From: Bacilli bacterium
GTDB taxonomy: Bacteria; Bacillota_I; Bacilli_A; ML615J-28; CAG-313
Assembly (NCBI GenBank): GCA_017463365.1
Contig: JAFTPH010000029.1
Span: 1-63,925, forward strand
Length of the DNA stretch: 63,925 nucleotides
Direction of reading: 5' to 3'
A program made the translations under genes and the position numbers. Each line of letters starts with the position of its first letter. Positions within the stretch are counted from its first letter, which is position 1. The notes beneath the pieces are model-generated. The model did no database searches, was not told the origin of the DNA, and saw only the letters and a list, made by a program, of their open reading frames with translations. This document shows positions 1 to 63,925 of the stretch, in pieces.

Positions 1-1
1 A

Positions 2-3000
2 TTAGCAGAAATTACTAAAGCAGCTAACGCTAACATGACTCCTGATCATGGTTACTATGTACACTATGAAAATACAAAGATTATGTTAGAAGGAATGATT
101 AATGGTGATACAAACGCTGTTAATATTGGTGATGGTGGAAATGCTAGAACATTATGGAGATTCTGGGTTGAAGGATTCATTAATGCTAAATTGCCTGTAG
201 CAGCAGATATCTATGCATTATGTATGGTTGATTACTCTGTAAGTGAAAATTTAACTAGAGGATTAGCCGCATTAAATGGAGTTCCAACTAAAGTTTATAC
301 TGGTACTACAATTCCAGTTCCAACTAAAGAAGGTTATACATTTGAAGGTTGGTATTTAGGTGAAGAAAAAACTGAAACAATTATTGCTGAAGGTAAATAT
401 GTAGCTAAATGGGAACAAGAAGTTCATGTACATACTGAAGAAGTATTACCTGCACAAGAAGCTAAATGTGAACAACAAGGATTAACTGAAGGTAAGAAAT
501 GTTCTACATGTGGAGAAATCTTAGTAGCACAAGTGGAAGTTCCTGCTACTGGACATAACTATGAAAATGGTAAATGTACAGTTTGTGAAGCTGATGATCC
601 TAACTATGAAGTTCCAGATCAACCTGATACTCCAGTTGTTCCAAGCGGAACATTAGTTGTTGATCCTGCTGATCCTAATGCTTACGCAACAATCGCTTTA
701 GCATTAGAAGCTGCAAAAGATGGTGATACAATTTTAGTTAAAGCTGGTGAATATGAAGGTATTGAAATTACTAAATCAATTACATTATTAGGAGCTAACG
801 CTGGTGTTAACCCTGTAACAGAAGCTAGAACAACTGAAACAGTTTTCACAAGCGATTTAATTATCTCTGCTGATAATGTTACAATTGATGGTATCCAAAC
901 AACTGGAAAAGCTCGCGTTATGGGTGGAGCAAATGGATGTGCGAACGCTGTAATTAAGAACGTATGGTCAAAAGGATCTACAATTAATTCAGGTGTAAGT
1001 ACTACAGCTCCATTCTACTTCTCAAGTACAACTGCTGATGTTGAATATAAGAACATCGCATTAGTACAAGTTAAGATGAGTGATCGTGCTGATGGAAGAC
1101 CAATGGCTGCTTACTTTGACCAAGTTAATGGATTAACTATTAAAGATTCAAGCTTCGTAGCTGTACGTAATAGTTATAACGATGCTATTAAATTTGGTAA
1201 TGAAGCAAGTTGTGCATATGGTATTAAAGGTAACGTTGAAATCACTGGTACTCGTTTCGAAGGATTTGCACAATATGTATTATGGTTCTTAGATTACCAA
1301 GAAGGTAGTTATGTATTTGAAAATAACACATTCGTTGACTGTGGTCAAACTGCAGGTTCACACTGTGCATTAAGAATGGCAAGCTATTCTGGTGCTGAAG
1401 ATGGTATTTCAAATATTGCATTCAACCACAATACAGTTGATAACTCTTACATGCTTGTTAGAATTGATGTAAATTCAAGCAGAACTGCTACAACTCAAGA
1501 AGTAAAAGTTAACTACAATAAATTATTAAACTGTGCTGCAACATATTATGTTAAGAATAGTAATGGTTATAATATCGATGCAACTAACAACTACTATGAT
1601 GTAGCCCCTACTGCAGATAAATTCTTAAATGCAACTTGGGAACCATACTATGCGAACGAAACTGACGTTCCTGCATACGTTCAAAACCAAGAATATAAAA
1701 TCACTTATGAATTAAACGGTGGTTCTTGGACATTAGTTGAAGAAACTGCAACTGTTTCTGGTGAAGCTAAACACACTGTTCAAACTAACTGTGCTTCTGG
1801 ATATTTATCTAACTATGCAACATCTGTATTCTTATTCAGTTCATACCCTGCTAATACTGGTTGGGCAGAACGTTGGGAATTATCACCTGTGGCTGGAAAT
1901 GTTTATAAAGTTGAAAAATATCGTAAAGCTGGTTCTAGTTGGCCAAGTTCACAATGGGTTGATGGACGTTTAGTAATGGTTGTTCATAGTGATTCATCAT
2001 TATATTCAACAACTGCTGATATCAGAACATCTAATGTTGATGGATTATATGTAGTTATTGATGGTGATATCGCAAGTGGAAATACAACTGTTAAGTTCTA
2101 TGATCCAAGTAATGTCACAATTAATACAAATACAACAACAATTGAACATGCAGAAAAATATACATCTAATGATTTACCACTTACTCTTGCTACTCCAGTA
2201 TTAGCTGGTAAAGAATTCTATGGTTGGTATTTAGAAGCTGATTTTGCTGGTGAAAAGGTTTCTTCATTACCAATGGGAACAAGAGGAGATGTAACTTTAT
2301 ATGCAAGATTCGTTGAACCTGGTTGGGTTGAACCAACATATGGAACTCTTGCGTTCGAATTAAAAGGTGGTTCTTGTGCAACTGAACTTCCTACTCAATA
2401 TCAATTTGGTGTAGAATTAGAACTTCCTACATTAACAAGACAAGATTATGATTTCTTAGGATGGACATTAGCTGAAGGTTCAACTGAATACTTAACTAAA
2501 TTACCTAAGACTTTAAAAGATGAAAACGTGGTTCTTTATGCTCAATGGGAATTAGATGCATTATACGTTGGTGAAGGTAAAGACTATGCAACTATTGCTG
2601 CTGCAGTAGAAGCTGCAGAAGCTGGATCAATCATCGTTGTTGATGCTAAATCATATGACGAAGATGTAACAATCGAAAAAGATGGTATCGTATTAGTTGG
2701 TACAACTGAAGGCGAAGCTATCACAACTTTAAAATCTGTAACAATCAATGCTAAGAACGTAGTTCTTGAAGGATTAAAATTAACAGCAACAACTGGTGTT
2801 ACAATTAAAGGTGGAGAAAACATCACAATTACTGAATGTAAATTAGGTGGAACTCCAACTGCTAATAGCCAATCTGTAGTTTTAATCACTGGTGAAATTA
2901 AAGGATTCAAAGTATTTGATTCTGAGTTTGTATCTTCTAACCCTAATAATAATTCACATTATCGTGCAATTTTAGGTGAAGCAAAAGTAACTGACGCATT

Positions 3001-6000
3001 AATTACTGGTAACTTATTCAGACAAGATAGTTCAACATCAACTTATATTGATGGTGTTAAATTAACTAAGATTGCTGGTATCATCACAATCGAAGAAAAC
3101 GAATTTGATTGGCCTGGTGATAACTGGACAGTTTACTTAGGAACATCTCTTGTTGCATATGATACAATTATTAACTTTAATAGAAACGTATTCAAAGGTA
3201 CAGTAGCTCAAAGTGGTGCATCTGTAATTAATTTAGATCCAACAACTACTGTTAACTATATTGGAAACGTATTCGAAAATGTTAAAGGTAACGTTCTTCA
3301 AGCTCGTGGAGAAAAAGGATCAAGTGATACTTCAACAATAACTGCTGTTAATATTAAGAACAATGCATTTGTTGGTACATCATCAAAAGTATCATTAGCT
3401 TTAGCAACTGATAAATTAGTTGTTGATGGAAACTATTTCTTCCAAGATCCTGTTTGGTCAGGTAAAGCTACTGGAACAAATGCTAACCCAGCGGCTAGTA
3501 AAGAGGCTGCTTTAGCAGGTATTACAACTCACAATGTAACTTTCGTTACTAATGGTGGCGTTATTCGTGGTGAAGCTCCTACAACATTTATTGAAGGTGC
3601 AACAACAGACCCTAACATTATCGTTCCAAGACTCGACGGAATGAGACTTGCTGGATGGTATGACAATGCTGAATTTACTGGTGAAGCAGTTAAAACTTTA
3701 GGAGCTCAAACTGCAGACGTAACTTTATATGCTAAATATGAAGCAATCCCTGTTTATAATGTAACTTATGTATTAAATGGTGGAACAGCTCAAGGATTAG
3801 TTGATAAAGCATACGAAGGAACTAAAATTGAACTTCCTACTCCTGAACAACTTGGTGCAACATTCTTAGGTTGGTCATTAACTGAAGGCGGAACAGACTA
3901 TATTAATTCATTTGAATTAACTGAAGATACAACAGTTTATGCAAACTGGACAACTTCTGCAAGATACGATGTAACATTCGTATTAAACGGAGGAAGTATC
4001 GATTATGAAAGCCGTGAAGCATTAGTTAACGCATTCGTTAAAGATTATAGTGCTGCATTAGGTAAAGGTTATACAACTGGTGCTGATATCCCTACAGGAT
4101 CATTCACTGATATTGATTATCATACATTCTATGAAAAAACTTTAGCTGATGGAACAACAGTTAGAGAAAAATGGTTATGGTTAGCTGAATACTTATATGA
4201 ATTATCAGTAAGAGATTTAGCATCTAATAACTGTAACGTTCTAGGATTAAGAGCATTAATTAATGGTACTACATATAGTGGAGATGCTATCTATGGTATT
4301 TCTTATGCATTCCGTTCATTCTTAATCGGAACAACAATCAGACCTGGTACATCTTATACATCTGTTGACCACTCTGTATTTGATAATGCAAATGGATTCT
4401 GGGATAAATTAAGTAAATCTGAAGAAGCAAAAGGTGTTCGTACTTGGTATGCTGATTTAGAATTACCAAAAGCTTATTCTGGTGCTTATAACTTCTTAGG
4501 TTGGTATACTAACCCTGAATTTACTGGTGAAGCTGTAACTACTATTAATGCAGATACAACTTTATATGCTAAATTCGCTGAAGGTAAACCTGTTGAATCT
4601 ATTTCAATTACTAACAAAGTAACAGAAATTAAGAGATTTGAAACATTACAATTAACATGGGCTCTTAACCCAACTGATGCAACTATCCAAACTGTTAAAT
4701 TTGAATCTTCAAATCCTGAAGTTGCTACTGTAGATGATAAAGGATTTGTTACTGCCTTAACTAATGGTACTGTAACTATTAAGATTATCTCTCAAGCAGC
4801 AGGAAATAAAGCTGATGAATTTACAATGGAAGTATACTCTCCTGATCATTTTGTATCTTCTTATGAAGGTGAATCATATATCGCTATTAATGGTACAACT
4901 CAATTATTAGCTCAATATGTTAAACGCGATGGATCAAGTGAAAAACTTGTTTGGTCAAGCGTAACTCCTGAATTAGCAACAGTTGACTCTACTGGTTTAG
5001 TAACTGGTGTTGCTGAAGGTTTAGCTAAGATTCGTGTTGCTTTAGAAAGTAATAGTGAAATTTATCAAGATATTTATGTAACAGTATTAAAAGCTGAATT
5101 AGTAGATGTTATGAAATTTATCGTTGCTGAACATGAAAGTAATGTATTCGTTGAATATGATTTAGGTATTGGTGCTGGTACTCCTGCATACTATGCTGAC
5201 ATTTATGGAAGCGTAAGCCAAATCTTCTATAATCATGAATTCAAATATGATGACAGATATTTAGCTGCTGGTGATGCATCTAATGACTACTACGCAAATA
5301 CTAACGTAACTGAAGGATTAGAATTCATTACATTCCACTATACTGCTGGATTTGACGCTACAGCTGATACAGATAACCATGCATCTTATTTCTCAAGTGG
5401 TAATGCAGACGTGTCTATCCACTATGTAACTGGTAATAAAGGTAATGCTAATGGTGAGGCTGAAATCTATAAGACATTATCTCATGATCATGGTGCTTGG
5501 CACGCTGGTGACTCTAACTCTAGATACTATTCTAATAGTACTAAGACAAACGCAGCAGGTGAATTAATCTTCACTTGGATGCCTACTGGTGTTGCTTATG
5601 ATGGTGTTGATTTATTAGATGTTGAATGGAGTGCTTCTAATGACTTCTACTTCGAAATCAATGGTAAGAAAACTTCAATTAAACTTCCTAAGACTTATGA
5701 TTATAAATCAAGAGGAACTGCTCACATCTACAATGCTGATGGAACTATTTCATCAACAGATACATTCAATGCTGGATTCGGATATGCTAAGATTGATAAT
5801 AGACCAGTTGAAGAATACTTCAACAACCAAGGATTCCCTGTAAAAGTTGTTAATGGTGAATACTACATGGGACCAACTTGGTGGAGCTATGGTCAAAACG
5901 TTGCTGGTATGATCTGTGGTTCAGGTGGTAACCGTAACTCAATTGGTATCGAAACATGCTGTAACTATGGTTCAGACTTATGGTATACATGGCAAGTAAC

Positions 6001-6361
6001 TGCTCAATTAATCGCTAACTTATTAAAAGACAATAACTTAGGATTAGAAAGAGTTCAAGGACATCACTTCTTTGATGGTAAAGATTGTCCTCAACCATTA
6101 TTAGAAAATGATTTAGAAATCTGGGATGAAATCATCGAAGTAATTCGTGCAGAAAAAGATATTTTAGATAAATATTCTGATTATGAAATTTCATTCAAAT
6201 CTAATAATGAAGATATTATTAGTGAAAACGGACGTGTAATCGCAGCTCCTGATTTCGGAACAAGCGTAACTTACACTGTAACTGTTTCTAAAGATGGTCA
6301 AGTAGTTGATACTATCACTTTAGCAACAATGGTACCTGGAGCATACGAAAAAGCTCAATAA
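2..6361 (+). CDS. Giant secreted multidomain protein with C-terminal N-acetylmuramoyl-L-alanine amidase domain (5' end outside window)
   Basis: The frame is open to the left edge, so the true start and any signal peptide lie outside the window. Residues are counted from the Met at 35. In order: an InlB/Listeria-Bacteroides repeat (about 90-130, GYTFEGWY), a Cys-pair region (CSTCG, CTVC; 145-190), a pectate-lyase-like parallel beta-helix (about 210-545), two or more InlB repeats (560-850), a second beta-helix starting with a similar YATIA motif (850-1165), further InlB repeats (1170-1515; FLGW, GWY, YAKF endings) and two Big_2-type domains (1520-1690). An Amidase_2/PGRP-like domain (about 1720-2050) follows, with zinc-ligand candidates H1768 (FHYTAG) and H2011/C2018 (HHFFDGKDCP), then a short Ig-like tail. 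It would cleave the MurNAc-L-Ala bond of peptidoglycan, while the beta-helices and InlB repeats suggest glycan or surface binding. No LPXTG or membrane anchor is seen at the C-terminus. Domain calls are by eye. Confidence 0.85.
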   Translation, partial: LAEITKAANANMTPDHGYYVHYENTKIMLEGMINGDTNAVNIGDGGNARTLWRFWVEGFINAKLPVAADIYALCMVDYSVSENLTRGLAALNGVPTKVYTGTTIPVPTKEGYTFEGWYLGEEKTETIIAEGKYVAKWEQEVHVHTEEVLPAQEAKCEQQGLTEGKKCSTCGEILVAQVEVPATGHNYENGKCTVCEADDPNYEVPDQPDTPVVPSGTLVVDPADPNAYATIALALEAAKDGDTILVKAGEYEGIEITKSITLLGANAGVNPVTEARTTETVFTSDLIISADNVTIDGIQTTGKARVMGGANGCANAVIKNVWSKGSTINSGVSTTAPFYFSSTTADVEYKNIALVQVKMSDRADGRPMAAYFDQVNGLTIKDSSFVAVRNSYNDAIKFGNEASCAYGIKGNVEITGTRFEGFAQYVLWFLDYQEGSYVFENNTFVDCGQTAGSHCALRMASYSGAEDGISNIAFNHNTVDNSYMLVRIDVNSSRTATTQEVKVNYNKLLNCAATYYVKNSNGYNIDATNNYYDVAPTADKFLNATWEPYYANETDVPAYVQNQEYKITYELNGGSWTLVEETATVSGEAKHTVQTNCASGYLSNYATSVFLFSSYPANTGWAERWELSPVAGNVYKVEKYRKAGSSWPSSQWVDGRLVMVVHSDSSLYSTTADIRTSNVDGLYVVIDGDIASGNTTVKFYDPSNVTINTNTTTIEHAEKYTSNDLPLTLATPVLAGKEFYGWYLEADFAGEKVSSLPMGTRGDVTLYARFVEPGWVEPTYGTLAFELKGGSCATELPTQYQFGVELELPTLTRQDYDFLGWTLAEGSTEYLTKLPKTLKDENVVLYAQWELDALYVGEGKDYATIAAAVEAAEAGSIIVVDAKSYDEDVTIEKDGIVLVGTTEGEAITTLKSVTINAKNVVLEGLKLTATTGVTIKGGENITITECKLGGTPTANSQSVVLITGEIKGFKVFDSEFVSSNPNNNSHYRAILGEAKVTDALITGNLFRQDSSTSTYIDGVKLTKIAGIITIEENEFDWPGDNWTVYLGTSLVAYDTIINFNRNVFKGTVAQSGASVINLDPTTTVNYIGNVFENVKGNVLQARGEKGSSDTSTITAVNIKNNAFVGTSSKVSLALATDKLVVDGNYFFQDPVWSGKATGTNANPAASKEAALAGITTHNVTFVTNGGVIRGEAPTTFIEGATTDPNIIVPRLDGMRLAGWYDNAEFTGEAVKTLGAQTADVTLYAKYEAIPVYNVTYVLNGGTAQGLVDKAYEGTKIELPTPEQLGATFLGWSLTEGGTDYINSFELTEDTTVYANWTTSARYDVTFVLNGGSIDYESREALVNAFVKDYSAALGKGYTTGADIPTGSFTDIDYHTFYEKTLADGTTVREKWLWLAEYLYELSVRDLASNNCNVLGLRALINGTTYSGDAIYGISYAFRSFLIGTTIRPGTSYTSVDHSVFDNANGFWDKLSKSEEAKGVRTWYADLELPKAYSGAYNFLGWYTNPEFTGEAVTTINADTTLYAKFAEGKPVESISITNKVTEIKRFETLQLTWALNPTDATIQTVKFESSNPEVATVDDKGFVTALTNGTVTIKIISQAAGNKADEFTMEVYSPDHFVSSYEGESYIAINGTTQLLAQYVKRDGSSEKLVWSSVTPELATVDSTGLVTGVAEGLAKIRVALESNSEIYQDIYVTVLKAELVDVMKFIVAEHESNVFVEYDLGIGAGTPAYYADIYGSVSQIFYNHEFKYDDRYLAAGDASNDYYANTNVTEGLEFITFHYTAGFDATADTDNHASYFSSGNADVSIHYVTGNKGNANGEAEIYKTLSHDHGAWHAGDSNSRYYSNSTKTNAAGELIFTWMPTGVAYDGVDLLDVEWSASNDFYFEINGKKTSIKLPKTYDYKSRGTAHIYNADGTISSTDTFNAGFGYAKIDNRPVEEYFNNQGFPVKVVNGEYYMGPTWWSYGQNVAGMICGSGGNRNSIGIETCCNYGSDLWYTWQVTAQLIANLLKDNNLGLERVQGHHFFDGKDCPQPLLENDLEIWDEIIEVIRAEKDILDKYSDYEISFKSNNEDIISENGRVIAAPDFGTSVTYTVTVSKDGQVVDTITLATMVPGAYEKAQ

Positions 6362-6372
6362 TAAATAAAATT

Positions 6373-6404
6373 AGAGTAATCTAGATTTTCTAGATTACTC
6401 TTTT
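6373..6404 (+). terminator. Rho-independent terminator after the amidase gene
   Basis: A perfect 13-bp stem (6373-6385 with 6389-6401), 3-nt loop, then a short T run. It lies 12 bases after the stop codon. Confidence 0.85.
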
Positions 6405-6493
6405 CTTATATATAATAGGAAGTAAATTATTTTATAAATAATTAAAAAGCACAAATAATAATAAATAGACATATATTAGAATAGGTGATTATC

Positions 6494-7753
6494 TTGAAAT
6501 ATTATTTAATTGGAATAAAGGGTTCAGGGATGGCAAGTCTTGCTTGTATGCTTTATGATTTAGGTCATGAAGTTAAGGGTAGTGATGTTAAAGAGGACTT
6601 TGGTTTTGAAGAAGGTTTATTTAAAAGAAAGATTGAAATATTAGAATTTAATGAAGAAAATATTAGTGGTGATTATGAATATATAATAGGAAACGCTTAT
6701 GGTGAAAAAAACGTTGAGGTAAAAAAAGTTAAAGAATTAGATTTTAAATATAGTTATTATCATAAGTTTATTAGTAAACTTAAAGGGATACATATTGGAA
6801 TAGCTGGAACTCATGGTAAAACAACAACTACAAAGATGATAGTTGATATGTTAAAGGGAGAAAAAATTGCCTATATAATTGGTGATGGAACAGGTGGTGC
6901 CGTTAAAGATTATAAGTATTTAATATATGAAGCATGTGAATACAAAGATCATTTCTTGAGTTATAGACCTGATATCTTAGTTTTAGGTAAAGTTGAATTT
7001 GATCATCCAGATTATTTTAGTAGTATTGATGATGTATTTTCTTCGTTTAATAAACTGATATCTAATTCAAAAAATGTCATTACTAAAGATAGTAATTGTG
7101 TGAAAAAAAGAAGTAACTTTATAACTTTTGGTAATACTTCGAAAGACTATAAAGTGCGAATTTTAAAAGAAGGTATTGAAGGTTTTGAAATTGAAATTAA
7201 CGATGAAAAAATAACTTTACCATTTTATGGATATCATATGGTAGATAACTTTGTTTCTGCCTACATTACCCTAAAAAGACTAGGTTATTCTAATAATTTT
7301 ATTAAAAGTAAAGTTAAAAATATAGTGCTACCCAAAAGAAGATTTGAAGAGGAAAGATTTGAAAAACAAATTATTGTGAAAGACTACGGACATCATCCAA
7401 CAGAGATTAAAGCTTTATATGATGCCCTTAAACAAAAATATCCCAAACGTGAACAAATTGTTTTATTCCAACCTCATACCTATTCTAGAACATTATCTTT
7501 AAATTCCGAGTTTGATAAAGCTCTTAGTTTATTCGACAAAGTATATGTGTTTCCAACGTTTACTTCATCTAGAGAAAATGTTGATTTAAGACTTGATGCT
7601 CAGGTGAAGAAAGTTTTTGAAAAATATCAAAATGTCGAAAAAGTTGAAGCTGTTGAGGTTGACAAGGGTCAAAGAATATATATATTTCTAGGAGCAGGAA
7701 CCATCCATAAAGATGTTGAAAAATTAAAAATGAAAATAATGAAAATTAATTAA
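6494..7753 (+). CDS. murC: UDP-N-acetylmuramate--L-alanine ligase (MurC)
   Basis: Cytoplasmic ATP-dependent ligase that adds L-alanine to UDP-MurNAc, the first amino-acid step of the peptidoglycan stem peptide. Visible motifs are the N-terminal Rossmann-like YYLIGIKGSGM, the ATP loop GTHGKTTT (residues 105-112), PKRRFEE, DYGHHPTE and QPHTYSRT, all typical of MurC in this order. The chosen TTG start gives 419 residues. It sits 6 nt after AGGTG (6483-6487) and begins MKYYLIGIKGSG, matching where the family starts. The GTG at 6485 overlaps that ribosome-binding site. It is monocistronic by position, with a terminator upstream and the next gene's promoter downstream. The middle domain is compact but the key residues are present. 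Confidence 0.9.
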   Translation: MKYYLIGIKGSGMASLACMLYDLGHEVKGSDVKEDFGFEEGLFKRKIEILEFNEENISGDYEYIIGNAYGEKNVEVKKVKELDFKYSYYHKFISKLKGIHIGIAGTHGKTTTTKMIVDMLKGEKIAYIIGDGTGGAVKDYKYLIYEACEYKDHFLSYRPDILVLGKVEFDHPDYFSSIDDVFSSFNKLISNSKNVITKDSNCVKKRSNFITFGNTSKDYKVRILKEGIEGFEIEINDEKITLPFYGYHMVDNFVSAYITLKRLGYSNNFIKSKVKNIVLPKRRFEEERFEKQIIVKDYGHHPTEIKALYDALKQKYPKREQIVLFQPHTYSRTLSLNSEFDKALSLFDKVYVFPTFTSSRENVDLRLDAQVKKVFEKYQNVEKVEAVEVDKGQRIYIFLGAGTIHKDVEKLKMKIMKIN

Positions 7754-7762
7754 TGAAAATGA

Positions 7763-7791
7763 TTGAAAATATTTTCATAAAATGGTATAAT
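7763..7791 (+). promoter_or_regulatory. Promoter of the CcpA-like regulator
   Basis: TTGAAA (7763-7768), 17-bp spacer, TATAAT (7786-7791); the start codon is at 7834. Confidence 0.75.
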
Positions 7792-7833
7792 AAGAACGTT
7801 AAAAGAACATTTAACTGAAAGGATGGTAATGAG

Positions 7834-8841
7834 ATGAATCAAATTAAGATTTATGATGTTGCTGGCGCTGCTGGTGTTTCACTTGCGACTGTTTCTAGAG
7901 TTCTAAACCACCCTGAAAAAGTTCGCCCTGAGACTAGAGCAAAGATTGAAAAGATTATTAAAGAACTAGGTTATAAACCTAACCTTAATGCTAAAGGTCT
8001 TGCTAGTTCTAAATCAACTACGGTTGCGGTAGTAGTACCAGAACTTACTCGTAGTAGTGTTGCTGAAATGATTAATGGGATTGCCGATTGTGCAAGAAAA
8101 AGAGGTTATTTACTTCGTTTATTTGTAAATAACTTAAATCGTGAAGCTGCGACAATTGAAAGTGAACGTGAGTTATGGGGAGACGTAATGGCCTCAGGGG
8201 TCGATGGTGTTTTATATATCAATGATGAAATTACTGATGAACATTTAGAGATTTTAAGTGAAGTTAGTGTTGATGTTGTTTTAACAAATACTGTTTGTAA
8301 AGAACCAAGTTTTCCAAGTGTAGCTATAGATTATAAAAAAGCAGCTTATGATATTACAAAAGAAATGATTAATCGTGGAAATAAGAAAATTTGGATGATT
8401 ACGACTATTCGTAAATACATGGTTAATGATTTAAAAGTTGAAGGATATCAAGAAGCAATGAAAGAAGCTGGACTTGAACCGTATGTTCTACAAGTATCTG
8501 GAAAAACAGAATTAAATGTACCAGCGTATGAAGAAGCGTTAAAAGATGGACACCCTGATGTTGCGATTGTAGTTCGTGACTCTATGGCGGTTTCATTTAC
8601 TAATGTTGCAAGACTTGCTCATATTCATATTCCTGATGAAATGCAAGTAATTGGTTTCCAAAATACTAGATATGCCGAATTATCTAGACCTAAACTTACA
8701 TGTATTAATACTCCAATTTATGAAATAGGGGAAAAAGCCATGGATTTATTAACTAATTTAATGGAACAAACATTAGAAGAAGGAGAAGACCTACACGAAT
8801 TTATTCCTTACGAAGTTGTGTGGCGTGACTCTACAAAATAA
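7834..8841 (+). CDS. LacI-family transcriptional regulator, CcpA-like
   Basis: DNA-binding regulator of 335 residues. The N-terminal LacI helix-turn-helix reads IYDVAGAAGVSLATVSRVLN (about 6-25), followed by the hinge helix with PNLNAKGLASSKSTTVAVVVPE. A periplasmic-binding-like core follows. The segment IGFQNTRYAELSRPKL resembles the CcpA signature IGFDNTRLATMVRP, so a global carbon-catabolite role with HPr-Ser-P is plausible, but other LacI members cannot be excluded. It has its own promoter and a ribosome-binding site (GAAAGG) upstream of ATG. The operon context is monocistronic, with the tyrS T-box immediately downstream. Confidence 0.8.
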   Translation: MNQIKIYDVAGAAGVSLATVSRVLNHPEKVRPETRAKIEKIIKELGYKPNLNAKGLASSKSTTVAVVVPELTRSSVAEMINGIADCARKRGYLLRLFVNNLNREAATIESERELWGDVMASGVDGVLYINDEITDEHLEILSEVSVDVVLTNTVCKEPSFPSVAIDYKKAAYDITKEMINRGNKKIWMITTIRKYMVNDLKVEGYQEAMKEAGLEPYVLQVSGKTELNVPAYEEALKDGHPDVAIVVRDSMAVSFTNVARLAHIHIPDEMQVIGFQNTRYAELSRPKLTCINTPIYEIGEKAMDLLTNLMEQTLEEGEDLHEFIPYEVVWRDSTK

Positions 8842-8850
8842 TCGAAAACG

Positions 8851-8878
8851 TTGAAATAGAATTAAGTATAATTATAAT
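8851..8878 (+). promoter_or_regulatory. Promoter of the tyrS T-box transcript
   Basis: TTGAAA (8851-8856), 16-bp spacer, TATAAT (8873-8878). A loosely cre-like CGAAAACGTTGAAA (8843-8856) overlaps the -35 box. It deviates at several positions and is only noted. Confidence 0.65.
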
Positions 8879-8884
8879 GATATT

Positions 8885-9050
8885 TTAGAGACATAATGGT
8901 TGGTGAAAATTATGAGTTGTTATAATTAGAAATACACCTATGGAGTTTTAAATAAAAGAGGGCCTATATAGATATATAGGAACTAAGGTGGTACCGCGGA
9001 AATTTTTTCGTCCTTAGAAAAAGTCTTTTTTGACATTCTAAGGACTTTTA
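8885..9050 (+). ncRNA. T-box leader (tRNA-Tyr sensing riboswitch) of tyrS
   Basis: The T-box core AAGGTGGTACCGCGG is at 8985-8999. A UAC tyrosine codon in the context GAAATACACC (TAC at 8933-8935) lies in the presumed specifier loop of Stem I. An intrinsic terminator (GTCCTTAGA at 9010-9018 with TCTAAGGAC at 9037-9045, then TTTT) stands between the T-box and the tyrS start. Uncharged tRNA-Tyr would stabilise the antiterminator. The specifier matches the downstream enzyme. The 5' boundary is inferred from the promoter. Confidence 0.93.
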
Positions 9051-9098
9051 ATTTGGAAGAATGTCGTTAAAATAATAAAATAAAAGGAGAAAATATTT

Positions 9099-10322
9099 AT
9101 GACTTTATATGATGAGTTAGTTTATAGGGGATTAATTAACGATATTAGTAGTGATGAATTAAAAGAAAAATTAAATAAGGGAGGAATGACTTTCTATATT
9201 GGAACTGACCCAACTGGTGATAGTTTACATATTGGTCATTATTCATCATTCTTAATATCTAAAAGACTTGCTAAAGCAGGACATCATCCAATTCTTTTAG
9301 TTGGTGGTGCGACTGGATTAATTGGCGATCCCAAACCAAGTGCTGAGCGTCCAATGATTACAAAAGAACAAGTTGAACATAACTTTAATTGTTTAAAGAA
9401 ACAAGCAATTGAAATCTTCGGGTTTGAAGTTGTTAATAACTATGATTGGTGTAAAGATTTAAACTTCATTGATTTCTTAAGAGATTATGGTAAATTCTTT
9501 AATATCAACTATATGTTAGCCAAAGACATTATTAAGAGAAGACTTGATTCAGGTATTACTTTTACAGAATTTAGTTATATGATTATGCAAGCATTAGACT
9601 TCCATTACCTATTTGAAACAAGAAATTGTGAATTACAAGTTGCTGGTCAAGACCAATGGGGAAATATTACAGCTGGTATTGAATTAATTAGAAAAAAATC
9701 AGGTAAAGAAGCATATGGTTTCACAATGCCATTAATCACTAAAGCTGATGGAACTAAATTTGGTAAGAGTGAAGGTGGAGCTGTTTGGCTAGATAAGAAT
9801 AAAACATCAAGTTATCAAATGTATCAATTCTTAATTAACTCTGAAGATAGTAAAGTAATTGATTATTTAAAGAAATTAACTTTCTTAACTAAAGAAGAAA
9901 TTGAAGAATTAGAAGCATCACTTGCTGCAGAACCTCATTTAAGAAAACCTCATAAAGCATTAGCTAAAGCTGTTATTTCTGATTTACATGGTGAAGAAGA
10001 ATATAATAAGGCAGTAAAACTTGCTGAAGCATTATTTAGTGGTAAAGTTGGAGACTTAACAGTTGATGAAATTGAAATGGGATTTGAAGGAATTCCAACT
10101 CTTGAACTTACTGAAGATATGAATTTAATTGATGCGTTGGTTACAGTTAAAGCCGCATCAAGTAAACGTGAAGCTCGTGAATTTATTCAAAATGGGGCAG
10201 TGCTTGTAAATGGTACACAACAAAAATCACTAGAATTTGTAGTATCTAAAGAAAAAGCGATTGGTGGTAAATATACAATCATTCGTCGTGGTAAGAAAAA
10301 CTACTATTTATTAAAACATTAA
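9099..10322 (+). CDS. tyrS: Tyrosyl-tRNA synthetase
   Basis: Class I aminoacyl-tRNA synthetase charging tRNA-Tyr; 407 residues, normal for the bacterial enzyme. HIGH motif at 44-47, KMSKS-equivalent KFGKS at 220-224, tyrosine pocket around GTDPTGDSLHIGH, and a C-terminal S4-type RNA-binding domain (about 340-407; SSKREAREFIQNGAVLVNG). Strong ribosome-binding site AAAGGAG about 12 nt upstream of ATG. Expression is controlled by the upstream T-box and ends at its own terminator. Confidence 0.97.
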   Translation: MTLYDELVYRGLINDISSDELKEKLNKGGMTFYIGTDPTGDSLHIGHYSSFLISKRLAKAGHHPILLVGGATGLIGDPKPSAERPMITKEQVEHNFNCLKKQAIEIFGFEVVNNYDWCKDLNFIDFLRDYGKFFNINYMLAKDIIKRRLDSGITFTEFSYMIMQALDFHYLFETRNCELQVAGQDQWGNITAGIELIRKKSGKEAYGFTMPLITKADGTKFGKSEGGAVWLDKNKTSSYQMYQFLINSEDSKVIDYLKKLTFLTKEEIEELEASLAAEPHLRKPHKALAKAVISDLHGEEEYNKAVKLAEALFSGKVGDLTVDEIEMGFEGIPTLELTEDMNLIDALVTVKAASSKREAREFIQNGAVLVNGTQQKSLEFVVSKEKAIGGKYTIIRRGKKNYYLLKH

Positions 10323-10347
10323 GCTACTTTTATAAGTAGCTTTTTTT
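10322..10347 (+). terminator. tyrS terminator
   Basis: AGCTACTT / AAGTAGCT 8-bp stem with a TTAT loop, followed by seven T. The stem begins at the last base of the tyrS stop codon. Confidence 0.93.
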
Positions 10348-10374
10348 GATAAAATAGGTAAAATATAGTATAAT
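10346..10374 (+). promoter_or_regulatory. Promoter of the ArAE-HAD gene
   Basis: TTGATA (10346-10351), 17-bp spacer, TATAAT (10369-10374). The -35 box overlaps the T run of the tyrS terminator. Confidence 0.75.
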
Positions 10375-10408
10375 ATATATAATAAAGTAATTATATGAGG
10401 TATTTATT

Positions 10409-11863
10409 ATGGAAATTCCAAAAATAGGGAAACGTATTATAAAAACAGTTATTGCGGTATTCTTATCAATATCGGTATATATTATATTATTAGTACTTGG
10501 AGATAAGTTTAATCTAGAAATATTACCAGATATGTATACACCGTTTTATGCGGCAATTGCTGCAGTATATGCCCTACATCGAAACAAGAAAAGTAGTTTT
10601 AATCAAGCCAAAATTAGAGCTTTTGGTAGTGTTGTTGGTGGATATTACGGAATGCTTGTTATTATGTTAAGTGAATGGGTGCTAATAGATGGTTTAAATT
10701 TATTGGTAGAAAATTATGTGTTATATTACTTGTTTACTTTTCTAATTGTATCTGTTGCGATAATTCCATTAATTTGGTTTACGGTATTTGTTAAACAAAA
10801 TACGAGTGTTTTTATTACTTGTTTAACATTCTTCAGTGTTACTATTTCATCAAGAAATGGAGGTTTACCGGTTGAATTGTTTGCGACAAACAGAGTAATT
10901 TCAACTTTAATTGGAATTGGAATTTCCCTTCTTGTTAATAATATATCATTAATAAGAAACAAAAACAAGAATCTCTTGTTTGTTACTTCCCTTGAAAACA
11001 ATCTTTTAAATTCTTCATCTAATACTATTTCGCCATATATCAAATACAAATTAAATAATTTATACTATAACGAAATGCCTCTTACTTTCGCAACCACAAG
11101 AACGCTATCTTCCCTTGAATATTTATTTGATGATGTAGATATTGATTTTCCACTGGTAGTTATGAATGGATCGGCTATCTATCATTTTAAAGATAAAAGT
11201 TATGATAATGTATATACTATTGATTCAGAAACTAGATATTTTATTGATGAAAAAATAGCTGAATTTGATATGAATGCTTTTACTTATTCTGTAGAAGATA
11301 ATATGTTACATTGTCATTATAGTAAACTAAGTAATGAAGGAGAGATTAGCTTTTATCAAATTAGACGGGCTAATAATTTTGATAACTTTGTTAGAGCATC
11401 TATGCCAAGTGATTTAGAGGCCTCATTATTTATAATAATTGATACTAAAGAGAATATTGATAAACTTGTTCAAGCAATTGAATGTACAAGTTATACGGAA
11501 AATGTAGATTTAATTGTTACTCCATATTATGAAACCCCAGGAGATTTTTATCATTTAAAGATCAATAGTAAAGCATCTCACAAGGAGAACTTAATAAATA
11601 AATTAAAGTTAGATAATAATTTAGATGATATTATTGTTTGTGCATCAGGTAAAACAGATTTAGGCTTAATAAGTAAATCAATGTTTAGTTTTTGTTTAAA
11701 CTCTGCTCCTCATTATATAAGAGAAAAAGTAGATGTTATCATTGGAAATAATCCAGAAGAAATCTTAAAAGTATTCGAAAAGATTTATCGAGCACATAAT
11801 GTTAGAAAAACTATTAATAGATTAAAAAAGAAATATCAAGGTAAAAAATATGAAACTAATTAA
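10409..11863 (+). CDS. Membrane protein: aromatic-acid-exporter-like (ArAE/FUSC) domain fused to a degenerate Cof-type HAD domain
   Basis: 484 residues. The N-terminal half (about 1-185) has roughly six hydrophobic segments and resembles the ArAE_1/FUSC-like exporter family of Firmicutes. The C-terminal half (about 190-465) follows the layout of Cof-type HAD phosphatases: FVTSLENNLL where the nucleophile motif DxDGTLL should be, FATTRTLS for motif II (ATGR), NGSAIYHF, and CASGKTDLGLISK where GDxxNDxxM should be. The nucleophile Asp and the GD metal ligands are therefore replaced, so catalysis is unlikely and the domain may sense or bind a ligand. The last 14 bases overlap the next gene, indicating translational coupling. 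Confidence 0.75.
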   Translation: MEIPKIGKRIIKTVIAVFLSISVYIILLVLGDKFNLEILPDMYTPFYAAIAAVYALHRNKKSSFNQAKIRAFGSVVGGYYGMLVIMLSEWVLIDGLNLLVENYVLYYLFTFLIVSVAIIPLIWFTVFVKQNTSVFITCLTFFSVTISSRNGGLPVELFATNRVISTLIGIGISLLVNNISLIRNKNKNLLFVTSLENNLLNSSSNTISPYIKYKLNNLYYNEMPLTFATTRTLSSLEYLFDDVDIDFPLVVMNGSAIYHFKDKSYDNVYTIDSETRYFIDEKIAEFDMNAFTYSVEDNMLHCHYSKLSNEGEISFYQIRRANNFDNFVRASMPSDLEASLFIIIDTKENIDKLVQAIECTSYTENVDLIVTPYYETPGDFYHLKINSKASHKENLINKLKLDNNLDDIIVCASGKTDLGLISKSMFSFCLNSAPHYIREKVDVIIGNNPEEILKVFEKIYRAHNVRKTINRLKKKYQGKKYETN

Positions 11864-12545
11864 ATATTTAGAGTTTGTAACTTCAGCTGATTTAAAAACT
11901 TGTGAAAGATATTTGAAAGAAAAACGTATCAAGGTAAATGGAATAATAACGGTTAAACCAAATACGGTAGTTAAAGAATTAAAAGATCAAGTTATGTTAG
12001 ATAATGAAGTATTAGAATATGAAGAGTATATTTATCTAATGATGAATAAAAGAAGTGGGTATGTTTCGGCGACTGAAGATAACTTTCAAGTAACAGTTTT
12101 TGAAGATATTAAAGAGTTTAAAAAACGCCCTTTAAGAATTGTGGGACGTCTTGATAAAGATACAGAAGGGTTATTATTAATCACTGATGATGGGGACTTT
12201 ATTCATCATTTAACAAGTCCTAAACACAATGTTAACAAAACTTATTTTGTTGGTTTTGAAGGAGTTTATCCAGAAAATGTTGAAGAGTTATTTAAAGAAG
12301 GTATTACGCTAGATGATGGTTATAAGTGTTTACCGGCAAGTATTAAAAGAATAAAGAATAGTAAATGTGAAATAACTATTCAAGAAGGAAAATTTCATCA
12401 AATCAAAAGAATGTGCGCAGCTTGTGGAATGAAAGTGACTTATTTAAAAAGATTATCAATTGGAGATGTAAAACTTGATGAATCTTTAAATAGCGGTGAA
12501 TATCGTAGATTAACTAAAGAAGAACTAGAAAGTTTAAAAAAATAA
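11850..12545 (+). CDS. RsuA/RluB-family pseudouridine synthase
   Basis: 231 residues. N-terminal S4 domain (about 1-55; ERYLKEKRIKVNG), then the catalytic domain with GRLDKDTEGLLL, whose Asp is the expected catalytic residue, and KFHQIKRMCAACG. It converts a uridine in rRNA to pseudouridine. The exact target (16S U516 by RsuA or a 23S site by RluB-type enzymes) cannot be told from sequence alone. It overlaps the upstream exporter-HAD gene by 14 bases and shares its transcript. Confidence 0.9.
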   Translation: MKLIKYLEFVTSADLKTCERYLKEKRIKVNGIITVKPNTVVKELKDQVMLDNEVLEYEEYIYLMMNKRSGYVSATEDNFQVTVFEDIKEFKKRPLRIVGRLDKDTEGLLLITDDGDFIHHLTSPKHNVNKTYFVGFEGVYPENVEELFKEGITLDDGYKCLPASIKRIKNSKCEITIQEGKFHQIKRMCAACGMKVTYLKRLSIGDVKLDESLNSGEYRRLTKEELESLKK

Positions 12546-12561
12546 TTAATTTGCAATATTG

Positions 12562-12590
12562 TTGATAAAAAAAATTAAGTATGATAAAAT
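12562..12590 (+). promoter_or_regulatory. Probable promoter of the oad operon
   Basis: TTGATA (12562-12567), 17-bp spacer, TAAAAT (12585-12590). It gives a leader of about 150 nt before oadA. Confidence 0.55.
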
Positions 12591-12596
12591 TAATAT

Positions 12597-12750
12597 ATAT
12601 TATGGGGATTTTCGGATTAAGTATGTTACATTAAAAATAAATAGGGTGTATATTATTTTTAAATTTTATCATAAGGGTGAATAAAACGCAAAATTGGTAT
12701 GCATCACATACTTTTTGCGTTTTTTTGATTTAAATTTATAAGGAGGAATT
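12597..12750 (+). promoter_or_regulatory. Leader of the oad operon with terminator and possible antiterminator
   Basis: A strong intrinsic terminator stands in the leader: AAAACGCAAAA (12683-12693) pairs with TTTTGCGTTTT (12713-12723), with an inner 5-bp stem GTATG/CATAC (12697-12701/12707-12711), followed by T7. The segment AAGTATGT at 12619-12626 is exactly complementary to ACATACTT at 12706-12713 within the terminator, so it could form a competing antiterminator. No known riboswitch class is recognised. The AGGAGG ribosome-binding site follows at about 12741. Confidence 0.6.
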
Positions 12751-14145
12751 ATGGGAGTCAAAATTGTTGATACTTGTTTAAGAGATGGTCATCAATCTTT
12801 AATCGCAACACGTTTATCTACAGAAGATATTTTAAAAGTAGCAACACACTTAGATAAAGCAGGATATCATGCTTTAGAAGTATGGGGTGGAGCAACATTT
12901 GATGCGTGTTTAAGATTCTTAGATGAAGATCCATGGGAAAGATTACGTTTAATTCGTAAAGCTTGTCCTAACACTAAATTACAAATGTTATTTAGAGGAC
13001 AAAACATTTTAGGTTATCGTCACTATTCAGACGAGTTAGTTGAAAAATTTGTTCAAAAATCTTTAGAAAATGGGATTGATATCATCAGAGTATTTGATGC
13101 CCTAAATGATATTAGAAACTTAAAGAGCGCAATTGATGCATGTATTAAATACGGTGGTCATTGCCAAATTGCTTTATCTTACACAACTAGCCCAGTTCAC
13201 ACTATTCAATATTATGTTGAACTTGCTAAAGAAGTAGAAAAGCTAGGTGGACAATCACTTTGTATTAAAGACATGGCAGGGGTTTTATTACCAGATGCAG
13301 CTTATGAACTTGTTTCAGAACTAAAAGCTAATTGTAGCTTACCTATCGAACTTCATACTCACTGTACTGGTGGTATTGCTGAAATGACTATTTTAAAGGC
13401 AATTGAAGCAGGAGTTGATATTGTTGATACAGCATTATCTCCATTCTCTGGAGGTACTAGCCAACCTTGTACTGAAGCATTATGTTATGTATTAAGAGGA
13501 ACTGATAAAGATCCTAAATTAGATTTAGCAGAATGCCGTAAAGGAACAGCTATTTTAACAGAAATTAAAGATAAATTCTTAGCCGATGGAGTATTAAATC
13601 CAAAAGCATTAACGGTTAATCCAAGAATTTTAAGATACCAAGTTCCAGGTGGAATGTTATCTAACCTTATGAGCCAATTAAAAGGTCAAGGGGCAATGGA
13701 TAAATACGAAGAAGTATTACGTGAAATTCCACGTGTTCGTGAAGACTTAGGATATCCACCACTTGTAACACCACTTTCACAAATGGTTGGTACACAAGCA
13801 GTTATGAATATTCTTGCTGGTGAGCGTTATAAGATGGTACCTAAAGAAATTAACGACTACTTAAAAGGATTATATGGTCAAGCACCAGCTCCAGTGAACG
13901 AAGACGTTCGTAAGAAGATTATTGGTGATGCGGTAGTGATTACACATCGTCCAGCTGATGATATCGAACCAGAATTTGATGCTATGAAAGCTAAATATGG
14001 TGATATTTGTGAATCAGATGAAGACGTATTAAGCTGTGCATTATTTGAAAACGTTGCTGTTAAATTCTTAGAAAATCGTCGTAAAAAAGCTAATAAAGAA
14101 GCTGATGAAGTAGTTGAATTTAATGTTTATATTGGAGGTAACTAA
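12751..14145 (+). CDS. oadA: Oxaloacetate decarboxylase alpha subunit (carboxyltransferase)
   Basis: 464 residues. HMGL-like TIM barrel: TCLRDGHQS with D12, CIKDMAG with K173 (the carbamylated lysine position) and HTHCTGG with H202/H204 as metal ligands, followed by the conserved PYC_OADA helical domain (QVPGGMLSNL, PLVTPLSQMVGTQAV). It transfers CO2 from oxaloacetate to biotin. It ends before a biotinyl domain because the carrier is encoded separately two genes downstream. AGGAGG lies just upstream of ATG. It is first gene of a four-gene operon with 2-13 nt gaps. A propionyl transcarboxylase 5S role is an alternative, less likely beside OadB. Confidence 0.93.
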   Translation: MGVKIVDTCLRDGHQSLIATRLSTEDILKVATHLDKAGYHALEVWGGATFDACLRFLDEDPWERLRLIRKACPNTKLQMLFRGQNILGYRHYSDELVEKFVQKSLENGIDIIRVFDALNDIRNLKSAIDACIKYGGHCQIALSYTTSPVHTIQYYVELAKEVEKLGGQSLCIKDMAGVLLPDAAYELVSELKANCSLPIELHTHCTGGIAEMTILKAIEAGVDIVDTALSPFSGGTSQPCTEALCYVLRGTDKDPKLDLAECRKGTAILTEIKDKFLADGVLNPKALTVNPRILRYQVPGGMLSNLMSQLKGQGAMDKYEEVLREIPRVREDLGYPPLVTPLSQMVGTQAVMNILAGERYKMVPKEINDYLKGLYGQAPAPVNEDVRKKIIGDAVVITHRPADDIEPEFDAMKAKYGDICESDEDVLSCALFENVAVKFLENRRKKANKEADEVVEFNVYIGGN

Positions 14146-14147
14146 TA

Positions 14148-14468
14148 ATGAAATGGTTTTTAGCAAATGCAGAAGTATCATTTATTGATAGTTTATCTAT
14201 TACAGCAATTTGTGTATTAATTGTATTCTTAATGTTAATTTTATTAGCATTAGTTGTTGCAGCATTCCAATTCTTCTTTGGTAAAAAAGAAGAACCCGTT
14301 GTTGAAGAAGAAGTTGTTTCACCAGTTACTTATGCACAACCATCAAGTTTAAAACTTGAAGATATTAAAGATGAAGATATGATGGTAGCAGCATTAGTTG
14401 CCACAATTGATTATTATGAAGAAACTAAAGAAGATGTTAGAGTAGTTTCAATAAAACAAATCGGATAG
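14148..14468 (+). CDS. Oxaloacetate decarboxylase gamma-like membrane subunit
   Basis: 106 residues. One hydrophobic helix (about 18-45, VLIVFLMLILLALVVAAFQFFF) followed by an acidic, proline-containing linker and a soluble tail. This is the architecture of the OadG/MmdD assembly subunit, which holds the carboxyltransferase on the membrane beta subunit. It starts 2 nt after oadA. Sequence conservation in this family is weak, so the call leans on position and topology. Confidence 0.8.
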   Translation: MKWFLANAEVSFIDSLSITAICVLIVFLMLILLALVVAAFQFFFGKKEEPVVEEEVVSPVTYAQPSSLKLEDIKDEDMMVAALVATIDYYEETKEDVRVVSIKQIG

Positions 14469-14481
14469 GAGAATTTTTAAA

Positions 14482-14832
14482 ATGAAAACATATAAAGTTA
14501 AAGTTAATGATAAAGTTTATGAAGTTCAAGTAGAAAGCGTTACTGAAAGTAATGAAAAAATTGCTGCACCAGCTGCAGCACCAGCACCTCAAGCAGCTCC
14601 ATCTGCAGCACCAGGAGCAGGTCAAGTAATTAATGCACCTATGGCAGGAACAATTAATGCAGTTAATGTTGCTGTAGGTCAAGTAGTTAAAAAAGGTGAT
14701 GTTCTTTGCATTTTAGAAGCAATGAAATTAGAAAATGACATTGTTTGTCCATGTGATGGAACAGTTACAAGTGTATTAGTTAGTAAAGGTCAAGCAGTAA
14801 CAAGCGGTCAAAAAATTGTTACTATTGGGTAA
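14482..14832 (+). CDS. Biotin carboxyl carrier protein of the decarboxylase
   Basis: 116 residues. N-terminal segment (1-27), Ala/Pro-rich flexible linker (about 28-50) and a C-terminal biotinyl/lipoyl domain with the biotinylation motif EAMKLEN (K82). The mobile biotin arm carries CO2 from the alpha subunit to the beta subunit. It lies in the operon between the gamma-like and beta genes. The nearby stand-alone biotin ligase at 16895 is the obvious modifying enzyme. Confidence 0.93.
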   Translation: MKTYKVKVNDKVYEVQVESVTESNEKIAAPAAAPAPQAAPSAAPGAGQVINAPMAGTINAVNVAVGQVVKKGDVLCILEAMKLENDIVCPCDGTVTSVLVSKGQAVTSGQKIVTIG

Positions 14833-14838
14833 TAGATA

Positions 14839-15996
14839 ATGAATATCGGAGAATTAATTACAAACTTCTTCGGCCAAATGGGATTTACATCTTTGGGTTG
14901 GCAAAATTACGTAATGATTGGGCTTGCTTGTTTATTAATTTTCTTAGCAGTTGCAAAAGATTTTGAACCATACTTATTAATTCCGATTGCAGTAGGGATG
15001 TTACTTGTAAATTTAGATCCGGCATTAATGAAAGCACCAAGTGCGGTAGGTGCAAAAGACGGAGGATTATTATACTACTTACATGAAGGTGTATCTTTAG
15101 GTATTTTCCCACCACTTATCTTCCTTGGTATTGGAGCAAGTACAGACTTTGGACCACTAATTTCAAATCCAAAAAGTTTAATTTTAGGGGCTGCTGCCCA
15201 ACTAGGTATCTTTATTACCTTTATTGGAGCTATCCTACTAGGATTTAATGGATTAGAAGCTGCATCAATCGGTATTATCGGTGGAGCTGATGGACCAACA
15301 GCCATCTTCTTATCTAACACTTTACTTGGTGGAACAGAAGAAGGTCAAGCGATGTGTGCAATTATTGCGGTTGTAGCATATAGTTATATGGCGTTAGTTC
15401 CAATTATTCAACCACCGATTATTAAAGGGTTAACAACTAAAAAAGAACGTTTAATTAAAATGGAAATGACACGTGAAGTATCAAAACGTGAAAGAATCAT
15501 TTTCCCAGTTATGGTAATGATTTTAGTTATCTTATTCATTCCATCATGTTCTGGATTAATCGGTATGTTAATGCTTGGTAATTTAATTAAAGAATCAGGT
15601 GTAGTACCAAATTTAGTAAATGCTGCAGCAAACACTTTAATGTATGCTATCACAATTTTATTAGGTGTTAGTGTTGGAGCGACAGCTATCGGTACAGAAT
15701 TCTTAAAATTACAATCATTATATATCTTACTTCTTGGATTAATTGCTTTCTCAGTAGCTACTGCTGGTGGAGTATTAGTTGGAAAACTTATGTGCAAATT
15801 AACAAAAGGAAAGATCAATCCAATGATTGGAGCTGCTGGGGTTTCAGCTGTTCCAATGGCTGCTCGTGTAGTTCATAAGATTGGTTTAGAAGAAGATAAT
15901 ACTAACTATCTACTCATGCATGCCATGGGGCCAAACGTTGCTGGTGTAATCGGTTCAGCAGTTGCTGCCGGATTATTATTAAGTATCTTTGGTTAA
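14839..15996 (+). CDS. oadB: Oxaloacetate decarboxylase beta subunit, Na+-pumping decarboxylase
   Basis: 385 residues, strongly hydrophobic with about nine or more membrane segments. It contains GGADGPTAIFLSN (D151), the signature of OadB/MmdB/GcdB in which the Asp is needed for coupled Na+ transport, and a conserved LPMAARV-like C-terminal region (SAVPMAARVVHKIG). It decarboxylates carboxybiotin and exports Na+. Last gene of the operon, 6 nt after the carrier gene. The substrate is set by the alpha subunit, here the oxaloacetate type. Confidence 0.94.
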   Translation: MNIGELITNFFGQMGFTSLGWQNYVMIGLACLLIFLAVAKDFEPYLLIPIAVGMLLVNLDPALMKAPSAVGAKDGGLLYYLHEGVSLGIFPPLIFLGIGASTDFGPLISNPKSLILGAAAQLGIFITFIGAILLGFNGLEAASIGIIGGADGPTAIFLSNTLLGGTEEGQAMCAIIAVVAYSYMALVPIIQPPIIKGLTTKKERLIKMEMTREVSKRERIIFPVMVMILVILFIPSCSGLIGMLMLGNLIKESGVVPNLVNAAANTLMYAITILLGVSVGATAIGTEFLKLQSLYILLLGLIAFSVATAGGVLVGKLMCKLTKGKINPMIGAAGVSAVPMAARVVHKIGLEEDNTNYLLMHAMGPNVAGVIGSAVAAGLLLSIFG

Positions 15997-16073
15997 AATT
16001 TGATTCCTATAAAGTTTATAAAGAAAGTTATCAAATGATTATCCTCCTTTGTATTTATTTATAAACTAGGAAT
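15993..16073. other. Bulged inverted repeat with a possible 13-residue minus-strand ORF
   Basis: ATTCCTA (16003-16009) plus GTTTATAAA (16014-16022) pair with TTTATAAAC (16058-16066) plus TAGGAAT (16067-16073), giving 16 bp with one 4-nt bulge. On the minus strand the loop holds a full AAAGGAGG (16050-16043), and 8 nt later TTG starts a 13-codon frame (16034-15993, MITFFINFIGIKF) that ends inside the oadB stop. Real translation is unproven. Confidence 0.4.
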
Positions 16074-16082
16074 ATACTAAAA

Positions 16083-16102
16083 GAAGGCTTCGGCCTTTTT
16101 TA
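16083..16102 (+). terminator. Terminator of the oad operon
   Basis: AAGGC-TTCG-GCCTT hairpin with a stable UUCG tetraloop, followed by T. Confidence 0.85.
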
Positions 16103-16124
16103 ATTTTTGTAAAAATATAATATA

Positions 16125-16180
16125 TGCGTATAATATGTTTAAAAATACACATAATATATTGACAAAATGCATATAATATG
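16125..16180 (+). promoter_or_regulatory. Three operator-like repeats in front of the toxin-antitoxin pair
   Basis: TGCGTATAATATG (16125-16137), TACACATAATATA (16146-16158) and TGCATATAATATG (16168-16180) are related 13-mers starting 21 and 22 bp apart, so they lie on one face of the helix. The third overlaps the promoter spacer. They are likely binding sites for antitoxin autoregulation (inference). Confidence 0.55.
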
Positions 16181-16187
16181 ATATATT
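16159..16187 (+). promoter_or_regulatory. Promoter of the toxin-antitoxin operon
   Basis: Consensus TTGACA (16159-16164), 17-bp spacer, TATATT (16182-16187). The leader is only a few bases. Confidence 0.7.
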
Positions 16188-16210
16188 ATAAAAGTAAAGG
16201 AGATGATATA

Positions 16211-16492
16211 GTGTCTAAAATTTCTACAAATATAAGTATAGATGCAGAAACTAAAAGAAAAGCACAAATTATGTTGTCCGAATTAGGGTTAGATTTATCA
16301 ACAGCAGTTAATATTTTTCTAAAACAAATGTTATATGAAGGAGGAATTCCTTTTGTGATAACTAGAAATGTACCAAATAAAATAACTCATAAAGCTATGG
16401 AAGAATCTAAAAAAATTTTACAAAATCCCGATAAATATAAAAAATATGATGATGTAGATGACATGATGGAGGATATTTTAGGTGAAATATAA
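16211..16492 (+). CDS. RelB/DinJ-family antitoxin
   Basis: 93 residues from GTG 16211, chosen because AAAGGAG lies 8 nt upstream; the ATG at 16178 precedes the predicted transcription start. The N-terminus ISTNISIDAETKRKAQIML and SELGLDLSTAVNIFLKQML form the ribbon-helix-helix fold of RelB/DinJ. The acidic C-terminus (KYDDVDDMMEDIL) would wrap the toxin. It overlaps the toxin gene by 11 bases, the usual antitoxin-first coupling. Operators for autoregulation lie immediately upstream. Confidence 0.9.
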   Translation: MSKISTNISIDAETKRKAQIMLSELGLDLSTAVNIFLKQMLYEGGIPFVITRNVPNKITHKAMEESKKILQNPDKYKKYDDVDDMMEDILGEI

Positions 16493-16757
16493 GATTATTC
16501 CAACGAATCAATTTAAAAAGGATTTGAAACTTATTGAAAAACGTGGATATAATCTAGAAAAGATTAAAAAAGTAATTGCTATTTTAGCAAAGGGGGATAT
16601 TTTGGAAAATAAATATAAAGATCATTCTTTGAGTGGTTATTATGCAGGTTTTAGAGAATGTCATATTCAGCCTGATTGGTTACTAATTTATTGTATTAAT
16701 GGAAAAGAGTTAATATTATCTTTAACTAGAACTGGGACACACAGTGATTTGTTCTAA
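16482..16757 (+). CDS. YafQ-family mRNA interferase toxin
   Basis: 91 residues, normal for the RelE/YafQ superfamily. The layout KYKDHSLSGYYAGFRECHI, QPDWLLIYCI and LTRTGTHSDLF places His, His, Asp-Trp, His and terminal Phe as in YafQ, whose catalytic residues are H50, H63, D67, H87 and F91. It would cleave mRNA on the ribosome when the antitoxin is degraded. No damage to the active site is seen, so the pair looks functional. Confidence 0.9.
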   Translation: MKYKIIPTNQFKKDLKLIEKRGYNLEKIKKVIAILAKGDILENKYKDHSLSGYYAGFRECHIQPDWLLIYCINGKELILSLTRTGTHSDLF

Positions 16758-16791
16758 TTAACGATTAAAAATTGTTAAAATATATTATTAG

Positions 16792-16825
16792 GGTTGCGGG
16801 AGGAGAATACTTAACGCAACCTTTT
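16792..16825 (+). terminator. Terminator after the toxin-antitoxin pair
   Basis: GGTTGCG (16792-16798) pairs with CGCAACC (16815-16821), 16-nt loop, then TTTT. Confidence 0.7.
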
Positions 16826-16852
16826 AATATTGTGGAAATAATCTAAAAAATA

Positions 16853-16861
16853 TGATATAAT
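16853..16861 (+). promoter_or_regulatory. Extended -10 promoter of birA
   Basis: TGATATAAT, a TG-N-TATAAT extended -10 box. The best -35 candidate TTGTGG is 20 bp away, so the extended element probably carries recognition. Confidence 0.55.
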
Positions 16862-16894
16862 ATTTACAAAATATATATTTAATAGGATATAAAA

Positions 16895-17617
16895 ATGAAA
16901 AATAAGATAATATTTAAAAAAGAAATAGATTCAACAAATATATTTTTAAAAACCAACTATCAAGAATTTGAACATTTTACAGTTTGTTATGCTGATCATC
17001 AAACTAAAGGTAAAGGGCGTATTAGTCATAATTGGTATGATGAAGCTGGTAAAAATCTTTTAATGTCAATTTTATTAAAAGATAAATCTTTAAATAACTA
17101 TTTAAATGATTTAACTTTAGTAGTAGCTGTTGCTTTATATAAAGTATTAAGTAAATATATTAATAATATAAGTATTAAATGGCCTAATGATATCTATGTT
17201 AATGGTTTAAAAATATGTGGAATATTAACAGAAGGGGTTACTTTAAATAATCAAGTAGAAGCAATAATTGTGGGTATTGGTTTAAATGTTAATGGAGTAA
17301 GTTATCCTGAGGATATTAAAAATAATACAACATCATTAAAAATACTAACTGGTAAAACTTATAATCGTAAAGATATCTTAAAAGAAATAGTTAAAGTTTT
17401 AAATAGTGAATTAGAGATCTTAAAACAAGATGATAAAACTTATTTACAAGTAATTAGAGATAACTTTTATTTATTAAATAAGACAATTAATTATGAAAAA
17501 AATAATGTTATATATACAGGTGTTGTTTTAGGAATTGATGATGATGGTAAATTAATTGTTTTAGTAGATGGGAAGAAAGAGTATTTATTTACGGGAGAAG
17601 TTACTCTTAAAAAATAG
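16895..17617 (+). CDS. birA: Biotin--[carboxyl carrier protein] ligase
   Basis: 240 residues, without the N-terminal DNA-binding domain of bifunctional BirA. Conserved motifs: EIDSTN, TKGKGRISHNW (biotin/ATP loop, usually GRGRxxRxW), SIKWPNDIYVN and LKICGILTE, GIGLNVN, and a small C-terminal barrel (about 190-240). It makes biotinyl-AMP and attaches biotin to the carrier lysine, the obvious substrate being K82 of the carrier encoded about 2 kb upstream. First of a closely packed run of genes extending to the kinase at 20747. Confidence 0.93.
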   Translation: MKNKIIFKKEIDSTNIFLKTNYQEFEHFTVCYADHQTKGKGRISHNWYDEAGKNLLMSILLKDKSLNNYLNDLTLVVAVALYKVLSKYINNISIKWPNDIYVNGLKICGILTEGVTLNNQVEAIIVGIGLNVNGVSYPEDIKNNTTSLKILTGKTYNRKDILKEIVKVLNSELEILKQDDKTYLQVIRDNFYLLNKTINYEKNNVIYTGVVLGIDDDGKLIVLVDGKKEYLFTGEVTLKK

Positions 17618-17625
17618 AGGTTTGT

Positions 17626-18453
17626 ATGGATAGATATAAAGAAGTAGAACATAGTATAATTAAAAAATATCGTAAACAAATATGGAGTAAGTTTTTAAGA
17701 GCTTTAGAAACTTATGAATTAATCCAAGAAGGCGATAAGGTTGCTGTGTGCATATCAGGGGGAAAAGATTCATTTATTCTTGCTAAATGCATTCAAGAAG
17801 CAATTCTTCATGGGAAAGTTAAGTTTGAAGCAGAGTATATTGCGATGAACCCAGGGTATAATCAAGAAAACTATGATTGTTTAATCAAGAATGCTAAAGA
17901 TTTAAATATTCCTTTAACAGTATTTGATGCTCCTATTTTTAGTTATGTGTCAACGCAAGAAAGTAATCCTTGTTATGTTTGTGCAAGAATGCGTAGAGGG
18001 TATTTATATGAAAAAGCCAAATCGCTTGGATGTAATAAAATTGCTTTAGGTCATCATGCGGATGATGTTATTGAAACAACGCTAATGGGAATGTTTTATA
18101 ATTCGGAGTTAACAGCAATGCGTCCTAAATTAAAATCGTTAAACTTTGAGGGGATGGAGTTAATTAGACCGCTTTATTTAATTAAAGAACGTGATATTGA
18201 AGCATGGGTTAAACATAATGAATTGCATTTTTTAAATTGTGCTTGCCCTTTAGCAGATAAGATTGCACTAGAAGAAAAAGTATCTAAACGTAAAGAGGTT
18301 AAAGCAATAATTAAAGAATTGAAAAAAGATAATCCTGATGTTGATGAAGCAATATTCAGAAGTATTCATAATGTTAATATGAATACGATGGTTGGATATA
18401 GGGTAGATGGTGTTCATCATTTATTTACTGAAGATTATGAAAAGAAGGATTAA
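17626..18453 (+). CDS. ttcA: tRNA 2-thiocytidine(32) synthetase-like PP-loop protein
   Basis: 275 residues. PP-loop SGGKDSF (about 43-49) for tRNA adenylation, CxxC in PCYVCARMRRGYLY, ALGHHADDVIET and a third Cys region (NCACPLAD) are as in TtcA, which uses an Fe-S cluster to thiolate C32 of tRNA. Starts 8 nt after birA with RBS GAGG. TilS/CTU1-type relatives share the PP-loop but lack this Cys pattern; the assignment is good at family level. Confidence 0.82.
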   Translation: MDRYKEVEHSIIKKYRKQIWSKFLRALETYELIQEGDKVAVCISGGKDSFILAKCIQEAILHGKVKFEAEYIAMNPGYNQENYDCLIKNAKDLNIPLTVFDAPIFSYVSTQESNPCYVCARMRRGYLYEKAKSLGCNKIALGHHADDVIETTLMGMFYNSELTAMRPKLKSLNFEGMELIRPLYLIKERDIEAWVKHNELHFLNCACPLADKIALEEKVSKRKEVKAIIKELKKDNPDVDEAIFRSIHNVNMNTMVGYRVDGVHHLFTEDYEKKD

Positions 18454-18455
18454 TT

Positions 18456-19133
18456 ATGGAAGAAACAAGTAGAATTGAAAGTTTAATTGGTACAGATATT
18501 GAAAAACTAAAAAATGCTAAAATTCTAATTTTTGGTGTTGGTGGAGTAGGATCATATGTTGTGGAAATGTTAGCTAGATCATTTGTGGGTCATCTTACAA
18601 TTGTTGATAGTGATATTGTTCAAAAAAGTAATATTAATCGTCAACTCATTGCGTATCAATCAACTATTGGTTTAGATAAAGTATTTGTCGAAAAACAAAG
18701 AATTTTGGATATTTTTCCAAATTGCGAAGTGATTACTCATAAAATGTTCGTATTGCCTGAAAATCTTTCATTTTTCGAATTTTCTAAATATGATTATATA
18801 ATTGATGCCATTGATACAGTAAGCGCTAAAATCGCAATTATTGAGAAAGCCCAAAAAGAAAATGTTAAAATAATTAGTTCAATGGGAACAGGTAATAAAT
18901 TTCATCCGGAATTATTAAAAATAATGGATATAAGTAAAACATCTGTTTGTCCTCTAGCTAGGGTTATGCGTTATGAATTAAGAAAACGAAATATTAATCA
19001 TTTGACAGTTTTATCATCAACTGAAGCACCAGTAAAAACTGCTAGTAATGTTCCTGGAAGTATGGCATATGTACCAAGTGCCGCAGGAATTTTAATAGCA
19101 TCACATGTAATTAATGAAATATTGGGTAAATAG
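18456..19133 (+). CDS. tcdA: tRNA threonylcarbamoyladenosine dehydratase (TcdA/CsdL-type E1-like enzyme)
   Basis: 225 residues. Rossmann nucleotide site ILIFGVGGVGSYVVEMLARS (about 24-43), IVDSDIVQKSNINRQ and DAIDTVSAKI are the ThiF/MoeB E1-like core. The TcdA-specific tail has TSVCPLARVMRYELRKR and the SSTEAP motif. It would cyclise t6A37 of tRNA to ct6A. Two nt after ttcA, so the two tRNA-modification genes are co-transcribed. Confidence 0.88.
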   Translation: MEETSRIESLIGTDIEKLKNAKILIFGVGGVGSYVVEMLARSFVGHLTIVDSDIVQKSNINRQLIAYQSTIGLDKVFVEKQRILDIFPNCEVITHKMFVLPENLSFFEFSKYDYIIDAIDTVSAKIAIIEKAQKENVKIISSMGTGNKFHPELLKIMDISKTSVCPLARVMRYELRKRNINHLTVLSSTEAPVKTASNVPGSMAYVPSAAGILIASHVINEILGK

Positions 19134-19134
19134 T

Positions 19135-19671
19135 ATGATTAAAATATATTTAGGAACAATCTCTAAATTAATTGAGAATACTAATTATGATGATATATTA
19201 AATAAGTATGATGAGGTAAGTATTAAACGTTTAAGTGAAAAAAAAGCTGGAGAAATATTATTATTAAAGGCACTTAGTCAAGAAAATATAGTTATTAACG
19301 AACCATTAAAATATATATATAAGGGTAGTAAACCATATTTAGAAAGTTATCCATATTATTATAATATTAGTCACACGGAAGATTTTATTGTTCTAGCAAT
19401 CAGCACTAATGAAGTAGGAATTGATGTAGAAAATAAAAATCGTTTATTAAAAAATAATAAACTAGTAAATAGTATTAAAGAGTGGACAATAAAGGAGGCC
19501 TTTGTTAAATACCTAGCCTTAAGCGTTAAAGATATCAAAAGAGTTAAGATTCTAGATGATTATGTATGTCTTGATGATGGAAAAGGACATTATCAATCAA
19601 TCGAATATGATGATTATATAATAAGTATTGTGAATAATGAAGAAGCAGTTATTAAAATAATTAAACTTTAA
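19135..19671 (+). CDS. 4'-phosphopantetheinyl transferase superfamily protein
   Basis: 178 residues from ATG 19135, which lies directly after the tcdA stop; the in-frame ATG at 19114 is inside tcdA. Neither start has a strong ribosome-binding site. Sfp-type signatures are NISHTEDF, VGIDVENKNR (Mg2+ site) and WTIKEAFVKYLAL (WxxKEA). It would transfer phosphopantetheine from CoA to a carrier protein. No acyl or peptidyl carrier is encoded in this window, so the partner is elsewhere. Confidence 0.83.
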   Translation: MIKIYLGTISKLIENTNYDDILNKYDEVSIKRLSEKKAGEILLLKALSQENIVINEPLKYIYKGSKPYLESYPYYYNISHTEDFIVLAISTNEVGIDVENKNRLLKNNKLVNSIKEWTIKEAFVKYLALSVKDIKRVKILDDYVCLDDGKGHYQSIEYDDYIISIVNNEEAVIKIIKL

Positions 19672-19684
19672 AGGAGAAAAAAAG

Positions 19685-20047
19685 ATGAAGTTACTTAAAA
19701 TTAGTTTAATGTTAATTTTACTATTAGGCTTTGGGGCTTGTGGAAATAAGAGTGATGAGTATCGTCGATTTGTGTATGAGGCATATATGGTCTTAGAAGC
19801 AGGAGATGAAGAGCTTGATAGTAGTTTATTTAATAAGTATAAAAATACATACTATGATTTTTATGAAGATACAATTCATTACAATGATGGTGATGATTTA
19901 GATGTTTATAAATATACATTTAATAATGGAAATTTTGAAGTAAAAGGTTTGAAAAATAAAGAAATAAGATATAACGGAAATAAAGTGTATGTAACTATTA
20001 CCGTTAATGGTTTAAAAGTACAATTAATTTATAAATTGGAGAAATAA
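19685..20047 (+). CDS. Small predicted lipoprotein
   Basis: 120 residues. Basic N-terminus, hydrophobic stretch and a lipobox-like LGFGAC (Cys 19 or so), then a charged, Tyr/Asp-rich soluble domain of about 100 residues with no recognised family. Ribosome-binding site AAGGAG is present. It lies 13 nt after the PPTase gene and 1 nt before the RibD_C-like gene, hence in the operon. It would be anchored on the outer face of the membrane. Function unknown. Confidence 0.7.
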   Translation: MKLLKISLMLILLLGFGACGNKSDEYRRFVYEAYMVLEAGDEELDSSLFNKYKNTYYDFYEDTIHYNDGDDLDVYKYTFNNGNFEVKGLKNKEIRYNGNKVYVTITVNGLKVQLIYKLEK

Positions 20048-20048
20048 A

Positions 20049-20747
20049 ATGAATAGACCATATATTATTTGTCATATGCTAGTATCTATAGACGGAAAGG
20101 TAACAGGATCGTTTTTATCAAAAGAAGCAGCAAGTGATGGAGTAGAACTTTATTATGAAAAAAATCGCACAATTAATAGTAAAGGGTTTATTTGTGGAAG
20201 AGTAACGATGGAAGAAAGTTTCACAAATAAGTATTATCCTGATTTAAGTAAATATCAAAATGTCGAAATTGAGAAAACCGATTATGTTGTGGACAATAGT
20301 TTTGAAAAATATGCGGTGGCATTTGACAGATTTGGTCGACTTGGTTGGCAGAATAGTGTAATTGTTGATGAAGATCCAGGTTATAATAAGGCCCACATTA
20401 TTGAGGTTTTAACTGAAAATGTTAAAGGCGAGTATTTAGCCTATTTACAAGAAATTAAGGTATCATATATATTTGCTGGAAAAGATGAATTAAGTGTTGG
20501 ACTCGCTTTAGAGAAGTTAAAAACATTATTCAACATTGATAAGTTGTTACTTGAAGGCGGAAGCATTATTAATGGAGCCTTTTTAAAAGAGGATTTAGTT
20601 GATGAATTAAGTTTAGTATATGTTCCACTAATTGGTGAAAAAGAGGATAAACCTTTATTTTATAATAGCGAAATGACAAACTTTGAATTAATATCAAGCG
20701 ATGTATTCAAAAATAATATATATGCAAGATACAAGGTAAAAAGATAA
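20049..20747 (+). CDS. RibD C-terminal / dihydrofolate-reductase-like domain protein
   Basis: 232 residues. N-terminal MLVSIDGKVTG, central ICGRVTMEES and the C-terminal LLLEGGSIINGAFL and DELSLVYVPLIGEK fit the RibD_C (NADPH-dependent reductase) superfamily. Without the RibD deaminase domain and away from rib genes, it may be a stand-alone pyrimidine-type reductase or an unrelated small-molecule reductase. It overlaps the following kinase gene by one base (TAATG), so translation is coupled. Confidence 0.8.
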   Translation: MNRPYIICHMLVSIDGKVTGSFLSKEAASDGVELYYEKNRTINSKGFICGRVTMEESFTNKYYPDLSKYQNVEIEKTDYVVDNSFEKYAVAFDRFGRLGWQNSVIVDEDPGYNKAHIIEVLTENVKGEYLAYLQEIKVSYIFAGKDELSVGLALEKLKTLFNIDKLLLEGGSIINGAFLKEDLVDELSLVYVPLIGEKEDKPLFYNSEMTNFELISSDVFKNNIYARYKVKR

Positions 20748-21742
20748 TGAAGATATTTTACTATTATCACCTTAATAAATATCCGTTAATCCAAAAAGAG
20801 GATAAAATTAAACTTATTTATCAAGGCACTTTAGGGCCTAATCATTTAGGTAAGGGATTACTTGCTGAAAATGTAAAAGCAAGAGTAATGAAGGAATTAC
20901 TTGAAGAATGTGGAAAAGAAGAAAATATTTATGAATGGATTAGCGAAGAGTTTTTAAGAATAAATCTTAATAAATATTATCAAACTAATAATTCACTAGA
21001 TTATTTGGTTGAAAGTTTTGTGGTTTCGTCAAAAATTATTCCTTATAATATAGAAACTTTAGGTTTAGAATTAGGTAAGTTTTTATCAAATGATGAACTT
21101 GATGGTTATGATTACAAACCAATAAGTCATTCTAGCATTTATCGGTCAAATTATTTACCACATTATTTAGTGGTTAACAAAGATTATTTGAAATTAAAGA
21201 TGCGAGTTGAACAATTAGATAATTTTATTAAAAATGTTCGTGATTATTCGGTTGTTTCAGTAGAGGGTAAATGTACTTCTGGAAAAACAACCATTAGTGA
21301 GGCTTTAATTGATAAGTATACGATTGTTCATATTGATGATTTCTTTTTATCGAAGGGAAAAAAGACAGCTTCTAGGTTATCAGAAATAGGGGGAAATATT
21401 GATTATGAACTTGTTAAAGACAATCTTTTGAAGATAAAAAAAGCTTGGTCTGAAAACCAAGAAAAAGTAGCGATAAAATGCTTTGATTGTCAAAGACAAA
21501 CATATTATGAAAAAGAGCTATGTTTGAAAAAGAAACTTATTTTAGAAGGAGTATATTCTTATCACCCGTATTTTAATGAAGAAATTGATTATCTGGCATA
21601 TATATATGTAGATGATAAAACACAAATGAATCGTATTGAAAAAAGAGAATTAAAAGAACGATTTATTAATGAGTGGATTCCTTTAGAGAATAAATACTTT
21701 GATTACTATAAACTTGAAGATATATGTGATATTATTGTGTAA
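20747..21742 (+). CDS. P-loop kinase (uridine-kinase-like) with an uncharacterised N-terminal domain
   Basis: 331 residues. The C-terminal half (about 165-331) has Walker A GKCTSGKTT (about 175-183), IVHIDDFFL, a lid-like region and LILEGVYSYHP, resembling uridine kinase/phosphoribulokinase-type kinases of small hydroxylated substrates. The N-terminal 160 residues (YQGTLGPNHLG, ISHSSIYRSNYLPHY) are not recognised and may determine the substrate. Start overlaps the upstream stop. The last gene before a bidirectional terminator shared with pfk. Confidence 0.7.
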   Translation: MKIFYYYHLNKYPLIQKEDKIKLIYQGTLGPNHLGKGLLAENVKARVMKELLEECGKEENIYEWISEEFLRINLNKYYQTNNSLDYLVESFVVSSKIIPYNIETLGLELGKFLSNDELDGYDYKPISHSSIYRSNYLPHYLVVNKDYLKLKMRVEQLDNFIKNVRDYSVVSVEGKCTSGKTTISEALIDKYTIVHIDDFFLSKGKKTASRLSEIGGNIDYELVKDNLLKIKKAWSENQEKVAIKCFDCQRQTYYEKELCLKKKLILEGVYSYHPYFNEEIDYLAYIYVDDKTQMNRIEKRELKERFINEWIPLENKYFDYYKLEDICDIIV

Positions 21743-21772
21743 AAAAACGTTAAACAATTGTTTAACGTTTTT
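21743..21772. terminator. Bidirectional terminator between the kinase and pfk
   Basis: Perfect 13-bp stem AAAAACGTTAAAC / GTTTAACGTTTTT with an AATT loop. T-tracts are present on both strands and serve both convergent genes. Confidence 0.92.
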
Positions 21773-21782
21773 GTTTGTCTAA

Positions 21783-23009
21783 TTATAATTTAATTAAGTC
21801 TTTTTTTAGTCTTGCAAATCTGACAATTCCGTTTTCATATGGAATAGTAATATCTCCTTGAATTAATGGTAATGCATAATTAATGAATTCATCAGTTATG
21901 TAGTCTAATTCATCAGTTATATATTCATTTGGAACCATTTTTACTTCATTTGCGATCTTTGAGATGTCACTTAAGCTATATTCAATTTGGTAATCACCAA
22001 CTCTTTTCATAACAACCATTTTGCCAGTTTCACCTTTTACAGCTTCATTTAAAGCATAAACACCACAATTATAAGCTTCTTCAATGTCTGTAGCAGAAGC
22101 AATATGAGATGATGATCTTTGAGGAAGATTTAGTTCGATTGCACGAACAGGTAAAGAAAGTTTTTCACTAACTATTTCTGATAGTACTTGTCCAACTCCT
22201 CCAAGTTGCATATGTCCGAAAGAGTCTGTTTTATTTGACATATGACTCTTTAAGAAATATTCACCATCTTTTGTTTTAATACCTTCGCTTACCGCAACCA
22301 ATACTTTTTGTTTTTCATCATAGATTCTTTTAACTTTATCTAGGAATTGGTTGATATCGAATGGAGCTTCTGGAACATAAATTAAATCAACAGGAGTATT
22401 AGATACTTTAGTTAGTACGCTTGAGGCAGTTAACCAACCTGCATTGCGGCCCATAATTTCTACTACGGTAACACGTCCTTTTTTGTAAGCGTGGGTATCT
22501 AGATATATTTCGCTTAAAACATTTACGACATATTTGACACTAGAACCATATCCAGGGGTATGGTCAGTACCCATTAAGTCATTATCAATAGTTTTTGGTA
22601 TTCCAATTACTTTACAATCATAACTATGTTGTTTAAAGTATTCCGCAACCTTATGACAGGTATCCATCGAGTCATTTCCTCCAATATAGAAGAAGTAATG
22701 AATATTTAGTTTTTTAAATACTTCATAGATTTTTTCGTAAGTTGCTGGATCAGTTTTATAATCTTTTAAATGGAATCTAACTGAACCAAGAGCTGCACTT
22801 GGAGTGTTTTTTAAGTAACCTAATTCAGTTTCACTTTCTTCTTTTAAATCAATGATTCTTTCATTTAGAATTCCATCGATTCCATTTAGGGCTCCATATA
22901 TATGTTTCATATTCATTTTTTTAGCCGCATCAATGACTCCAAGTAAGCTAGAATTAATAACTGCTGTTGGACCACCAGATTGGGCTATAATGCACGAAGT
23001 TTCAATCAT
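21783..23009 (-). CDS. pfp: 6-phosphofructokinase, probably PPi-dependent
   Basis: 408 residues, longer than the usual ATP-PfkA of about 320 and like group II/long PFKs. Motifs: AQSGGPTAVINSS, IGGNDSMDT (D113 at the position that is Gly in ATP enzymes) and PKTIDNDLMGTDHTPG (K139). Asp plus Lys at these two sites is the accepted signature of pyrophosphate-specific enzymes. It phosphorylates fructose-6-phosphate in glycolysis. GGND in place of GGDD is a small variation. Own promoter and the AGGTAGG ribosome-binding site on the minus strand. Confidence 0.87.
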   Translation of the reverse strand: MIETSCIIAQSGGPTAVINSSLLGVIDAAKKMNMKHIYGALNGIDGILNERIIDLKEESETELGYLKNTPSAALGSVRFHLKDYKTDPATYEKIYEVFKKLNIHYFFYIGGNDSMDTCHKVAEYFKQHSYDCKVIGIPKTIDNDLMGTDHTPGYGSSVKYVVNVLSEIYLDTHAYKKGRVTVVEIMGRNAGWLTASSVLTKVSNTPVDLIYVPEAPFDINQFLDKVKRIYDEKQKVLVAVSEGIKTKDGEYFLKSHMSNKTDSFGHMQLGGVGQVLSEIVSEKLSLPVRAIELNLPQRSSSHIASATDIEEAYNCGVYALNEAVKGETGKMVVMKRVGDYQIEYSLSDISKIANEVKMVPNEYITDELDYITDEFINYALPLIQGDITIPYENGIVRFARLKKDLIKL

Positions 23010-23032
23010 TTTTAATACCTACCTTTTGTAAT

Positions 23033-23061
23033 ATTATATCTTAAATGACAAATAAAAACAA
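23033..23061 (-). promoter_or_regulatory. Promoter of the phosphofructokinase gene
   Basis: On the minus strand TTGTTT (23061-23056), 17-bp spacer, TATAAT (23038-23033). Confidence 0.7.
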
Positions 23062-23107
23062 ATAAACTATTAATAAAGATTTATGAATATTTTCTTTTTT
23101 TAAAAGT

Positions 23108-23136
23108 TTGCTTAAAAGAAGAAGATAAGGTATAAT
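23108..23136 (+). promoter_or_regulatory. Promoter of dus
   Basis: TTGCTT (23108-23113), 17-bp spacer, TATAAT (23131-23136); GAGGAAG ribosome-binding site follows. Confidence 0.7.
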
Positions 23137-23161
23137 TATAATGATGAGGAAGTAGATTGTT

Positions 23162-24124
23162 ATGAGTGAATATAAGATTGGTAATGTTAAACTTAAAAAC
23201 AATTTAATATTAGCGCCTATGGCAGGAGTAACTAATGAGGCTTTTCGTACGATTTGTATGGAAAAAGGAGCGGGATTAGTCTACGCAGAAATGGTAAGTG
23301 ATAAAGGTTTACTTTATAGTAATCAAAAGACCCATGATATGATTAAAGTTAGTGATGCTGAGCATCCGATAGCTATGCAGCTATTTGGGAGTAGTGCTGA
23401 AACGATTTTAGAGGCTGCGAAAATTGTTGAAAAAAATAGTGGTGCTGATATATTGGATATTAATATGGGGTGTCCGGTAAATAAGGTTGTTAAAGATGGC
23501 AGTGGTTCAGCATTAATGAAAACGCCAGATAAGATATATGATATTGTTAAAAGTTTGAAAGATAATATTAATATGCCTATTACGATTAAAATTAGGGCTG
23601 GTTGGGATAATTCTTCAATTAATTGTGATGAGGTTGCCCGTCTTGCGAGTAGTGCGGGAGTTGATGCGATTGCGATACACGGACGTACTAGAGCGAAGAT
23701 GTATCAAGGGGAATCTAGTAATGAATACATCAAGATGGTAAGAGAAAATACAGATAAGTTTGTTATCGGAAATGGTGATTTGAAAACTTACAATGATTTA
23801 GTAGAAATGGCTAAAACAGGGTGTGATGCTTTTATGATAGGGCGTGCATCTTTAGGAAATCCTTGGGTATTCGAGGAAATGAGCGGAAAAGAAGTTTTAT
23901 TGATGCCACAAGATATCATTATGACTTTACTCGATCATGCTAAGAGATTATGTGTTTTGTATGGTGAAAAACGAGCAATGGTTGAAATGCGTACTCATGC
24001 CGCATGGTATTTTAAAATGATTAAAGGAACGAAAGAATATCGTAAAAAAGTAGTTTTAATTAAAACTTATCAAGAATTAGAAGATATATGTAATGAGTAT
24101 CTTTTAAATATTAGTAATATTTGA
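23162..24124 (+). CDS. dus: tRNA-dihydrouridine synthase
   Basis: 320 residues. FMN-binding TIM barrel with LAPMAGVTNEAFR, DINMGCPVNKVVK (catalytic Cys in MGCP), IHGRTRAKMYQG and VIGNGD, all diagnostic of Dus. Reduces uridine to dihydrouridine in tRNA. The DusB branch is likeliest in Firmicutes but not proven here. It terminates with TGA, one of the clear cases showing that TGA is a stop in this genome. Confidence 0.94.
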   Translation: MSEYKIGNVKLKNNLILAPMAGVTNEAFRTICMEKGAGLVYAEMVSDKGLLYSNQKTHDMIKVSDAEHPIAMQLFGSSAETILEAAKIVEKNSGADILDINMGCPVNKVVKDGSGSALMKTPDKIYDIVKSLKDNINMPITIKIRAGWDNSSINCDEVARLASSAGVDAIAIHGRTRAKMYQGESSNEYIKMVRENTDKFVIGNGDLKTYNDLVEMAKTGCDAFMIGRASLGNPWVFEEMSGKEVLLMPQDIIMTLLDHAKRLCVLYGEKRAMVEMRTHAAWYFKMIKGTKEYRKKVVLIKTYQELEDICNEYLLNISNI

Positions 24125-24161
24125 CGAGATAATTGTTCTATGATAAAATAAAAATATTCAG

Positions 24162-24193
24162 TCCCATTTTGGTTAATGCTGAAATGGGATTTT
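24162..24193 (+). terminator. dus terminator
   Basis: TCCCATTT (24162-24169) pairs with AAATGGGA (24182-24189), then TTTT. Confidence 0.75.
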
Positions 24194-24240
24194 AATTATT
24201 AAGGGGATATTCTAAAACTTATAATAGGTTGGAATATAAT

Positions 24241-24555
24241 ATGAAAAATAATAAAAATAGAAGTAATAGTATACTAATATTTTTTAGAACAATTAAGTGG
24301 TATGAATATCTTTTAGCTAGTTTAATACCTATATTGATTATTATTTGGGGAAATACAATTGTTTTATGTGAATTATTTCCCATTGTAGGTGCGATATATG
24401 GAATTCCCATTAGTTTAGTATTTTTAATATTGGTGTTAGTCCTTTTTAAAAAAGTTAAAACAGTTGTTGGAAAGGTGTTTTTAGGATTAGGGATGATGGC
24501 GAGTGCTTTTTTAGTATCTTGTCTTGCGTATTGGCTTATCTTATATATATGGTAG
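24241..24555 (+). CDS. Small integral membrane protein, unknown
   Basis: 104 residues from ATG 24241, preferred over the TTG at 24229 because AGGTTGG sits about 8 nt upstream. A short basic N-terminus is followed by about three hydrophobic helices (20-42, 45-68, 75-104). No recognised family or conserved polar motif. It stands alone between two terminators. Confidence 0.6.
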   Translation: MKNNKNRSNSILIFFRTIKWYEYLLASLIPILIIIWGNTIVLCELFPIVGAIYGIPISLVFLILVLVLFKKVKTVVGKVFLGLGMMASAFLVSCLAYWLILYIW

Positions 24556-24560
24556 TTTGG

Positions 24561-24585
24561 AAACTCCGATTAATCGGGGTTTTCT
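24561..24585 (+). terminator. Terminator after the small membrane protein
   Basis: AAACTCCGA / TCGGGGTTT stem (one G-T pair) with a TTAA loop, then TTTCTTTTT. Confidence 0.82.
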
Positions 24586-24602
24586 TTTTATTCATAATTA
24601 AG

Positions 24603-24624
24603 TTAATTTATACGTATAAATTAA
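24603..24624. promoter_or_regulatory. Perfect 22-bp palindrome in front of the lipoprotein pair
   Basis: Arms TTAATTTATAC and GTATAAATTAA abut with no spacer. TATAAA at 24615-24620 could serve as -10 with TTCATA (24591-24596) 18 bp upstream, so a repressor bound here would block initiation. The ribosome-binding site AGGGGGA follows. Confidence 0.55.
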
Positions 24625-24639
24625 TAGGGGGAATGTTTT

Positions 24640-25425
24640 ATGAAAAAAGCTATTAGTATTCTATCTTTTATTTTTCTTCTATTAGTAATATGTAGTTGTT
24701 CATCGAAAAAAGATTTAATTTTAGGTGTAAGTAGGGTAGATGAAAATAAGATATGTGAAGAATATTGTTTGCTTGATTTACGGGTAATTTCATCAGAGGT
24801 ACTTGATGAGGTAGTTTTAGACAATATATATAGTGATACTACTTATGATTATCAGGTTAATCAAACAACTAAAGATATTAGAATTAGTGAAGATGTGGAA
24901 AAAAAGATATATAGTTATGATTTAGAAATTAAGATATATAATCCTGTTACGGTTAATAAAATTGATTTAGTGGTAGATGATGAGAGTTATACTTTTGATA
25001 TTGGGAATTTTACATGTTTAGAAAACCAAGAGAAAGAAACGCATTTAAAGTGTTTAACCCTATTTAAAGGGGAACTTAATGATGAGAATTTGTCACATGA
25101 GTTACGTTTTATAAATTTAATGGATAAAGGAATTGTTATTTCAGATATTCAAGTTATTAATGCTTTAGATAGTGATATTCGGGTATGCATGAATTTGAAA
25201 GATGATTTGGTGCCTAAAAAATCATATAATGATATTGCTAGTTGTTTTGTAAATACTAGTGATGATGTGTATCGCTTAAACTATATTATTGAGGTTAAAT
25301 ATCTATATAATGGGGGATCTTATACTACATATTTTGAAATCAGTGATTCTTCATATGTTGAGGCAACTTCAAGTAGTGGATCATATATATTGGTTGATCA
25401 AGAATGTTTCGTTTTAATCGATTAA
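24640..25425 (+). CDS. Predicted lipoprotein, paralogue 1
   Basis: 261 residues. Signal peptide MKKAISILSFIFLLLVICSC with lipobox ending at Cys 20. After it comes KKDLILGVSRVDE, matched by YLGVSKVEI in the next gene. Both proteins also share a PxKSYND/RKAQEVSKCFV-type region, so they are divergent paralogues. The mature part looks all-beta, with no recognised family. ATG has a strong ribosome-binding site, and the gene overlaps its neighbour by 22 bases. Outer-face membrane protein of unknown role. Confidence 0.7.
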   Translation: MKKAISILSFIFLLLVICSCSSKKDLILGVSRVDENKICEEYCLLDLRVISSEVLDEVVLDNIYSDTTYDYQVNQTTKDIRISEDVEKKIYSYDLEIKIYNPVTVNKIDLVVDDESYTFDIGNFTCLENQEKETHLKCLTLFKGELNDENLSHELRFINLMDKGIVISDIQVINALDSDIRVCMNLKDDLVPKKSYNDIASCFVNTSDDVYRLNYIIEVKYLYNGGSYTTYFEISDSSYVEATSSSGSYILVDQECFVLID

Positions 25426-26177
25426 TTGGTTGTTTGTTGGTTGTTTTTTTATGTTTACTGTCTTCTTGTAAAAAAGAAGAGTTTTCCTATTTAGGGGTTT
25501 CGAAAGTTGAAATAACATGTAATTTATTTTCAGAGAAACCAAGAGTTACTATATATATGTTTTCAACTAAAGACTTTAAGGATTTGAAGCTAGTTGAGAA
25601 TACTTTAGTTAACTCTTATACTAATTATACAGTTGAGGGAAAACTTCTTAATGGTGAAAAAATAATCGAGGGATATGTTCATGTTTTTGACATTTCTTTT
25701 GTCTGTTTGGAATTTGTTTTACAAGAGCTGAAAGTTTGTCATCAAGAAAATATATATAAAGTACCAATCGGAATGTATCAGACTTTGTTTTTAGAAGGAA
25801 GTACAATGGATATATCATCGTCTATTGATGTAGATAATCACTTGGGAAAAATTAATGTTCAAAATAATCTTTATTGTCCTATTTATTATTTAAGTCATGA
25901 GATAGTCAGTATTAGGAAAGCACAAGAAGTGTCTAAATGTTTTGTAGATCGGACGGTTGTCTATAGTAAGAACCTTAAGCATTTTGAGATTTTTAAAATT
26001 GAAATGCGAAAAAAATACCACCAAGTTGGTGGTATTGTACAAACGAAGTTTAAATCATCTATGTCTGAGTATTTGATTTATACAAGTTATTATTATTCAT
26101 TATTGCCATCAGTTACTGAATTAGTAGAAGATGGTGTTAGTATCGAGTCACTTGAGACTATTAAAAAATCATGGTAG
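25404..26177 (+). CDS. Predicted lipoprotein, paralogue 2
   Basis: 257 residues. Signal peptide with lipobox LLSSC (Cys at about 22), then EEFSYLGVSKVEI, similar to the preceding lipoprotein. It begins 22 bases inside the upstream gene. Its 3' end runs 85 bases into the convergent hflX gene, and its codons about 203-211 contain the inverted repeat that acts as the hflX terminator on the other strand. Function unknown. Confidence 0.65.
   Translation: MFRFNRLIGCLLVVFLCLLSSCKKEEFSYLGVSKVEITCNLFSEKPRVTIYMFSTKDFKDLKLVENTLVNSYTNYTVEGKLLNGEKIIEGYVHVFDISFVCLEFVLQELKVCHQENIYKVPIGMYQTLFLEGSTMDISSSIDVDNHLGKINVQNNLYCPIYYLSHEIVSIRKAQEVSKCFVDRTVVYSKNLKHFEIFKIEMRKKYHQVGGIVQTKFKSSMSEYLIYTSYYYSLLPSVTELVEDGVSIESLETIKKSW
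26009..26036 (-). terminator. hflX terminator embedded in the lipoprotein coding sequence
   Basis: Read on the minus strand, AATACCACC (26036-26028) pairs with GGTGGTATT (26022-26014), 5-nt loop, and runs into seven U (26015-26009). On the plus strand there is no T-tract, so only minus transcription would stop. Confidence 0.8.
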
Positions 26178-27475
26178 AGATTATAATAGTATTCTGATAC
26201 TCGGCAGGTTACCATTATACCATCGTTTTCGTATGTAGTATGTAAAACGGTGGCTTTTTCTTTTAGATTATTATATATATTACCTAAATTATATGGCAGT
26301 TTGTAAGTGACAACATATTCTTTAGGGAAAAGGTGAGTTTCAATTTCTTTGATTAATTCTTCATAACCTTGTTTAGTAATAGATGAAATCATTAAAGCAT
26401 CAGGATAAACACTTGTGATAAAACGTGGTTCTTTGATTAAATCGACTTTGTTAAATACAAAGATACTAGGAATGTCTAAAGCGTTTAGTTCTCTTAAAAC
26501 TTCCCTGGTTGTTTCGATTTGTTTATCCATATAAGGGCTGCTTGCGTCAACAACGTGAACAATTAAAGACGCTTCTTTAATTTCTTCTAGAGTTGATTTG
26601 AAAGACTCAACTAGGTGATGAGGAAGTTTGGAAACGAAACCTATTGTATCTGTCAGTAAGAACTCGTGATTATTTTCCAGTTTTATGCTTCTTGTGGATG
26701 TTGATAAGGTTGCAAATAACATATCTTTCACAAAGACATCTTTATCACTCTTATTAGTTAAGTTTAAGAGAGTGTTAATAGTAGAACTCTTTCCTGCATT
26801 TGTGTAACCAACAAACGCAACAACTTTTAAGTTGTTATTAGAACGTTTTTCTCTAGTGATACTTCTAGCTTTGGTGATTTTTTCTAGCTCGTTTTTTGCT
26901 CGTAAAATATTTTTTTCAATATGACGACGGTCAAGCTCTAGTTTAGTTTCTCCAAGTCCACGTCTTGCTCCACCACCACCGGCACCTCCACCAGTAACTC
27001 TTGAAAGATAGGTTCTTGAGCCAATCAAACGAGGAAGATTATATTTTAATCTAGCTATTTCAACTTGAAGACTTGCTTCCTTTGTTTTAGCTCGGCGTTC
27101 AAATAGATCTAAAATTAGCATTGTACGATCAAAAACGGTGATGTCATCCCCCAAATATTTTTTGATATTTTTTAATTGGGCAGGGGATAATTCATCATTA
27201 AAAATAACTAAATCGGCATTTAAGCTTTCCACAATCATTTTTAATTCGTTTAGTTTTCCACTTCCGATGTAGGTAGAATTTAGAGGTGAAGAAAGATTTT
27301 GGTAAACTTCATCAATAACCTCAATGTTTGTGGCAGCACATAGGTTTTTTAATTCTTCAGTCTCATACGAAAAAATTTCATCATCGCCAGTGTTGATACA
27401 AACGATAACGCCACGTAAAACATCTAATTCATTTAATGCTTGATCTTCTAGAAAGTTATTGTATGTTTTATTCAT
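26093..27475 (-). CDS. hflX: Ribosome-associated GTPase HflX
   Basis: 460 residues from the ATG at 27475, chosen because GGTGAT precedes it by 4 nt; the ATG at 27487 overlaps that site. N-terminal HflX domain with the glycine-rich GGGAGGGGARRGLGETKLE (about 162-180), G1 GYTNAGKS (223-230), G3 DTIGFVSKLP, G4 NKVDL. It splits stalled or hibernating 70S ribosomes. Its last 85 bases overlap the convergent lipoprotein gene. The 5' leader adjoins the end of the tnpB element. Confidence 0.93.
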   Translation of the reverse strand: MNKTYNNFLEDQALNELDVLRGVIVCINTGDDEIFSYETEELKNLCAATNIEVIDEVYQNLSSPLNSTYIGSGKLNELKMIVESLNADLVIFNDELSPAQLKNIKKYLGDDITVFDRTMLILDLFERRAKTKEASLQVEIARLKYNLPRLIGSRTYLSRVTGGGAGGGGARRGLGETKLELDRRHIEKNILRAKNELEKITKARSITREKRSNNNLKVVAFVGYTNAGKSSTINTLLNLTNKSDKDVFVKDMLFATLSTSTRSIKLENNHEFLLTDTIGFVSKLPHHLVESFKSTLEEIKEASLIVHVVDASSPYMDKQIETTREVLRELNALDIPSIFVFNKVDLIKEPRFITSVYPDALMISSITKQGYEELIKEIETHLFPKEYVVTYKLPYNLGNIYNNLKEKATVLHTTYENDGIMVTCRVSEYYYNLYHDFLIVSSDSILTPSSTNSVTDGNNE

Positions 27476-27560
27476 ATTTATCACCATATATAGTATATCA
27501 CAAAATTAAAAAAACATCATTCTTTTATAAGAAACAAAATATCAAATAATTAGTTCAATT
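27476..27560 (-). other. Presumed right end / reRNA (omega-RNA) region of the tnpB element, running into the hflX leader
   Basis: In known TnpB elements the guide RNA covers the 3' end of tnpB and extends past the element's right end. Here that places the guide segment between the tnpB stop and hflX. On the minus strand a small hairpin TTCTT-ATAA-AAGAA is followed by a T7 run. Exact ends cannot be set by eye. Confidence 0.35.
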
Positions 27561-28848
27561 TGATTTTTTGTCTTATTGGTAGCACTTGACCTCTATTCCT
27601 AAGGGCTTGATAGATATCTTGCCTTTCGGGTTTACATTTTCTCATTATGTTTAGTGCCGCATTAACATCGGCATTAACTATTTTTTTATCTTTTGTTTGG
27701 AATAGTCCGCGGTTTAACCGTATACCTTGATAATTTTTATGGAATTTTATTTCTTCGTTATCATAAAAAGAGCATTTAGAGGTATAAGCTTCGCTTGTTT
27801 CAGTGTAAATTATTCCTTGTTCATGACATAGAATTTTCAGTCTATCTTTGAATTTACTAAGTGGAATATAAAAAAAGTTTTGGTTAAATCGTTGATTTGT
27901 TGATTTAGAGTTTTGTTTTTTTACTCCGGTTAGTTTAAAGTTTTTGTTGTATCCAACAATAATTTCTGATATTTCTTTTTTAATACTGTAGGTAATTACT
28001 TGTTTTGCTGCTTTGTAAATGGCATCTTTTATTTGTCTATTCCTTTTATCAGTAACTTTATATTCCATTAGGGTTAGTTTTTTTTGATTTGGCTTTTTTG
28101 TTTTTAAAAGAGCTAGCCTTTTATTGTAAAAACGGTTTAGTGATTTTAAATATCTTCCGTCCATAATTAAAGCCTCATTATTAGATGTAACGCATGTCGC
28201 AAGGTTATTAATACCAAGATCAATTGCCATTAAATTATTTGATTTATAGGTTATAAAGCTTGGTTGTTCAGCTATATAGACAAATTCAATGTTATAGGTT
28301 AAACCTTTAAAAAGTGGAACGATTCTTAATTGTTTAATGGTTTTATCTAAAATTGGTTTAGGAATTTTAAAATAGATATAAAAGCTTCTTTTTAATTCTG
28401 ACTCCCTAATGAATTTATTGATTAGTTCATCTTCAAACATTTTGTTAAATGTTTTACTTGATTTGGCTAAGCTAGATAAGGGAAGCTTTATATATTTTTC
28501 TTTATTAATTGTAATTGGTCTAATTTGCTCGTTATACAACAAATAATAGTCGTTTTGTTTTAGATATTTAGGTAATTTATTATACCCTTTAGTAAAGTTA
28601 TTAAAGGTTGTATAAGCGTTATGAATTATGTTAGTTGAAGAACAAGTATTTAGTAATGTAAAGTTCTCATTTGATTTTAGTAATGAGGTAAGTTCACTCT
28701 TTGAGTGGGTTTTGTTTGTTTGAAAATATATTTGACGTAATTCATAAAGAGCAGAGTTATAGAGATTTTTAGATATATGACACAAGAGTTTAAGAAGAGA
28801 GCGTTCGTTTTTCTTAGGTGTGTAGCGATATTGTAAAGTTTTATACAT
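27550..28848 (-). CDS. tnpB: IS605-type TnpB (RNA-guided nuclease), rearranged RuvC
   Basis: 432 residues. OrfB/TnpB layout: N-terminal helix-turn-helix region, then RuvC-like core with AIDLGINNLAT (D210), the RuvC-II strand EIIVGYNKNFK lacking the usual Glu, TETSEAYTSKCSF with Glu 353 as the probable substitute, and VNADVNAALNI (D394). No Cys4 zinc knuckle is present (only SKCSFYDNEE). This pattern recurs in a known TnpB branch whose RuvC-II Glu has moved. Strong GGAGGTG ribosome-binding site. No tnpA (Y1 transposase) lies nearby, so the element is a lone or IS1341-type tnpB. Confidence 0.9.
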   Translation of the reverse strand: MYKTLQYRYTPKKNERSLLKLLCHISKNLYNSALYELRQIYFQTNKTHSKSELTSLLKSNENFTLLNTCSSTNIIHNAYTTFNNFTKGYNKLPKYLKQNDYYLLYNEQIRPITINKEKYIKLPLSSLAKSSKTFNKMFEDELINKFIRESELKRSFYIYFKIPKPILDKTIKQLRIVPLFKGLTYNIEFVYIAEQPSFITYKSNNLMAIDLGINNLATCVTSNNEALIMDGRYLKSLNRFYNKRLALLKTKKPNQKKLTLMEYKVTDKRNRQIKDAIYKAAKQVITYSIKKEISEIIVGYNKNFKLTGVKKQNSKSTNQRFNQNFFYIPLSKFKDRLKILCHEQGIIYTETSEAYTSKCSFYDNEEIKFHKNYQGIRLNRGLFQTKDKKIVNADVNAALNIMRKCKPERQDIYQALRNRGQVLPIRQKIKLN

Positions 28849-28905
28849 TTTTTCACCTCCTCAATATATATAATACGCAAAATTTGAAGATTTTACTTTT
28901 TCGAA

Positions 28906-28926
28906 AAATAGGTATTTTACCTATTT
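28906..28926. promoter_or_regulatory. 9-bp inverted repeat between tnpB and the ClpC-like gene
   Basis: AAATAGGTA / TACCTATTT, 3-nt spacer. A TATAAT (28940-28945) lies downstream. It may be an operator for the ClpC-like gene or the left-end hairpin of the tnpB element. It does not match the CtsR heptad repeat. Confidence 0.45.
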
Positions 28927-28961
28927 AAAATCATATATTTATAATACAGGAGTTGATGATT

Positions 28962-30653
28962 TTGCTTGAAAATTATAGTAATAAAGCGGTAAAGGTAATT
29001 GATGATGCTAAAAGAATCGCTGAAGAAATGAATAGTGTAATAGTAGGAAGTGAGCATTTATTGCTTGCATTATATAATACGCCAGATAGTGTTTGTGAGT
29101 TTTTATTGTCTGAAAGACTCATATCTAAAGAGGATCTTGAAAGACAGATTAATGAGTTAATAATTTTACGTAGTGGATTGGGAGAATCGATGTATACAAA
29201 AGAGTTGACAGATATTGTTAAACTTGCCTCATCAACTGCTAAAAGATTAAAGTGTGATTATGTTTATGATGAACATTTGTTTTATGCGATGTTAATATAT
29301 GGAGAGAATGTAGGAAAAAATGTCTTGACAAAATTAGGGGTGGATGTGCAAGAATTAATAGAAGATGTTGAAGATATTTTGGATTTTAATGAAGAAAAGA
29401 TCCATCCGTATCCTTTTTTGACAAATTTATCGCTTGTTGAAGAGGTTCATCCTTATGTCTCTTTAAGTAACTATTTGGAGCGATTAAAGATAATTATGAT
29501 GAAACGTCAAAAAAACAATGCTTTATTGATTGGTTCGGCGGGGGTTGGGAAAACCGCAATCGTTGAGGCTTTGACTAAATATTTACCAGATGGGTTAATA
29601 TTTAGACTAGATTTGGGTAGTATGGTGTCAGGGACAAAATATAGAGGTGAATTAGAAGAAAAGATTATTCTTGCTATGGAATATTTGAAAGAGAAAAAAG
29701 CCATTCTTTTTATTGATGAAATTCATAATATTGTAGGAGCAGGTTCAAATGAGGGATCTTTAGATGTTGCAAATATTTTAAAACCATATCTTGCTAGAGG
29801 GGAAATTAGAATTATTGGGGCTACAACTTTAGATGAGTATTATCAATTTATTGATAAAGATAAAGCGTTACTTCGAAGATTCCAAAATGTTTATGTAGAA
29901 GAACCAACTATTGAAGAGACAAAATATATTTTAGAAAATATTAAATCATCTTATGAAGAATATCATGGGGTTAATTATAGTATAGATGATTTAGAAGAGA
30001 TTGTAAAAAGTACTTATCGTTTAATGCCAAGTAGAACGTTTCCGGATAAAGCTATTGATGTTTTGGATGAGGTAGGGGTTAGGTATAAAATATATCATAA
30101 ACCTATAAAAACATTAATTAGAGATGTAGTGTTGGATATGTCAGGAATTAGGGTGGTTACACTTGATGAATTAGGGAAAATAAAGCTTGTTTATGAAAAT
30201 TTTCGAAAGTTTTATGAAGAATATTTATGTTCAGAAGTGTTAAAAAAACCGATTCTTTCTTTTAGAATCGGGGATGATTTTGAAATGAATAAGTTTTTTG
30301 ATGATTTGAAAAAAGTTTTTTCTTTTAAAGAAGAATCATATTTAGAGATTGATTTGGAATCTTATTATGATGCAAGTAGTATGTCAATGTTGATTGGTTC
30401 ATCTAAGGGATATGTTGGTTATGATAGTGGGGGAATTTTGTCAGAGCATATCATTAAACGTCCGTTTAGTGTTGTGTATTTTAAGAATTTGGATGCTGCC
30501 CATTTTGTTATTCAAAATTTTATAAAGCGTTTGGCAAGGGTTAATCATTTTCTGGATAATAAGAGTCGAAAAGTATATTTATATAACACTATTATTTTAT
30601 ATAGCGAAAAAGCAAGGGAATCAAAAGTCTTAGGAATTGGGAAAAATAATTAA
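28962..30653 (+). CDS. ClpC-like AAA+ protein with one active and one degenerate ATPase domain
   Basis: 563 residues from TTG 28962, 9 nt after AGGAG; upstream TTG/ATG are too close to that site. N-terminal Clp_N repeats (about 1-140), D1 AAA domain with Walker A GSAGVGKT (about 190-197) and Walker B LFIDEIHN (about 249-256), and arginine-finger region LLRRFQNV. The second domain is truncated and dead. RIGDDFEMN stands where GPTGVGKT belongs and VVYFKNLDAAH replaces the DEIEKAH Walker B, although the pore motif KGYVGYDSGG remains. ClpC is normally about 810 residues. No M-domain insertion is visible. It may be an adaptor or regulator of a full ClpC rather than an unfoldase. Confidence 0.8.
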   Translation: MLENYSNKAVKVIDDAKRIAEEMNSVIVGSEHLLLALYNTPDSVCEFLLSERLISKEDLERQINELIILRSGLGESMYTKELTDIVKLASSTAKRLKCDYVYDEHLFYAMLIYGENVGKNVLTKLGVDVQELIEDVEDILDFNEEKIHPYPFLTNLSLVEEVHPYVSLSNYLERLKIIMMKRQKNNALLIGSAGVGKTAIVEALTKYLPDGLIFRLDLGSMVSGTKYRGELEEKIILAMEYLKEKKAILFIDEIHNIVGAGSNEGSLDVANILKPYLARGEIRIIGATTLDEYYQFIDKDKALLRRFQNVYVEEPTIEETKYILENIKSSYEEYHGVNYSIDDLEEIVKSTYRLMPSRTFPDKAIDVLDEVGVRYKIYHKPIKTLIRDVVLDMSGIRVVTLDELGKIKLVYENFRKFYEEYLCSEVLKKPILSFRIGDDFEMNKFFDDLKKVFSFKEESYLEIDLESYYDASSMSMLIGSSKGYVGYDSGGILSEHIIKRPFSVVYFKNLDAAHFVIQNFIKRLARVNHFLDNKSRKVYLYNTIILYSEKARESKVLGIGKNN

Positions 30654-30732
30654 AAATAAAGAGACTGAATTTGTGGATAATTAAAGTGTAAGATTTTTAG
30701 TTAACATTTTACTTTTTAAGAAATTAAAATCA

Positions 30733-30741
30733 TGATATAAT
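30733..30741 (+). promoter_or_regulatory. Extended -10 promoter of the helicase-like gene
   Basis: TGATATAAT (TG-N-TATAAT). It lies too close to the ATG at 30745 for that start, supporting the ATG at 30766. Confidence 0.6.
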
Positions 30742-30765
30742 AAGATGTTAATAAGTGGTGATTTT

Positions 30766-33700
30766 ATGAAAATGTTAAAAGAAGCAGATTATCGAATTCA
30801 ATCAAATAATGGACATTTAAAAAACATCTTAGAGGAAAACTACTATATTGAGCTTGGGTGTATTAATTACAAGGTTTTAAGTAGATTATTAGCTGGGGAA
30901 GAAACTCTAATTTCTGATTGTATATACAGTGAACTTACAAGTGTGGGAATTGGACAAATTTCTGAAGAAGCAGAAAATAGTTTAACTTATCAACTTGCAT
31001 ATTTAATGCATTTGAGAAAAAAGAGTTCTTCTTGTAAGATTTTTTTGACATGCAATTTCATAAAATACTACGATAAAGAAAAACGTGAGTTATATGCGCC
31101 AATCGTGCTAATTCCGGTTAATATAGATTATCAAAAGGGAATTATGATTAAAGCGAGTGAAGCAATTCCTAATCAATTATTATTAAAAGAATTAGCCAAT
31201 TTAACAGGATTTGAAATGCCATATCCTGATCGTTTAAATACTTTAACACAAATTGATAATTTCTCTTTTGAACTTTCTAAAAAATCACATTGTGATTTAC
31301 AAATTGGTAATTTCTTAACTTATGCGAATGTTGAGTATCCGGATTATAAGGGAGATAATGAAAGATTTGATATTGAGCGTTCAATATATGAGTTTACTCC
31401 TAAAGCTATTACGGATGAGTATTATAAAAATGTTAAGGCGATTATGCCAACCAATATTCAACAAAAGTATGTTATTTTAAAAGCTGCGAAGGGTGAAAGT
31501 TTCGCAGTTGATGGGCGTCTTGGATCAGGTAAGACATATACTATTTTAAATATCGTTGCTGATTTTATCGCAAAAGGTAAAAAGGTATTATATGTAAACC
31601 AAGATAGTGATGCACTTGCGAGATTCGAAAATGAGTTATATAAACATCATATGGGAGTTTATACACATAATTTTGATCAAATTTATCCAATCGATCATCA
31701 AATTGAAATTTTACTGCCAGAATTAAAAAGTGATGTAAATGAAGTAAAAATACCAGATGAGTTATTTGAATATGAAGAAGCTTTAAATGAAAAACATCAT
31801 GGTTTAACTTATAAACAGATGACAGAAGTCATTGCTTATTTAAATAACAAGTATCCATCTTTGGAGTTAATTCCAATTGAGAATTCGTTAGAGCACTTTG
31901 AAATTGCTAAAGTCAGAGATTATTTAGAAAAGATTGAAGCCAATCTTAAATATATTGATGAGTTGAAAGATAATATTTGGGCCAATATTGAAGATTATTA
32001 TAATCACCAACATCAACGTGAGTTGATTAATGCGGTGACAGAATATAAGAATGCTCAACTTGATTTCAATAAGTATTTTATGGAGTTTTGTACAAGATAT
32101 GAAATTGCTAAACCAGATAACTTTATTGAAGCTCACCGTTTAATTTCTGATGTTAGAACTTTCTCGCTTACAAAAGTACCACCAAAATGGTCAAATAGTA
32201 AAGTATATAAAGAAGCTCATTTGGCATTAGATGAGTTGTCAAAAGATATTTCTTCTTTAAATGTATTAGAACGTAATTATGAAAAATTAGTAGTTAATAC
32301 ATATTGTAAAGGGGATGCGGAAAGAATTTTAGATACAATTAAGTATAAGCATTTAAAAGATAACGCGGATAATCATATTAATCAGTTGTTATCACCGTAT
32401 TCACCGCTTGGACAAATTATTAATGATTTACGAAGAGAGCGTCAAGCAATTCGTTATGCAAGTAATGAACTTGAAGAATTATTAGAAATTCAAGAATTAC
32501 CTAATGATATATATTCATTTTTAACAAAGATTGAACAATTATTATCACATACTAATGTTCAAAGTAATTGGGTTAAGATGTTTGTATCAAATAAAGCGGA
32601 ACATTTAAATGTTAATAAAACGTTAGAAAATTTAATCATGACTTCTCAAGAGTTACATGATGATATTTTACAATATGCGATTAGACCAGAAATGTTTAAG
32701 TATGAAAACTTAAAGTTAATGACTAATAATGATCGTTTTGAAAGAATTGTTTCAAGTAATTTTGATCGTCGGGTGATGAGAGCTAATAAGAAGAGTGCTG
32801 ATCGTTTATATCAAACTATTTTAGAGTTTATGGATATGGTTAGTGAGGTTATTAAGCTTGCAAGTAGATATAGTTTAATATCTAATGCGAAAATGGAAGA
32901 TTTCTGTGAATCTTATCGTAATTGGATTGATTTTACTAATAATTTATCGATTGAAGAGTATGATTATTTAGTATCACTTGTTCAAAAAAATGATTTATAT
33001 TATCTTCTAAAAAATAATAGTTTCTTAAATATTGTTTTAGATTTTAATGAACGAGTAGAAACCATTAATGGAATCTTTAATCATATGTTAATATATGGTA
33101 TTAATATTGATGGGGTTGGAGTGTTAGAGAAATTAAGTAATATTGATGAATGGATTGATTACTTAATTAGAGTTATTAATTGTAAAGAACAATTATATAG
33201 TTTATTTATCAATAACGCAAGTATTACTTATAAAGATGTAATGCAGCTAATTGGTATGGACCGTGAGTATTATGCGTTATTTGAAAAAACTGAAGAAAAG
33301 GGAATGTATTATTATAGTTTACTTGGAGAAAGTTATCAAGGGCTTTATACGGATTGTAATGCGATTAGTATTTTGATGGAACATTTTGAGGCTTTCCAAG
33401 AAAAACTTATTAATAAGCGACATATTACTTCATTGTTAAGTACGTTTGGGTTTAAACAAATGGTTGAAGAATATGGTGAGTTGGAGGTTTTATCGGAAAG
33501 GGTATCATCATCTCACAGAGTCTTTAGTCGTTTCTTTAAAGGGGGACAAACAAGTTTATTGGAGTGTGATTTGAATAAAGCAGTTCAAATTATTCGTCAA
33601 TATGAGGTTAAAACTAATCAATTAACATATATGTTTGAAATATTAGAAAGTTTAAGATATTTTGATAAACTTGGTTTATATTCGTTGGTTGCAGGAATCA

Positions 33701-35067
33701 AGAATTCAGAGTATACAACGATGCTTGCTGAAAGATATATATATTCAACATATAAAATTTATCGTGAAGAATTAATTAACAAGCATCCAATTTTAAATGA
33801 ATCATTTAAAATTTTAGAATATTTTGATGATTTAGAAGATGCAGAACTAGGTTATTGTTTAAATAATATTAGTAATTTAATGGCTCTTGTGCCAGATGTC
33901 GAAAAGAAGATTAAAGATCGAAGAGGGGCAAGTGCTAAGTTCAATGAATATAATAAAATGATTGAATTTGATTTGAAGAATTGTTTAATTTTCTTAGCGA
34001 ATGTGGATGTGTTTAATAGTGATTTAATATTATCATTATTTGATGTTATTATTGTGGATGATTGTCATATAGCCTCATCTAATAAATATCATCGTATAGA
34101 TGAAGCACCACAAGTGTTGTTATTTGGGGATAAGGGGTTTAGAACATCAGTTTCTAATAGTTTATTAAACCGTATTAATCCTGGAACAATTGTGCATTAT
34201 AATCGTCGTTATTTGGGAATGAGTGATTATTTTAAAAATGATTGGCATGTTAAAAATCAATACATATATGATTTTAATCAAAAAGTAAAGGTAGAAAAAC
34301 AAGCAAGTGTTAAGAGTTTAGTAGAAATGGTTGTACATTATTATAATCAAAATCCTAAACCAGATTTAACGATTAATATTGTGGTTTTTTCATCTAGTAG
34401 TAGAAGAAAGATTTATAGTGAATTAGTAAATAAGTTATTAGAAAATTTAGATACAAGTGAGGTTATTAAGTTATTAGCTAATAAATTCAACATTATTAAT
34501 GGTTCGAATGAAGATGCTAGTTATGCGGATGTGGCGATAATTATGTTTGATGATATTCGTGATTATGAAATTTCATCACAAGAGTTGATTTTAAGAAACT
34601 TTACTTGTGTTTCTGATCAAGTGATTCTTACATATTTAGATAATAAAGATGATATTTTAAATAAAGAGATCGAAGCAGGGGTAAAGGCTATTATGATGGA
34701 AAGCGAAAAGAAAATACCACTTACAACGCCATTTACTGAGTTAATTATTGACCGCATGAAAGAGCGTAAGCTTGATGCGGAGGCAGGATTTGGAATGTTT
34801 GATATTGTGGTACGTAATCAAAATAAAGCTAACGTGGGAATTATTATTGAAGGTAGTGTTAAGAATGATTCGTATTTCTTAGTTGATGATTATCAGTATT
34901 ATTATGGGGAATATATTAAAAAAGGTTGGAATGTATTTGTGTTCTTTATGGAGGACATAATTGATAATTTAGATAAGCGTATTGATGAGGTTGTTACATT
35001 AGTTATAAATGATGATGATAATGCTAATCAGTTATCATTCATTGATGAGGATATAACTAATGAATAG
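30766..35067 (+). CDS. Large DUF4011-like superfamily I helicase/nuclease-related protein, degenerate
   Basis: 1433 residues from ATG 30766 (GGTGAT 3 nt upstream). N-terminal APIVLIPVNIDYQ resembles the APLLLIPVEL strand of DUF4011 helicases. P-loop VDGRLGSGKTYTILN (about 247-261), DEAD-like strand IIVDDCHIAS (about 1092-1101) and a C-terminal segment (about 1320-1410) with FDIVV, IIIEGS and KKGWNVFVFF follow, where related proteins carry a Vsr/DUF559-like nuclease with IDL and ECDG. The Walker B DE is DD and the nuclease acidic residues are partly replaced. A long helical region (about 330-1050) separates the motifs. DNA/RNA processing or a defence-like role is possible. Overlaps the ankyrin gene by 8 bases. 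Confidence 0.65.
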   Translation: MKMLKEADYRIQSNNGHLKNILEENYYIELGCINYKVLSRLLAGEETLISDCIYSELTSVGIGQISEEAENSLTYQLAYLMHLRKKSSSCKIFLTCNFIKYYDKEKRELYAPIVLIPVNIDYQKGIMIKASEAIPNQLLLKELANLTGFEMPYPDRLNTLTQIDNFSFELSKKSHCDLQIGNFLTYANVEYPDYKGDNERFDIERSIYEFTPKAITDEYYKNVKAIMPTNIQQKYVILKAAKGESFAVDGRLGSGKTYTILNIVADFIAKGKKVLYVNQDSDALARFENELYKHHMGVYTHNFDQIYPIDHQIEILLPELKSDVNEVKIPDELFEYEEALNEKHHGLTYKQMTEVIAYLNNKYPSLELIPIENSLEHFEIAKVRDYLEKIEANLKYIDELKDNIWANIEDYYNHQHQRELINAVTEYKNAQLDFNKYFMEFCTRYEIAKPDNFIEAHRLISDVRTFSLTKVPPKWSNSKVYKEAHLALDELSKDISSLNVLERNYEKLVVNTYCKGDAERILDTIKYKHLKDNADNHINQLLSPYSPLGQIINDLRRERQAIRYASNELEELLEIQELPNDIYSFLTKIEQLLSHTNVQSNWVKMFVSNKAEHLNVNKTLENLIMTSQELHDDILQYAIRPEMFKYENLKLMTNNDRFERIVSSNFDRRVMRANKKSADRLYQTILEFMDMVSEVIKLASRYSLISNAKMEDFCESYRNWIDFTNNLSIEEYDYLVSLVQKNDLYYLLKNNSFLNIVLDFNERVETINGIFNHMLIYGINIDGVGVLEKLSNIDEWIDYLIRVINCKEQLYSLFINNASITYKDVMQLIGMDREYYALFEKTEEKGMYYYSLLGESYQGLYTDCNAISILMEHFEAFQEKLINKRHITSLLSTFGFKQMVEEYGELEVLSERVSSSHRVFSRFFKGGQTSLLECDLNKAVQIIRQYEVKTNQLTYMFEILESLRYFDKLGLYSLVAGIKNSEYTTMLAERYIYSTYKIYREELINKHPILNESFKILEYFDDLEDAELGYCLNNISNLMALVPDVEKKIKDRRGASAKFNEYNKMIEFDLKNCLIFLANVDVFNSDLILSLFDVIIVDDCHIASSNKYHRIDEAPQVLLFGDKGFRTSVSNSLLNRINPGTIVHYNRRYLGMSDYFKNDWHVKNQYIYDFNQKVKVEKQASVKSLVEMVVHYYNQNPKPDLTINIVVFSSSSRRKIYSELVNKLLENLDTSEVIKLLANKFNIINGSNEDASYADVAIIMFDDIRDYEISSQELILRNFTCVSDQVILTYLDNKDDILNKEIEAGVKAIMMESEKKIPLTTPFTELIIDRMKERKLDAEAGFGMFDIVVRNQNKANVGIIIEGSVKNDSYFLVDDYQYYYGEYIKKGWNVFVFFMEDIIDNLDKRIDEVVTLVINDDDNANQLSFIDEDITNE

Positions 35068-35566
35068 TAAACGTGTTATTTTAAGCAATTTAGCAAGGGA
35101 TATTAGAAATAATTCGCTGGAGCTTAAAAGTTTCAAAAAAACGCTTCAAAAGGCCTTAAAACAAGGTGTTGAATTAAATTCTAAAATATATCGTGGTAGA
35201 ACGATATTATATTACGCGGTTAAGAGAAATAATCGCCGGTTAGTTAGAATGTTGATTAAATCAGGAGCTAATCCGAATATTTGTGATGATGATTTTAATT
35301 CACCGTTACATCATGCGATATTAATGAATCATTTTATTTGTGTTAAAGAATTATTAAAAATGAATGTGGATATTAATATTCCGGGAGAGTTTGATCAAAC
35401 ACCACTTCATACGGCTGTGTTAAAGGGGAATTTAGATATTATTAAGCTTTTAATCGAAGGAGGAGCTGATATTCATCAAGTTGATGAAAAGAACTTAACT
35501 GCTTTAGATTATGCGAAAGACGAAAAAGATGAAAAAATAATTTTATTTTTAGAGAAAAGTTATTAG
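35060..35566 (+). CDS. Ankyrin-repeat protein
   Basis: 168 residues. After a basic helical N-terminus (about 1-45) come about four ankyrin repeats, for example RTILYYAVKRNNRRLVRMLI, SPLHHAILMNHFICVKELL, TPLHTAVLKGNLDIIKLLI and TALDYAKDEKDEKIILFL. No signal peptide, so it is probably a cytoplasmic protein-protein scaffold. It starts inside the stop region of the helicase-like gene and is followed 12 nt later by cdaA, linking all three translationally or transcriptionally. Confidence 0.88.
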   Translation: MNSKRVILSNLARDIRNNSLELKSFKKTLQKALKQGVELNSKIYRGRTILYYAVKRNNRRLVRMLIKSGANPNICDDDFNSPLHHAILMNHFICVKELLKMNVDINIPGEFDQTPLHTAVLKGNLDIIKLLIEGGADIHQVDEKNLTALDYAKDEKDEKIILFLEKSY

Positions 35567-35578
35567 GAGGTGTAGAAA

Positions 35579-36388
35579 GTGAATTGGACAATAATTAAAA
35601 ATATTGGCGAATTTATTCAGAATTATACAGGTAATGAAGTATTTGGATATGTTCGATTAGTTATCGATGTTTTATTAATTTTAGCTGCTGTTATCTTTGT
35701 TTATCGTATTTTTATGCGTTATACTAATAATCGAATCTTATGGTTTTTAACAGGGGCACTGCTTCTTTTGTTTGTGTTAATTATTGGTTTAGATTTACAA
35801 ATTTTATATGCTTTATATCCATATATTGTTTGTATTGTGGTAGCAGTATGGATATTCTATAATGCGGGAAAATTAAAAACTGTTTTTGGAGATATGGTTA
35901 AATATAAGAATACGAAGAATTTCGTACTAGATGAAAGTTCTCAAGAAGAGTTAATTTCAACATTAATTAAGAGTGTTGAATATTTATCAAGTCGTCAAAT
36001 TGGGGCGATTATTACAATTGAAAAACAAGATTCATTAAATACATATATTAATAAAGGGACTAAGCTTGATGCGGAAATCTCATTTGAGTTATTAAGTACA
36101 ATCTTTATGCCAGGAACAGCCTTACATGATGGAGCCGTAATTATTAGAGGTAAGCATGTTATGAGTGCAGGAGCTTTCTATCCTTCAACTGATAAGAATG
36201 ATATTCCAAAGAATTATGGGTCACGTCACCGTGCGGCGATTGGGATTAGTGAAGTAACTGATGCGTTTACAATTGTTGTTTCAGAAGAAACAGGAAAAGT
36301 GGCGTTAACGCTTGATGGTACAATTACTCCAGATGTATCGCTTGAAAGTTTACGTGTTTATTTAAAACAAAATATTATTGTTGAGTAG
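35579..36388 (+). CDS. cdaA: Diadenylate cyclase CdaA (DacA), makes c-di-AMP
   Basis: 269 residues from GTG, with a strong AGGAGG 7-8 nt upstream. About three N-terminal membrane helices (about 25-95), then the DAC domain with LHDGAVIIRG (about 182-191) and GSRHRAAIGISE (about 214-225), the DGA and RHR motifs of active diadenylate cyclases. It condenses two ATP into c-di-AMP, which controls osmolyte transport and wall homeostasis. The gene normally following, cdaR, is absent and another membrane protein takes its place. Confidence 0.95.
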   Translation: MNWTIIKNIGEFIQNYTGNEVFGYVRLVIDVLLILAAVIFVYRIFMRYTNNRILWFLTGALLLLFVLIIGLDLQILYALYPYIVCIVVAVWIFYNAGKLKTVFGDMVKYKNTKNFVLDESSQEELISTLIKSVEYLSSRQIGAIITIEKQDSLNTYINKGTKLDAEISFELLSTIFMPGTALHDGAVIIRGKHVMSAGAFYPSTDKNDIPKNYGSRHRAAIGISEVTDAFTIVVSEETGKVALTLDGTITPDVSLESLRVYLKQNIIVE

Positions 36389-36396
36389 GTGAAAAG

Positions 36397-37587
36397 ATGG
36401 TAAATATTTTAAATCTTATTCCGGATGCTTATTTAGTTAATTTGTTTTTAGTGGCTACAACAGTAGTAGTTTTAACCCTTGGAATAATTGGTATTTGTGT
36501 TTATCATAAGCTTGCGTATATTTCATTACCTTCTATTTTTGTAGTTGATGCATCATTAATTGTTTTATCAAAATTATTAGTGCTTCCAGCATGGATTAAT
36601 TTAATTTATGATGGAATTTTAGTAATTATTTTAGGACTAGCTGTTTTGGAGTTTTTAAAAGCAGCAGAAATTGAAAAAGCAAGAAATAGAAATGCGAACA
36701 ATTTCTTAGGTAATGCGGCATACGATTATTATTATTCAACTAATAGTAAAGATAAAATCGTTGATGCTAGTGATACTTTTATGGAACTTGTAAGCTTAGA
36801 TTTAAATGAATTACGTAAGTCAAAGGGTTTTCAAACAATGTTTGGAGAGCTAAAAATTCAAAAGGTTAATGGGCGTGATGTAACTGAAGAGATAGCTTTA
36901 AAGTTATTCTTTGATTATGATAAAGGGCGCGCATCTAATGAAACATATCAATTTGATTTACAAGTTTTAATTGATAATGAGGTAGTTTTCTTAAAAGGAG
37001 TTGTACAACCAATTCATTATCGTGGTAAGTTTATTGGACGTAATGTTTATTTAATTAACGATAAATCAGCAACGTTTGATAGTTTAAGAGGAACTATTAA
37101 AGGGATGGTAAAGGAACTTGAAGATGCAAGTCGTCAAACATATGCGTTAATGTCATTGACTAAAAATGCGATTATGTATTTTGATTATAAGACAGGAACT
37201 TATGTGGCAACTGAAGCGATGAATAATTATTTAGAGGTTACTCAAAAAGAATTTACAATTGAAGAATTCTTTGATATGATTCATCCTGAAGATCTTCGTT
37301 CTTATCAAGAACAAGGTTCAATGATTAATTCAATGATGGCTAATAGAAGTAAGCTTCGTTTATATATCAATAAAAAGTATTATGATGTTTATGATGATTC
37401 ACTATATTTAAATAAAGATTCTGGTCTTGTTTCAATTATTTCTTTAGTAAGTGATCCAGAAGTTGTTAGTGTAAAACATCAACAAGAAGTGAAGAATGCG
37501 AATATGTGGGCTACTTTAGAAGAGATCAATCCAAGTGATGTAATGGATGATTTAATGAATGAGTTAAAGGATAAAAATAATGAATAG
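36397..37587 (+). CDS. Membrane-anchored protein with two PAS-like domains, in the cdaR position
   Basis: 396 residues. N-terminal three helices (about 10-90), then two alpha/beta PAS-type segments. The first is about 115-230 (KDKIVDASDTFMELVSLD, VVFLKGVVQPIHYRGK). The second is about 250-345 (NAIMYFDYKTGTYVATEAM, EEFFDMIHPEDLRSY, which looks like PAS_3), followed by an acidic tail. No GGDEF, kinase or phosphodiesterase catalytic motif is seen. It lies 8 nt after cdaA and overlaps ispDF by 8 bases. By position it may be the regulatory partner of CdaA. It has no YbbR repeats, so it is not CdaR. Confidence 0.7.
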   Translation: MVNILNLIPDAYLVNLFLVATTVVVLTLGIIGICVYHKLAYISLPSIFVVDASLIVLSKLLVLPAWINLIYDGILVIILGLAVLEFLKAAEIEKARNRNANNFLGNAAYDYYYSTNSKDKIVDASDTFMELVSLDLNELRKSKGFQTMFGELKIQKVNGRDVTEEIALKLFFDYDKGRASNETYQFDLQVLIDNEVVFLKGVVQPIHYRGKFIGRNVYLINDKSATFDSLRGTIKGMVKELEDASRQTYALMSLTKNAIMYFDYKTGTYVATEAMNNYLEVTQKEFTIEEFFDMIHPEDLRSYQEQGSMINSMMANRSKLRLYINKKYYDVYDDSLYLNKDSGLVSIISLVSDPEVVSVKHQQEVKNANMWATLEEINPSDVMDDLMNELKDKNNE

Positions 37588-38665
37588 TGGTATTATTTTA
37601 ATGGCTGGTAAGGGTGAAAGAAGTAAGCTTAGTTACAATAAAACTCTTTATCAGTATTTGGGGAAACCACTCTTTATGTATTCAGTCATTGCTTTCTATA
37701 ATAATAAAGAGCTTGATGAGATTTATTTGGTTATTGATCCAAGTGATGAAGAAGAGGTTCTTAAGTATTTAGAAGAGTATGATAGGGTTAAGCTTGTTTA
37801 TGGGGCCTCATCAAGAGCTGAAAGTTTAAAGAATGCGTTAAAAGTTATTAATGCTGATAAAGTAGTAGTTCATGATGCGGCAAGACCATATGTTACATCA
37901 AGTGATATTTCTTCTGTTTTAGCATCTTTAGAGTCTCATGATCTAGCAACGCTATATCATAAAGTGGTGGATACTATCAAAGAAGGAGTTAAAACTTTAA
38001 AGCGTGATGAGTTAAAAGCGGTCACAACCCCACAAGGATTTACGAAAAAGTGTATTGAGAAAATCTTAAGTAATGGAGAAAATGTTTATGATGAACTTCA
38101 AATCTTTGAAAATGATGATGTAAAGATAGCTTTTATTGAGGAAACACACAATAATAAAAAATTTACGGATGCGAATGATTTTGAAAATCCTAAATACTTA
38201 ATTGGTCATTCATTAGATTTCCATCCGCTTGTTGAGGGTAGAAAATTAATCTTAGGGGGAGTTGTATTTGATTATCCTTTAGGTTTAATGGGTCATAGTG
38301 ATGCGGATGTTGTGTATCATGCGGTGGCAGAAGCAATTATTGGCGCTTTAAATATGGGCGATATTGGAACATTGTTCCCTGATACAAGTGATGAATATAA
38401 AGATATTGATTCTAGTTATTTTCTTAAGTATATGAAAAAAGTCTTAGAAGAAAATAATTATTCAATCAATAATCTAGATATTATTATCTATTTAGAAAAA
38501 CCGAATCTAAAAAATTATAAGCGACAAATGGCTGAAAATATCGCGGAAAACTTAGGCATTTCAAGTGATGTTGTTAATGTTAAAGCAACAACAATGGAAA
38601 AGCAAGGAGTTATCGGCAATGGTCATGGTATCGCAAGTGAAGCGGTAGTATTGTTAAAAAGATAG
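37580..38665 (+). CDS. ispDF: Bifunctional IspD-IspF isoprenoid enzyme
   Basis: 361 residues. IspD half (about 1-205): IILMAGKGERSK, GASSRAESL, VVHDAARPYV, KAVTTPQGF. IspF half (about 208-361): GHSLDFHPL with the metal His, LMGHSDADVVYHA, MGDIGTLFPD, NVKATTMEKQG. Together they make MEP-pathway CDP-methylerythritol and methylerythritol cyclodiphosphate (the kinase IspE is elsewhere). It overlaps the PAS-like gene by 8 bases, so it closes the cdaA operon. Confidence 0.93.
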   Translation: MNSGIILMAGKGERSKLSYNKTLYQYLGKPLFMYSVIAFYNNKELDEIYLVIDPSDEEEVLKYLEEYDRVKLVYGASSRAESLKNALKVINADKVVVHDAARPYVTSSDISSVLASLESHDLATLYHKVVDTIKEGVKTLKRDELKAVTTPQGFTKKCIEKILSNGENVYDELQIFENDDVKIAFIEETHNNKKFTDANDFENPKYLIGHSLDFHPLVEGRKLILGGVVFDYPLGLMGHSDADVVYHAVAEAIIGALNMGDIGTLFPDTSDEYKDIDSSYFLKYMKKVLEENNYSINNLDIIIYLEKPNLKNYKRQMAENIAENLGISSDVVNVKATTMEKQGVIGNGHGIASEAVVLLKR

Positions 38666-38688
38666 ACTAATCCTTAAGGATTAGTCTA
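38663..38688 (+). terminator. Terminator-like hairpin after ispDF
   Basis: Perfect 26-bp palindrome with arms TAGACTAATCC and GGATTAGTCTA. Only a short T stretch follows. Confidence 0.6.
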
Positions 38689-38702
38689 TTTACTTATTTA
38701 AT

Positions 38703-38731
38703 TTGTCAAAAAAATTTAAAAGTGCTATAAT
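38703..38731 (+). promoter_or_regulatory. Promoter of the flavin-reductase-like gene
   Basis: TTGTCA (38703-38708), 17-bp spacer, TATAAT (38726-38731). It excludes the ATG at 38732 as the start. Confidence 0.78.
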
Positions 38732-38755
38732 ATGGATATATATAGGAGAATGGTT

Positions 38756-39679
38756 ATGAGTGAAAAATTTAAAGATTTAAGAATAGTAGATAATTTTTAT
38801 CAAACATCATCTTTTTTTCCAATGCCGCTTACTTTAATTGGAACTTTAGATGAAAAGGGAAATACTTCGTTTGGAGCTTACTCTTTAGTTTTCCCTTATT
38901 ATATTGCGGGAAAAGATTATTATGCGATGGTATTAGAATGTCGTAATTCTTCTAATACTTGTAGAGGGTTGTTAAGAAGTGGTAAGTGCACAATTAACTT
39001 TATGCCTTATTCAAAAAAGATTTTTAAAGAATGTGTTAGACTTGGTTTCCCAGGTGATACGCCAGAAGAAAAAATGAAAGAGTTTAAATTTGGATTAGAA
39101 GATGGGTTATCTTGTGTAGATCATCCAGAAGAGGCTTGGCCAAAGGTTATAAGTGAAGCTTATCAAGTATTTGAATGTACATGGGTTAAGGAATTAGATA
39201 ACGCTGAAAATGATAAGATTTTAGATGAATATAATGGACCATACCATGATTTTAATGGGATTACTTCAAAATATGGGGCACATTTTATTTTAAAGATTGA
39301 CCATATCTTAATGAAAGAAAAATATCACAATGCGATTATCAATGGGGTTACAAGAAGTAATTTCGCTCCAATTCCAACTAACTGGGGGTATCGTGATTCA
39401 AAGAATTTCTGGTGTTCAGGGTTTGTTAAACCACATGCGGAAGGAATTCCAGATAAAGAAGTGGATTTACAATCAATTAGATATGCGGCAGATCGAGCAG
39501 ATGATGTCGTTAAATTTACTGATGATGCTTTAAAAATGTTAGTTAAAGTTCCACGTCCATTTTTAAAACTAGTTTTAAAGGGTTGTGTAGATTGGGCTAA
39601 AGAAAATAATTGTGAGTTAATTACAGAAAAAGAAATCGCCATTATTAACGATAAACGAGCAAAAGAAAAGAAGAAATAA
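38756..39679 (+). CDS. Flavin-reductase-like protein with a PCP_red-like C-terminal domain
   Basis: 307 residues from ATG 38756 (AGGAG 7 nt upstream). N-terminal FMN-binding split barrel (SFFPMPLTLIGTLDEKGNTS, NTCRGLLRSGKCTINF). The C-terminal 55 residues, VKFTDDALKMLVKVPRPFLK...WAKENNCELITEKEI, resemble the small PCP_red helical domain. Likely a flavin-dependent reductase; substrate unknown. Single gene between a promoter and a strong terminator. Confidence 0.75.
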   Translation: MSEKFKDLRIVDNFYQTSSFFPMPLTLIGTLDEKGNTSFGAYSLVFPYYIAGKDYYAMVLECRNSSNTCRGLLRSGKCTINFMPYSKKIFKECVRLGFPGDTPEEKMKEFKFGLEDGLSCVDHPEEAWPKVISEAYQVFECTWVKELDNAENDKILDEYNGPYHDFNGITSKYGAHFILKIDHILMKEKYHNAIINGVTRSNFAPIPTNWGYRDSKNFWCSGFVKPHAEGIPDKEVDLQSIRYAADRADDVVKFTDDALKMLVKVPRPFLKLVLKGCVDWAKENNCELITEKEIAIINDKRAKEKKK

Positions 39680-39683
39680 CAAA

Positions 39684-39721
39684 AAATACCAACGATATCA
39701 TTAGATATTGTTGGTATTTAT
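39684..39721 (+). terminator. Terminator after the flavin-reductase-like gene
   Basis: 16-bp stem (39684-39699 with 39704-39719, one G-T pair), 4-nt loop, T-rich 3' side. Confidence 0.85.
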
Positions 39722-39731
39722 TTCATAATTA

Positions 39732-39740
39732 TGATATAAT
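39732..39740 (+). promoter_or_regulatory. Extended -10 promoter of the Y-family polymerase operon
   Basis: TGATATAAT, extended -10, 20 bp before the start codon. No LexA-type operator was recognised by eye. Confidence 0.5.
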
Positions 39741-39760
39741 TTAGAAAAAGGAAGGTGTTT

Positions 39761-41236
39761 ATGAATAAAATATATTTGTGTATCGATTTAAAATCTTTCT
39801 ATGCATCTGTTGAATGTGTAGATTTAGGATTAAATCCCTTAACTACTAATTTAGTAGTTGCTGATTCGTCAAGAACAGAGAAAACGATTTGTTTAGCGGT
39901 AACTCCGGCTTTAAAATCATTTGGGATTAAGGGGAGAGCAAGATTATTTGAAGTTATTCAAAGAGTAAATGAGGTTAATAAAGAAAGAAAAAATAAAGTA
40001 AAAAGATTAACTGGTAAGTCTTATAATCTTAATGAATTAGAAAAAGATCAAAGTCTCGCAGTTGATTTTATAACTGCTAAACCTAGAATGGCACATTATA
40101 TCAAAGTTAGTGCGAAAATTTATGAGATATATCTAAAATATGTATCAAAAGAAGATATTCATGTTTATTCAATTGATGAAGTATTTATTGATGTTTCTAA
40201 TTATTTAAAAACTTATAGATTAACACCAGGGGACTTTGCGAAAAAAATGATTATTGATGTTTATGAACAAACAGGTATTACTGCGACCGCTGGAATTGGG
40301 ACTAATATGTATTTAGCTAAAGTAGCAATGGATATGGTTGCTAAAAAGATGAGACCTGATAAATACGGGGTACGAATGGCATACCTTAATGAAGAAATGT
40401 ATCGAAAAGTTTTATGGGATTATCAACCAATTACTGATTTTTGGCGAGTAGGAAAAGGATATGCGAAAAAACTAGCTGAATTTGGTCTTCATACAATGGG
40501 GGATATTGCCTTATTTTCGACTAAATATGAAGATATTTTGTATAACCTTTTTGGGGTAAATGCCGAATTATTAATTGACCATGCTTGGGGTGTTGAACCA
40601 TGTACGATTGCTCACATTAAAAATTATCAACCAATGGGTAAATCAATTGGTTCAGGGCAAGTATTACATTGTCCATATGATTTCGCCAAAGCAAGATTAA
40701 TTGTTAAAGAAATGGTTGATGCTTTATCTTTAGATTTATTTGATAAATGCATTTTTACTAATAAAATTGTTTTAACAATAGGTTATGATATTGAAAACCT
40801 AACTAACCCTAAACTTAGACAAAGTTATGATGGCGAAATAACAACCGATTATTTAGGACGAGAAATACCAAAACACGCTCATGGTACAGCGACAATTAAG
40901 AGATTTACTTCTTCATCGCATTTATTAACCAAAGCAACGATTGAATTATATGATCAAATTGTGAATAAAAATCTTTTAATTAGAAGAATTAATATTTCAG
41001 CAATCAATCTTGTTGATAAAGAACCAACTGATAGTTATGAACAATTAGATTTGTTTACTAATGTGGAAGCCCTACAAGAAGAAAATGAAATGTTGGAAAA
41101 AGAAAAAAGACGTCAGCAGGCGGTATTAAATATTAAAAAGCGTTATGGAAAGAATGCGATTATGAAAGGAATGAATTTAGAAGAAGGAGCAACAATGAAA
41201 GAAAGGAATGACCAAATTGGTGGTCATAAGGCTTAA
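39761..41236 (+). CDS. Y-family (UmuC/UvrX-like) translesion DNA polymerase
   Basis: 491 residues from ATG 39761 (GGAAGG 5 nt upstream; the GTG at 39755 overlaps that site). Palm motifs CIDLKSFYASVE (Asp, Phe, Glu) and YSIDEVFIDV (catalytic D/E), TATAGIGTNMYLAKVA, little finger after about 280, and a QLDLFTN beta-clamp-binding motif near the C-terminus. It closely resembles the B. subtilis UvrX/YqjW type of mobile and chromosomal UmuC. It performs error-prone bypass. A YolD-like gene follows after 2 nt, as is usual for this subfamily. Confidence 0.92.
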   Translation: MNKIYLCIDLKSFYASVECVDLGLNPLTTNLVVADSSRTEKTICLAVTPALKSFGIKGRARLFEVIQRVNEVNKERKNKVKRLTGKSYNLNELEKDQSLAVDFITAKPRMAHYIKVSAKIYEIYLKYVSKEDIHVYSIDEVFIDVSNYLKTYRLTPGDFAKKMIIDVYEQTGITATAGIGTNMYLAKVAMDMVAKKMRPDKYGVRMAYLNEEMYRKVLWDYQPITDFWRVGKGYAKKLAEFGLHTMGDIALFSTKYEDILYNLFGVNAELLIDHAWGVEPCTIAHIKNYQPMGKSIGSGQVLHCPYDFAKARLIVKEMVDALSLDLFDKCIFTNKIVLTIGYDIENLTNPKLRQSYDGEITTDYLGREIPKHAHGTATIKRFTSSSHLLTKATIELYDQIVNKNLLIRRINISAINLVDKEPTDSYEQLDLFTNVEALQEENEMLEKEKRRQQAVLNIKKRYGKNAIMKGMNLEEGATMKERNDQIGGHKA

Positions 41237-41238
41237 TT

Positions 41239-41664
41239 ATGGAAAAATATCAAAGTATTATAGATAAGCCATATCAAAAATCAACAGCCAGACCTCATAT
41301 GTCATTAAATGATAGAGCGGCTCAGTTTGCCCCTTTTGCGGCACTAACAGGGTATGAGGCAGAACTTAAAGAAGTATCAAGGCTTACAGAAGAGAAGTGT
41401 GAACTAACTGATGAAGCAAAAGAACTGATTAATACCAAATTAAACTATATTATTACTTTTAAACTTCAAGAAGAAATTTTGGTTACCCATTTTGTCCAAG
41501 ACTTAAAAAAACAAGGTGGAAGTTACAAAACAGTATTTTTACAAGTTAAAAGAATAGATGAAGTAACAAAAGAACTAATCTTTGTTGACAAAACAAAAAT
41601 AAAACTAGAAAATATAATAAACGTAAACTCTAAAACTTTAGATTCGATTTTTAAAGATTTTTGA
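41239..41664 (+). CDS. YolD-like protein
   Basis: 141 residues. DRAAQFAPFAALTGYEAELKE is the signature of the YolD-like family, which is commonly encoded beside UvrX/YqjW-type polymerases and thought to work as a UmuD substitute. No Ser-Lys protease dyad like UmuD is apparent. Ends with TGA, another example of TGA used as a stop. Confidence 0.88.
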   Translation: MEKYQSIIDKPYQKSTARPHMSLNDRAAQFAPFAALTGYEAELKEVSRLTEEKCELTDEAKELINTKLNYIITFKLQEEILVTHFVQDLKKQGGSYKTVFLQVKRIDEVTKELIFVDKTKIKLENIINVNSKTLDSIFKDF

Positions 41665-41678
41665 GAAAGGAGCCTAAT

Positions 41679-42206
41679 ATGAAATTTAAACCAAACTATG
41701 TTAATAATTTAATAATCGCTATGATAACATTATTTATATCAATTTATCCAATGCTTTTGGCAATATTTTTAATAATTGATCCATCAGTGGTTAAGGATTT
41801 TCTTCCAACAATACCGGGTCTGTTTATAATTTCAATATTATTTATAGTTGGTTCTAATTTAATTAATTTTGTTATAGGTCTTTTTATTAAACCAAAGATG
41901 TATATATATCAAGAGGGTTTTATCTATAAAAATAAAGAATATAAATATATAGATATATCTAAAATGGAATTTGATATTGGTTCTATAAGTAGAACAAGAT
42001 CTGATCCATGTGTTTTAACTTTGTATTTAAAAAATAAAGGTCTATTAGAAATTAGACATCCATCAATTATTATGACCTTAATAATTAAAAAAAGAAGCTA
42101 TGATGCTCCTCTTAGAATAAAGGGATGGAAGTGGCTTTTAGTTATGATAGCAATTTCTACAGGTATTGGGTTGATGATTGGTCTTCTTGGTATAATTGGA
42201 GGATAG
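41679..42206 (+). CDS. Membrane protein of the paralogous 41.7-45 kb cluster (member 1)
   Basis: 175 residues from ATG 41679 (AAAGGAG 7-8 nt upstream). Two N-terminal helices, a cytoplasmic segment IKPKMYIYQEGFIYKNKEYK...IDISKMEFDIGS...RSDPCVLTLYLKN, and a last helix near the C-terminus. The same order and several identical residues (KPK, GF/RF-YK, D-S/V, FD-G-SR/KTR/S, EP/DPC-L-LY, SP/HPS) occur in member 5 at 44508. The soluble part may be a small PH-like beta fold (inference). Not a recognised family. Confidence 0.6.
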   Translation: MKFKPNYVNNLIIAMITLFISIYPMLLAIFLIIDPSVVKDFLPTIPGLFIISILFIVGSNLINFVIGLFIKPKMYIYQEGFIYKNKEYKYIDISKMEFDIGSISRTRSDPCVLTLYLKNKGLLEIRHPSIIMTLIIKKRSYDAPLRIKGWKWLLVMIAISTGIGLMIGLLGIIGG

Positions 42207-42211
42207 TAAGA

Positions 42212-42799
42212 ATGTTAAAGTATACGTTAGCAGCCGTCCAAAAGATATATAAAGATGTAAAAAAATTAGCTTTAATTATTAAATATATTACGCTTATCTT
42301 TATGACGAGTTATTTCATATATGTACTTGTTACAAATAAAGGGATTTTTATTGTAAATGTTATCTTAGCATCATTATTTGTAATATATACAATATTTGAA
42401 ATTGTTACCTACAAGAAACAAATAAAAACCGTTAAAAAGGTTGCGAAAAGAATATATCGAATAATAAAAATAATTTTAAAAGGTTTTACTTTAGGAGTAT
42501 CAATTTACAGTATGTATATTTCTACTTTAGAGGTATCTCCAATTACAATTATTTTAGCAACTATTATGATAATTTTATGGATAATTCAAATCTTATTTGA
42601 AGTTGTAACATTTATGTTACAAGACGAAATTGAATATATTTTAGCAGGAATTAATGAAGATATTGTTAGACCATATATTAATGTTACCAATATTGTTGGT
42701 AAATTAAAAGGTGAAACGAAAGAATACATTCAACCATATCCAAAAGAGAAAAAGGTTTTAGAAGAACTAATTAAAGAAAAAAAGAAAAGGGAAAAATAG
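42212..42799 (+). CDS. Membrane protein of the 41.7-45 kb cluster (member 2)
   Basis: 195 residues from ATG 42212, with GGAGG about 9 nt upstream; the longer frame begins inside the previous gene. Amphipathic Lys-rich N-terminus, then two hydrophobic pairs (about 25-65 and 88-135) separated by a Lys-rich loop TYKKQIKTVKKVAKRIYRIIK, and a charged C-terminal tail. No family recognised. The gap to the next gene is 2 nt. Confidence 0.6.
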   Translation: MLKYTLAAVQKIYKDVKKLALIIKYITLIFMTSYFIYVLVTNKGIFIVNVILASLFVIYTIFEIVTYKKQIKTVKKVAKRIYRIIKIILKGFTLGVSIYSMYISTLEVSPITIILATIMIILWIIQILFEVVTFMLQDEIEYILAGINEDIVRPYINVTNIVGKLKGETKEYIQPYPKEKKVLEELIKEKKKREK

Positions 42800-42801
42800 A
42801 T

Positions 42802-44046
42802 ATGAAAAAAACAGTTTTGACAATCATTATCTTATTTATATCATTTATACTAGTAGGACTTCTTTCAGCAATACTAAATAAACCAAGTATTTTTTCTATT
42901 GGGGTTATGGCAATACTAGTTATCGAATTGTTAATAAAAAGATCAGAAATTAAAAAAATCAACCGAGTTATTATTCCATTAGCTGAACAAAAAGATTATC
43001 AACGAATTATCTCTTATCTTACAGCGAAAAGTAAAGAATGTAAATTTACGGCTAATGAAATAGCATGTAAGCTTTCTATTGCCCAAGCTATTAGTTTAAA
43101 AGATGGTTTAGTTGAAGCAGAAAAATATATTAAAGAAAACCATCTTGATAATTATTCAAGTAGTGCTTATGTAATGTTTGTTATTAGTTTAGAAAAAGGT
43201 AAGATGGAAGAAGCTTTAAAATATGCTGCGAAAGTGAAAATGGCAAAACATAAAAATGCTAATAAGCAAAAAGAAATGCTTACTCGTATTCTAAAAATGA
43301 TTGAAACTAAAGAATGTGATTATATCGTTTTAGAAGAAACAAATTATACTTTTTTACAAGAATTATGTTTAAAATACAAAAACAATGAAGAAGTAGAATT
43401 CGACAGCAATTATAATGGAGTAGCATTTAATATAAAACTTAGTGAAGAATTTAAAAGAAAAAGAATAATTAATATTACTATTATTGGTAACATCATTTTA
43501 GCAGGATTAGTAGCAGGACTTTTTCATGTAGGAATTATAAATTCAGTGATGGTTCTTATATTATTAATGATTGTTCCAGCCCTAACAATATATTATTATC
43601 ATAAACAAAAGAAAATAATTACTAAGAATCAATATAAAATAGGAATCAATTTAGGAATAATCGTACTTATAATTCTTTTAATCTGTACTATTTTAGGTAT
43701 AGTAAAAAATACATCTAAAATTAAAACTGAAGAAATGGTATCTGATATGGAATATATTTTTGATATTGATATTCCTGATGGCTATGAAGAAGTTGAATCA
43801 GTAGTATTAAATACATTAAAACAAAAAAAGCAAATTGTTTTATTATATATTCCAAACGAAAGTGATGTAACAAAATTATATGCAGACATAGACTCTTATT
43901 TTATTCATTATTCTAATGGTACAATATATTGTGTAGATCATAATGCTTATAATTGTTTTGAATGTATGGATACTTGTACATGTTATGTATTTGTTATCTT
44001 AGATGGAGAACAAATGATCGAATTATTAAAAATTGAAAATGAATAA
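42802..44046 (+). CDS. Membrane protein with helical-repeat cytoplasmic region (cluster member 3)
   Basis: 414 residues. Two N-terminal helices (about 5-48), a TPR-like all-helical stretch (about 60-190; KYIKENHL, GKMEEALKYAAKVK), another two hydrophobic pairs (about 220-305) and an extracytoplasmic C-terminal domain with a Cys-rich CFECMDTCTCYVF. The SMB-like Cys spacing may form disulfides. Unknown function. Ribosome-binding site is weak. Confidence 0.55.
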   Translation: MKKTVLTIIILFISFILVGLLSAILNKPSIFSIGVMAILVIELLIKRSEIKKINRVIIPLAEQKDYQRIISYLTAKSKECKFTANEIACKLSIAQAISLKDGLVEAEKYIKENHLDNYSSSAYVMFVISLEKGKMEEALKYAAKVKMAKHKNANKQKEMLTRILKMIETKECDYIVLEETNYTFLQELCLKYKNNEEVEFDSNYNGVAFNIKLSEEFKRKRIINITIIGNIILAGLVAGLFHVGIINSVMVLILLMIVPALTIYYYHKQKKIITKNQYKIGINLGIIVLIILLICTILGIVKNTSKIKTEEMVSDMEYIFDIDIPDGYEEVESVVLNTLKQKKQIVLLYIPNESDVTKLYADIDSYFIHYSNGTIYCVDHNAYNCFECMDTCTCYVFVILDGEQMIELLKIENE

Positions 44047-44059
44047 TTGGTGATATCAT

Positions 44060-44524
44060 ATGAAAAAGAAGATTTATATATACAGATTGTTTTTTCCAAT
44101 CTTTTATTCAATAGTGCTTTTCTTAGCGGTAGCATATATGTTAATTCTTACTATAAGCCATGAACTTGAAATAAAAGTATTTCTTGGATTATTATTTTTA
44201 TATGGTCTTGGGTTATTATTGATATGGCAAGAGGCTAGAATATATATCTTATTTGATTATAAAAATAAGTTAATTAAATTTAAGTTTAAAGATTTTTCAT
44301 CTAAATCATATATTCACGCATTAGATATAGTTGATAAAATAGATGTAGTTTTACGTGATCATATATACTTAGATTTTGTTCTATTTTTAAAAGGGGGAAC
44401 AAGTCAAAAAATAACTTTTGTGGGGACATATAAAGAAACGTTTAGATTAAAATATAACTATAAAAGACTTAAAAGACAAGTTGATAAAGCGTTAAAGGAA
44501 TGTAGTTATGGAAATAAAGAATAA
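44060..44524 (+). CDS. Membrane protein of the cluster (member 4)
   Basis: 154 residues. Two N-terminal hydrophobic helices (about 10-60), then a cytoplasmic beta-rich part (IYILFDYKNKLIKFKFKDF, ALDIVDKIDVVLRD, LFLKGGTSQKITFVG) and a Lys-rich helix. Topology resembles members 1 and 5 without the last helix. It overlaps the next gene by 17 bases. GGTGAT ribosome-binding site. Confidence 0.55.
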   Translation: MKKKIYIYRLFFPIFYSIVLFLAVAYMLILTISHELEIKVFLGLLFLYGLGLLLIWQEARIYILFDYKNKLIKFKFKDFSSKSYIHALDIVDKIDVVLRDHIYLDFVLFLKGGTSQKITFVGTYKETFRLKYNYKRLKRQVDKALKECSYGNKE

Positions 44525-45029
44525 TTATTTTTTAGGGGTTATTGTTTTTTTCTTTGAAATATTTATTTCTATGGCTTTTGCTTTACCCATTTGTATTTTA
44601 TTATCTGATAAAGATGCTGAACTAATGCATTTATTAAAAATGAGTCTTGGTTTTTTAGTAGCCCCAATTGGTGCCTTTATACTATTTTCTGTTTTAAATT
44701 TTATAATAACTTTATTTACAAAACCAAAGTTAATCCTTTTTAGTGATCGATTTATGTATAAAGATGAAATATGTTATTATAGTGATGTAACTCTAGTTGG
44801 GTTTGATTTAGGGTTTGTCAGTAAAACAAGTAGTGAACCAACATGTTTGGTGTTATATCGAAAAGATAAACCAGGAATTGTTATAAAAAGTCCCTCAGTT
44901 AGAATGATTTATCATATGCGTAAGAAATGTTATAATCGTCCGTTTCATATTGAAAACTTAAAAACCGCTATTTTCATTTTTATTATGTTTATCGTTATAG
45001 GAATATTATACGGAATATTTGGATCATAA
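44508..45029 (+). CDS. Membrane protein of the cluster (member 5, paralogue of member 1)
   Basis: 173 residues. Two N-terminal helices, soluble segment FTKPKLILFSDRFMYKDE...VTLVGFDLGFVSKTS...EPTCLVLYRKDKPG, and a C-terminal helix, matching member 1 (41679) segment by segment. Begins 17 bases inside the preceding gene. Independent copies of one fold in a gene cluster suggest interacting subunits or recent duplication. Confidence 0.6.
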   Translation: MEIKNNYFLGVIVFFFEIFISMAFALPICILLSDKDAELMHLLKMSLGFLVAPIGAFILFSVLNFIITLFTKPKLILFSDRFMYKDEICYYSDVTLVGFDLGFVSKTSSEPTCLVLYRKDKPGIVIKSPSVRMIYHMRKKCYNRPFHIENLKTAIFIFIMFIVIGILYGIFGS

Positions 45030-45044
45030 TAAAGAGGTGATTTA

Positions 45045-45494
45045 ATGAATATCGAAATCATCAAAGTTGAAAAAGATTCAGATATACGAAAAAAATTACT
45101 TGATTTTGTGGAAAACTTTTCATGGTTAGAAGTAAAAGAACATACTATAAAAATGGTTAAAGAATGGGAATTCCAAGAATGGGAAAGTCCATTTGTGGCA
45201 ATCGTCGATAATAAAATTGTTGGTATGGCAACAATTATGAAAACCGATTATTATCCATTACCAGAAATATATCCCTGGATTTCCACAATCTTTGTAAGTG
45301 AAGAGTATCGCGGTAATAGAATAAGTGGTAAACTAATTGACTATATAAATATATATGCGTTAGAACTAGGATTCAATAAAACATATATACCTAGTGAACA
45401 TATAGGGTTATATGAAAAATATGGTTATAGTTATCTAAAAGATATTGTTAATTATGGTAATTCTATTGACCATTTATATGTTAAGAATTTATAA
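45045..45494 (+). CDS. GNAT-family N-acetyltransferase
   Basis: 149 residues. The acetyl-CoA segment STIFVSEEYRGNRISGKLIDY (RGNRISG as the Q/RxxGxG/A loop) and the preceding strand VDNKIVGMATIM are typical. A long-range YIPSEHIGLYEKYGYS closes the fold. Acetylates a small molecule or peptide; the substrate is unknown. GAGGTGA ribosome-binding site; downstream of the membrane cluster, possibly its last gene. Confidence 0.82.
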   Translation: MNIEIIKVEKDSDIRKKLLDFVENFSWLEVKEHTIKMVKEWEFQEWESPFVAIVDNKIVGMATIMKTDYYPLPEIYPWISTIFVSEEYRGNRISGKLIDYINIYALELGFNKTYIPSEHIGLYEKYGYSYLKDIVNYGNSIDHLYVKNL

Positions 45495-45544
45495 AAAAGA
45501 TTACAATTGTGATAGACTTTAATATATATTATACGAGGTATTTT

Positions 45545-46372
45545 ATGAACCAAAATGTTTTAAAGAATATTCAAAAATATGTTAATACACCTAATACTGT
45601 TACTGGTACAGTATATACAGCTGAGGTAGATATTGAAGGTTTAGTTGTGGAAAAAAACAGACTTGTTAGAATATTTATACCTAGTGACTATGATGAAAAC
45701 TCAAATAAAACTTATCCTGTTATATATATGATGGATGGTAAAAACTTATTTGATAAATACACTTCATTCGCAGGAGAATGGGGTGTAGATGAAATAATGG
45801 AAGAAAGAACAAAGAATCATAAACAAACATATATTGTGGTAGGAATTGATTCATCAATTGATGGTGATGTAAGATGTCAAGAAATGGCACCATTTGGTGA
45901 GAATTTAACTTCTATCGATGATTTACCAAATTCATTTCCTGCGTATGGTGCTATTCTAGGAAGTTTTATAGTATCGAAATTAATACCAACTATTGATAAA
46001 CTTTATAGAACAAATAATGTTAATACGATTTGTGGATCTTCAATGGGTGGACTTTTTGCTTATTATTTAGGCATGAAATATCCAAATGTATTTAAAAATA
46101 GTATTTGTTTTTCTCCAGCTTTCTGTTTATATCAAGAAGATCATGTCAAAGAAGAATTAAAAAAATTAAAACTTAATACTAATAAATTCTATTTATTAGT
46201 AGGTAACTTAGAATATGAACATCAATTTGTATCACTTACTAAATATACATATGAATTAATGTTAGATAAAGGATTTGGTAAAAATCTAAAATATGTTCAT
46301 GATTTAGAGGGTATTCATCATGAATCATTTTGGAATAAGTATTTTAATGATGCTTTGGAGTTTATTGATTAA
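45545..46372 (+). CDS. Esterase D-type alpha/beta hydrolase
   Basis: 275 residues from ATG 45545, preferred over the GTG at 45509 since GAGG lies 7 nt upstream. RLVRIFIPSDYDENSNKTYPVIYMMDGKN is the putative-esterase start, GSSMGGLF carries the nucleophile Ser and GIHHESFWNKY supplies the catalytic His. No signal peptide. Probably hydrolyses small acyl or siderophore-like esters in the cytoplasm. Single gene with a strong terminator. Confidence 0.85.
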   Translation: MNQNVLKNIQKYVNTPNTVTGTVYTAEVDIEGLVVEKNRLVRIFIPSDYDENSNKTYPVIYMMDGKNLFDKYTSFAGEWGVDEIMEERTKNHKQTYIVVGIDSSIDGDVRCQEMAPFGENLTSIDDLPNSFPAYGAILGSFIVSKLIPTIDKLYRTNNVNTICGSSMGGLFAYYLGMKYPNVFKNSICFSPAFCLYQEDHVKEELKKLKLNTNKFYLLVGNLEYEHQFVSLTKYTYELMLDKGFGKNLKYVHDLEGIHHESFWNKYFNDALEFID

Positions 46373-46388
46373 AAAAATATAAAAATAG

Positions 46389-46420
46389 ATAACGTGTACC
46401 TTTTTTGGTACACGTTATTT
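46389..46420 (+). terminator. Esterase-gene terminator
   Basis: ATAACGTGTACC / GGTACACGTTAT stem with a 6-T loop, then TTT. Confidence 0.88.
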
Positions 46421-46422
46421 GT

Positions 46423-46428
46423 TATAAT
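46423..46428 (+). promoter_or_regulatory. -10 box before the small-ORF region
   Basis: TATAAT at 46423-46428. No convincing -35; it lies just after the terminator and probably drives the small genes that follow. Confidence 0.45.
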
Positions 46429-46450
46429 ATAAGTGTAAAAAAACTTTATA

Positions 46451-46550
46451 AGATAGGATTGTGAATTATGCTTATAATATGTATTATAATTTATGTTTTA
46501 GTAAAGTTAGTAAAAGAAGCTTAATAATAGAGATAGGATTGTGAATTATG
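46451..46550 (+). repeat. 20-bp exact direct repeat containing start codons
   Basis: agataggattgtgaattatg at 46451-46470 and again at 46531-46550. Each copy ends in an ATG that opens a short frame, so it may be a duplicated translation-initiation module. Confidence 0.75.
46468..46524 (+). CDS. Possible 18-residue hydrophobic peptide
   Basis: MLIICIIIYVLVKLVKEA, starting at the ATG of the first repeat copy; AGGA is about 10 nt upstream. One hydrophobic span followed by Lys/Glu, like small membrane peptides or type I toxins. Not recognised. The second copy opens only 9 codons (46548-46577). Confidence 0.35.
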   Translation: MLIICIIIYVLVKLVKEA

Positions 46551-46580
46551 TTTAAAAATAAAAAGGGTGGAAAATAGAAA

Positions 46581-46700
46581 ATGACAAATAAGAAAGTTAA
46601 ATATTCAGAACCTGCGGGATATTTTCCAAAGGAAATAAGAAAGAAATATCGACTTGGTGAATATGCAGAAACATCAAAAAAAGATGTAGATTGTGGATGA
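46581..46700 (+). CDS. Small protein (39 residues), possibly truncated by a TGA
   Basis: Starts MTNKKVKYSEPAGYFPKEIR and ends at TGA 46698-46700. The same frame then stays open for 20 codons (LKPCITIKQPTKEDKNEKGE) to TAA 46761-46763. The EPAGYFPKEIRKKY stretch looks like a conserved soluble small protein. The original gene was probably 60 residues with a Trp or Cys codon here (nonsense mutation). Recoding is also possible. A GGTGG lies upstream. Confidence 0.5.
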   Translation: MTNKKVKYSEPAGYFPKEIRKKYRLGEYAETSKKDVDCG

Positions 46701-46768
46701 TTAAAACCTTGCATCACTATTAAACAGCCAACAAAAGAAGATAAAAATGAAAAGGGAGAATAAGTTTT

Positions 46769-47002
46769 ATGAGAAACATTCATGATCCAAATGAGTATCA
46801 TAAATATAAAAGTGTAACAGGTAATAATAATTCGAAAGGCACTTACGTTTCAGGGTTAAGTGGGGGATGTAAGATTATAATTGGTATTGGGATAGTTATG
46901 TTAATATCTTTTCTTTTTGATGGTGCTAGTTGGGAAGCGATAGAAGGTTTGTTATCATTTGGATTAATTGCTTTTGTTTTTGTTAAATGGATAACTAGTT
47001 AA
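46769..47002 (+). CDS. Small membrane protein, unknown
   Basis: 77 residues. Polar N-terminus rich in Asn/Ser/Gly, then two hydrophobic segments (about 33-50 and 60-75). GGGAGA ribosome-binding site. It starts 5 nt after the end of the open frame following the TGA of the preceding small gene and is probably co-transcribed. No family recognised. Confidence 0.6.
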   Translation: MRNIHDPNEYHKYKSVTGNNNSKGTYVSGLSGGCKIIIGIGIVMLISFLFDGASWEAIEGLLSFGLIAFVFVKWITS

Positions 47003-47074
47003 TATAGTTGTTTTGCAGAAAATAACCAAATATGATAAAATACATTTGTAATTTATATATGTGGGAGTTGGATT

Positions 47075-47656
47075 ATGAAATATTATAAATTAAAAATAGC
47101 ATTAAAAGATTACGAAGACAGACTAAATAGAACTATCTTATTTAAATATGATAAGGATTTAGATGAGCTTGCATTTTCGATTTTATCTATCTTTAATACA
47201 TTAGCTTATCATATGTATAAATTTGAAGATGATATTAATACATATGAATGCAATATTAGTTTAGAACAAGCAAGAGAAATGGGGTACCCTAATGATAGTA
47301 TTGATACATGGATGGTTACTCTAGATAATCTTAGCATGAGAAATAATAAATTTATGATGATCTATGATTTTGGAGAAGAATATGAATTTGTTATTGAAAT
47401 TTTAGAAGAAGTAGAAATGAAAAAAATATATCAAATACCAAGAGTAATAGATGGGGTTGGATATGGTATTGTAGAAGATGCTAAGTTTGTTTTAGAGGAT
47501 TATTTAGATGGTAAACCTTTAGAATATCCTTTATTATTTATAAAAAGAGGCAGATTTACAATGATAGATTTTAATTCTTTCGATATAGAAGAATGTAATA
47601 AGAAAATAGTAAGAGAAATCGCTAAAATAAGAAATTCTTATTATGTGTATATATAA
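47075..47656 (+). CDS. Plasmid pRiA4b ORF-3-like (IS1096 TnpR-like) family protein
   Basis: 193 residues. KYYKLKIALKDYEDRLNR, LSILSIFNTLAYHMYKFE, MIYDFGEEYEFVIEILEE and PRVIDGVGYGIVEDAK match the pRiA4b ORF-3 layout (W-R/LH-I/YDFGD-W/GxGxxED). The family is common on plasmids and in accessory regions, with unknown function. RBS GGGAG; no signal peptide. A DNA-related or mobile-element origin is inferred from the family name and the accessory context. Confidence 0.75.
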   Translation: MKYYKLKIALKDYEDRLNRTILFKYDKDLDELAFSILSIFNTLAYHMYKFEDDINTYECNISLEQAREMGYPNDSIDTWMVTLDNLSMRNNKFMMIYDFGEEYEFVIEILEEVEMKKIYQIPRVIDGVGYGIVEDAKFVLEDYLDGKPLEYPLLFIKRGRFTMIDFNSFDIEECNKKIVREIAKIRNSYYVYI

Positions 47657-47701
47657 AATAAAAAAACTGTCTTTATTAATGCTAGAAAAAAGGTGTATAA
47701 A

Positions 47702-48550
47702 ATGAACGGAAAGTTAAAATTAAATGATTTGTTAGGATTAAATGAAGAAGAATTAAAAAATACTAAAATAAGATTAAATACATATAATGGTGAAACTAAT
47801 CCTATAGAAGAATATAAGAAAAACCCACAAACGTTATTACTATGGAATTATTGGAATAATAAAAAATATAAGGAAGGTCAAATTTCAATAGGTCTTGTAA
47901 AAATGAGTAACAATTGTTGGCTATTATTTACAGTAGGTATAATAACAAAAGTATTAGATAAACTAATATATTCTGAAGAAAACAAGACTGGTGGCGTTCA
48001 AGTAGAATATAAAACGTTAGAACAATATAGTGATTTATATGGAAGAGTAATAATTTATTATGAAAACAACTCTCAGCAAATGTTTCGTAATGCGGAAGGG
48101 TTTATTGATAAATTAGAAGTAAAAGAAATTTTGCCATCAGTATATACAGGTTTTGATTTTCCAGGATATGATAATGTGTGTTTATCATATAGCCAATTAG
48201 AGACAGTTATTCTAGGGAACTATCCTAGCTACTGTAATGCATTAGCAAATCAAAAAGCAGTATATGTTATAACTGATAAAAATTCTGGTAAATTATATAT
48301 TGGTTCAGCCACCTCTGACCAAGGAATGTTACTATCTCGTTGGACCAGTTATATTCAAAATGGCCATGGGGGAAATGTAAAATTAAAAGAATTAGTTTCA
48401 AAACTTGGTATAGAATATGTAAAACAAAATTTTCAATATACTATAATAGAAAATTTTAATTCAAAAGTGGATGACAAATATGTTTTACAAAGAGAAAGTT
48501 ATTGGAAAACAGTTTTTCAAACAAGAAAATATGGATACAATGATAATTAA
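47702..48550 (+). CDS. GIY-YIG nuclease-domain protein
   Basis: 282 residues from ATG 47702 (AAAGGTG 6 nt upstream; the GTG at 47693 is that site itself). An N-terminal domain of about 180 residues is not recognised. The C-terminal GIY-YIG nuclease has AVYVITDKNSGKLYIGSA, SRWTSYIQNGHGGN and the catalytic Glu in QRESYWKTVFQTRKYGYN. It would nick or cleave DNA. It lies 93 bp upstream of the SNF2 helicase, from which it is separated by a promoter, so the pair may act together (inference). Confidence 0.8.
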   Translation: MNGKLKLNDLLGLNEEELKNTKIRLNTYNGETNPIEEYKKNPQTLLLWNYWNNKKYKEGQISIGLVKMSNNCWLLFTVGIITKVLDKLIYSEENKTGGVQVEYKTLEQYSDLYGRVIIYYENNSQQMFRNAEGFIDKLEVKEILPSVYTGFDFPGYDNVCLSYSQLETVILGNYPSYCNALANQKAVYVITDKNSGKLYIGSATSDQGMLLSRWTSYIQNGHGGNVKLKELVSKLGIEYVKQNFQYTIIENFNSKVDDKYVLQRESYWKTVFQTRKYGYNDN

Positions 48551-48590
48551 TATTAAGTTTAAAGTATATTTTTTGATAAAAAATTCCCTT

Positions 48591-48613
48591 TGTATACAAA
48601 AATATGATATACT
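48591..48613 (+). promoter_or_regulatory. TGTATACA box plus extended -10 of the SNF2 gene (copy A)
   Basis: Palindrome TGTATACA (48591-48598) followed by AAAAATA and TGATATACT (48605-48613; TG-N-TATACT). The same arrangement occurs before the gene at 53589. There is no good -35 box, so the palindrome may bind an activator or repressor. Confidence 0.6.
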
Positions 48614-48643
48614 TACTATATATGATATATGAGGTAAGAAAAT

Positions 48644-51600
48644 ATGATAGAAGTAAATGATTATGTATTCCATAAAAATAATTTTGGATTAGGTATTGTT
48701 CGAGAAATTTCTAATGGATTTTATAATGTGGAATTTATTAACCATGGTTTAAAGAAAATCTATAAATCTATTACCGGTAATGAGGAATTTTTGATAAAAT
48801 TGGATAAATCAATGGTTTCTTATATTTTAAACGAGAATAACTATTCTAATGATAAATATTTGTTAAAAAAAGGTAGAGATTACTTTAACAGAAAAAAAGT
48901 TTTAAAGGTAAACTATGGGGAAAATTCTGTAATTTCAACTGTAAGAGGTAGTTGGGATTATGAGGTTGTAATAGAATTCGAAAATAATAGAATTAAGAAT
49001 TTTGATTGTAGTTGTCCAGTTAAAGGTCCATGTAAACATCTTCTCGCAACTCTTCTTGAAGCCAATTACCAATTAAAAAAATTAATCAGAAATGAAACAT
49101 TTGTTCAACTTGGGGTTGATATGAAAGAGTTAGAAGAAATTAACTTTTCTTATGATTATACATCATTTTTAGATTATTATAAGGCATATCTTGATTTTAA
49201 AGAAAATTATAAAGATGATCTACATAAATATTTATATGGTTTAGAATTATATGCGAAAGACAATGAAGAAATTTTAGAATTTGCTTTATCAATTCCGCTT
49301 CTTTATCAAAGAACTAAACGAGATACCCATTTCTATTGTGAAAAAGTAACTAATTCTTCAGCATTAAAAAATGTTTATCGTCGCCTTTGTGATCGAATTA
49401 AAAACGAACTTAATAGCTATCGTTATTGGTATGCTAAAAATACAGATTTAACATATAAACAATTTATTGTTAAAGAAGATTTTGAAAATTTATTAATAGA
49501 GATGAATACTGAATATTTTGATAAATTAATCACATTTATCGTAAAAAGTGATATTTTAGAAAAATATGATTTATTCGATATGATTCCTGGGCTTTTTTAT
49601 AAATTTCCAATAACTGATGAAATACTTGAATTATTAAAGGATAATTTAACTATAGAACAATTTAATAAAATTATTGATAATATTGATTTAAGAAATCTTT
49701 CTATAAACTCATTAGAAAAAATATTTAGCAAAGAACAACTTTTAGAAGTTATAATGAAAAATTATAACAAAAACAATATTGAATACTTATGTGCTAATTA
49801 TAGTGATTTTATTAAAATAAATAAAAAGAAAACGATTCAAGCTTTGGTTAGTAATTATATGTTTTATCCTAAATTATTGTTGAAAAAAGTAATGAAAACA
49901 ATAGAAGCTGATTCATCAAAGTATTTACAATTATATCTTAATAATAAAACTGAATTATTCATAGATGAAGAAAGTATAGATGTTAAATTATTGATGGAAC
50001 ATTTTGATTTTAAATACGACTTTATAGAAACAAAGGAGGACTTAATTGTAGAGAAAAAATTATATATTGGTAATAATAATGTTATTTGGTTGCATGAAGA
50101 AGTATTTAATGGTAAATATGAAACTGGATTATTTCCTCCATTTAACATAAATAAGATTAATGACATGTTAGATGAAGGTATTATACTTACATATGGTACA
50201 GAATATACAAATTTATTAGAACAAAAAAAACAACAAACTAAAATAAAAAGACAAAAATTATTTGATAATATGTTTAAAAAAGATATTAGTAAATTTACTA
50301 ATATGTTAGTTTCAGAACCAATTGTTTTATCACAAGATCGGTTAATGGATGTAGAGTTTAATTTTGATAAAAAAAGTAAAAATTACTATACTTTATCTTT
50401 TAGAGTTGGAAAAGAGAAAAAGTATATTGTTAAAAATATAAATAATTTTGTTGATAATGTTTTACATGGTAAATTCGCAGAATACGGTAAAGGTCTAGCT
50501 TTTTCTCATATAATTGATAATTTTAATCCTATTTATCATAAACCTTTATTACTTGCTTTATCATATGCCTCTTATAATTGTAATGGCAAAGAAATGAATC
50601 TAAGTGATAATGAATTTTTAAGATTATTGTTAGAATTAAAAGGATTAAAAATTAAGTTTAACGATATAGAATATTTAGTTAGATTAGATAAACAAGAGTA
50701 TAAAATAGAAATAGATAGTGAATATAAGATTCATGATAATTATAAAGGAGCATTACTGCTTTACTTATATGATAAGTGTTTTTATTTGAACTATCAAGAA
50801 AGAGTAATTGATGTTTTAGCTGAAAGTTGGAATGATGTAGGACTAATTAATTTTATGAATCCTTATAATGACACAAGTATCAAAAATAACTTGCAAGTTT
50901 TTAAAGATGAAGTATATGAACGTTTTAGTCATATTATTAAGATTGATGAAAAAGTAAAAGATAAATTCAAAATAAAAGATATTAAAATAAAAGCTCATTT
51001 TGATTATAATAACAAAAAGATTACAGTTAAAAATGAATTATATGATGATGAAAATAATTTAGTATTTGAAAATAATATTAAAGAGAAAGATTATTTGAAA
51101 TATAATAAATATCTTAATTATCTATCTAATTTAGGATTTATAGATAATGAATTAGTTGATTCTAATAAGATTTTAAATTTCTTATCAATGGATTTTACAG
51201 AACTAAAAAAATTATGTAGTGTTTACTTATCTGATTCAATTATGAATAAAAAAATTGAGGCATTTGATAAACATACGATTATTATTAACAATAATAGTAC
51301 AATCATGGAGGCTTTTGTTGAGGAAAGTAAATATAGTGATGAAGAACTATATGAAATATTAAAAGCATTAAAATTAAAAAAGAAATTTGTGTTGTTAAAA
51401 GGAGATCGAATTGTAAGACTTGATAACGAAGAAGCAGAAGAGTTTTTCGAATCAGTCAATACTTTGAAATTAGATAAAAAGAATGTTCTAAAACCTAAAC
51501 AAATCCCTATTTATCAATCTATTAATGCATATGCAAGTTTAAATAACTGTAAACTCGATGAATATTTAACTAAGATGATTAATGAGATTGCTAACTTTAA

Positions 51601-52987
51601 AAACTATGAAGTTGATTTACCAGTGCTTAATGCTACTTTAAGAGAATATCAAATTGAGGGATTTAAATGGTTAAGTATTTTAACTAAATATCATTTAGGG
51701 GGTATTTTAGCAGATGATATGGGACTTGGTAAGACAATACAAATGATTGCTTTAATAAAAGCTAACAAAGTAAATAAACCATCTTTAATTATATGTCCTA
51801 AAACATTAATTTTCAACTGGAAAAATGAATTCCAAAAATTTGATACAGATGCGGATGTAGTAGAAATATATGGTTCTGCTAATGTTAGAGAGCGAATAAT
51901 TAATAATATTGATTATAAAACAAATACAATTTACTTAACTTCTTACGATTCATTAAGAAATGATTTAGAGTTATATAATGGAGAGTTTAATTTCTTAATT
52001 TTGGATGAGGCTCAAGTTATTAAAAATGTTCATGCTAGCAAGAGTATGGCAGTAAAGAATATTAAAGCGATTAATCGCTTTGCGTTAACGGGAACGCCTA
52101 TTGAAAATAATATTATTGATTTATGGAGTATTTTTGATTTCATTATGCCAGAATATTTTGAAGAGTTGTCAACGTTTAAATCACTTTATAATAACAATAG
52201 TGAATTTGTTGATAAAGTTTCAAAGCGAATTGCTCCGTTTATTTTAAGAAGAACAAAAAAGAGTGTTTTAAAAGATCTACCAAATAAATACGAACAAATA
52301 ATTACTGTTCCAATGAAAGATGAACAACAAAAAATTTATGATGCGTATAGGTTAGAAGCCAATAATATCCTATCAAATGGAGGTAAATCATTTGATGTTT
52401 TAGCTCATCTAACAAAACTTAGACAAATATGTATTGATCCATCATTATTTGTTGATAATTATCATCAAACTTCTGCTAAAATGGAAGAATTAGATAAAAT
52501 TGTAACGGAATATATAAAAGATGGTCATAGAATTTTAATATTCTCACAATTTGTGAAAGCTTTAGATATTGTTAAAAATATGTTGGATTCTAAAAAAATT
52601 AAACATTTCTATTTGACAGGTGATACAAAAGCGGTGGATCGCATTAAATATACTAATGAATTTAATGCGGATGAAGATATAAAAGTATTTTTAATTTCAC
52701 TAAAAGCCGGTGGAACGGGATTAAATCTAATTGGAGCAGATACGGTGATTCATTTAGATCCATGGTGGAATCAAGCGGTTGAAGAACAAGCAACAGATAG
52801 AACATATCGTATTGGTCAAACAAGAAATGTTGAAGTTATTAAATTAATATGTGAAGATAGTATTGAAAAACGAGTTATTGAACTTCAAAACCTCAAAAAA
52901 GATTTGATTGATAAACTCATTTCTAATGATGATTCAAATATAACAAAATTAACATTGGATGATTTGAAGTTTATTTTAAAAGATTAA
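48644..52987 (+). CDS. SWIM zinc-finger SNF2 helicase
   Basis: 1447 residues. N-terminal SWIM zinc finger C122-x-C124, C130-x-H132 (DCSCPVKGPCKH), a long helical middle (about 140-1000; only the SNF2_assoc-like part is hinted), then the SNF2 ATPase: Walker A DDMGLGKT (about 1024-1031), DEAQ (about 1120), TGTPIENN, DPWWNQAVEEQATDRTYRIGQ (motif VI). It is the usual size of Firmicutes SWIM-SNF2 proteins. An ATP-dependent dsDNA translocase; role in gene expression, repair or defence unclear. Regulated by the TGTATACA box upstream. Confidence 0.93.
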   Translation: MIEVNDYVFHKNNFGLGIVREISNGFYNVEFINHGLKKIYKSITGNEEFLIKLDKSMVSYILNENNYSNDKYLLKKGRDYFNRKKVLKVNYGENSVISTVRGSWDYEVVIEFENNRIKNFDCSCPVKGPCKHLLATLLEANYQLKKLIRNETFVQLGVDMKELEEINFSYDYTSFLDYYKAYLDFKENYKDDLHKYLYGLELYAKDNEEILEFALSIPLLYQRTKRDTHFYCEKVTNSSALKNVYRRLCDRIKNELNSYRYWYAKNTDLTYKQFIVKEDFENLLIEMNTEYFDKLITFIVKSDILEKYDLFDMIPGLFYKFPITDEILELLKDNLTIEQFNKIIDNIDLRNLSINSLEKIFSKEQLLEVIMKNYNKNNIEYLCANYSDFIKINKKKTIQALVSNYMFYPKLLLKKVMKTIEADSSKYLQLYLNNKTELFIDEESIDVKLLMEHFDFKYDFIETKEDLIVEKKLYIGNNNVIWLHEEVFNGKYETGLFPPFNINKINDMLDEGIILTYGTEYTNLLEQKKQQTKIKRQKLFDNMFKKDISKFTNMLVSEPIVLSQDRLMDVEFNFDKKSKNYYTLSFRVGKEKKYIVKNINNFVDNVLHGKFAEYGKGLAFSHIIDNFNPIYHKPLLLALSYASYNCNGKEMNLSDNEFLRLLLELKGLKIKFNDIEYLVRLDKQEYKIEIDSEYKIHDNYKGALLLYLYDKCFYLNYQERVIDVLAESWNDVGLINFMNPYNDTSIKNNLQVFKDEVYERFSHIIKIDEKVKDKFKIKDIKIKAHFDYNNKKITVKNELYDDENNLVFENNIKEKDYLKYNKYLNYLSNLGFIDNELVDSNKILNFLSMDFTELKKLCSVYLSDSIMNKKIEAFDKHTIIINNNSTIMEAFVEESKYSDEELYEILKALKLKKKFVLLKGDRIVRLDNEEAEEFFESVNTLKLDKKNVLKPKQIPIYQSINAYASLNNCKLDEYLTKMINEIANFKNYEVDLPVLNATLREYQIEGFKWLSILTKYHLGGILADDMGLGKTIQMIALIKANKVNKPSLIICPKTLIFNWKNEFQKFDTDADVVEIYGSANVRERIINNIDYKTNTIYLTSYDSLRNDLELYNGEFNFLILDEAQVIKNVHASKSMAVKNIKAINRFALTGTPIENNIIDLWSIFDFIMPEYFEELSTFKSLYNNNSEFVDKVSKRIAPFILRRTKKSVLKDLPNKYEQIITVPMKDEQQKIYDAYRLEANNILSNGGKSFDVLAHLTKLRQICIDPSLFVDNYHQTSAKMEELDKIVTEYIKDGHRILIFSQFVKALDIVKNMLDSKKIKHFYLTGDTKAVDRIKYTNEFNADEDIKVFLISLKAGGTGLNLIGADTVIHLDPWWNQAVEEQATDRTYRIGQTRNVEVIKLICEDSIEKRVIELQNLKKDLIDKLISNDDSNITKLTLDDLKFILKD

Positions 52988-52999
52988 GAAATTGATCTC

Positions 53000-53028
53000 T
53001 TGACAAAAATATGTGAATATGTAATAAT
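53000..53028 (+). promoter_or_regulatory. Promoter of the SAM-riboswitch transcript
   Basis: Consensus TTGACA (53000-53005), 17-bp spacer, AATAAT (53023-53028). Confidence 0.7.
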
Positions 53029-53037
53029 ATAATTACC

Positions 53038-53172
53038 ATAAAGAGAACAGCGAGGGACAAGCCCTATGACCTGTCAGCAACCTATCCATTTGGACAAGGT
53101 GCTAAAGCTTGAATGATGGGGGAATATTTAATAAGAACATTACTCCCATCATAACGATGGGAGCTTTTTCTT
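53038..53172 (+). ncRNA. S-box (SAM-I-type) riboswitch with intrinsic terminator
   Basis: Core elements in SAM-I order: GCGAGGGACAAGCCCTATGA (53050-53069), CAGCAACCT, then AAGGTGCTAA (53096-53105). The terminator CTCCCATC/GATGGGAG (53143-53150 / 53156-53163) plus CTTTTT lies directly before the gene. ATGATGGG (53113-53120), at the 3' side of the aptamer, is exactly complementary to CCCATCAT (53145-53152), giving an antiterminator. Binding of SAM should turn transcription off. Not verified by covariance search. Confidence 0.8.
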
Positions 53173-53203
53173 TATGAGTTTAGGCATAAAGGAGGAAATT
53201 AAA

Positions 53204-53476
53204 ATGTCAATGAAGAAACTTGAAAAATTATGTGGTTTATTTTTAAAAGAAGGAGAAAAAAGAAGACTCCATGAACTTTGTATTGAGTATGGTATACCAA
53301 TAACATATCCAAAATTATTTGAAGATGATAACCATTATTATTTCTGGGGTATTAGAAAAACAAGTATAGGATTAATCAGTGTAGTAATAATGAATTATTT
53401 GAATGATAATAACGGAACAGTATTTCATTCAATCGAAGAGTTAGAAGAGTATTTAAAAGAAGAATTTAATAACTAA
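53204..53476 (+). CDS. Unknown 90-residue protein under SAM-riboswitch control
   Basis: 90 residues from ATG 53204 (AAAGGAGG 8 nt upstream; the ATG at 53174 has no site). MSMKKLEKLCGLFLKEGEKR, then CIEYGIPITYPKLF, NHYYFWGIRKTS and a helical C-terminus. No family recognised and no catalytic motif; small soluble, probably cytoplasmic. The SAM riboswitch suggests a link to methionine, SAM or sulfur metabolism, or to methyl transfer, but that is inference from the leader alone. Confidence 0.7.
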   Translation: MSMKKLEKLCGLFLKEGEKRRLHELCIEYGIPITYPKLFEDDNHYYFWGIRKTSIGLISVVIMNYLNDNNGTVFHSIEELEEYLKEEFNN

Positions 53477-53498
53477 AATATATATTTTGATTCACTTA

Positions 53499-53554
53499 TG
53501 TATACAAAAATGTGATTTAAATGCTTGATATTGTATACAAAAACGTGATATACT
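53499..53554 (+). promoter_or_regulatory. Two further TGTATACA boxes with promoter of the next gene (copies B, C)
   Basis: Copy B TGTATACA (53499-53506) and copy C TGTATACA (53532-53539), 33 bp apart. Copy C is followed by an extended -10 TGATATACT (53546-53554), and TTGATA (53525-53530) could be its -35 with an 18-bp spacer. Copy B lacks a -10. Matches copy A in front of the SNF2 gene. Confidence 0.6.
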
Positions 53555-53588
53555 CACGCATATATTTATTTTATTTAAGGTGATATAA

Positions 53589-54773
53589 ATGAAAATAACA
53601 AAAGATATATTATTACAGGTATTTTGCCTTCTATGTTTATTAGGGTTAGTTATATATAGTATTTTAGTAAAGGATGTAGCAAGATTAATTGTTGCTAGTA
53701 TAATATTATTATTTTATGTAGGAATGATTGTTTTATCTATTTGGTTAGATATATATGCTGATAAGTTTTTAAAAAAGAAACAAGCAAGATATAAAAGTGT
53801 TTTAGAAAAAACTAGTAAAACGATATATGATGAATTATATATATTGGCATATCAAAAACAAGCTGATGATTTGCTTAAAGAATTGATTAAAAAAGAAAAA
53901 GTAAAGGGTATTAGTTCATTAGATATTGAGATTATTGGTTTAGATAAAATCCATTTGTATTATAAATATAATAGTTTTGATGTCGAAGCATATATAAAAG
54001 ATGATTGCGTGGTATATGTTATTGATTCTCCTGCTAAATATGATGGTACTAAAGCAAATAAAGAACTTGAGAAAAAAAGAACATCTAGTTTTAAAATAAA
54101 TAATTATATAAGTGTCGAAGATTTTTTTGATGAATTTATCGAAGTAATAAAAACAACGAATAAAGAAATAGATATATATATTGAAAATAATGTTGTTGAT
54201 AATATTTTTAATGGTAGATTGATTTTTAAATTAAAGGACTCGACTGATTATTTAAAGCGTGAGGGATATATTTGTGCAATACTTGGTATATTTTTATTTA
54301 TTGCTTCGGTAGCTATCTTATATAGTGGGCTTCAAGATAAAGAATTTATGAGTAATAATCAACTTGGATATTTTGTTTGTATTTTTTGTGCATTATTATT
54401 TGTAGGTTTTACAGCAGGTTGTACGATATATGGATTTAACTATGTTATTAAATATCTAAATATGAAAAAAGATATTGAACATAAACAATATGAGATTATG
54501 ACTGAAAAACCTCGTAGAGTAAGAATAATTCATGATCAAAAAAGTAAATATAGCAACCATAGAACATTAAGATATATAAAGTTATATTACCAAAAAACAT
54601 CTTTGTTAATTCCCTTTTCAGATTATGAAGAAGTAAATAGAATTAAAAACAAACGAAAATGTTGTAAAGAATTATTAAAACTTCATAAAGAATTAAAATA
54701 TTTAAAAAGATCAAGATTAGTAATTTCAGGCCATCAAGAATACATTAAGATTGTGAAGAATATGTTAGAATAG
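53589..54773 (+). CDS. Membrane protein, unknown (TGTATACA-controlled)
   Basis: 394 residues. Two N-terminal helices (about 8-55), a soluble alpha/beta region (about 65-215), two helices (about 222-295), and a basic C-terminal cytoplasmic part (PRRVRIIHDQKSKYSNHRTLR, KLYYQKTSLLIPF) that is beta-rich followed by a Lys-rich helix, similar in style to the 41.7-45 kb membrane proteins. AAGGTGAT ribosome-binding site. No family recognised. It is followed by a perfect hairpin. Confidence 0.6.
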   Translation: MKITKDILLQVFCLLCLLGLVIYSILVKDVARLIVASIILLFYVGMIVLSIWLDIYADKFLKKKQARYKSVLEKTSKTIYDELYILAYQKQADDLLKELIKKEKVKGISSLDIEIIGLDKIHLYYKYNSFDVEAYIKDDCVVYVIDSPAKYDGTKANKELEKKRTSSFKINNYISVEDFFDEFIEVIKTTNKEIDIYIENNVVDNIFNGRLIFKLKDSTDYLKREGYICAILGIFLFIASVAILYSGLQDKEFMSNNQLGYFVCIFCALLFVGFTAGCTIYGFNYVIKYLNMKKDIEHKQYEIMTEKPRRVRIIHDQKSKYSNHRTLRYIKLYYQKTSLLIPFSDYEEVNRIKNKRKCCKELLKLHKELKYLKRSRLVISGHQEYIKIVKNMLE

Positions 54774-54780
54774 TATAGTA

Positions 54781-54807
54781 AAATGTCGGGATAAAATCCC
54801 GACATTT
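54781..54807 (+). terminator. Hairpin after the membrane protein gene
   Basis: AAATGTCGGGA / TCCCGACATTT 11-bp stem, loop TAAAA; only short T run. Confidence 0.7.
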
Positions 54808-54978
54808 ATTAATGTAAATATATCTAGGAAATAGCCTTTGGATACTTAAAAAGTGTCAAAAAATAGTTATGCACGGATATTTACAAATAATTTGTATTGT
54901 GATAAAATATTATTATATAACAAATGTTATAATAGCATATTTAGTTGTTTTTAGAAATACAAGGAGGTGATCATTAAT

Positions 54979-56247
54979 ATGTTAGCATATGAAGAAGCTT
55001 ATTTTTATAAATTACTTGCGGAAACAGGATTTGAAAAAGAAGTAGAAGACTGGATAGAAAATATATTAAATAATAATGTAACATTAGAAGGTATAAATTT
55101 AGATTTAGTATATAACCAAAGTAATATTTACGAAGTTATATCTTGTTTACATAATTATATAGGTGATAATCAAGTTAATGATCAAATTCTTTGTGATAGA
55201 TTGAGATTATTTATTAAAGAAAAATTAGATAAAAATGAAATATCTTTGGATAAAGCAATAATTTCATTAGAAAGATTTGTATCTTCAACAGAAAAAGGAA
55301 TGACAGATTATTGGAAAGATTTCTATTTAATAGGTGCTTATTTTGATGATGCGATAGAAGGATTAATAGATAAAGAAAAATACTATGCTAGAGTTATGGT
55401 ATATATAGAAACTGGTATTTCCTTCGATTCAAAGAATTTATGGAGAAATAAAAGACATAATAAAAAAATGAAAAAACTAAATAAAGAAGCAAGAAAAAAA
55501 CATAAAAAACAATTAAAAGAACAAAATGATGTAATAAGAATGAAATACAATCTTGCAGAAGATATATATACTGGTTATGAATATAGAACAAAAGCAATTA
55601 ATTCATGGCCTAAAAAACTGGAGTTAATTTTATTTATTTTATGCGAACTTTTATGTTTAGGTATGACAATTGGGGGAGTATTTTACTTTGATTTAATTTC
55701 TTTAGAATTGGCTACAACTAGCATATTACTTGGTATTACAATAGGTTTATATGGTTTTTGTATATTACTTAAAGCAAAGGGTAAAGAAGTTATATATATA
55801 TTAATACCATTGTTATTTATTGGATTACCACTTGTTATAGATTATTTAGTAACTAATACAACAGCTAAAATAGTTTTAATTCTAATAACAATTATAGTGT
55901 TTAGTGTAGTGCTTTATATATTAATAAAGTTTGTGAATAAAAAATTAGAAAAATATAATGAAATATATAATGATTATTGGAATAATTTATTAAAAAAATA
56001 TTCTAAAATGTATAATCCAGAAGAGTATTATCATATCGATAATCATTTAACATTTTACAAAAAAGATGGTAGTCATGTTATTATTTTTGAATATAAAGAA
56101 CAACATTCATCAATTGTTATAATAGGGAAAGTAAAATATAAAAATATACAATTAAATAATGTTGTTGTAGAATATCAAGAAATTAATGATTCTTTTGATA
56201 ATTGTGTTAAAAAAGGATTAGACATTTTGATTGATAGAAAAAAATAA
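54979..56247 (+). CDS. Membrane protein with acidic helical N-terminal domain, unknown
   Basis: 422 residues from ATG 54979, 12 nt after AAGGAGG (the GTG at 54967 overlaps that site). An all-helical acidic domain (about 1-155; AYEEAYFYKLLAETGFEKEVED, DKEKYYARVMVYIETG), a strongly basic stretch (about 160-185; RNKRHNKKMKKLNKEARKKH) and about four hydrophobic helices in two pairs (about 205-260, 268-325). A soluble C-terminal part rich in beta strands (HLTFYKKDGSHVIIFEYKE) ends it. No family recognised. Confidence 0.55.
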   Translation: MLAYEEAYFYKLLAETGFEKEVEDWIENILNNNVTLEGINLDLVYNQSNIYEVISCLHNYIGDNQVNDQILCDRLRLFIKEKLDKNEISLDKAIISLERFVSSTEKGMTDYWKDFYLIGAYFDDAIEGLIDKEKYYARVMVYIETGISFDSKNLWRNKRHNKKMKKLNKEARKKHKKQLKEQNDVIRMKYNLAEDIYTGYEYRTKAINSWPKKLELILFILCELLCLGMTIGGVFYFDLISLELATTSILLGITIGLYGFCILLKAKGKEVIYILIPLLFIGLPLVIDYLVTNTTAKIVLILITIIVFSVVLYILIKFVNKKLEKYNEIYNDYWNNLLKKYSKMYNPEEYYHIDNHLTFYKKDGSHVIIFEYKEQHSSIVIIGKVKYKNIQLNNVVVEYQEINDSFDNCVKKGLDILIDRKK

Positions 56248-56329
56248 GTTGATGATATTATGTTAAAATTTTTTACAATTATTTTCTAACTAAAATAATT
56301 AATTGTTTATTTTTAAGGAGTAGATTGAT

Positions 56330-57274
56330 ATGAAAAAAAAGATCATTAAATTTAACCTCCCACTAGCTATACTTATACTTTTAACAATAATTCTTGGTTT
56401 TGTTTTTCTATTTATTGATGTTTATGATGGACCAACTAAAACAATTAGTGGAGAAATTTCTTTATTTGATAAAGGTGGTACGGGAAGAGGCCGTTCGCCA
56501 ATGCATATTAAAATAGATAATGAGACATATATAATAACATATGGAGTTAGATGGGCAACAAACCATGATGAGTTAAAGGATACGTTATCTGTTGGGAATA
56601 TAGTTACCATTGAATTTTATGAAGAAGCCAATATGAAGTATGTTGTAGGAATTGAGCATGAAGGTAATGTACTAGTTACTAAAAAGGAGTACATTGAGGC
56701 ACAAAATGAACAAAATAAACTAAGAGCTACGATATATTTTTATATAGCATATACCCTTTTATTAATTAATATAATGTTAGAACTTTCTTTTTCGGGAAAA
56801 TTTGGTTTTGATTATAATCTTGGATATTTAAATGAAGTTACATTATTTAAAGGGAAACATATGTTGAATATATTTATAAGCGTATTACTGATAATTGGAT
56901 CATTTGCTGCAATAGGTATTAGTAAATGGTTATATTTTCCTACTATAACTATAGCATTAGCATATTTATTTTATACTATTACTTTTAATGGTAGAGTGTA
57001 CTTTGGAACAGGTGGATTTAGAATATTAATTAGATACAAAAAGAAGCATTATGGATGGAATGCTATTAAAGAAATGATACAAGTTAACTACAAAAATAAA
57101 AAAGTAGTTGTTATAAATTTTAAAGAAAATTATAATTTTGAAAGTAACGATATAAATGAATATTTAAGTTTATCTAAAAAACAAAATAATAAATTTGTAT
57201 ATATACTATATTTAACAAAAGAGAAATCAAAAGAATTCGATAAATTACAAAACAAATATTATAAAAAAAGTTAG
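56330..57274 (+). CDS. Membrane protein with PH-like C-terminal segment, unknown
   Basis: 314 residues. One N-terminal helix (about 8-30), an extracytoplasmic beta-rich region (about 35-130; KTISGEISLFDKGG, YIITYGVRWATN), then three or four helices (about 135-225) and a beta-rich tail (GRVYFGTGGFRILIRYKKKHYG, KKVVVINFKENY) like the cytoplasmic domains of the cluster at 41.7-45 kb. Not a recognised family. AAGGAG ribosome-binding site. A hairpin overlaps the region just after its stop. Confidence 0.55.
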   Translation: MKKKIIKFNLPLAILILLTIILGFVFLFIDVYDGPTKTISGEISLFDKGGTGRGRSPMHIKIDNETYIITYGVRWATNHDELKDTLSVGNIVTIEFYEEANMKYVVGIEHEGNVLVTKKEYIEAQNEQNKLRATIYFYIAYTLLLINIMLELSFSGKFGFDYNLGYLNEVTLFKGKHMLNIFISVLLIIGSFAAIGISKWLYFPTITIALAYLFYTITFNGRVYFGTGGFRILIRYKKKHYGWNAIKEMIQVNYKNKKVVVINFKENYNFESNDINEYLSLSKKQNNKFVYILYLTKEKSKEFDKLQNKYYKKS

Positions 57275-57313
57275 TAGATTAATTTGCTGGAAGAAATTCC
57301 AACTCTTAATCTA
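57275..57313 (+). terminator. Stem-loop after the PH-like membrane protein
   Basis: Outer TAGATTAA / TTAATCTA (57275-57282 with 57306-57313), inner TGGAA-GAAA-TTCCA. No T-tract, so termination is uncertain. Confidence 0.5.
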
Positions 57314-57390
57314 TAAGCATATTTAGATTTCGAAAAATCATCAAAAATCCTTTTAAAATTACATAAACAAATACATTTTTGATAAAATAA

Positions 57391-57508
57391 TGATATAATT
57401 AGTTTGAAGGTGTGCAAAGGGTGTGTATAGGGGTATTATGAGTGAAGGGTGTATAATAAAATTATTAATTAAGATAGTAATATAAAAAACACCCTTAGGG
57501 GTGTTTTT
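57391..57508 (+). ncRNA. Short transcript with competing hairpins and a 15-codon ORF
   Basis: Extended -10 TGATATAAT (57391-57399) and a strong terminator (AAAAACACCC-TTAG-GGGTGTTTTT, 57485-57508) delimit about 105 nt. AAGGGTGT at 57417-57424 and 57445-57452 are each exactly complementary to the ACACCCTT of the terminator's left arm (57489-57496), so they can compete with it. The frame MSEGCIIKLLIKIVI runs 57438-57485, with GGGG 6-7 nt upstream. Either a leader-peptide attenuator or a small RNA/toxin. Nothing similar recognised. Confidence 0.45.
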
Positions 57509-57857
57509 GGGTTATATATAGGATGTTTTAAAAAGTTGTGGTGTTATGTCAGGGTCCTAGTTCTTATAGTCTCGTTTGATGTTTTTAGTGATTTATTTGA
57601 AAAGTATTAAAATGTTATAAAAACAACTAAAAAAGTACAAAAAAAGGGCTAAAAATAGATGTTTGAAAGACAATAAGTCTCGATTTGAAGTGAAAATAGA
57701 AAAGAGACAAATTAGCTTTCAAACACTAAGAGAATAAGACAAAAGCAATCTGATTGCACAACGAAATTAATTAACTATAGATATAGATTGTAGAAAAATA
57801 TTATAAAATGTAGTATAATATAAGTGTAATGTCTATATAAGCAGAGGTGATAATACT
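57509..57857 (+). other. Non-coding stretch with structured-RNA-like inverted repeats before the Nudix gene
   Basis: No gene. TGTTTGAAAG (57660-57669) pairs with CTTTCAAACA (57716-57725), enclosing GTCTC/GAGAC (57677-57681 / 57704-57708). A smaller inverted repeat GCAAT-CTG-ATTGC is at 57745-57757. TATAAT at 57814-57819 is the likely -10 of the Nudix gene at 57858, with no good -35. The first 150 bases of this stretch show nothing recognisable. Confidence 0.5.
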
Positions 57858-58352
57858 ATGAAAACTATTGATATTTATGGTAAATATTATAATGAAAATC
57901 CTTCTAAAGTAAGAGAAGCTTGTAGAGCCATTATAGTAAAAGATGACAATATATTAATTTCTTATGAAACTAAAACAGATCAATTAATGATACCTGGTGG
58001 TGGTCTTGAATCAGGGGAAACATATGAACAATGTTTAATACGTGAGATAGAAGAAGAAACAGGATATATAATTGAAGTAAAAGAAAAGATAGTTACTATA
58101 AATGAATATTATGGTGATACTTTATGGATTAATCATTATTATACTTGTTATATTATTGGTAATGGTAGTGTTAATTTATCTCAAGAAGAAATGCAAGAAG
58201 GTATGACAGCAAAGTGGATTAATTTGAATGAATGTCTAAATGTGTTTAAATCATTCGAATATGATCCTTGTTGTGGTTCAGGTGATTTTAAAGTTGGTTT
58301 ATATAAAAGAGAATATACAGCTTTAGCTGAGTATATAAAGTCTCGATTTTAA
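57858..58352 (+). CDS. Nudix hydrolase
   Basis: 164 residues. Nudix box GGGLESGETYEQCLIREIEE (residues about 47-66, extended by ETGY) has the GX5EX7REUXEE pattern intact. The N-terminus SKVREACRAIIVKDDNILI is close to that of the next gene (IREAVRAIIVKNNKIAL). A nucleoside-diphosphate-linked substrate is expected but not predictable. AGAGGTGAT ribosome-binding site. Confidence 0.9.
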   Translation: MKTIDIYGKYYNENPSKVREACRAIIVKDDNILISYETKTDQLMIPGGGLESGETYEQCLIREIEEETGYIIEVKEKIVTINEYYGDTLWINHYYTCYIIGNGSVNLSQEEMQEGMTAKWINLNECLNVFKSFEYDPCCGSGDFKVGLYKREYTALAEYIKSRF

Positions 58353-58393
58353 AAAATGTGAAAATATAAAATTATTATACAAGGAGGTGTCAT

Positions 58394-59785
58394 ATGAAAC
58401 TTATAGCATTGTTTGATGAGAAAAACTATAAACAAAGAAGTGGTATTATTCGTGAAGCTGTAAGAGCAATTATAGTAAAGAATAATAAAATAGCACTTGT
58501 TAAAAGTTTAAAAGAAAATCATTACAAATTCCCTGGTGGTGGAATTGAGCTTGGAGAATCTCATATTGATACCTTAATAAGAGAAACGAAAGAAGAAACT
58601 GGTCTTATTATTAAACCAAGTTCAATTAAAGAATGTGGATTTATTCATGAAATAAGAAAGTCAATATTTAATGATGATGCTTTTGAACAAATCTCATATT
58701 ATTATTTTGCTGAAGTAGAAGATGAAGTGACTTTACAAGAATTATCAGATAGAGAAAAAGATTTACAATATGTACTTGAATGGGTTGATCCAGTAGTAGC
58801 TTATAATGTAGATACTAATTTAGGTAAAGAATATAATAATAAGTTCTTACTAAGAGAAGCTTGTATATTAAATTTATTAATTAATAATCCACCTTATAAT
58901 GATATTTATTCTAACATTATAAAGAAAGATAAAATAAATAAAGGTTTCTCATTAGATACAAAATATTGTGTTTATGATAAAAACAATAATAAATATTTAC
59001 TTAGAATTTCATCAATGGATAAATATCAAATAAAACTTAATGAATTTAACTATATGAATGAATTAATAAACTTAAGTGTTAATATGTGCAAACCTATTGA
59101 ATTTGGTATTTGTGATGAAGGAGTATATTCAATACAATCATGGATTGATGGCGTTGACGCAAGAGATTATATTCCTACCCTTACAAAAGAAGACCAATAT
59201 AAATATGGGATACTTGCGGGAATTGAACTTAAGAAAATTCATATGGTTAATGCACCACTTGATGCAATAAATTGGGAAGAAAGATTTAATAAAAAGATAG
59301 ATAGAAAACTTAAAATGTATGAGGAATGTCCTTTAAAATACGAAAAAGGCGATTTATTTATTGAATACATTAATAATAATAGATATCTATTAAAAGATAG
59401 ACCTAATACTTTCCAACATGGAGATTACCATATTGGTAATATGATGATTAATAAAAATAACGAACTAGTAGTAATTGATTTTGATAGAGATGACTATGGA
59501 GATCCGTGGGAAGAATTTAATAGACTTGTATGGAGTATTCAAGTATCTCATGAGTTTGCAACTGGAATTGTAGACGGATATTTTAATAAAAAAATTCCAG
59601 ATGAATTTTGGAATTTACTTGCACTATATATGAGTGTTAATTCATTATCTTCATTACCATGGGCAATACCATATGGTGAAGGAGAAGTAAATATAATGAT
59701 AAATCAATCAAATGAAATATTAGATTGGTATGATGATATGAAAAGATATATACCAAAGTGGTATAAAAAAGATAATAATAATTAA
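58394..59785 (+). CDS. Nudix hydrolase fused to an aminoglycoside-phosphotransferase-type kinase
   Basis: 463 residues. Nudix domain (about 1-165) with box GGGIELGESHIDTLIRETKE. The APH/choline-kinase-like domain (about 170-463) has the ATP-binding strand KYCVYDKNNNKYLLRIS, catalytic FQHGDYHIGNMM (H342, D344, N349) and VIDFDRDDYGDPW (the DFD metal motif). All key residues of both domains are present. It may phosphorylate a small molecule and remove a pyrophosphate-linked derivative, or handle an antibiotic. Paralogue of the preceding Nudix gene (42 nt gap). AGGAGGTG ribosome-binding site. Confidence 0.85.
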   Translation: MKLIALFDEKNYKQRSGIIREAVRAIIVKNNKIALVKSLKENHYKFPGGGIELGESHIDTLIRETKEETGLIIKPSSIKECGFIHEIRKSIFNDDAFEQISYYYFAEVEDEVTLQELSDREKDLQYVLEWVDPVVAYNVDTNLGKEYNNKFLLREACILNLLINNPPYNDIYSNIIKKDKINKGFSLDTKYCVYDKNNNKYLLRISSMDKYQIKLNEFNYMNELINLSVNMCKPIEFGICDEGVYSIQSWIDGVDARDYIPTLTKEDQYKYGILAGIELKKIHMVNAPLDAINWEERFNKKIDRKLKMYEECPLKYEKGDLFIEYINNNRYLLKDRPNTFQHGDYHIGNMMINKNNELVVIDFDRDDYGDPWEEFNRLVWSIQVSHEFATGIVDGYFNKKIPDEFWNLLALYMSVNSLSSLPWAIPYGEGEVNIMINQSNEILDWYDDMKRYIPKWYKKDNNN

Positions 59786-59917
59786 TAGTATATTGAAATT
59801 CATAAGTAAGTTATAGAATATAGTAAATATTAATAAAAACCAATTGAATGTGTGAATATAATCTAGAATTTTATTGATAGTTTTTATGTTTTATAAAACA
59901 AAAAGGAGGAATTGTAG

Positions 59918-62900
59918 TTGAGCAAAAAATATCAATTTGAGAAATTAACCTTAAAAGATGATCTTAATATAGACGTTTATGAAGAAGCTTTGGATTATGT
60001 ATTTGAGTCTGATGATATTAGAAATGTAGCAATTTCTGGCGCATATGGAGCGGGAAAAAGCAGTGTTTTGGCATCTTACAAGAAAAAACACCCTGACAAA
60101 AAATATATTCACATATCCCTTGCACACTTTAATTCTGAGAAAAAGATAAAGGATGATGAGGAAGATAAAGGTGAAGAAGGAGTTTCTGAGTCGGTTCTTG
60201 AAGGTAAAATTCTTAATCAACTTATACATCAAATATCTTCGGATAATATTCCTCAAACAAACTTCAAAGTAAAGAAAAATATAAACAAAAGGGAAATAGT
60301 CAAAAGTACTTTTTTATACTTGACTATGCTAATGTGTATAGGATTTTTGTGTTTTTTTGATGAGTGGGAAGAGTTTGTAAAACTTTTTTCATCGGATTGG
60401 CTAGTAGGTAAAGTATTAAATTTCACTTTGAATAGATACGCTCTCTTGTTGGCAGGTGTTATTATTTTGATGATAGCGTATGTATTTGTTTATTCAGTGA
60501 TAAAACTTCAAAAGAATAAAAATTTATTTAAACGATTAAATGTTCAAGGAAACGAAATAGAAATTTTTGAAAACCAAGATGATTCTTTCTTTGACAAATA
60601 TCTCAATGAAGTTTTATATCTTTTTGAAAATTCGCAAACTGATGTAATTGTCTTTGAAGATATGGATCGCTTTAAAATCGATCATATTTTTGAAAGACTT
60701 AGAGAAATAAATACTCTAGTAAATATTCAATTAGCAAAGAAAAACACACCGCAGAATCTTAAAAAAGATGAAAAATTTGTTGAAAATAAAAAAATTCTTC
60801 GTTTCTTCTATTTACTTCGTGATGATGTTTTTGTTTCTAAAGATAGAACTAAGTTTTTTGATTATATTATTCCTATTGTTCCTGTTGTTGATGGAACAAA
60901 CTCTTATAATCAGTTTATAGAACACCTGGATAAGAATAATTTAACAGAAAAGTTTGAAAAAAAATTCTTACAAGATATTTCACTATATATAGATGATATG
61001 CGTTTGTTAAAGAATATTTGTAATGAATTTTTGGTATACTATCATCGCTTGAATACAATAGAATTGAATTACAACAAAATGTTTGCTATGATAACCTATA
61101 AAAATCTTTTTCCACGAGATTTTAGTGATTTACATAATGGACAAGGATATGTAAAATCTCTTTTTGAACACAAAGATGAATTTATATTATCTGAGAGAGA
61201 AAATATAGTGATTCTTATTGAAAATAAGAAAAAAGAAATAGATGACTGCAAAAATGAACAGCTTGTTGATATCAAGGAGTTGGACATTATAAAGAAAAAT
61301 ATGGAACAAAGTGCGAATGTACCTTCATATAATGAGAGAAGTAGAAAAATGCGAGAATATAATGAATGGTGCGAAAATGTCTATCCTGTACGTAAAAATG
61401 CTATACAGAATAAACTTGGCGGTCGACTTCCTTTAATTGAAAATGAACTTATTGACCTTGAACTTCAATTGGCAAAATTAGGTTCTCGTCAACTTAAAGA
61501 TATCATAAATAGAGAAAATAGAAATAAAATATTTCGCACACCTACAGTTAATGAAGTAGGAGATAAAAATGAATATAAAGAAATTAGGGGTAATGATTAT
61601 TTTCCCCTGTTGAAATATTTAGTTGGAGAGGGATATATTGACGAAACCTACGCTGATTATATGACATATTTTTATCCCAATAATTTGAGTCTCATAGATA
61701 AAATATTTATTCGCAGTATTAGAGATAAGCAATCTAAAGAATATTCTTATTCGTTAAAAAATCCCGCATTGATTTTGTCATATCTAAATATAGCGGATTT
61801 TGAAGAACCTGAAACTCTGAACTTTGATTTGTTTGATCATATTTTAAATAATAACCATGAATATGTGGAATATTTCATTGTACAGTTGAAAAAAAGAAGA
61901 AAATTTGATTTTCTTAGTCAATTTTTCACTAATCGAAATATCAAAAACTTCATTGATAAGATTATAAGATATTGGCCTGAATTCTTCTTTGACGTAATAT
62001 CTGAATCAAGTATGCCTTATAATCAAATTCGAGAGATTTCATTAAATATTTTGTTGCATTGTGATGATAATGCTATTGAATTAGCGAATATTAATAATTG
62101 TTTGACAGAATTTGTCTCGAAAACAAATGATTATTTGAATTTGAACGATTTTGATCCAGATCGTCTGATTAGTTCCTTTGAACTTATTAATGTGAAATTT
62201 AAATCTATAAATTATGATGTCTCTGAAATTAATATCTACAAATTAGTATATGAAAAATCTATGTATTGCTTGACATACGAAAATATCAAAAATATGTTGA
62301 ATCATATTCATGGAATTCAAGATGAGGCAGCTGTAAGGAACAAAAATTATGAAGTATTATTGTCAATAATTGACTCTCCGATGTATAATTATGTAAAAGC
62401 AAATATTATAGAATATTTTGAAATGATTTTCGATGAATGTGACGGAAAAATTGAAGATGACGAGGCAACTATTATCAATGTACTTAATGATGAATTTATA
62501 ACTTATGAAATTAAAAAATTTTACATTACATTGTTATCAAATGTTGTTTCAGATATTTCACAAGTTACTAATCATGAATTGTGGAATGTATTACTTGAAC
62601 AAGAGAAATTGTCTTTTAGTGAAAACAATTTATGTTATTGTTTTTTGGAATACAAAGAACTTACCACGTTGTTAGTTGATTATATTAATAGATATAACGG
62701 AATTATCGATATATCTAATATATCTATTGAGACTGATGAGCAGTTTAAACATAATATTTTTAATGCAACAATAGAATGTTATGATCTTGATGATAGCAAA
62801 TATGGACAAATTCTTTCCTCTTGTAATCTTGTGTATAAATCAACATTTAATCTTAATGATGTACCTATTTCCAAAATGAACGTTTTAATTGATAATCAAA

Positions 62901-63589
62901 TAATTAAAATGACAAAGGGGTGTTTGACATCAATTAGAAATAATTATGAAACTGTTTTGTTCAGTTTTATAAAGCGAAATATTTCCGAGTATGTCGATAT
63001 GATGAGTGCGGATGTATTTGATTATGATGAACTTGTCGAGATACTGTCTTGGAATATAGAGGATGAGTACAAGATAACACTTTTAGAATTTACAAATGAA
63101 AAAATTAGCGTTGTTAGTAAGAATTATTCAGATAAGGTTTTATCCGTTATTTTAAAAAATCACTTTGTTCTAGAAGATTTACCACATTTGTTAAAAGTAT
63201 ATGATTCTTATTCAAATGAGATAAAAACAATTATATTTGAATTATCTGTTAAAAATTATAATCGTGTCTTGGAATGTTCGCCTAATCTTTCGGAATTGTT
63301 TTCTAAAGAATTGTTGTCTTGCGATAAGATTGATGAAAATAAAAAAATTGAATTGTTTATAACTCTTCTTGAGGCTGTTTCTGCTGAACAAGCTAAAAAG
63401 TTTGCTTTTATTCTAAATAGAACTGACCTAGCCACAGCTTTGGATCCTTCTAAACGTCCGAAGATTCAATATAACCAACAAAATAAAAAAATTCTTGAAT
63501 TGTATAAAAAAAGAAATTGGATAAATGATTACTCAGCAAATAATGATAACTCCTACTATACTATAAAAAGAAGTAAAGTCAGTAGTTAA
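59918..63589 (+). CDS. YobI-like membrane P-loop NTPase (KAP-type)
   Basis: 1223 residues from TTG, with AAAGGAGG about 9 nt upstream. YQFEKLTLKDDLNIDVYEEAL and AISGAYGAGKSSVLASY (P-loop 41-50) match B. subtilis YobI and KAP NTPases, in which two membrane helices interrupt the P-loop domain; here they are at about 128-155 and 170-195. Walker B DVIVFEDMDRF (about 246-256). A long C-terminal helical repeat region with a coiled coil (about 430-530) follows. The family is frequently found in accessory and defence-like regions. Membrane-associated; role unknown. Confidence 0.78.
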   Translation: MSKKYQFEKLTLKDDLNIDVYEEALDYVFESDDIRNVAISGAYGAGKSSVLASYKKKHPDKKYIHISLAHFNSEKKIKDDEEDKGEEGVSESVLEGKILNQLIHQISSDNIPQTNFKVKKNINKREIVKSTFLYLTMLMCIGFLCFFDEWEEFVKLFSSDWLVGKVLNFTLNRYALLLAGVIILMIAYVFVYSVIKLQKNKNLFKRLNVQGNEIEIFENQDDSFFDKYLNEVLYLFENSQTDVIVFEDMDRFKIDHIFERLREINTLVNIQLAKKNTPQNLKKDEKFVENKKILRFFYLLRDDVFVSKDRTKFFDYIIPIVPVVDGTNSYNQFIEHLDKNNLTEKFEKKFLQDISLYIDDMRLLKNICNEFLVYYHRLNTIELNYNKMFAMITYKNLFPRDFSDLHNGQGYVKSLFEHKDEFILSERENIVILIENKKKEIDDCKNEQLVDIKELDIIKKNMEQSANVPSYNERSRKMREYNEWCENVYPVRKNAIQNKLGGRLPLIENELIDLELQLAKLGSRQLKDIINRENRNKIFRTPTVNEVGDKNEYKEIRGNDYFPLLKYLVGEGYIDETYADYMTYFYPNNLSLIDKIFIRSIRDKQSKEYSYSLKNPALILSYLNIADFEEPETLNFDLFDHILNNNHEYVEYFIVQLKKRRKFDFLSQFFTNRNIKNFIDKIIRYWPEFFFDVISESSMPYNQIREISLNILLHCDDNAIELANINNCLTEFVSKTNDYLNLNDFDPDRLISSFELINVKFKSINYDVSEINIYKLVYEKSMYCLTYENIKNMLNHIHGIQDEAAVRNKNYEVLLSIIDSPMYNYVKANIIEYFEMIFDECDGKIEDDEATIINVLNDEFITYEIKKFYITLLSNVVSDISQVTNHELWNVLLEQEKLSFSENNLCYCFLEYKELTTLLVDYINRYNGIIDISNISIETDEQFKHNIFNATIECYDLDDSKYGQILSSCNLVYKSTFNLNDVPISKMNVLIDNQIIKMTKGCLTSIRNNYETVLFSFIKRNISEYVDMMSADVFDYDELVEILSWNIEDEYKITLLEFTNEKISVVSKNYSDKVLSVILKNHFVLEDLPHLLKVYDSYSNEIKTIIFELSVKNYNRVLECSPNLSELFSKELLSCDKIDENKKIELFITLLEAVSAEQAKKFAFILNRTDLATALDPSKRPKIQYNQQNKKILELYKKRNWINDYSANNDNSYYTIKRSKVSS

Positions 63590-63745
63590 TCGTACTATGA
63601 ACAAGTTTTTACTTTAATTTAAAAATATATAATTTTTTAGCTGTTGTGAGAATAGAAAGATTATTAGTTGATAGGTTATATAAAAAAAGAGAAGAATTAT
63701 CTAATGATAAACATAAAAATGTTATAATAATAGAAAATAATGATT

Positions 63746-63782
63746 AGCTAGAGCATTATCATATCGTGCTTTAGCTTTTTTT
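63746..63782 (+). terminator. Terminator after the YobI-like gene
   Basis: 10-bp stem (one G-T pair) followed by seven T. Confidence 0.72.
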
Positions 63783-63788
63783 ATTGGC

Positions 63789-63867
63789 CCTATAATTTAG
63801 ATTGGGGTTTATAGAAAAACACCTATAACTTTCTTTGGGGTTTTAACACCTATAAAGAAGATTGGGG
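63789..63867. repeat. Triple CCTATAA-n6-TTGGGG repeat
   Basis: CCTATA at 63789, 63822 and 63849, each followed exactly 13 bp later by TTGGGG (63802, 63835, 63862). The intervening 6-7 bp differ. The unit recurs 33 and 27 bp apart. Function unknown. Confidence 0.7.
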
Positions 63868-63882
63868 TCATAAATGTAAATA

Positions 63883-63912
63883 AGCAGCTTCCGAAAGGGA
63901 GCTGCTTTTACC
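63883..63912 (+). terminator. Terminator near the right edge
   Basis: AGCAGCTTCC-GAAA-GGGAGCTGCT (10 bp, one G-T pair) then TTTTA; it would end a transcript through the repeat region. Confidence 0.8.
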
Positions 63913-63925
63913 ACACAAAATTATA

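Follow-up and report, generated by a model that had tools for sequence, protein, structure and literature searches.

A membrane PAS-type protein encoded beside cdaA in the stead of CdaR suggests a different control of c-di-AMP in Acholeplasma/Anaeroplasma-like bacteria and related families

The gene for the membrane diadenylate cyclase CdaA was found, in Acholeplasma/Anaeroplasma-like bacteria as well as in several related families, beside that for a membrane protein with two PAS sensor domains, here PASp (396 aa in the genome analyzed), which stands in CdaR's stead and suggests a different control of c-di-AMP in these organisms. The likeliest role for PASp would be that of a membrane sensor regulating CdaA in place of CdaR. 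The operon, at 28953-38665 of the window (the whole stretch of DNA analyzed, 63,925 nucleotides), may thus represent an alternative c-di-AMP module of CdaA and PASp instead of CdaR and GlmM, a reading that we put just short of an even chance. Even for model Firmicutes, the control of CdaA, often the sole, housekeeping c-di-AMP cyclase, is not settled. If PASp has naturally replaced CdaR in several families, the requirements on a CdaA partner could be compared between two systems and put to a direct test, and there would be a lead to the function of an unnamed protein family that is covered by no Pfam or NCBIfam model. No PAS protein encoded beside cdaA was found in the open-access literature.

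The genes formed a single tight run on the forward strand, in the order ClpC-like, helicase-like, ankyrin, cdaA, PASp, and ispDF, as the first-pass annotation had described. The ClpC-like gene (28953..30653; 566 aa) encodes Clp_N repeats together with a single intact AAA+ domain (D1); the second AAA+ domain is degenerate, and the C terminus is missing. A 91-bp gap separates it from the gene for a degenerate SF1 helicase-like protein of the DUF4011/anti-phage ProA-Hhe type (30745..35067; DUF4011 and ProA profile matches), which is 1440 aa long when read from its first ATG; the 1433 aa given earlier reflects a later start. This gene overlaps by 8 bp with that of a 168-aa ankyrin-repeat protein (35060..35566; Pfam Ank, E 4e-27), which is followed after 12 bp by cdaA (35579..36388; 269 aa, GTG start; TIGR00159, 207 bits, over the cut-off). 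The PASp gene (36397..37587) lies 8 bp beyond cdaA and overlaps by 8 bp with the final gene, ispDF (37580..38665), for a bifunctional enzyme of the MEP pathway. A terminator-like hairpin (38660..38691), an inverted repeat with a 14-bp stem, marks the 3' end of the operon. Directly before the ClpC-like gene, a weak candidate promoter (TTTACC-18-TATAAT; 28916..28945, forward strand) was recognized by consensus match only, and promoter-like sites in the region were no more numerous than in shuffles. No known RNA families were found in 23000-42000.

The encoded CdaA has N-terminal membrane helices and a DAC domain with DGA/DGG and RHR motifs; its active-site motifs are intact, and by motif and profile it is a predicted diadenylate cyclase, the only DAC-domain gene in this genome. 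As the first reading of the gene order had it, neither cdaR nor glmM lies downstream of cdaA. The absence of CdaR was also confirmed beyond the locus, in that a search of the genome (97% complete) returned no YbbR domain and hence no separate cdaR; GlmM was not found in the readable 38% of the genome. Loss of the GlmM-contact arginine (which we take to be R126 in B. subtilis, its position here deduced from alignment) was considered as a mark of GlmM-free operons, and it proved uninformative because the position varied in both groups. Degradation of c-di-AMP is separately provided by GdpP, a full gene for which was found elsewhere in the genome (G000:C12), and PASp as a replacement for GdpP was rejected for this reason.

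PAS domains in the window PASp itself were not detected by sequence profiles; among its relatives, PAS and GGDEF profiles do match. The PAS fold proposed earlier for this protein drew support from its AlphaFold model (mean pLDDT 81.6), in which three transmembrane helices at the N terminus are followed by two PAS domains on the cytoplasmic side (about 108-221 and 256-350) and by a helical C-terminal tail, and from the best PDB match by Foldseek, a LOV-PAS tandem (E 3.7e-11). Sensing of light, haem, or thiol redox was not supported, as no alignment column held Cys in as many as 6 of 15 family members, nor was any His invariant. Most PASp relatives have an added degenerate GGDEF domain, for which modeling shows the GGDEF fold; this domain was lost in the window family (f1). 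The GGDEF signature of diguanylate cyclases was found in neither group, the domain being absent from the former family and the signature altered in the relatives (e.g., SGIKF or TGIEF for GGDEF).

PASp was encoded in all 15 genomes of the window family, adjoining cdaA in each, an adjacency far beyond chance. Within a class sample of 130 genomes (117 with a DAC gene), 42 had PASp within about 4 kb of cdaA and 44 had CdaR, with no genome having both. This mutual exclusivity agrees with the first-pass view that one takes the place of the other (Fisher p 4e-12, which overstates the number of independent events since the exclusion clusters by family). YbbR matches in two genomes (G011 and G015) were set aside, as they came with additional cdaA copies in bins that were 5-6% contaminated. 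Gene order in relatives was mostly kept: of the 45 genomes in which PASp was matched convincingly, 42 had cdaA within about 4 kb of it. There were three clear separations. PASp adjoined cdaA or was one gene away in f4, f10, f13, f15, f21, f22, and most of f2, the two often being split by an unrelated gene (mgsA or an FAD oxidoreductase) in f2 and f13/f22. Where CdaR was present, it adjoined cdaA, with a GlmM-sized gene close by in the loci read. Four families (f7, f8, f16, and f18) had a DAC gene with neither a YbbR-type CdaR nor PASp beside it; loss of CdaR therefore does not require PASp.

Proteins whose genes adjoin cdaA are known in Firmicutes to bind CdaA and regulate it, CdaR doing so via the membrane region of CdaA by a mechanism that is still unclear (PMC8573169). 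PASp might likewise pair with CdaA in the membrane, where changes in the PAS domains that depend on ligand or dimer state could switch CdaA oligomers from inactive to active (head-to-head) and back. CdaA would then work with PASp rather than with the extracytoplasmic YbbR domains of CdaR and with GlmM, and the cue would be cytoplasmic or membrane-borne, not extracytoplasmic. In related families, the degenerate GGDEF domain is an additional module, closely resembling the sensory half of GdpP. More broadly, a PAS/degenerate-GGDEF sensor facing the cytoplasm might have replaced the CdaR-GlmM pair in at least 8 families of the class as a second, independent type of CdaA control, tying c-di-AMP synthesis to an internal cue and not to cell-wall precursors, with further coupling to a conserved ClpC-like/helicase-like/ankyrin complex in Acholeplasma/Anaeroplasma-like lineages; this larger proposal we regard as possible, though short of probable.

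The downstream side of the locus allows a different account. In most loci, the gene after PASp was ispDF, or a 5-formyltetrahydrofolate cyclo-ligase-like gene and then ispDF, making ispDF an order-wide neighbor. Two genomes (G036 and G016) had PASp apart from cdaA yet still with ispDF, and a third (G103) retained PASp-ispDF with no cyclase gene at all, so that the linkage of PASp to ispDF is at least as firm as that to cdaA. PASp could accordingly be a membrane sensor linked either to the isoprenoid (MEP) pathway through ispDF or to the general state of the membrane; its adjacency to cdaA would then reflect operon hitch-hiking with no action on CdaA. We consider this unlikely, if still a serious contender, as it leaves unexplained why PASp is lacking from every CdaR-bearing genome sampled and why PASp is so regularly within about 4 kb of cdaA (42/45). 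The altered signature and modeled fold of the GGDEF domain in relatives would fit yet another role, with PASp not regulating the cyclase but serving as receptor or effector for the c-di-AMP (or other nucleotide) that its neighbor makes, and with the degenerate GGDEF as the nucleotide-binding site; that the window family has lost this domain, yet keeps PASp and its position, makes such a role improbable.

Two further readings concern the upstream block of ClpC-like, helicase-like, and ankyrin genes, which was specific to this order plus one further family. The block was conserved upstream of cdaA in f1, f2, and f4, with the ankyrin gene immediately preceding cdaA in the majority of the order's loci, as might be expected if these proteins degraded or remodeled the cyclase complex. 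In five other families (f10, f13, f15, f21, and f22), however, the cdaA-PASp locus was without it, and the ClpC-like gene was located elsewhere in several f1/f2 genomes. D1 of the ClpC-like protein aligned to B. subtilis ClpC; D2 lacked the P-loop, its Walker B D-[E/A] was replaced by K-N, and the alignment stopped at ClpC residue 660 of 810. The ClpP loop of ClpC, which we take to lie beyond residue ~660, would fall in the missing region, so that neither two active AAA+ domains nor a ClpP-docking loop was found. Regulated turnover of the cyclase complex by a pseudo-ClpC and an ankyrin scaffold, as once suggested, is thus not supported, because the block is clade-limited and the ClpC-like protein is without a second P-loop and C-terminal region; we regard it as very improbable. 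Our most plausible guess for these genes, which would be a later, clade-specific addition, is an assembly or scaffold role. Hardly more probable is descent of the whole locus from an ancestral Bacilli disA locus, in which disA, radA, and yacL would have given way to cdaA, the helicase-like gene, and PASp, respectively. The functional order is the same as that in B. subtilis, presumably clpC-radA-disA-yacL-ispD-ispF, with ispD/ispF nearby; RadA was absent order-wide (0/43 over the cut-off), and uncontaminated bins had one DAC per genome and therefore no DisA. Attractive as it is, this replacement was rejected, since at the corresponding locus sister families carry dus-hflX-(ribonucleotide reductase)-cdaA-PASp-ispDF and lack clpC, and the ClpC-like and helicase-like genes therefore look inserted, not ancestral.

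Several known systems share parts of this arrangement. Like DUF4011 helicases (anti-phage ProA/Hhe), the helicase-like protein has an N-terminal DUF4011, a P-loop (motif I), and a large multi-domain build, and it keeps a DD(A/C)H motif (motif II); unlike them, it has no recognizable motifs V/VI, has not kept the nuclease residues, scores far below the ProA/Hhe cut-offs (E 3e-25 against the ProA model), and is conserved before ankyrin-cdaA. DUF4011-type paralogues also occurred in f21 and other families, not beside cdaA. The Bacillus disA locus (radA-disA; PMC8573169) similarly pairs a DAC gene with a nearby gene for a P-loop ATPase, whereas here the cyclase is CdaA-type, neither RadA nor DisA was found, and the ClpC-like gene is missing at the locus in sister families. 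GdpP (TM-PAS-degenerate GGDEF-DHH-DHHA1 phosphodiesterase) has in common with PASp a membrane segment and PAS, and with most PASp relatives a degenerate GGDEF; PASp differs in its three N-terminal helices, its usually two PAS domains, and its lack of the DHH/DHHA1 catalytic part. PAS-GGDEF proteins and tandem PAS sensors (LOV-HK, FixL, DosP, and PA0861) are alike in PAS-PAS or PAS-GGDEF fold and signaling-helix layout, whereas PASp has no kinase, cyclase, or phosphodiesterase output and no conserved cofactor residue. Similar in gene arrangement is the cdaA-cdaR-glmM operon of Firmicutes (PMC8573169), in which a membrane protein gene likewise directly follows that of CdaA in one transcription unit; here, the partner carries modeled cytoplasmic PAS domains instead of extracytoplasmic YbbR repeats, and the gene that follows is ispDF rather than glmM.

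The window is a complete contig (C2) of a 1.74-Mb genome that is 97% complete. Six plus-strand genes at 28953-38665, with gaps or overlaps of no more than 91 bases at their junctions, encode in order a ClpC-like protein, a helicase-like protein (1440 aa), an ankyrin protein, the c-di-AMP cyclase CdaA, a 396-aa membrane protein (PASp; 36397-37587), and a fused IspDF. A strong hairpin resembling a terminator occupies 38660-38691. The gene calls and coordinates of the first-pass annotation were correct for this operon. The TIGR00159 score of the window CdaA exceeds the model cut-off, the DGA and RHR motifs are kept across 22 aligned sequences (DGG replaces DGA in two), and the sequence-based identification is convincing. 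In family f19, the C terminus of CdaA is extended by a long low-complexity stretch (L212:6926-8119), giving a protein of about 400 aa in total, with open frames reaching 554 aa. Elsewhere in the window, a MurC-like Mur ligase is encoded (6485-7750, plus strand), although the closest named relatives of the organism lack a cell wall; no further Mur ligases were seen in the 38% of this genome read.

Neither Pfam nor NCBIfam assigned PASp to a family. Its AlphaFold model (30 relatives as input; mean pLDDT, 81.6) has helices at residues 7-36, 43-59, and 65-106; two alpha/beta domains follow, spanning roughly residues 108-221 and 256-350, and then a helical tail that is only weakly predicted. The top Foldseek match in the PDB was the LOV-PAS tandem of Brucella LOV-HK (E = 3.7e-11), followed by FixL, DosP, and PpsR. 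In f2, the other family of the order, relatives are mostly 480-545 aa (a few are about 400-425 aa), and their additional domain is GGDEF by structure model and profile matches. Relatives in f4, f10, f15, and f21 are 3TM-PAS-PAS-GGDEF proteins of 509-528 aa, and those in f13 and f22 (about 380-420 aa) are apparently 3TM-PAS-GGDEF. The GGDEF domain has been lost in the window's family, f1. Given that the signature is changed in the relatives inspected (SGIKF, TGIEF, SNVDY, and similar), cyclase activity would not be expected. Across the 15 aligned f1 members, no alignment column has Cys in as many as six sequences, and no His is fully conserved, which argues against a common heme, LOV, or thiol sensor.

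That a PAS membrane protein occupies the genomic place of CdaR, as the first-pass annotation proposed, is well supported. PASp adjoins cdaA in 15/15 f1 genomes; in f2 it follows cdaA directly, or one gene (mgsA) later, in 20 of 25 genomes examined, the remainder comprising one contig that ends too early and four with the PAS protein elsewhere or not located. Names recorded for members of the order include Acholeplasmatales, Acholeplasmataceae, and Anaeroplasma bactoclasticum. Among 130 genomes sampled across the class, 117 had a DAC gene, in single copy; YbbR/CdaR occurred in 44, cdaA-linked PASp in 42, and both together in none. Bins G015 (L098, C205) and G011 (C47 and C71), which are 5-6% contaminated, contain additional cdaA copies, in some cases accompanied by ybbR, that likely derive from other organisms. 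In CdaR families, the YbbR gene comes after cdaA, then a GlmM-sized gene in most of 8 loci read; in f7, a GlmM-sized gene often lies directly 3' of cdaA. In f8, a 76-79-aa two-helix protein (L193:7330-7566; L194:7759-7986) lies between cdaA and a confirmed glmM; by eye, its C-terminal helix looks like the CdaR membrane helix, and the protein may be CdaR minus its YbbR domains. These counts cluster by family, and the PASp label needs only 2 changes on the CdaA tree (versus 18.3 when shuffled), which together point to one or two lineage-level switches rather than 42 independent events; the tree would be compatible with a single origin.

The helicase-like orthologue was present in 43/43 order genomes (in a few bins as a split or incomplete gene) and outside the order only in f4. 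It retains a P-loop and a DDAH-type motif II, with no recognizable motifs V and VI and no nuclease-like residues retained. The ankyrin gene lies upstream of cdaA nearly throughout the order (exceptions, G035 and G036), and the ClpC-like protein retains its N-domain and D1, having lost the D2 P-loop, Walker B acids, and C-terminal part. Since five families (f10, f13, f15, f21, and f22) have cdaA-PASp-ispDF alone, often 3' of dus and hflX, the upstream genes look like an addition to an older unit. The proposal that they mediate regulated turnover of the CdaA complex was not supported. RadA and DisA are both absent from the order. Between hflX and the operon, an IS605 OrfB/TnpB-like protein (27550-28848, minus strand) has OrfB_IS605 and Cas12f1-like TNB domains and no obvious partner transposase.

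The main rival explanation is that the role of PASp is tied to ispDF: in G036 and G016, PASp is apart from cdaA yet still with ispDF, and in G103 (97% complete), where no DAC gene was found, it still directly precedes ispDF. These cases show that PASp is not solely a CdaA accessory in all genomes. The G103 protein is a PASp-like PAS-GGDEF protein (L231:4097-5260) just upstream of ispD/ispF. In f13 and f22, an approximately 780-aa protein with an FAD/NAD-binding start separates cdaA from PASp (L198:8918-11260; L207, L208, and L222).

The degradation arm of c-di-AMP metabolism is represented by GdpP in 39/43 order genomes. In the window's own genome, GdpP (L233:4261-6705; G000:C12) is a single PAS-GGDEF-DHH-DHHA1 frame continuing into the N and C domains of ribosomal protein L9, and frame lengths of 812-848 aa suggest that this fusion is general in the order.

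We found no earlier report of the cdaA-PASp operon type in the open-access literature searched, a limited test of novelty. Regulation of CdaA by PASp is the best, if still tentative, reading, and it draws on analogy with Firmicutes, in which CdaA has operon-encoded partners (PMC8573169; PMC13289029).
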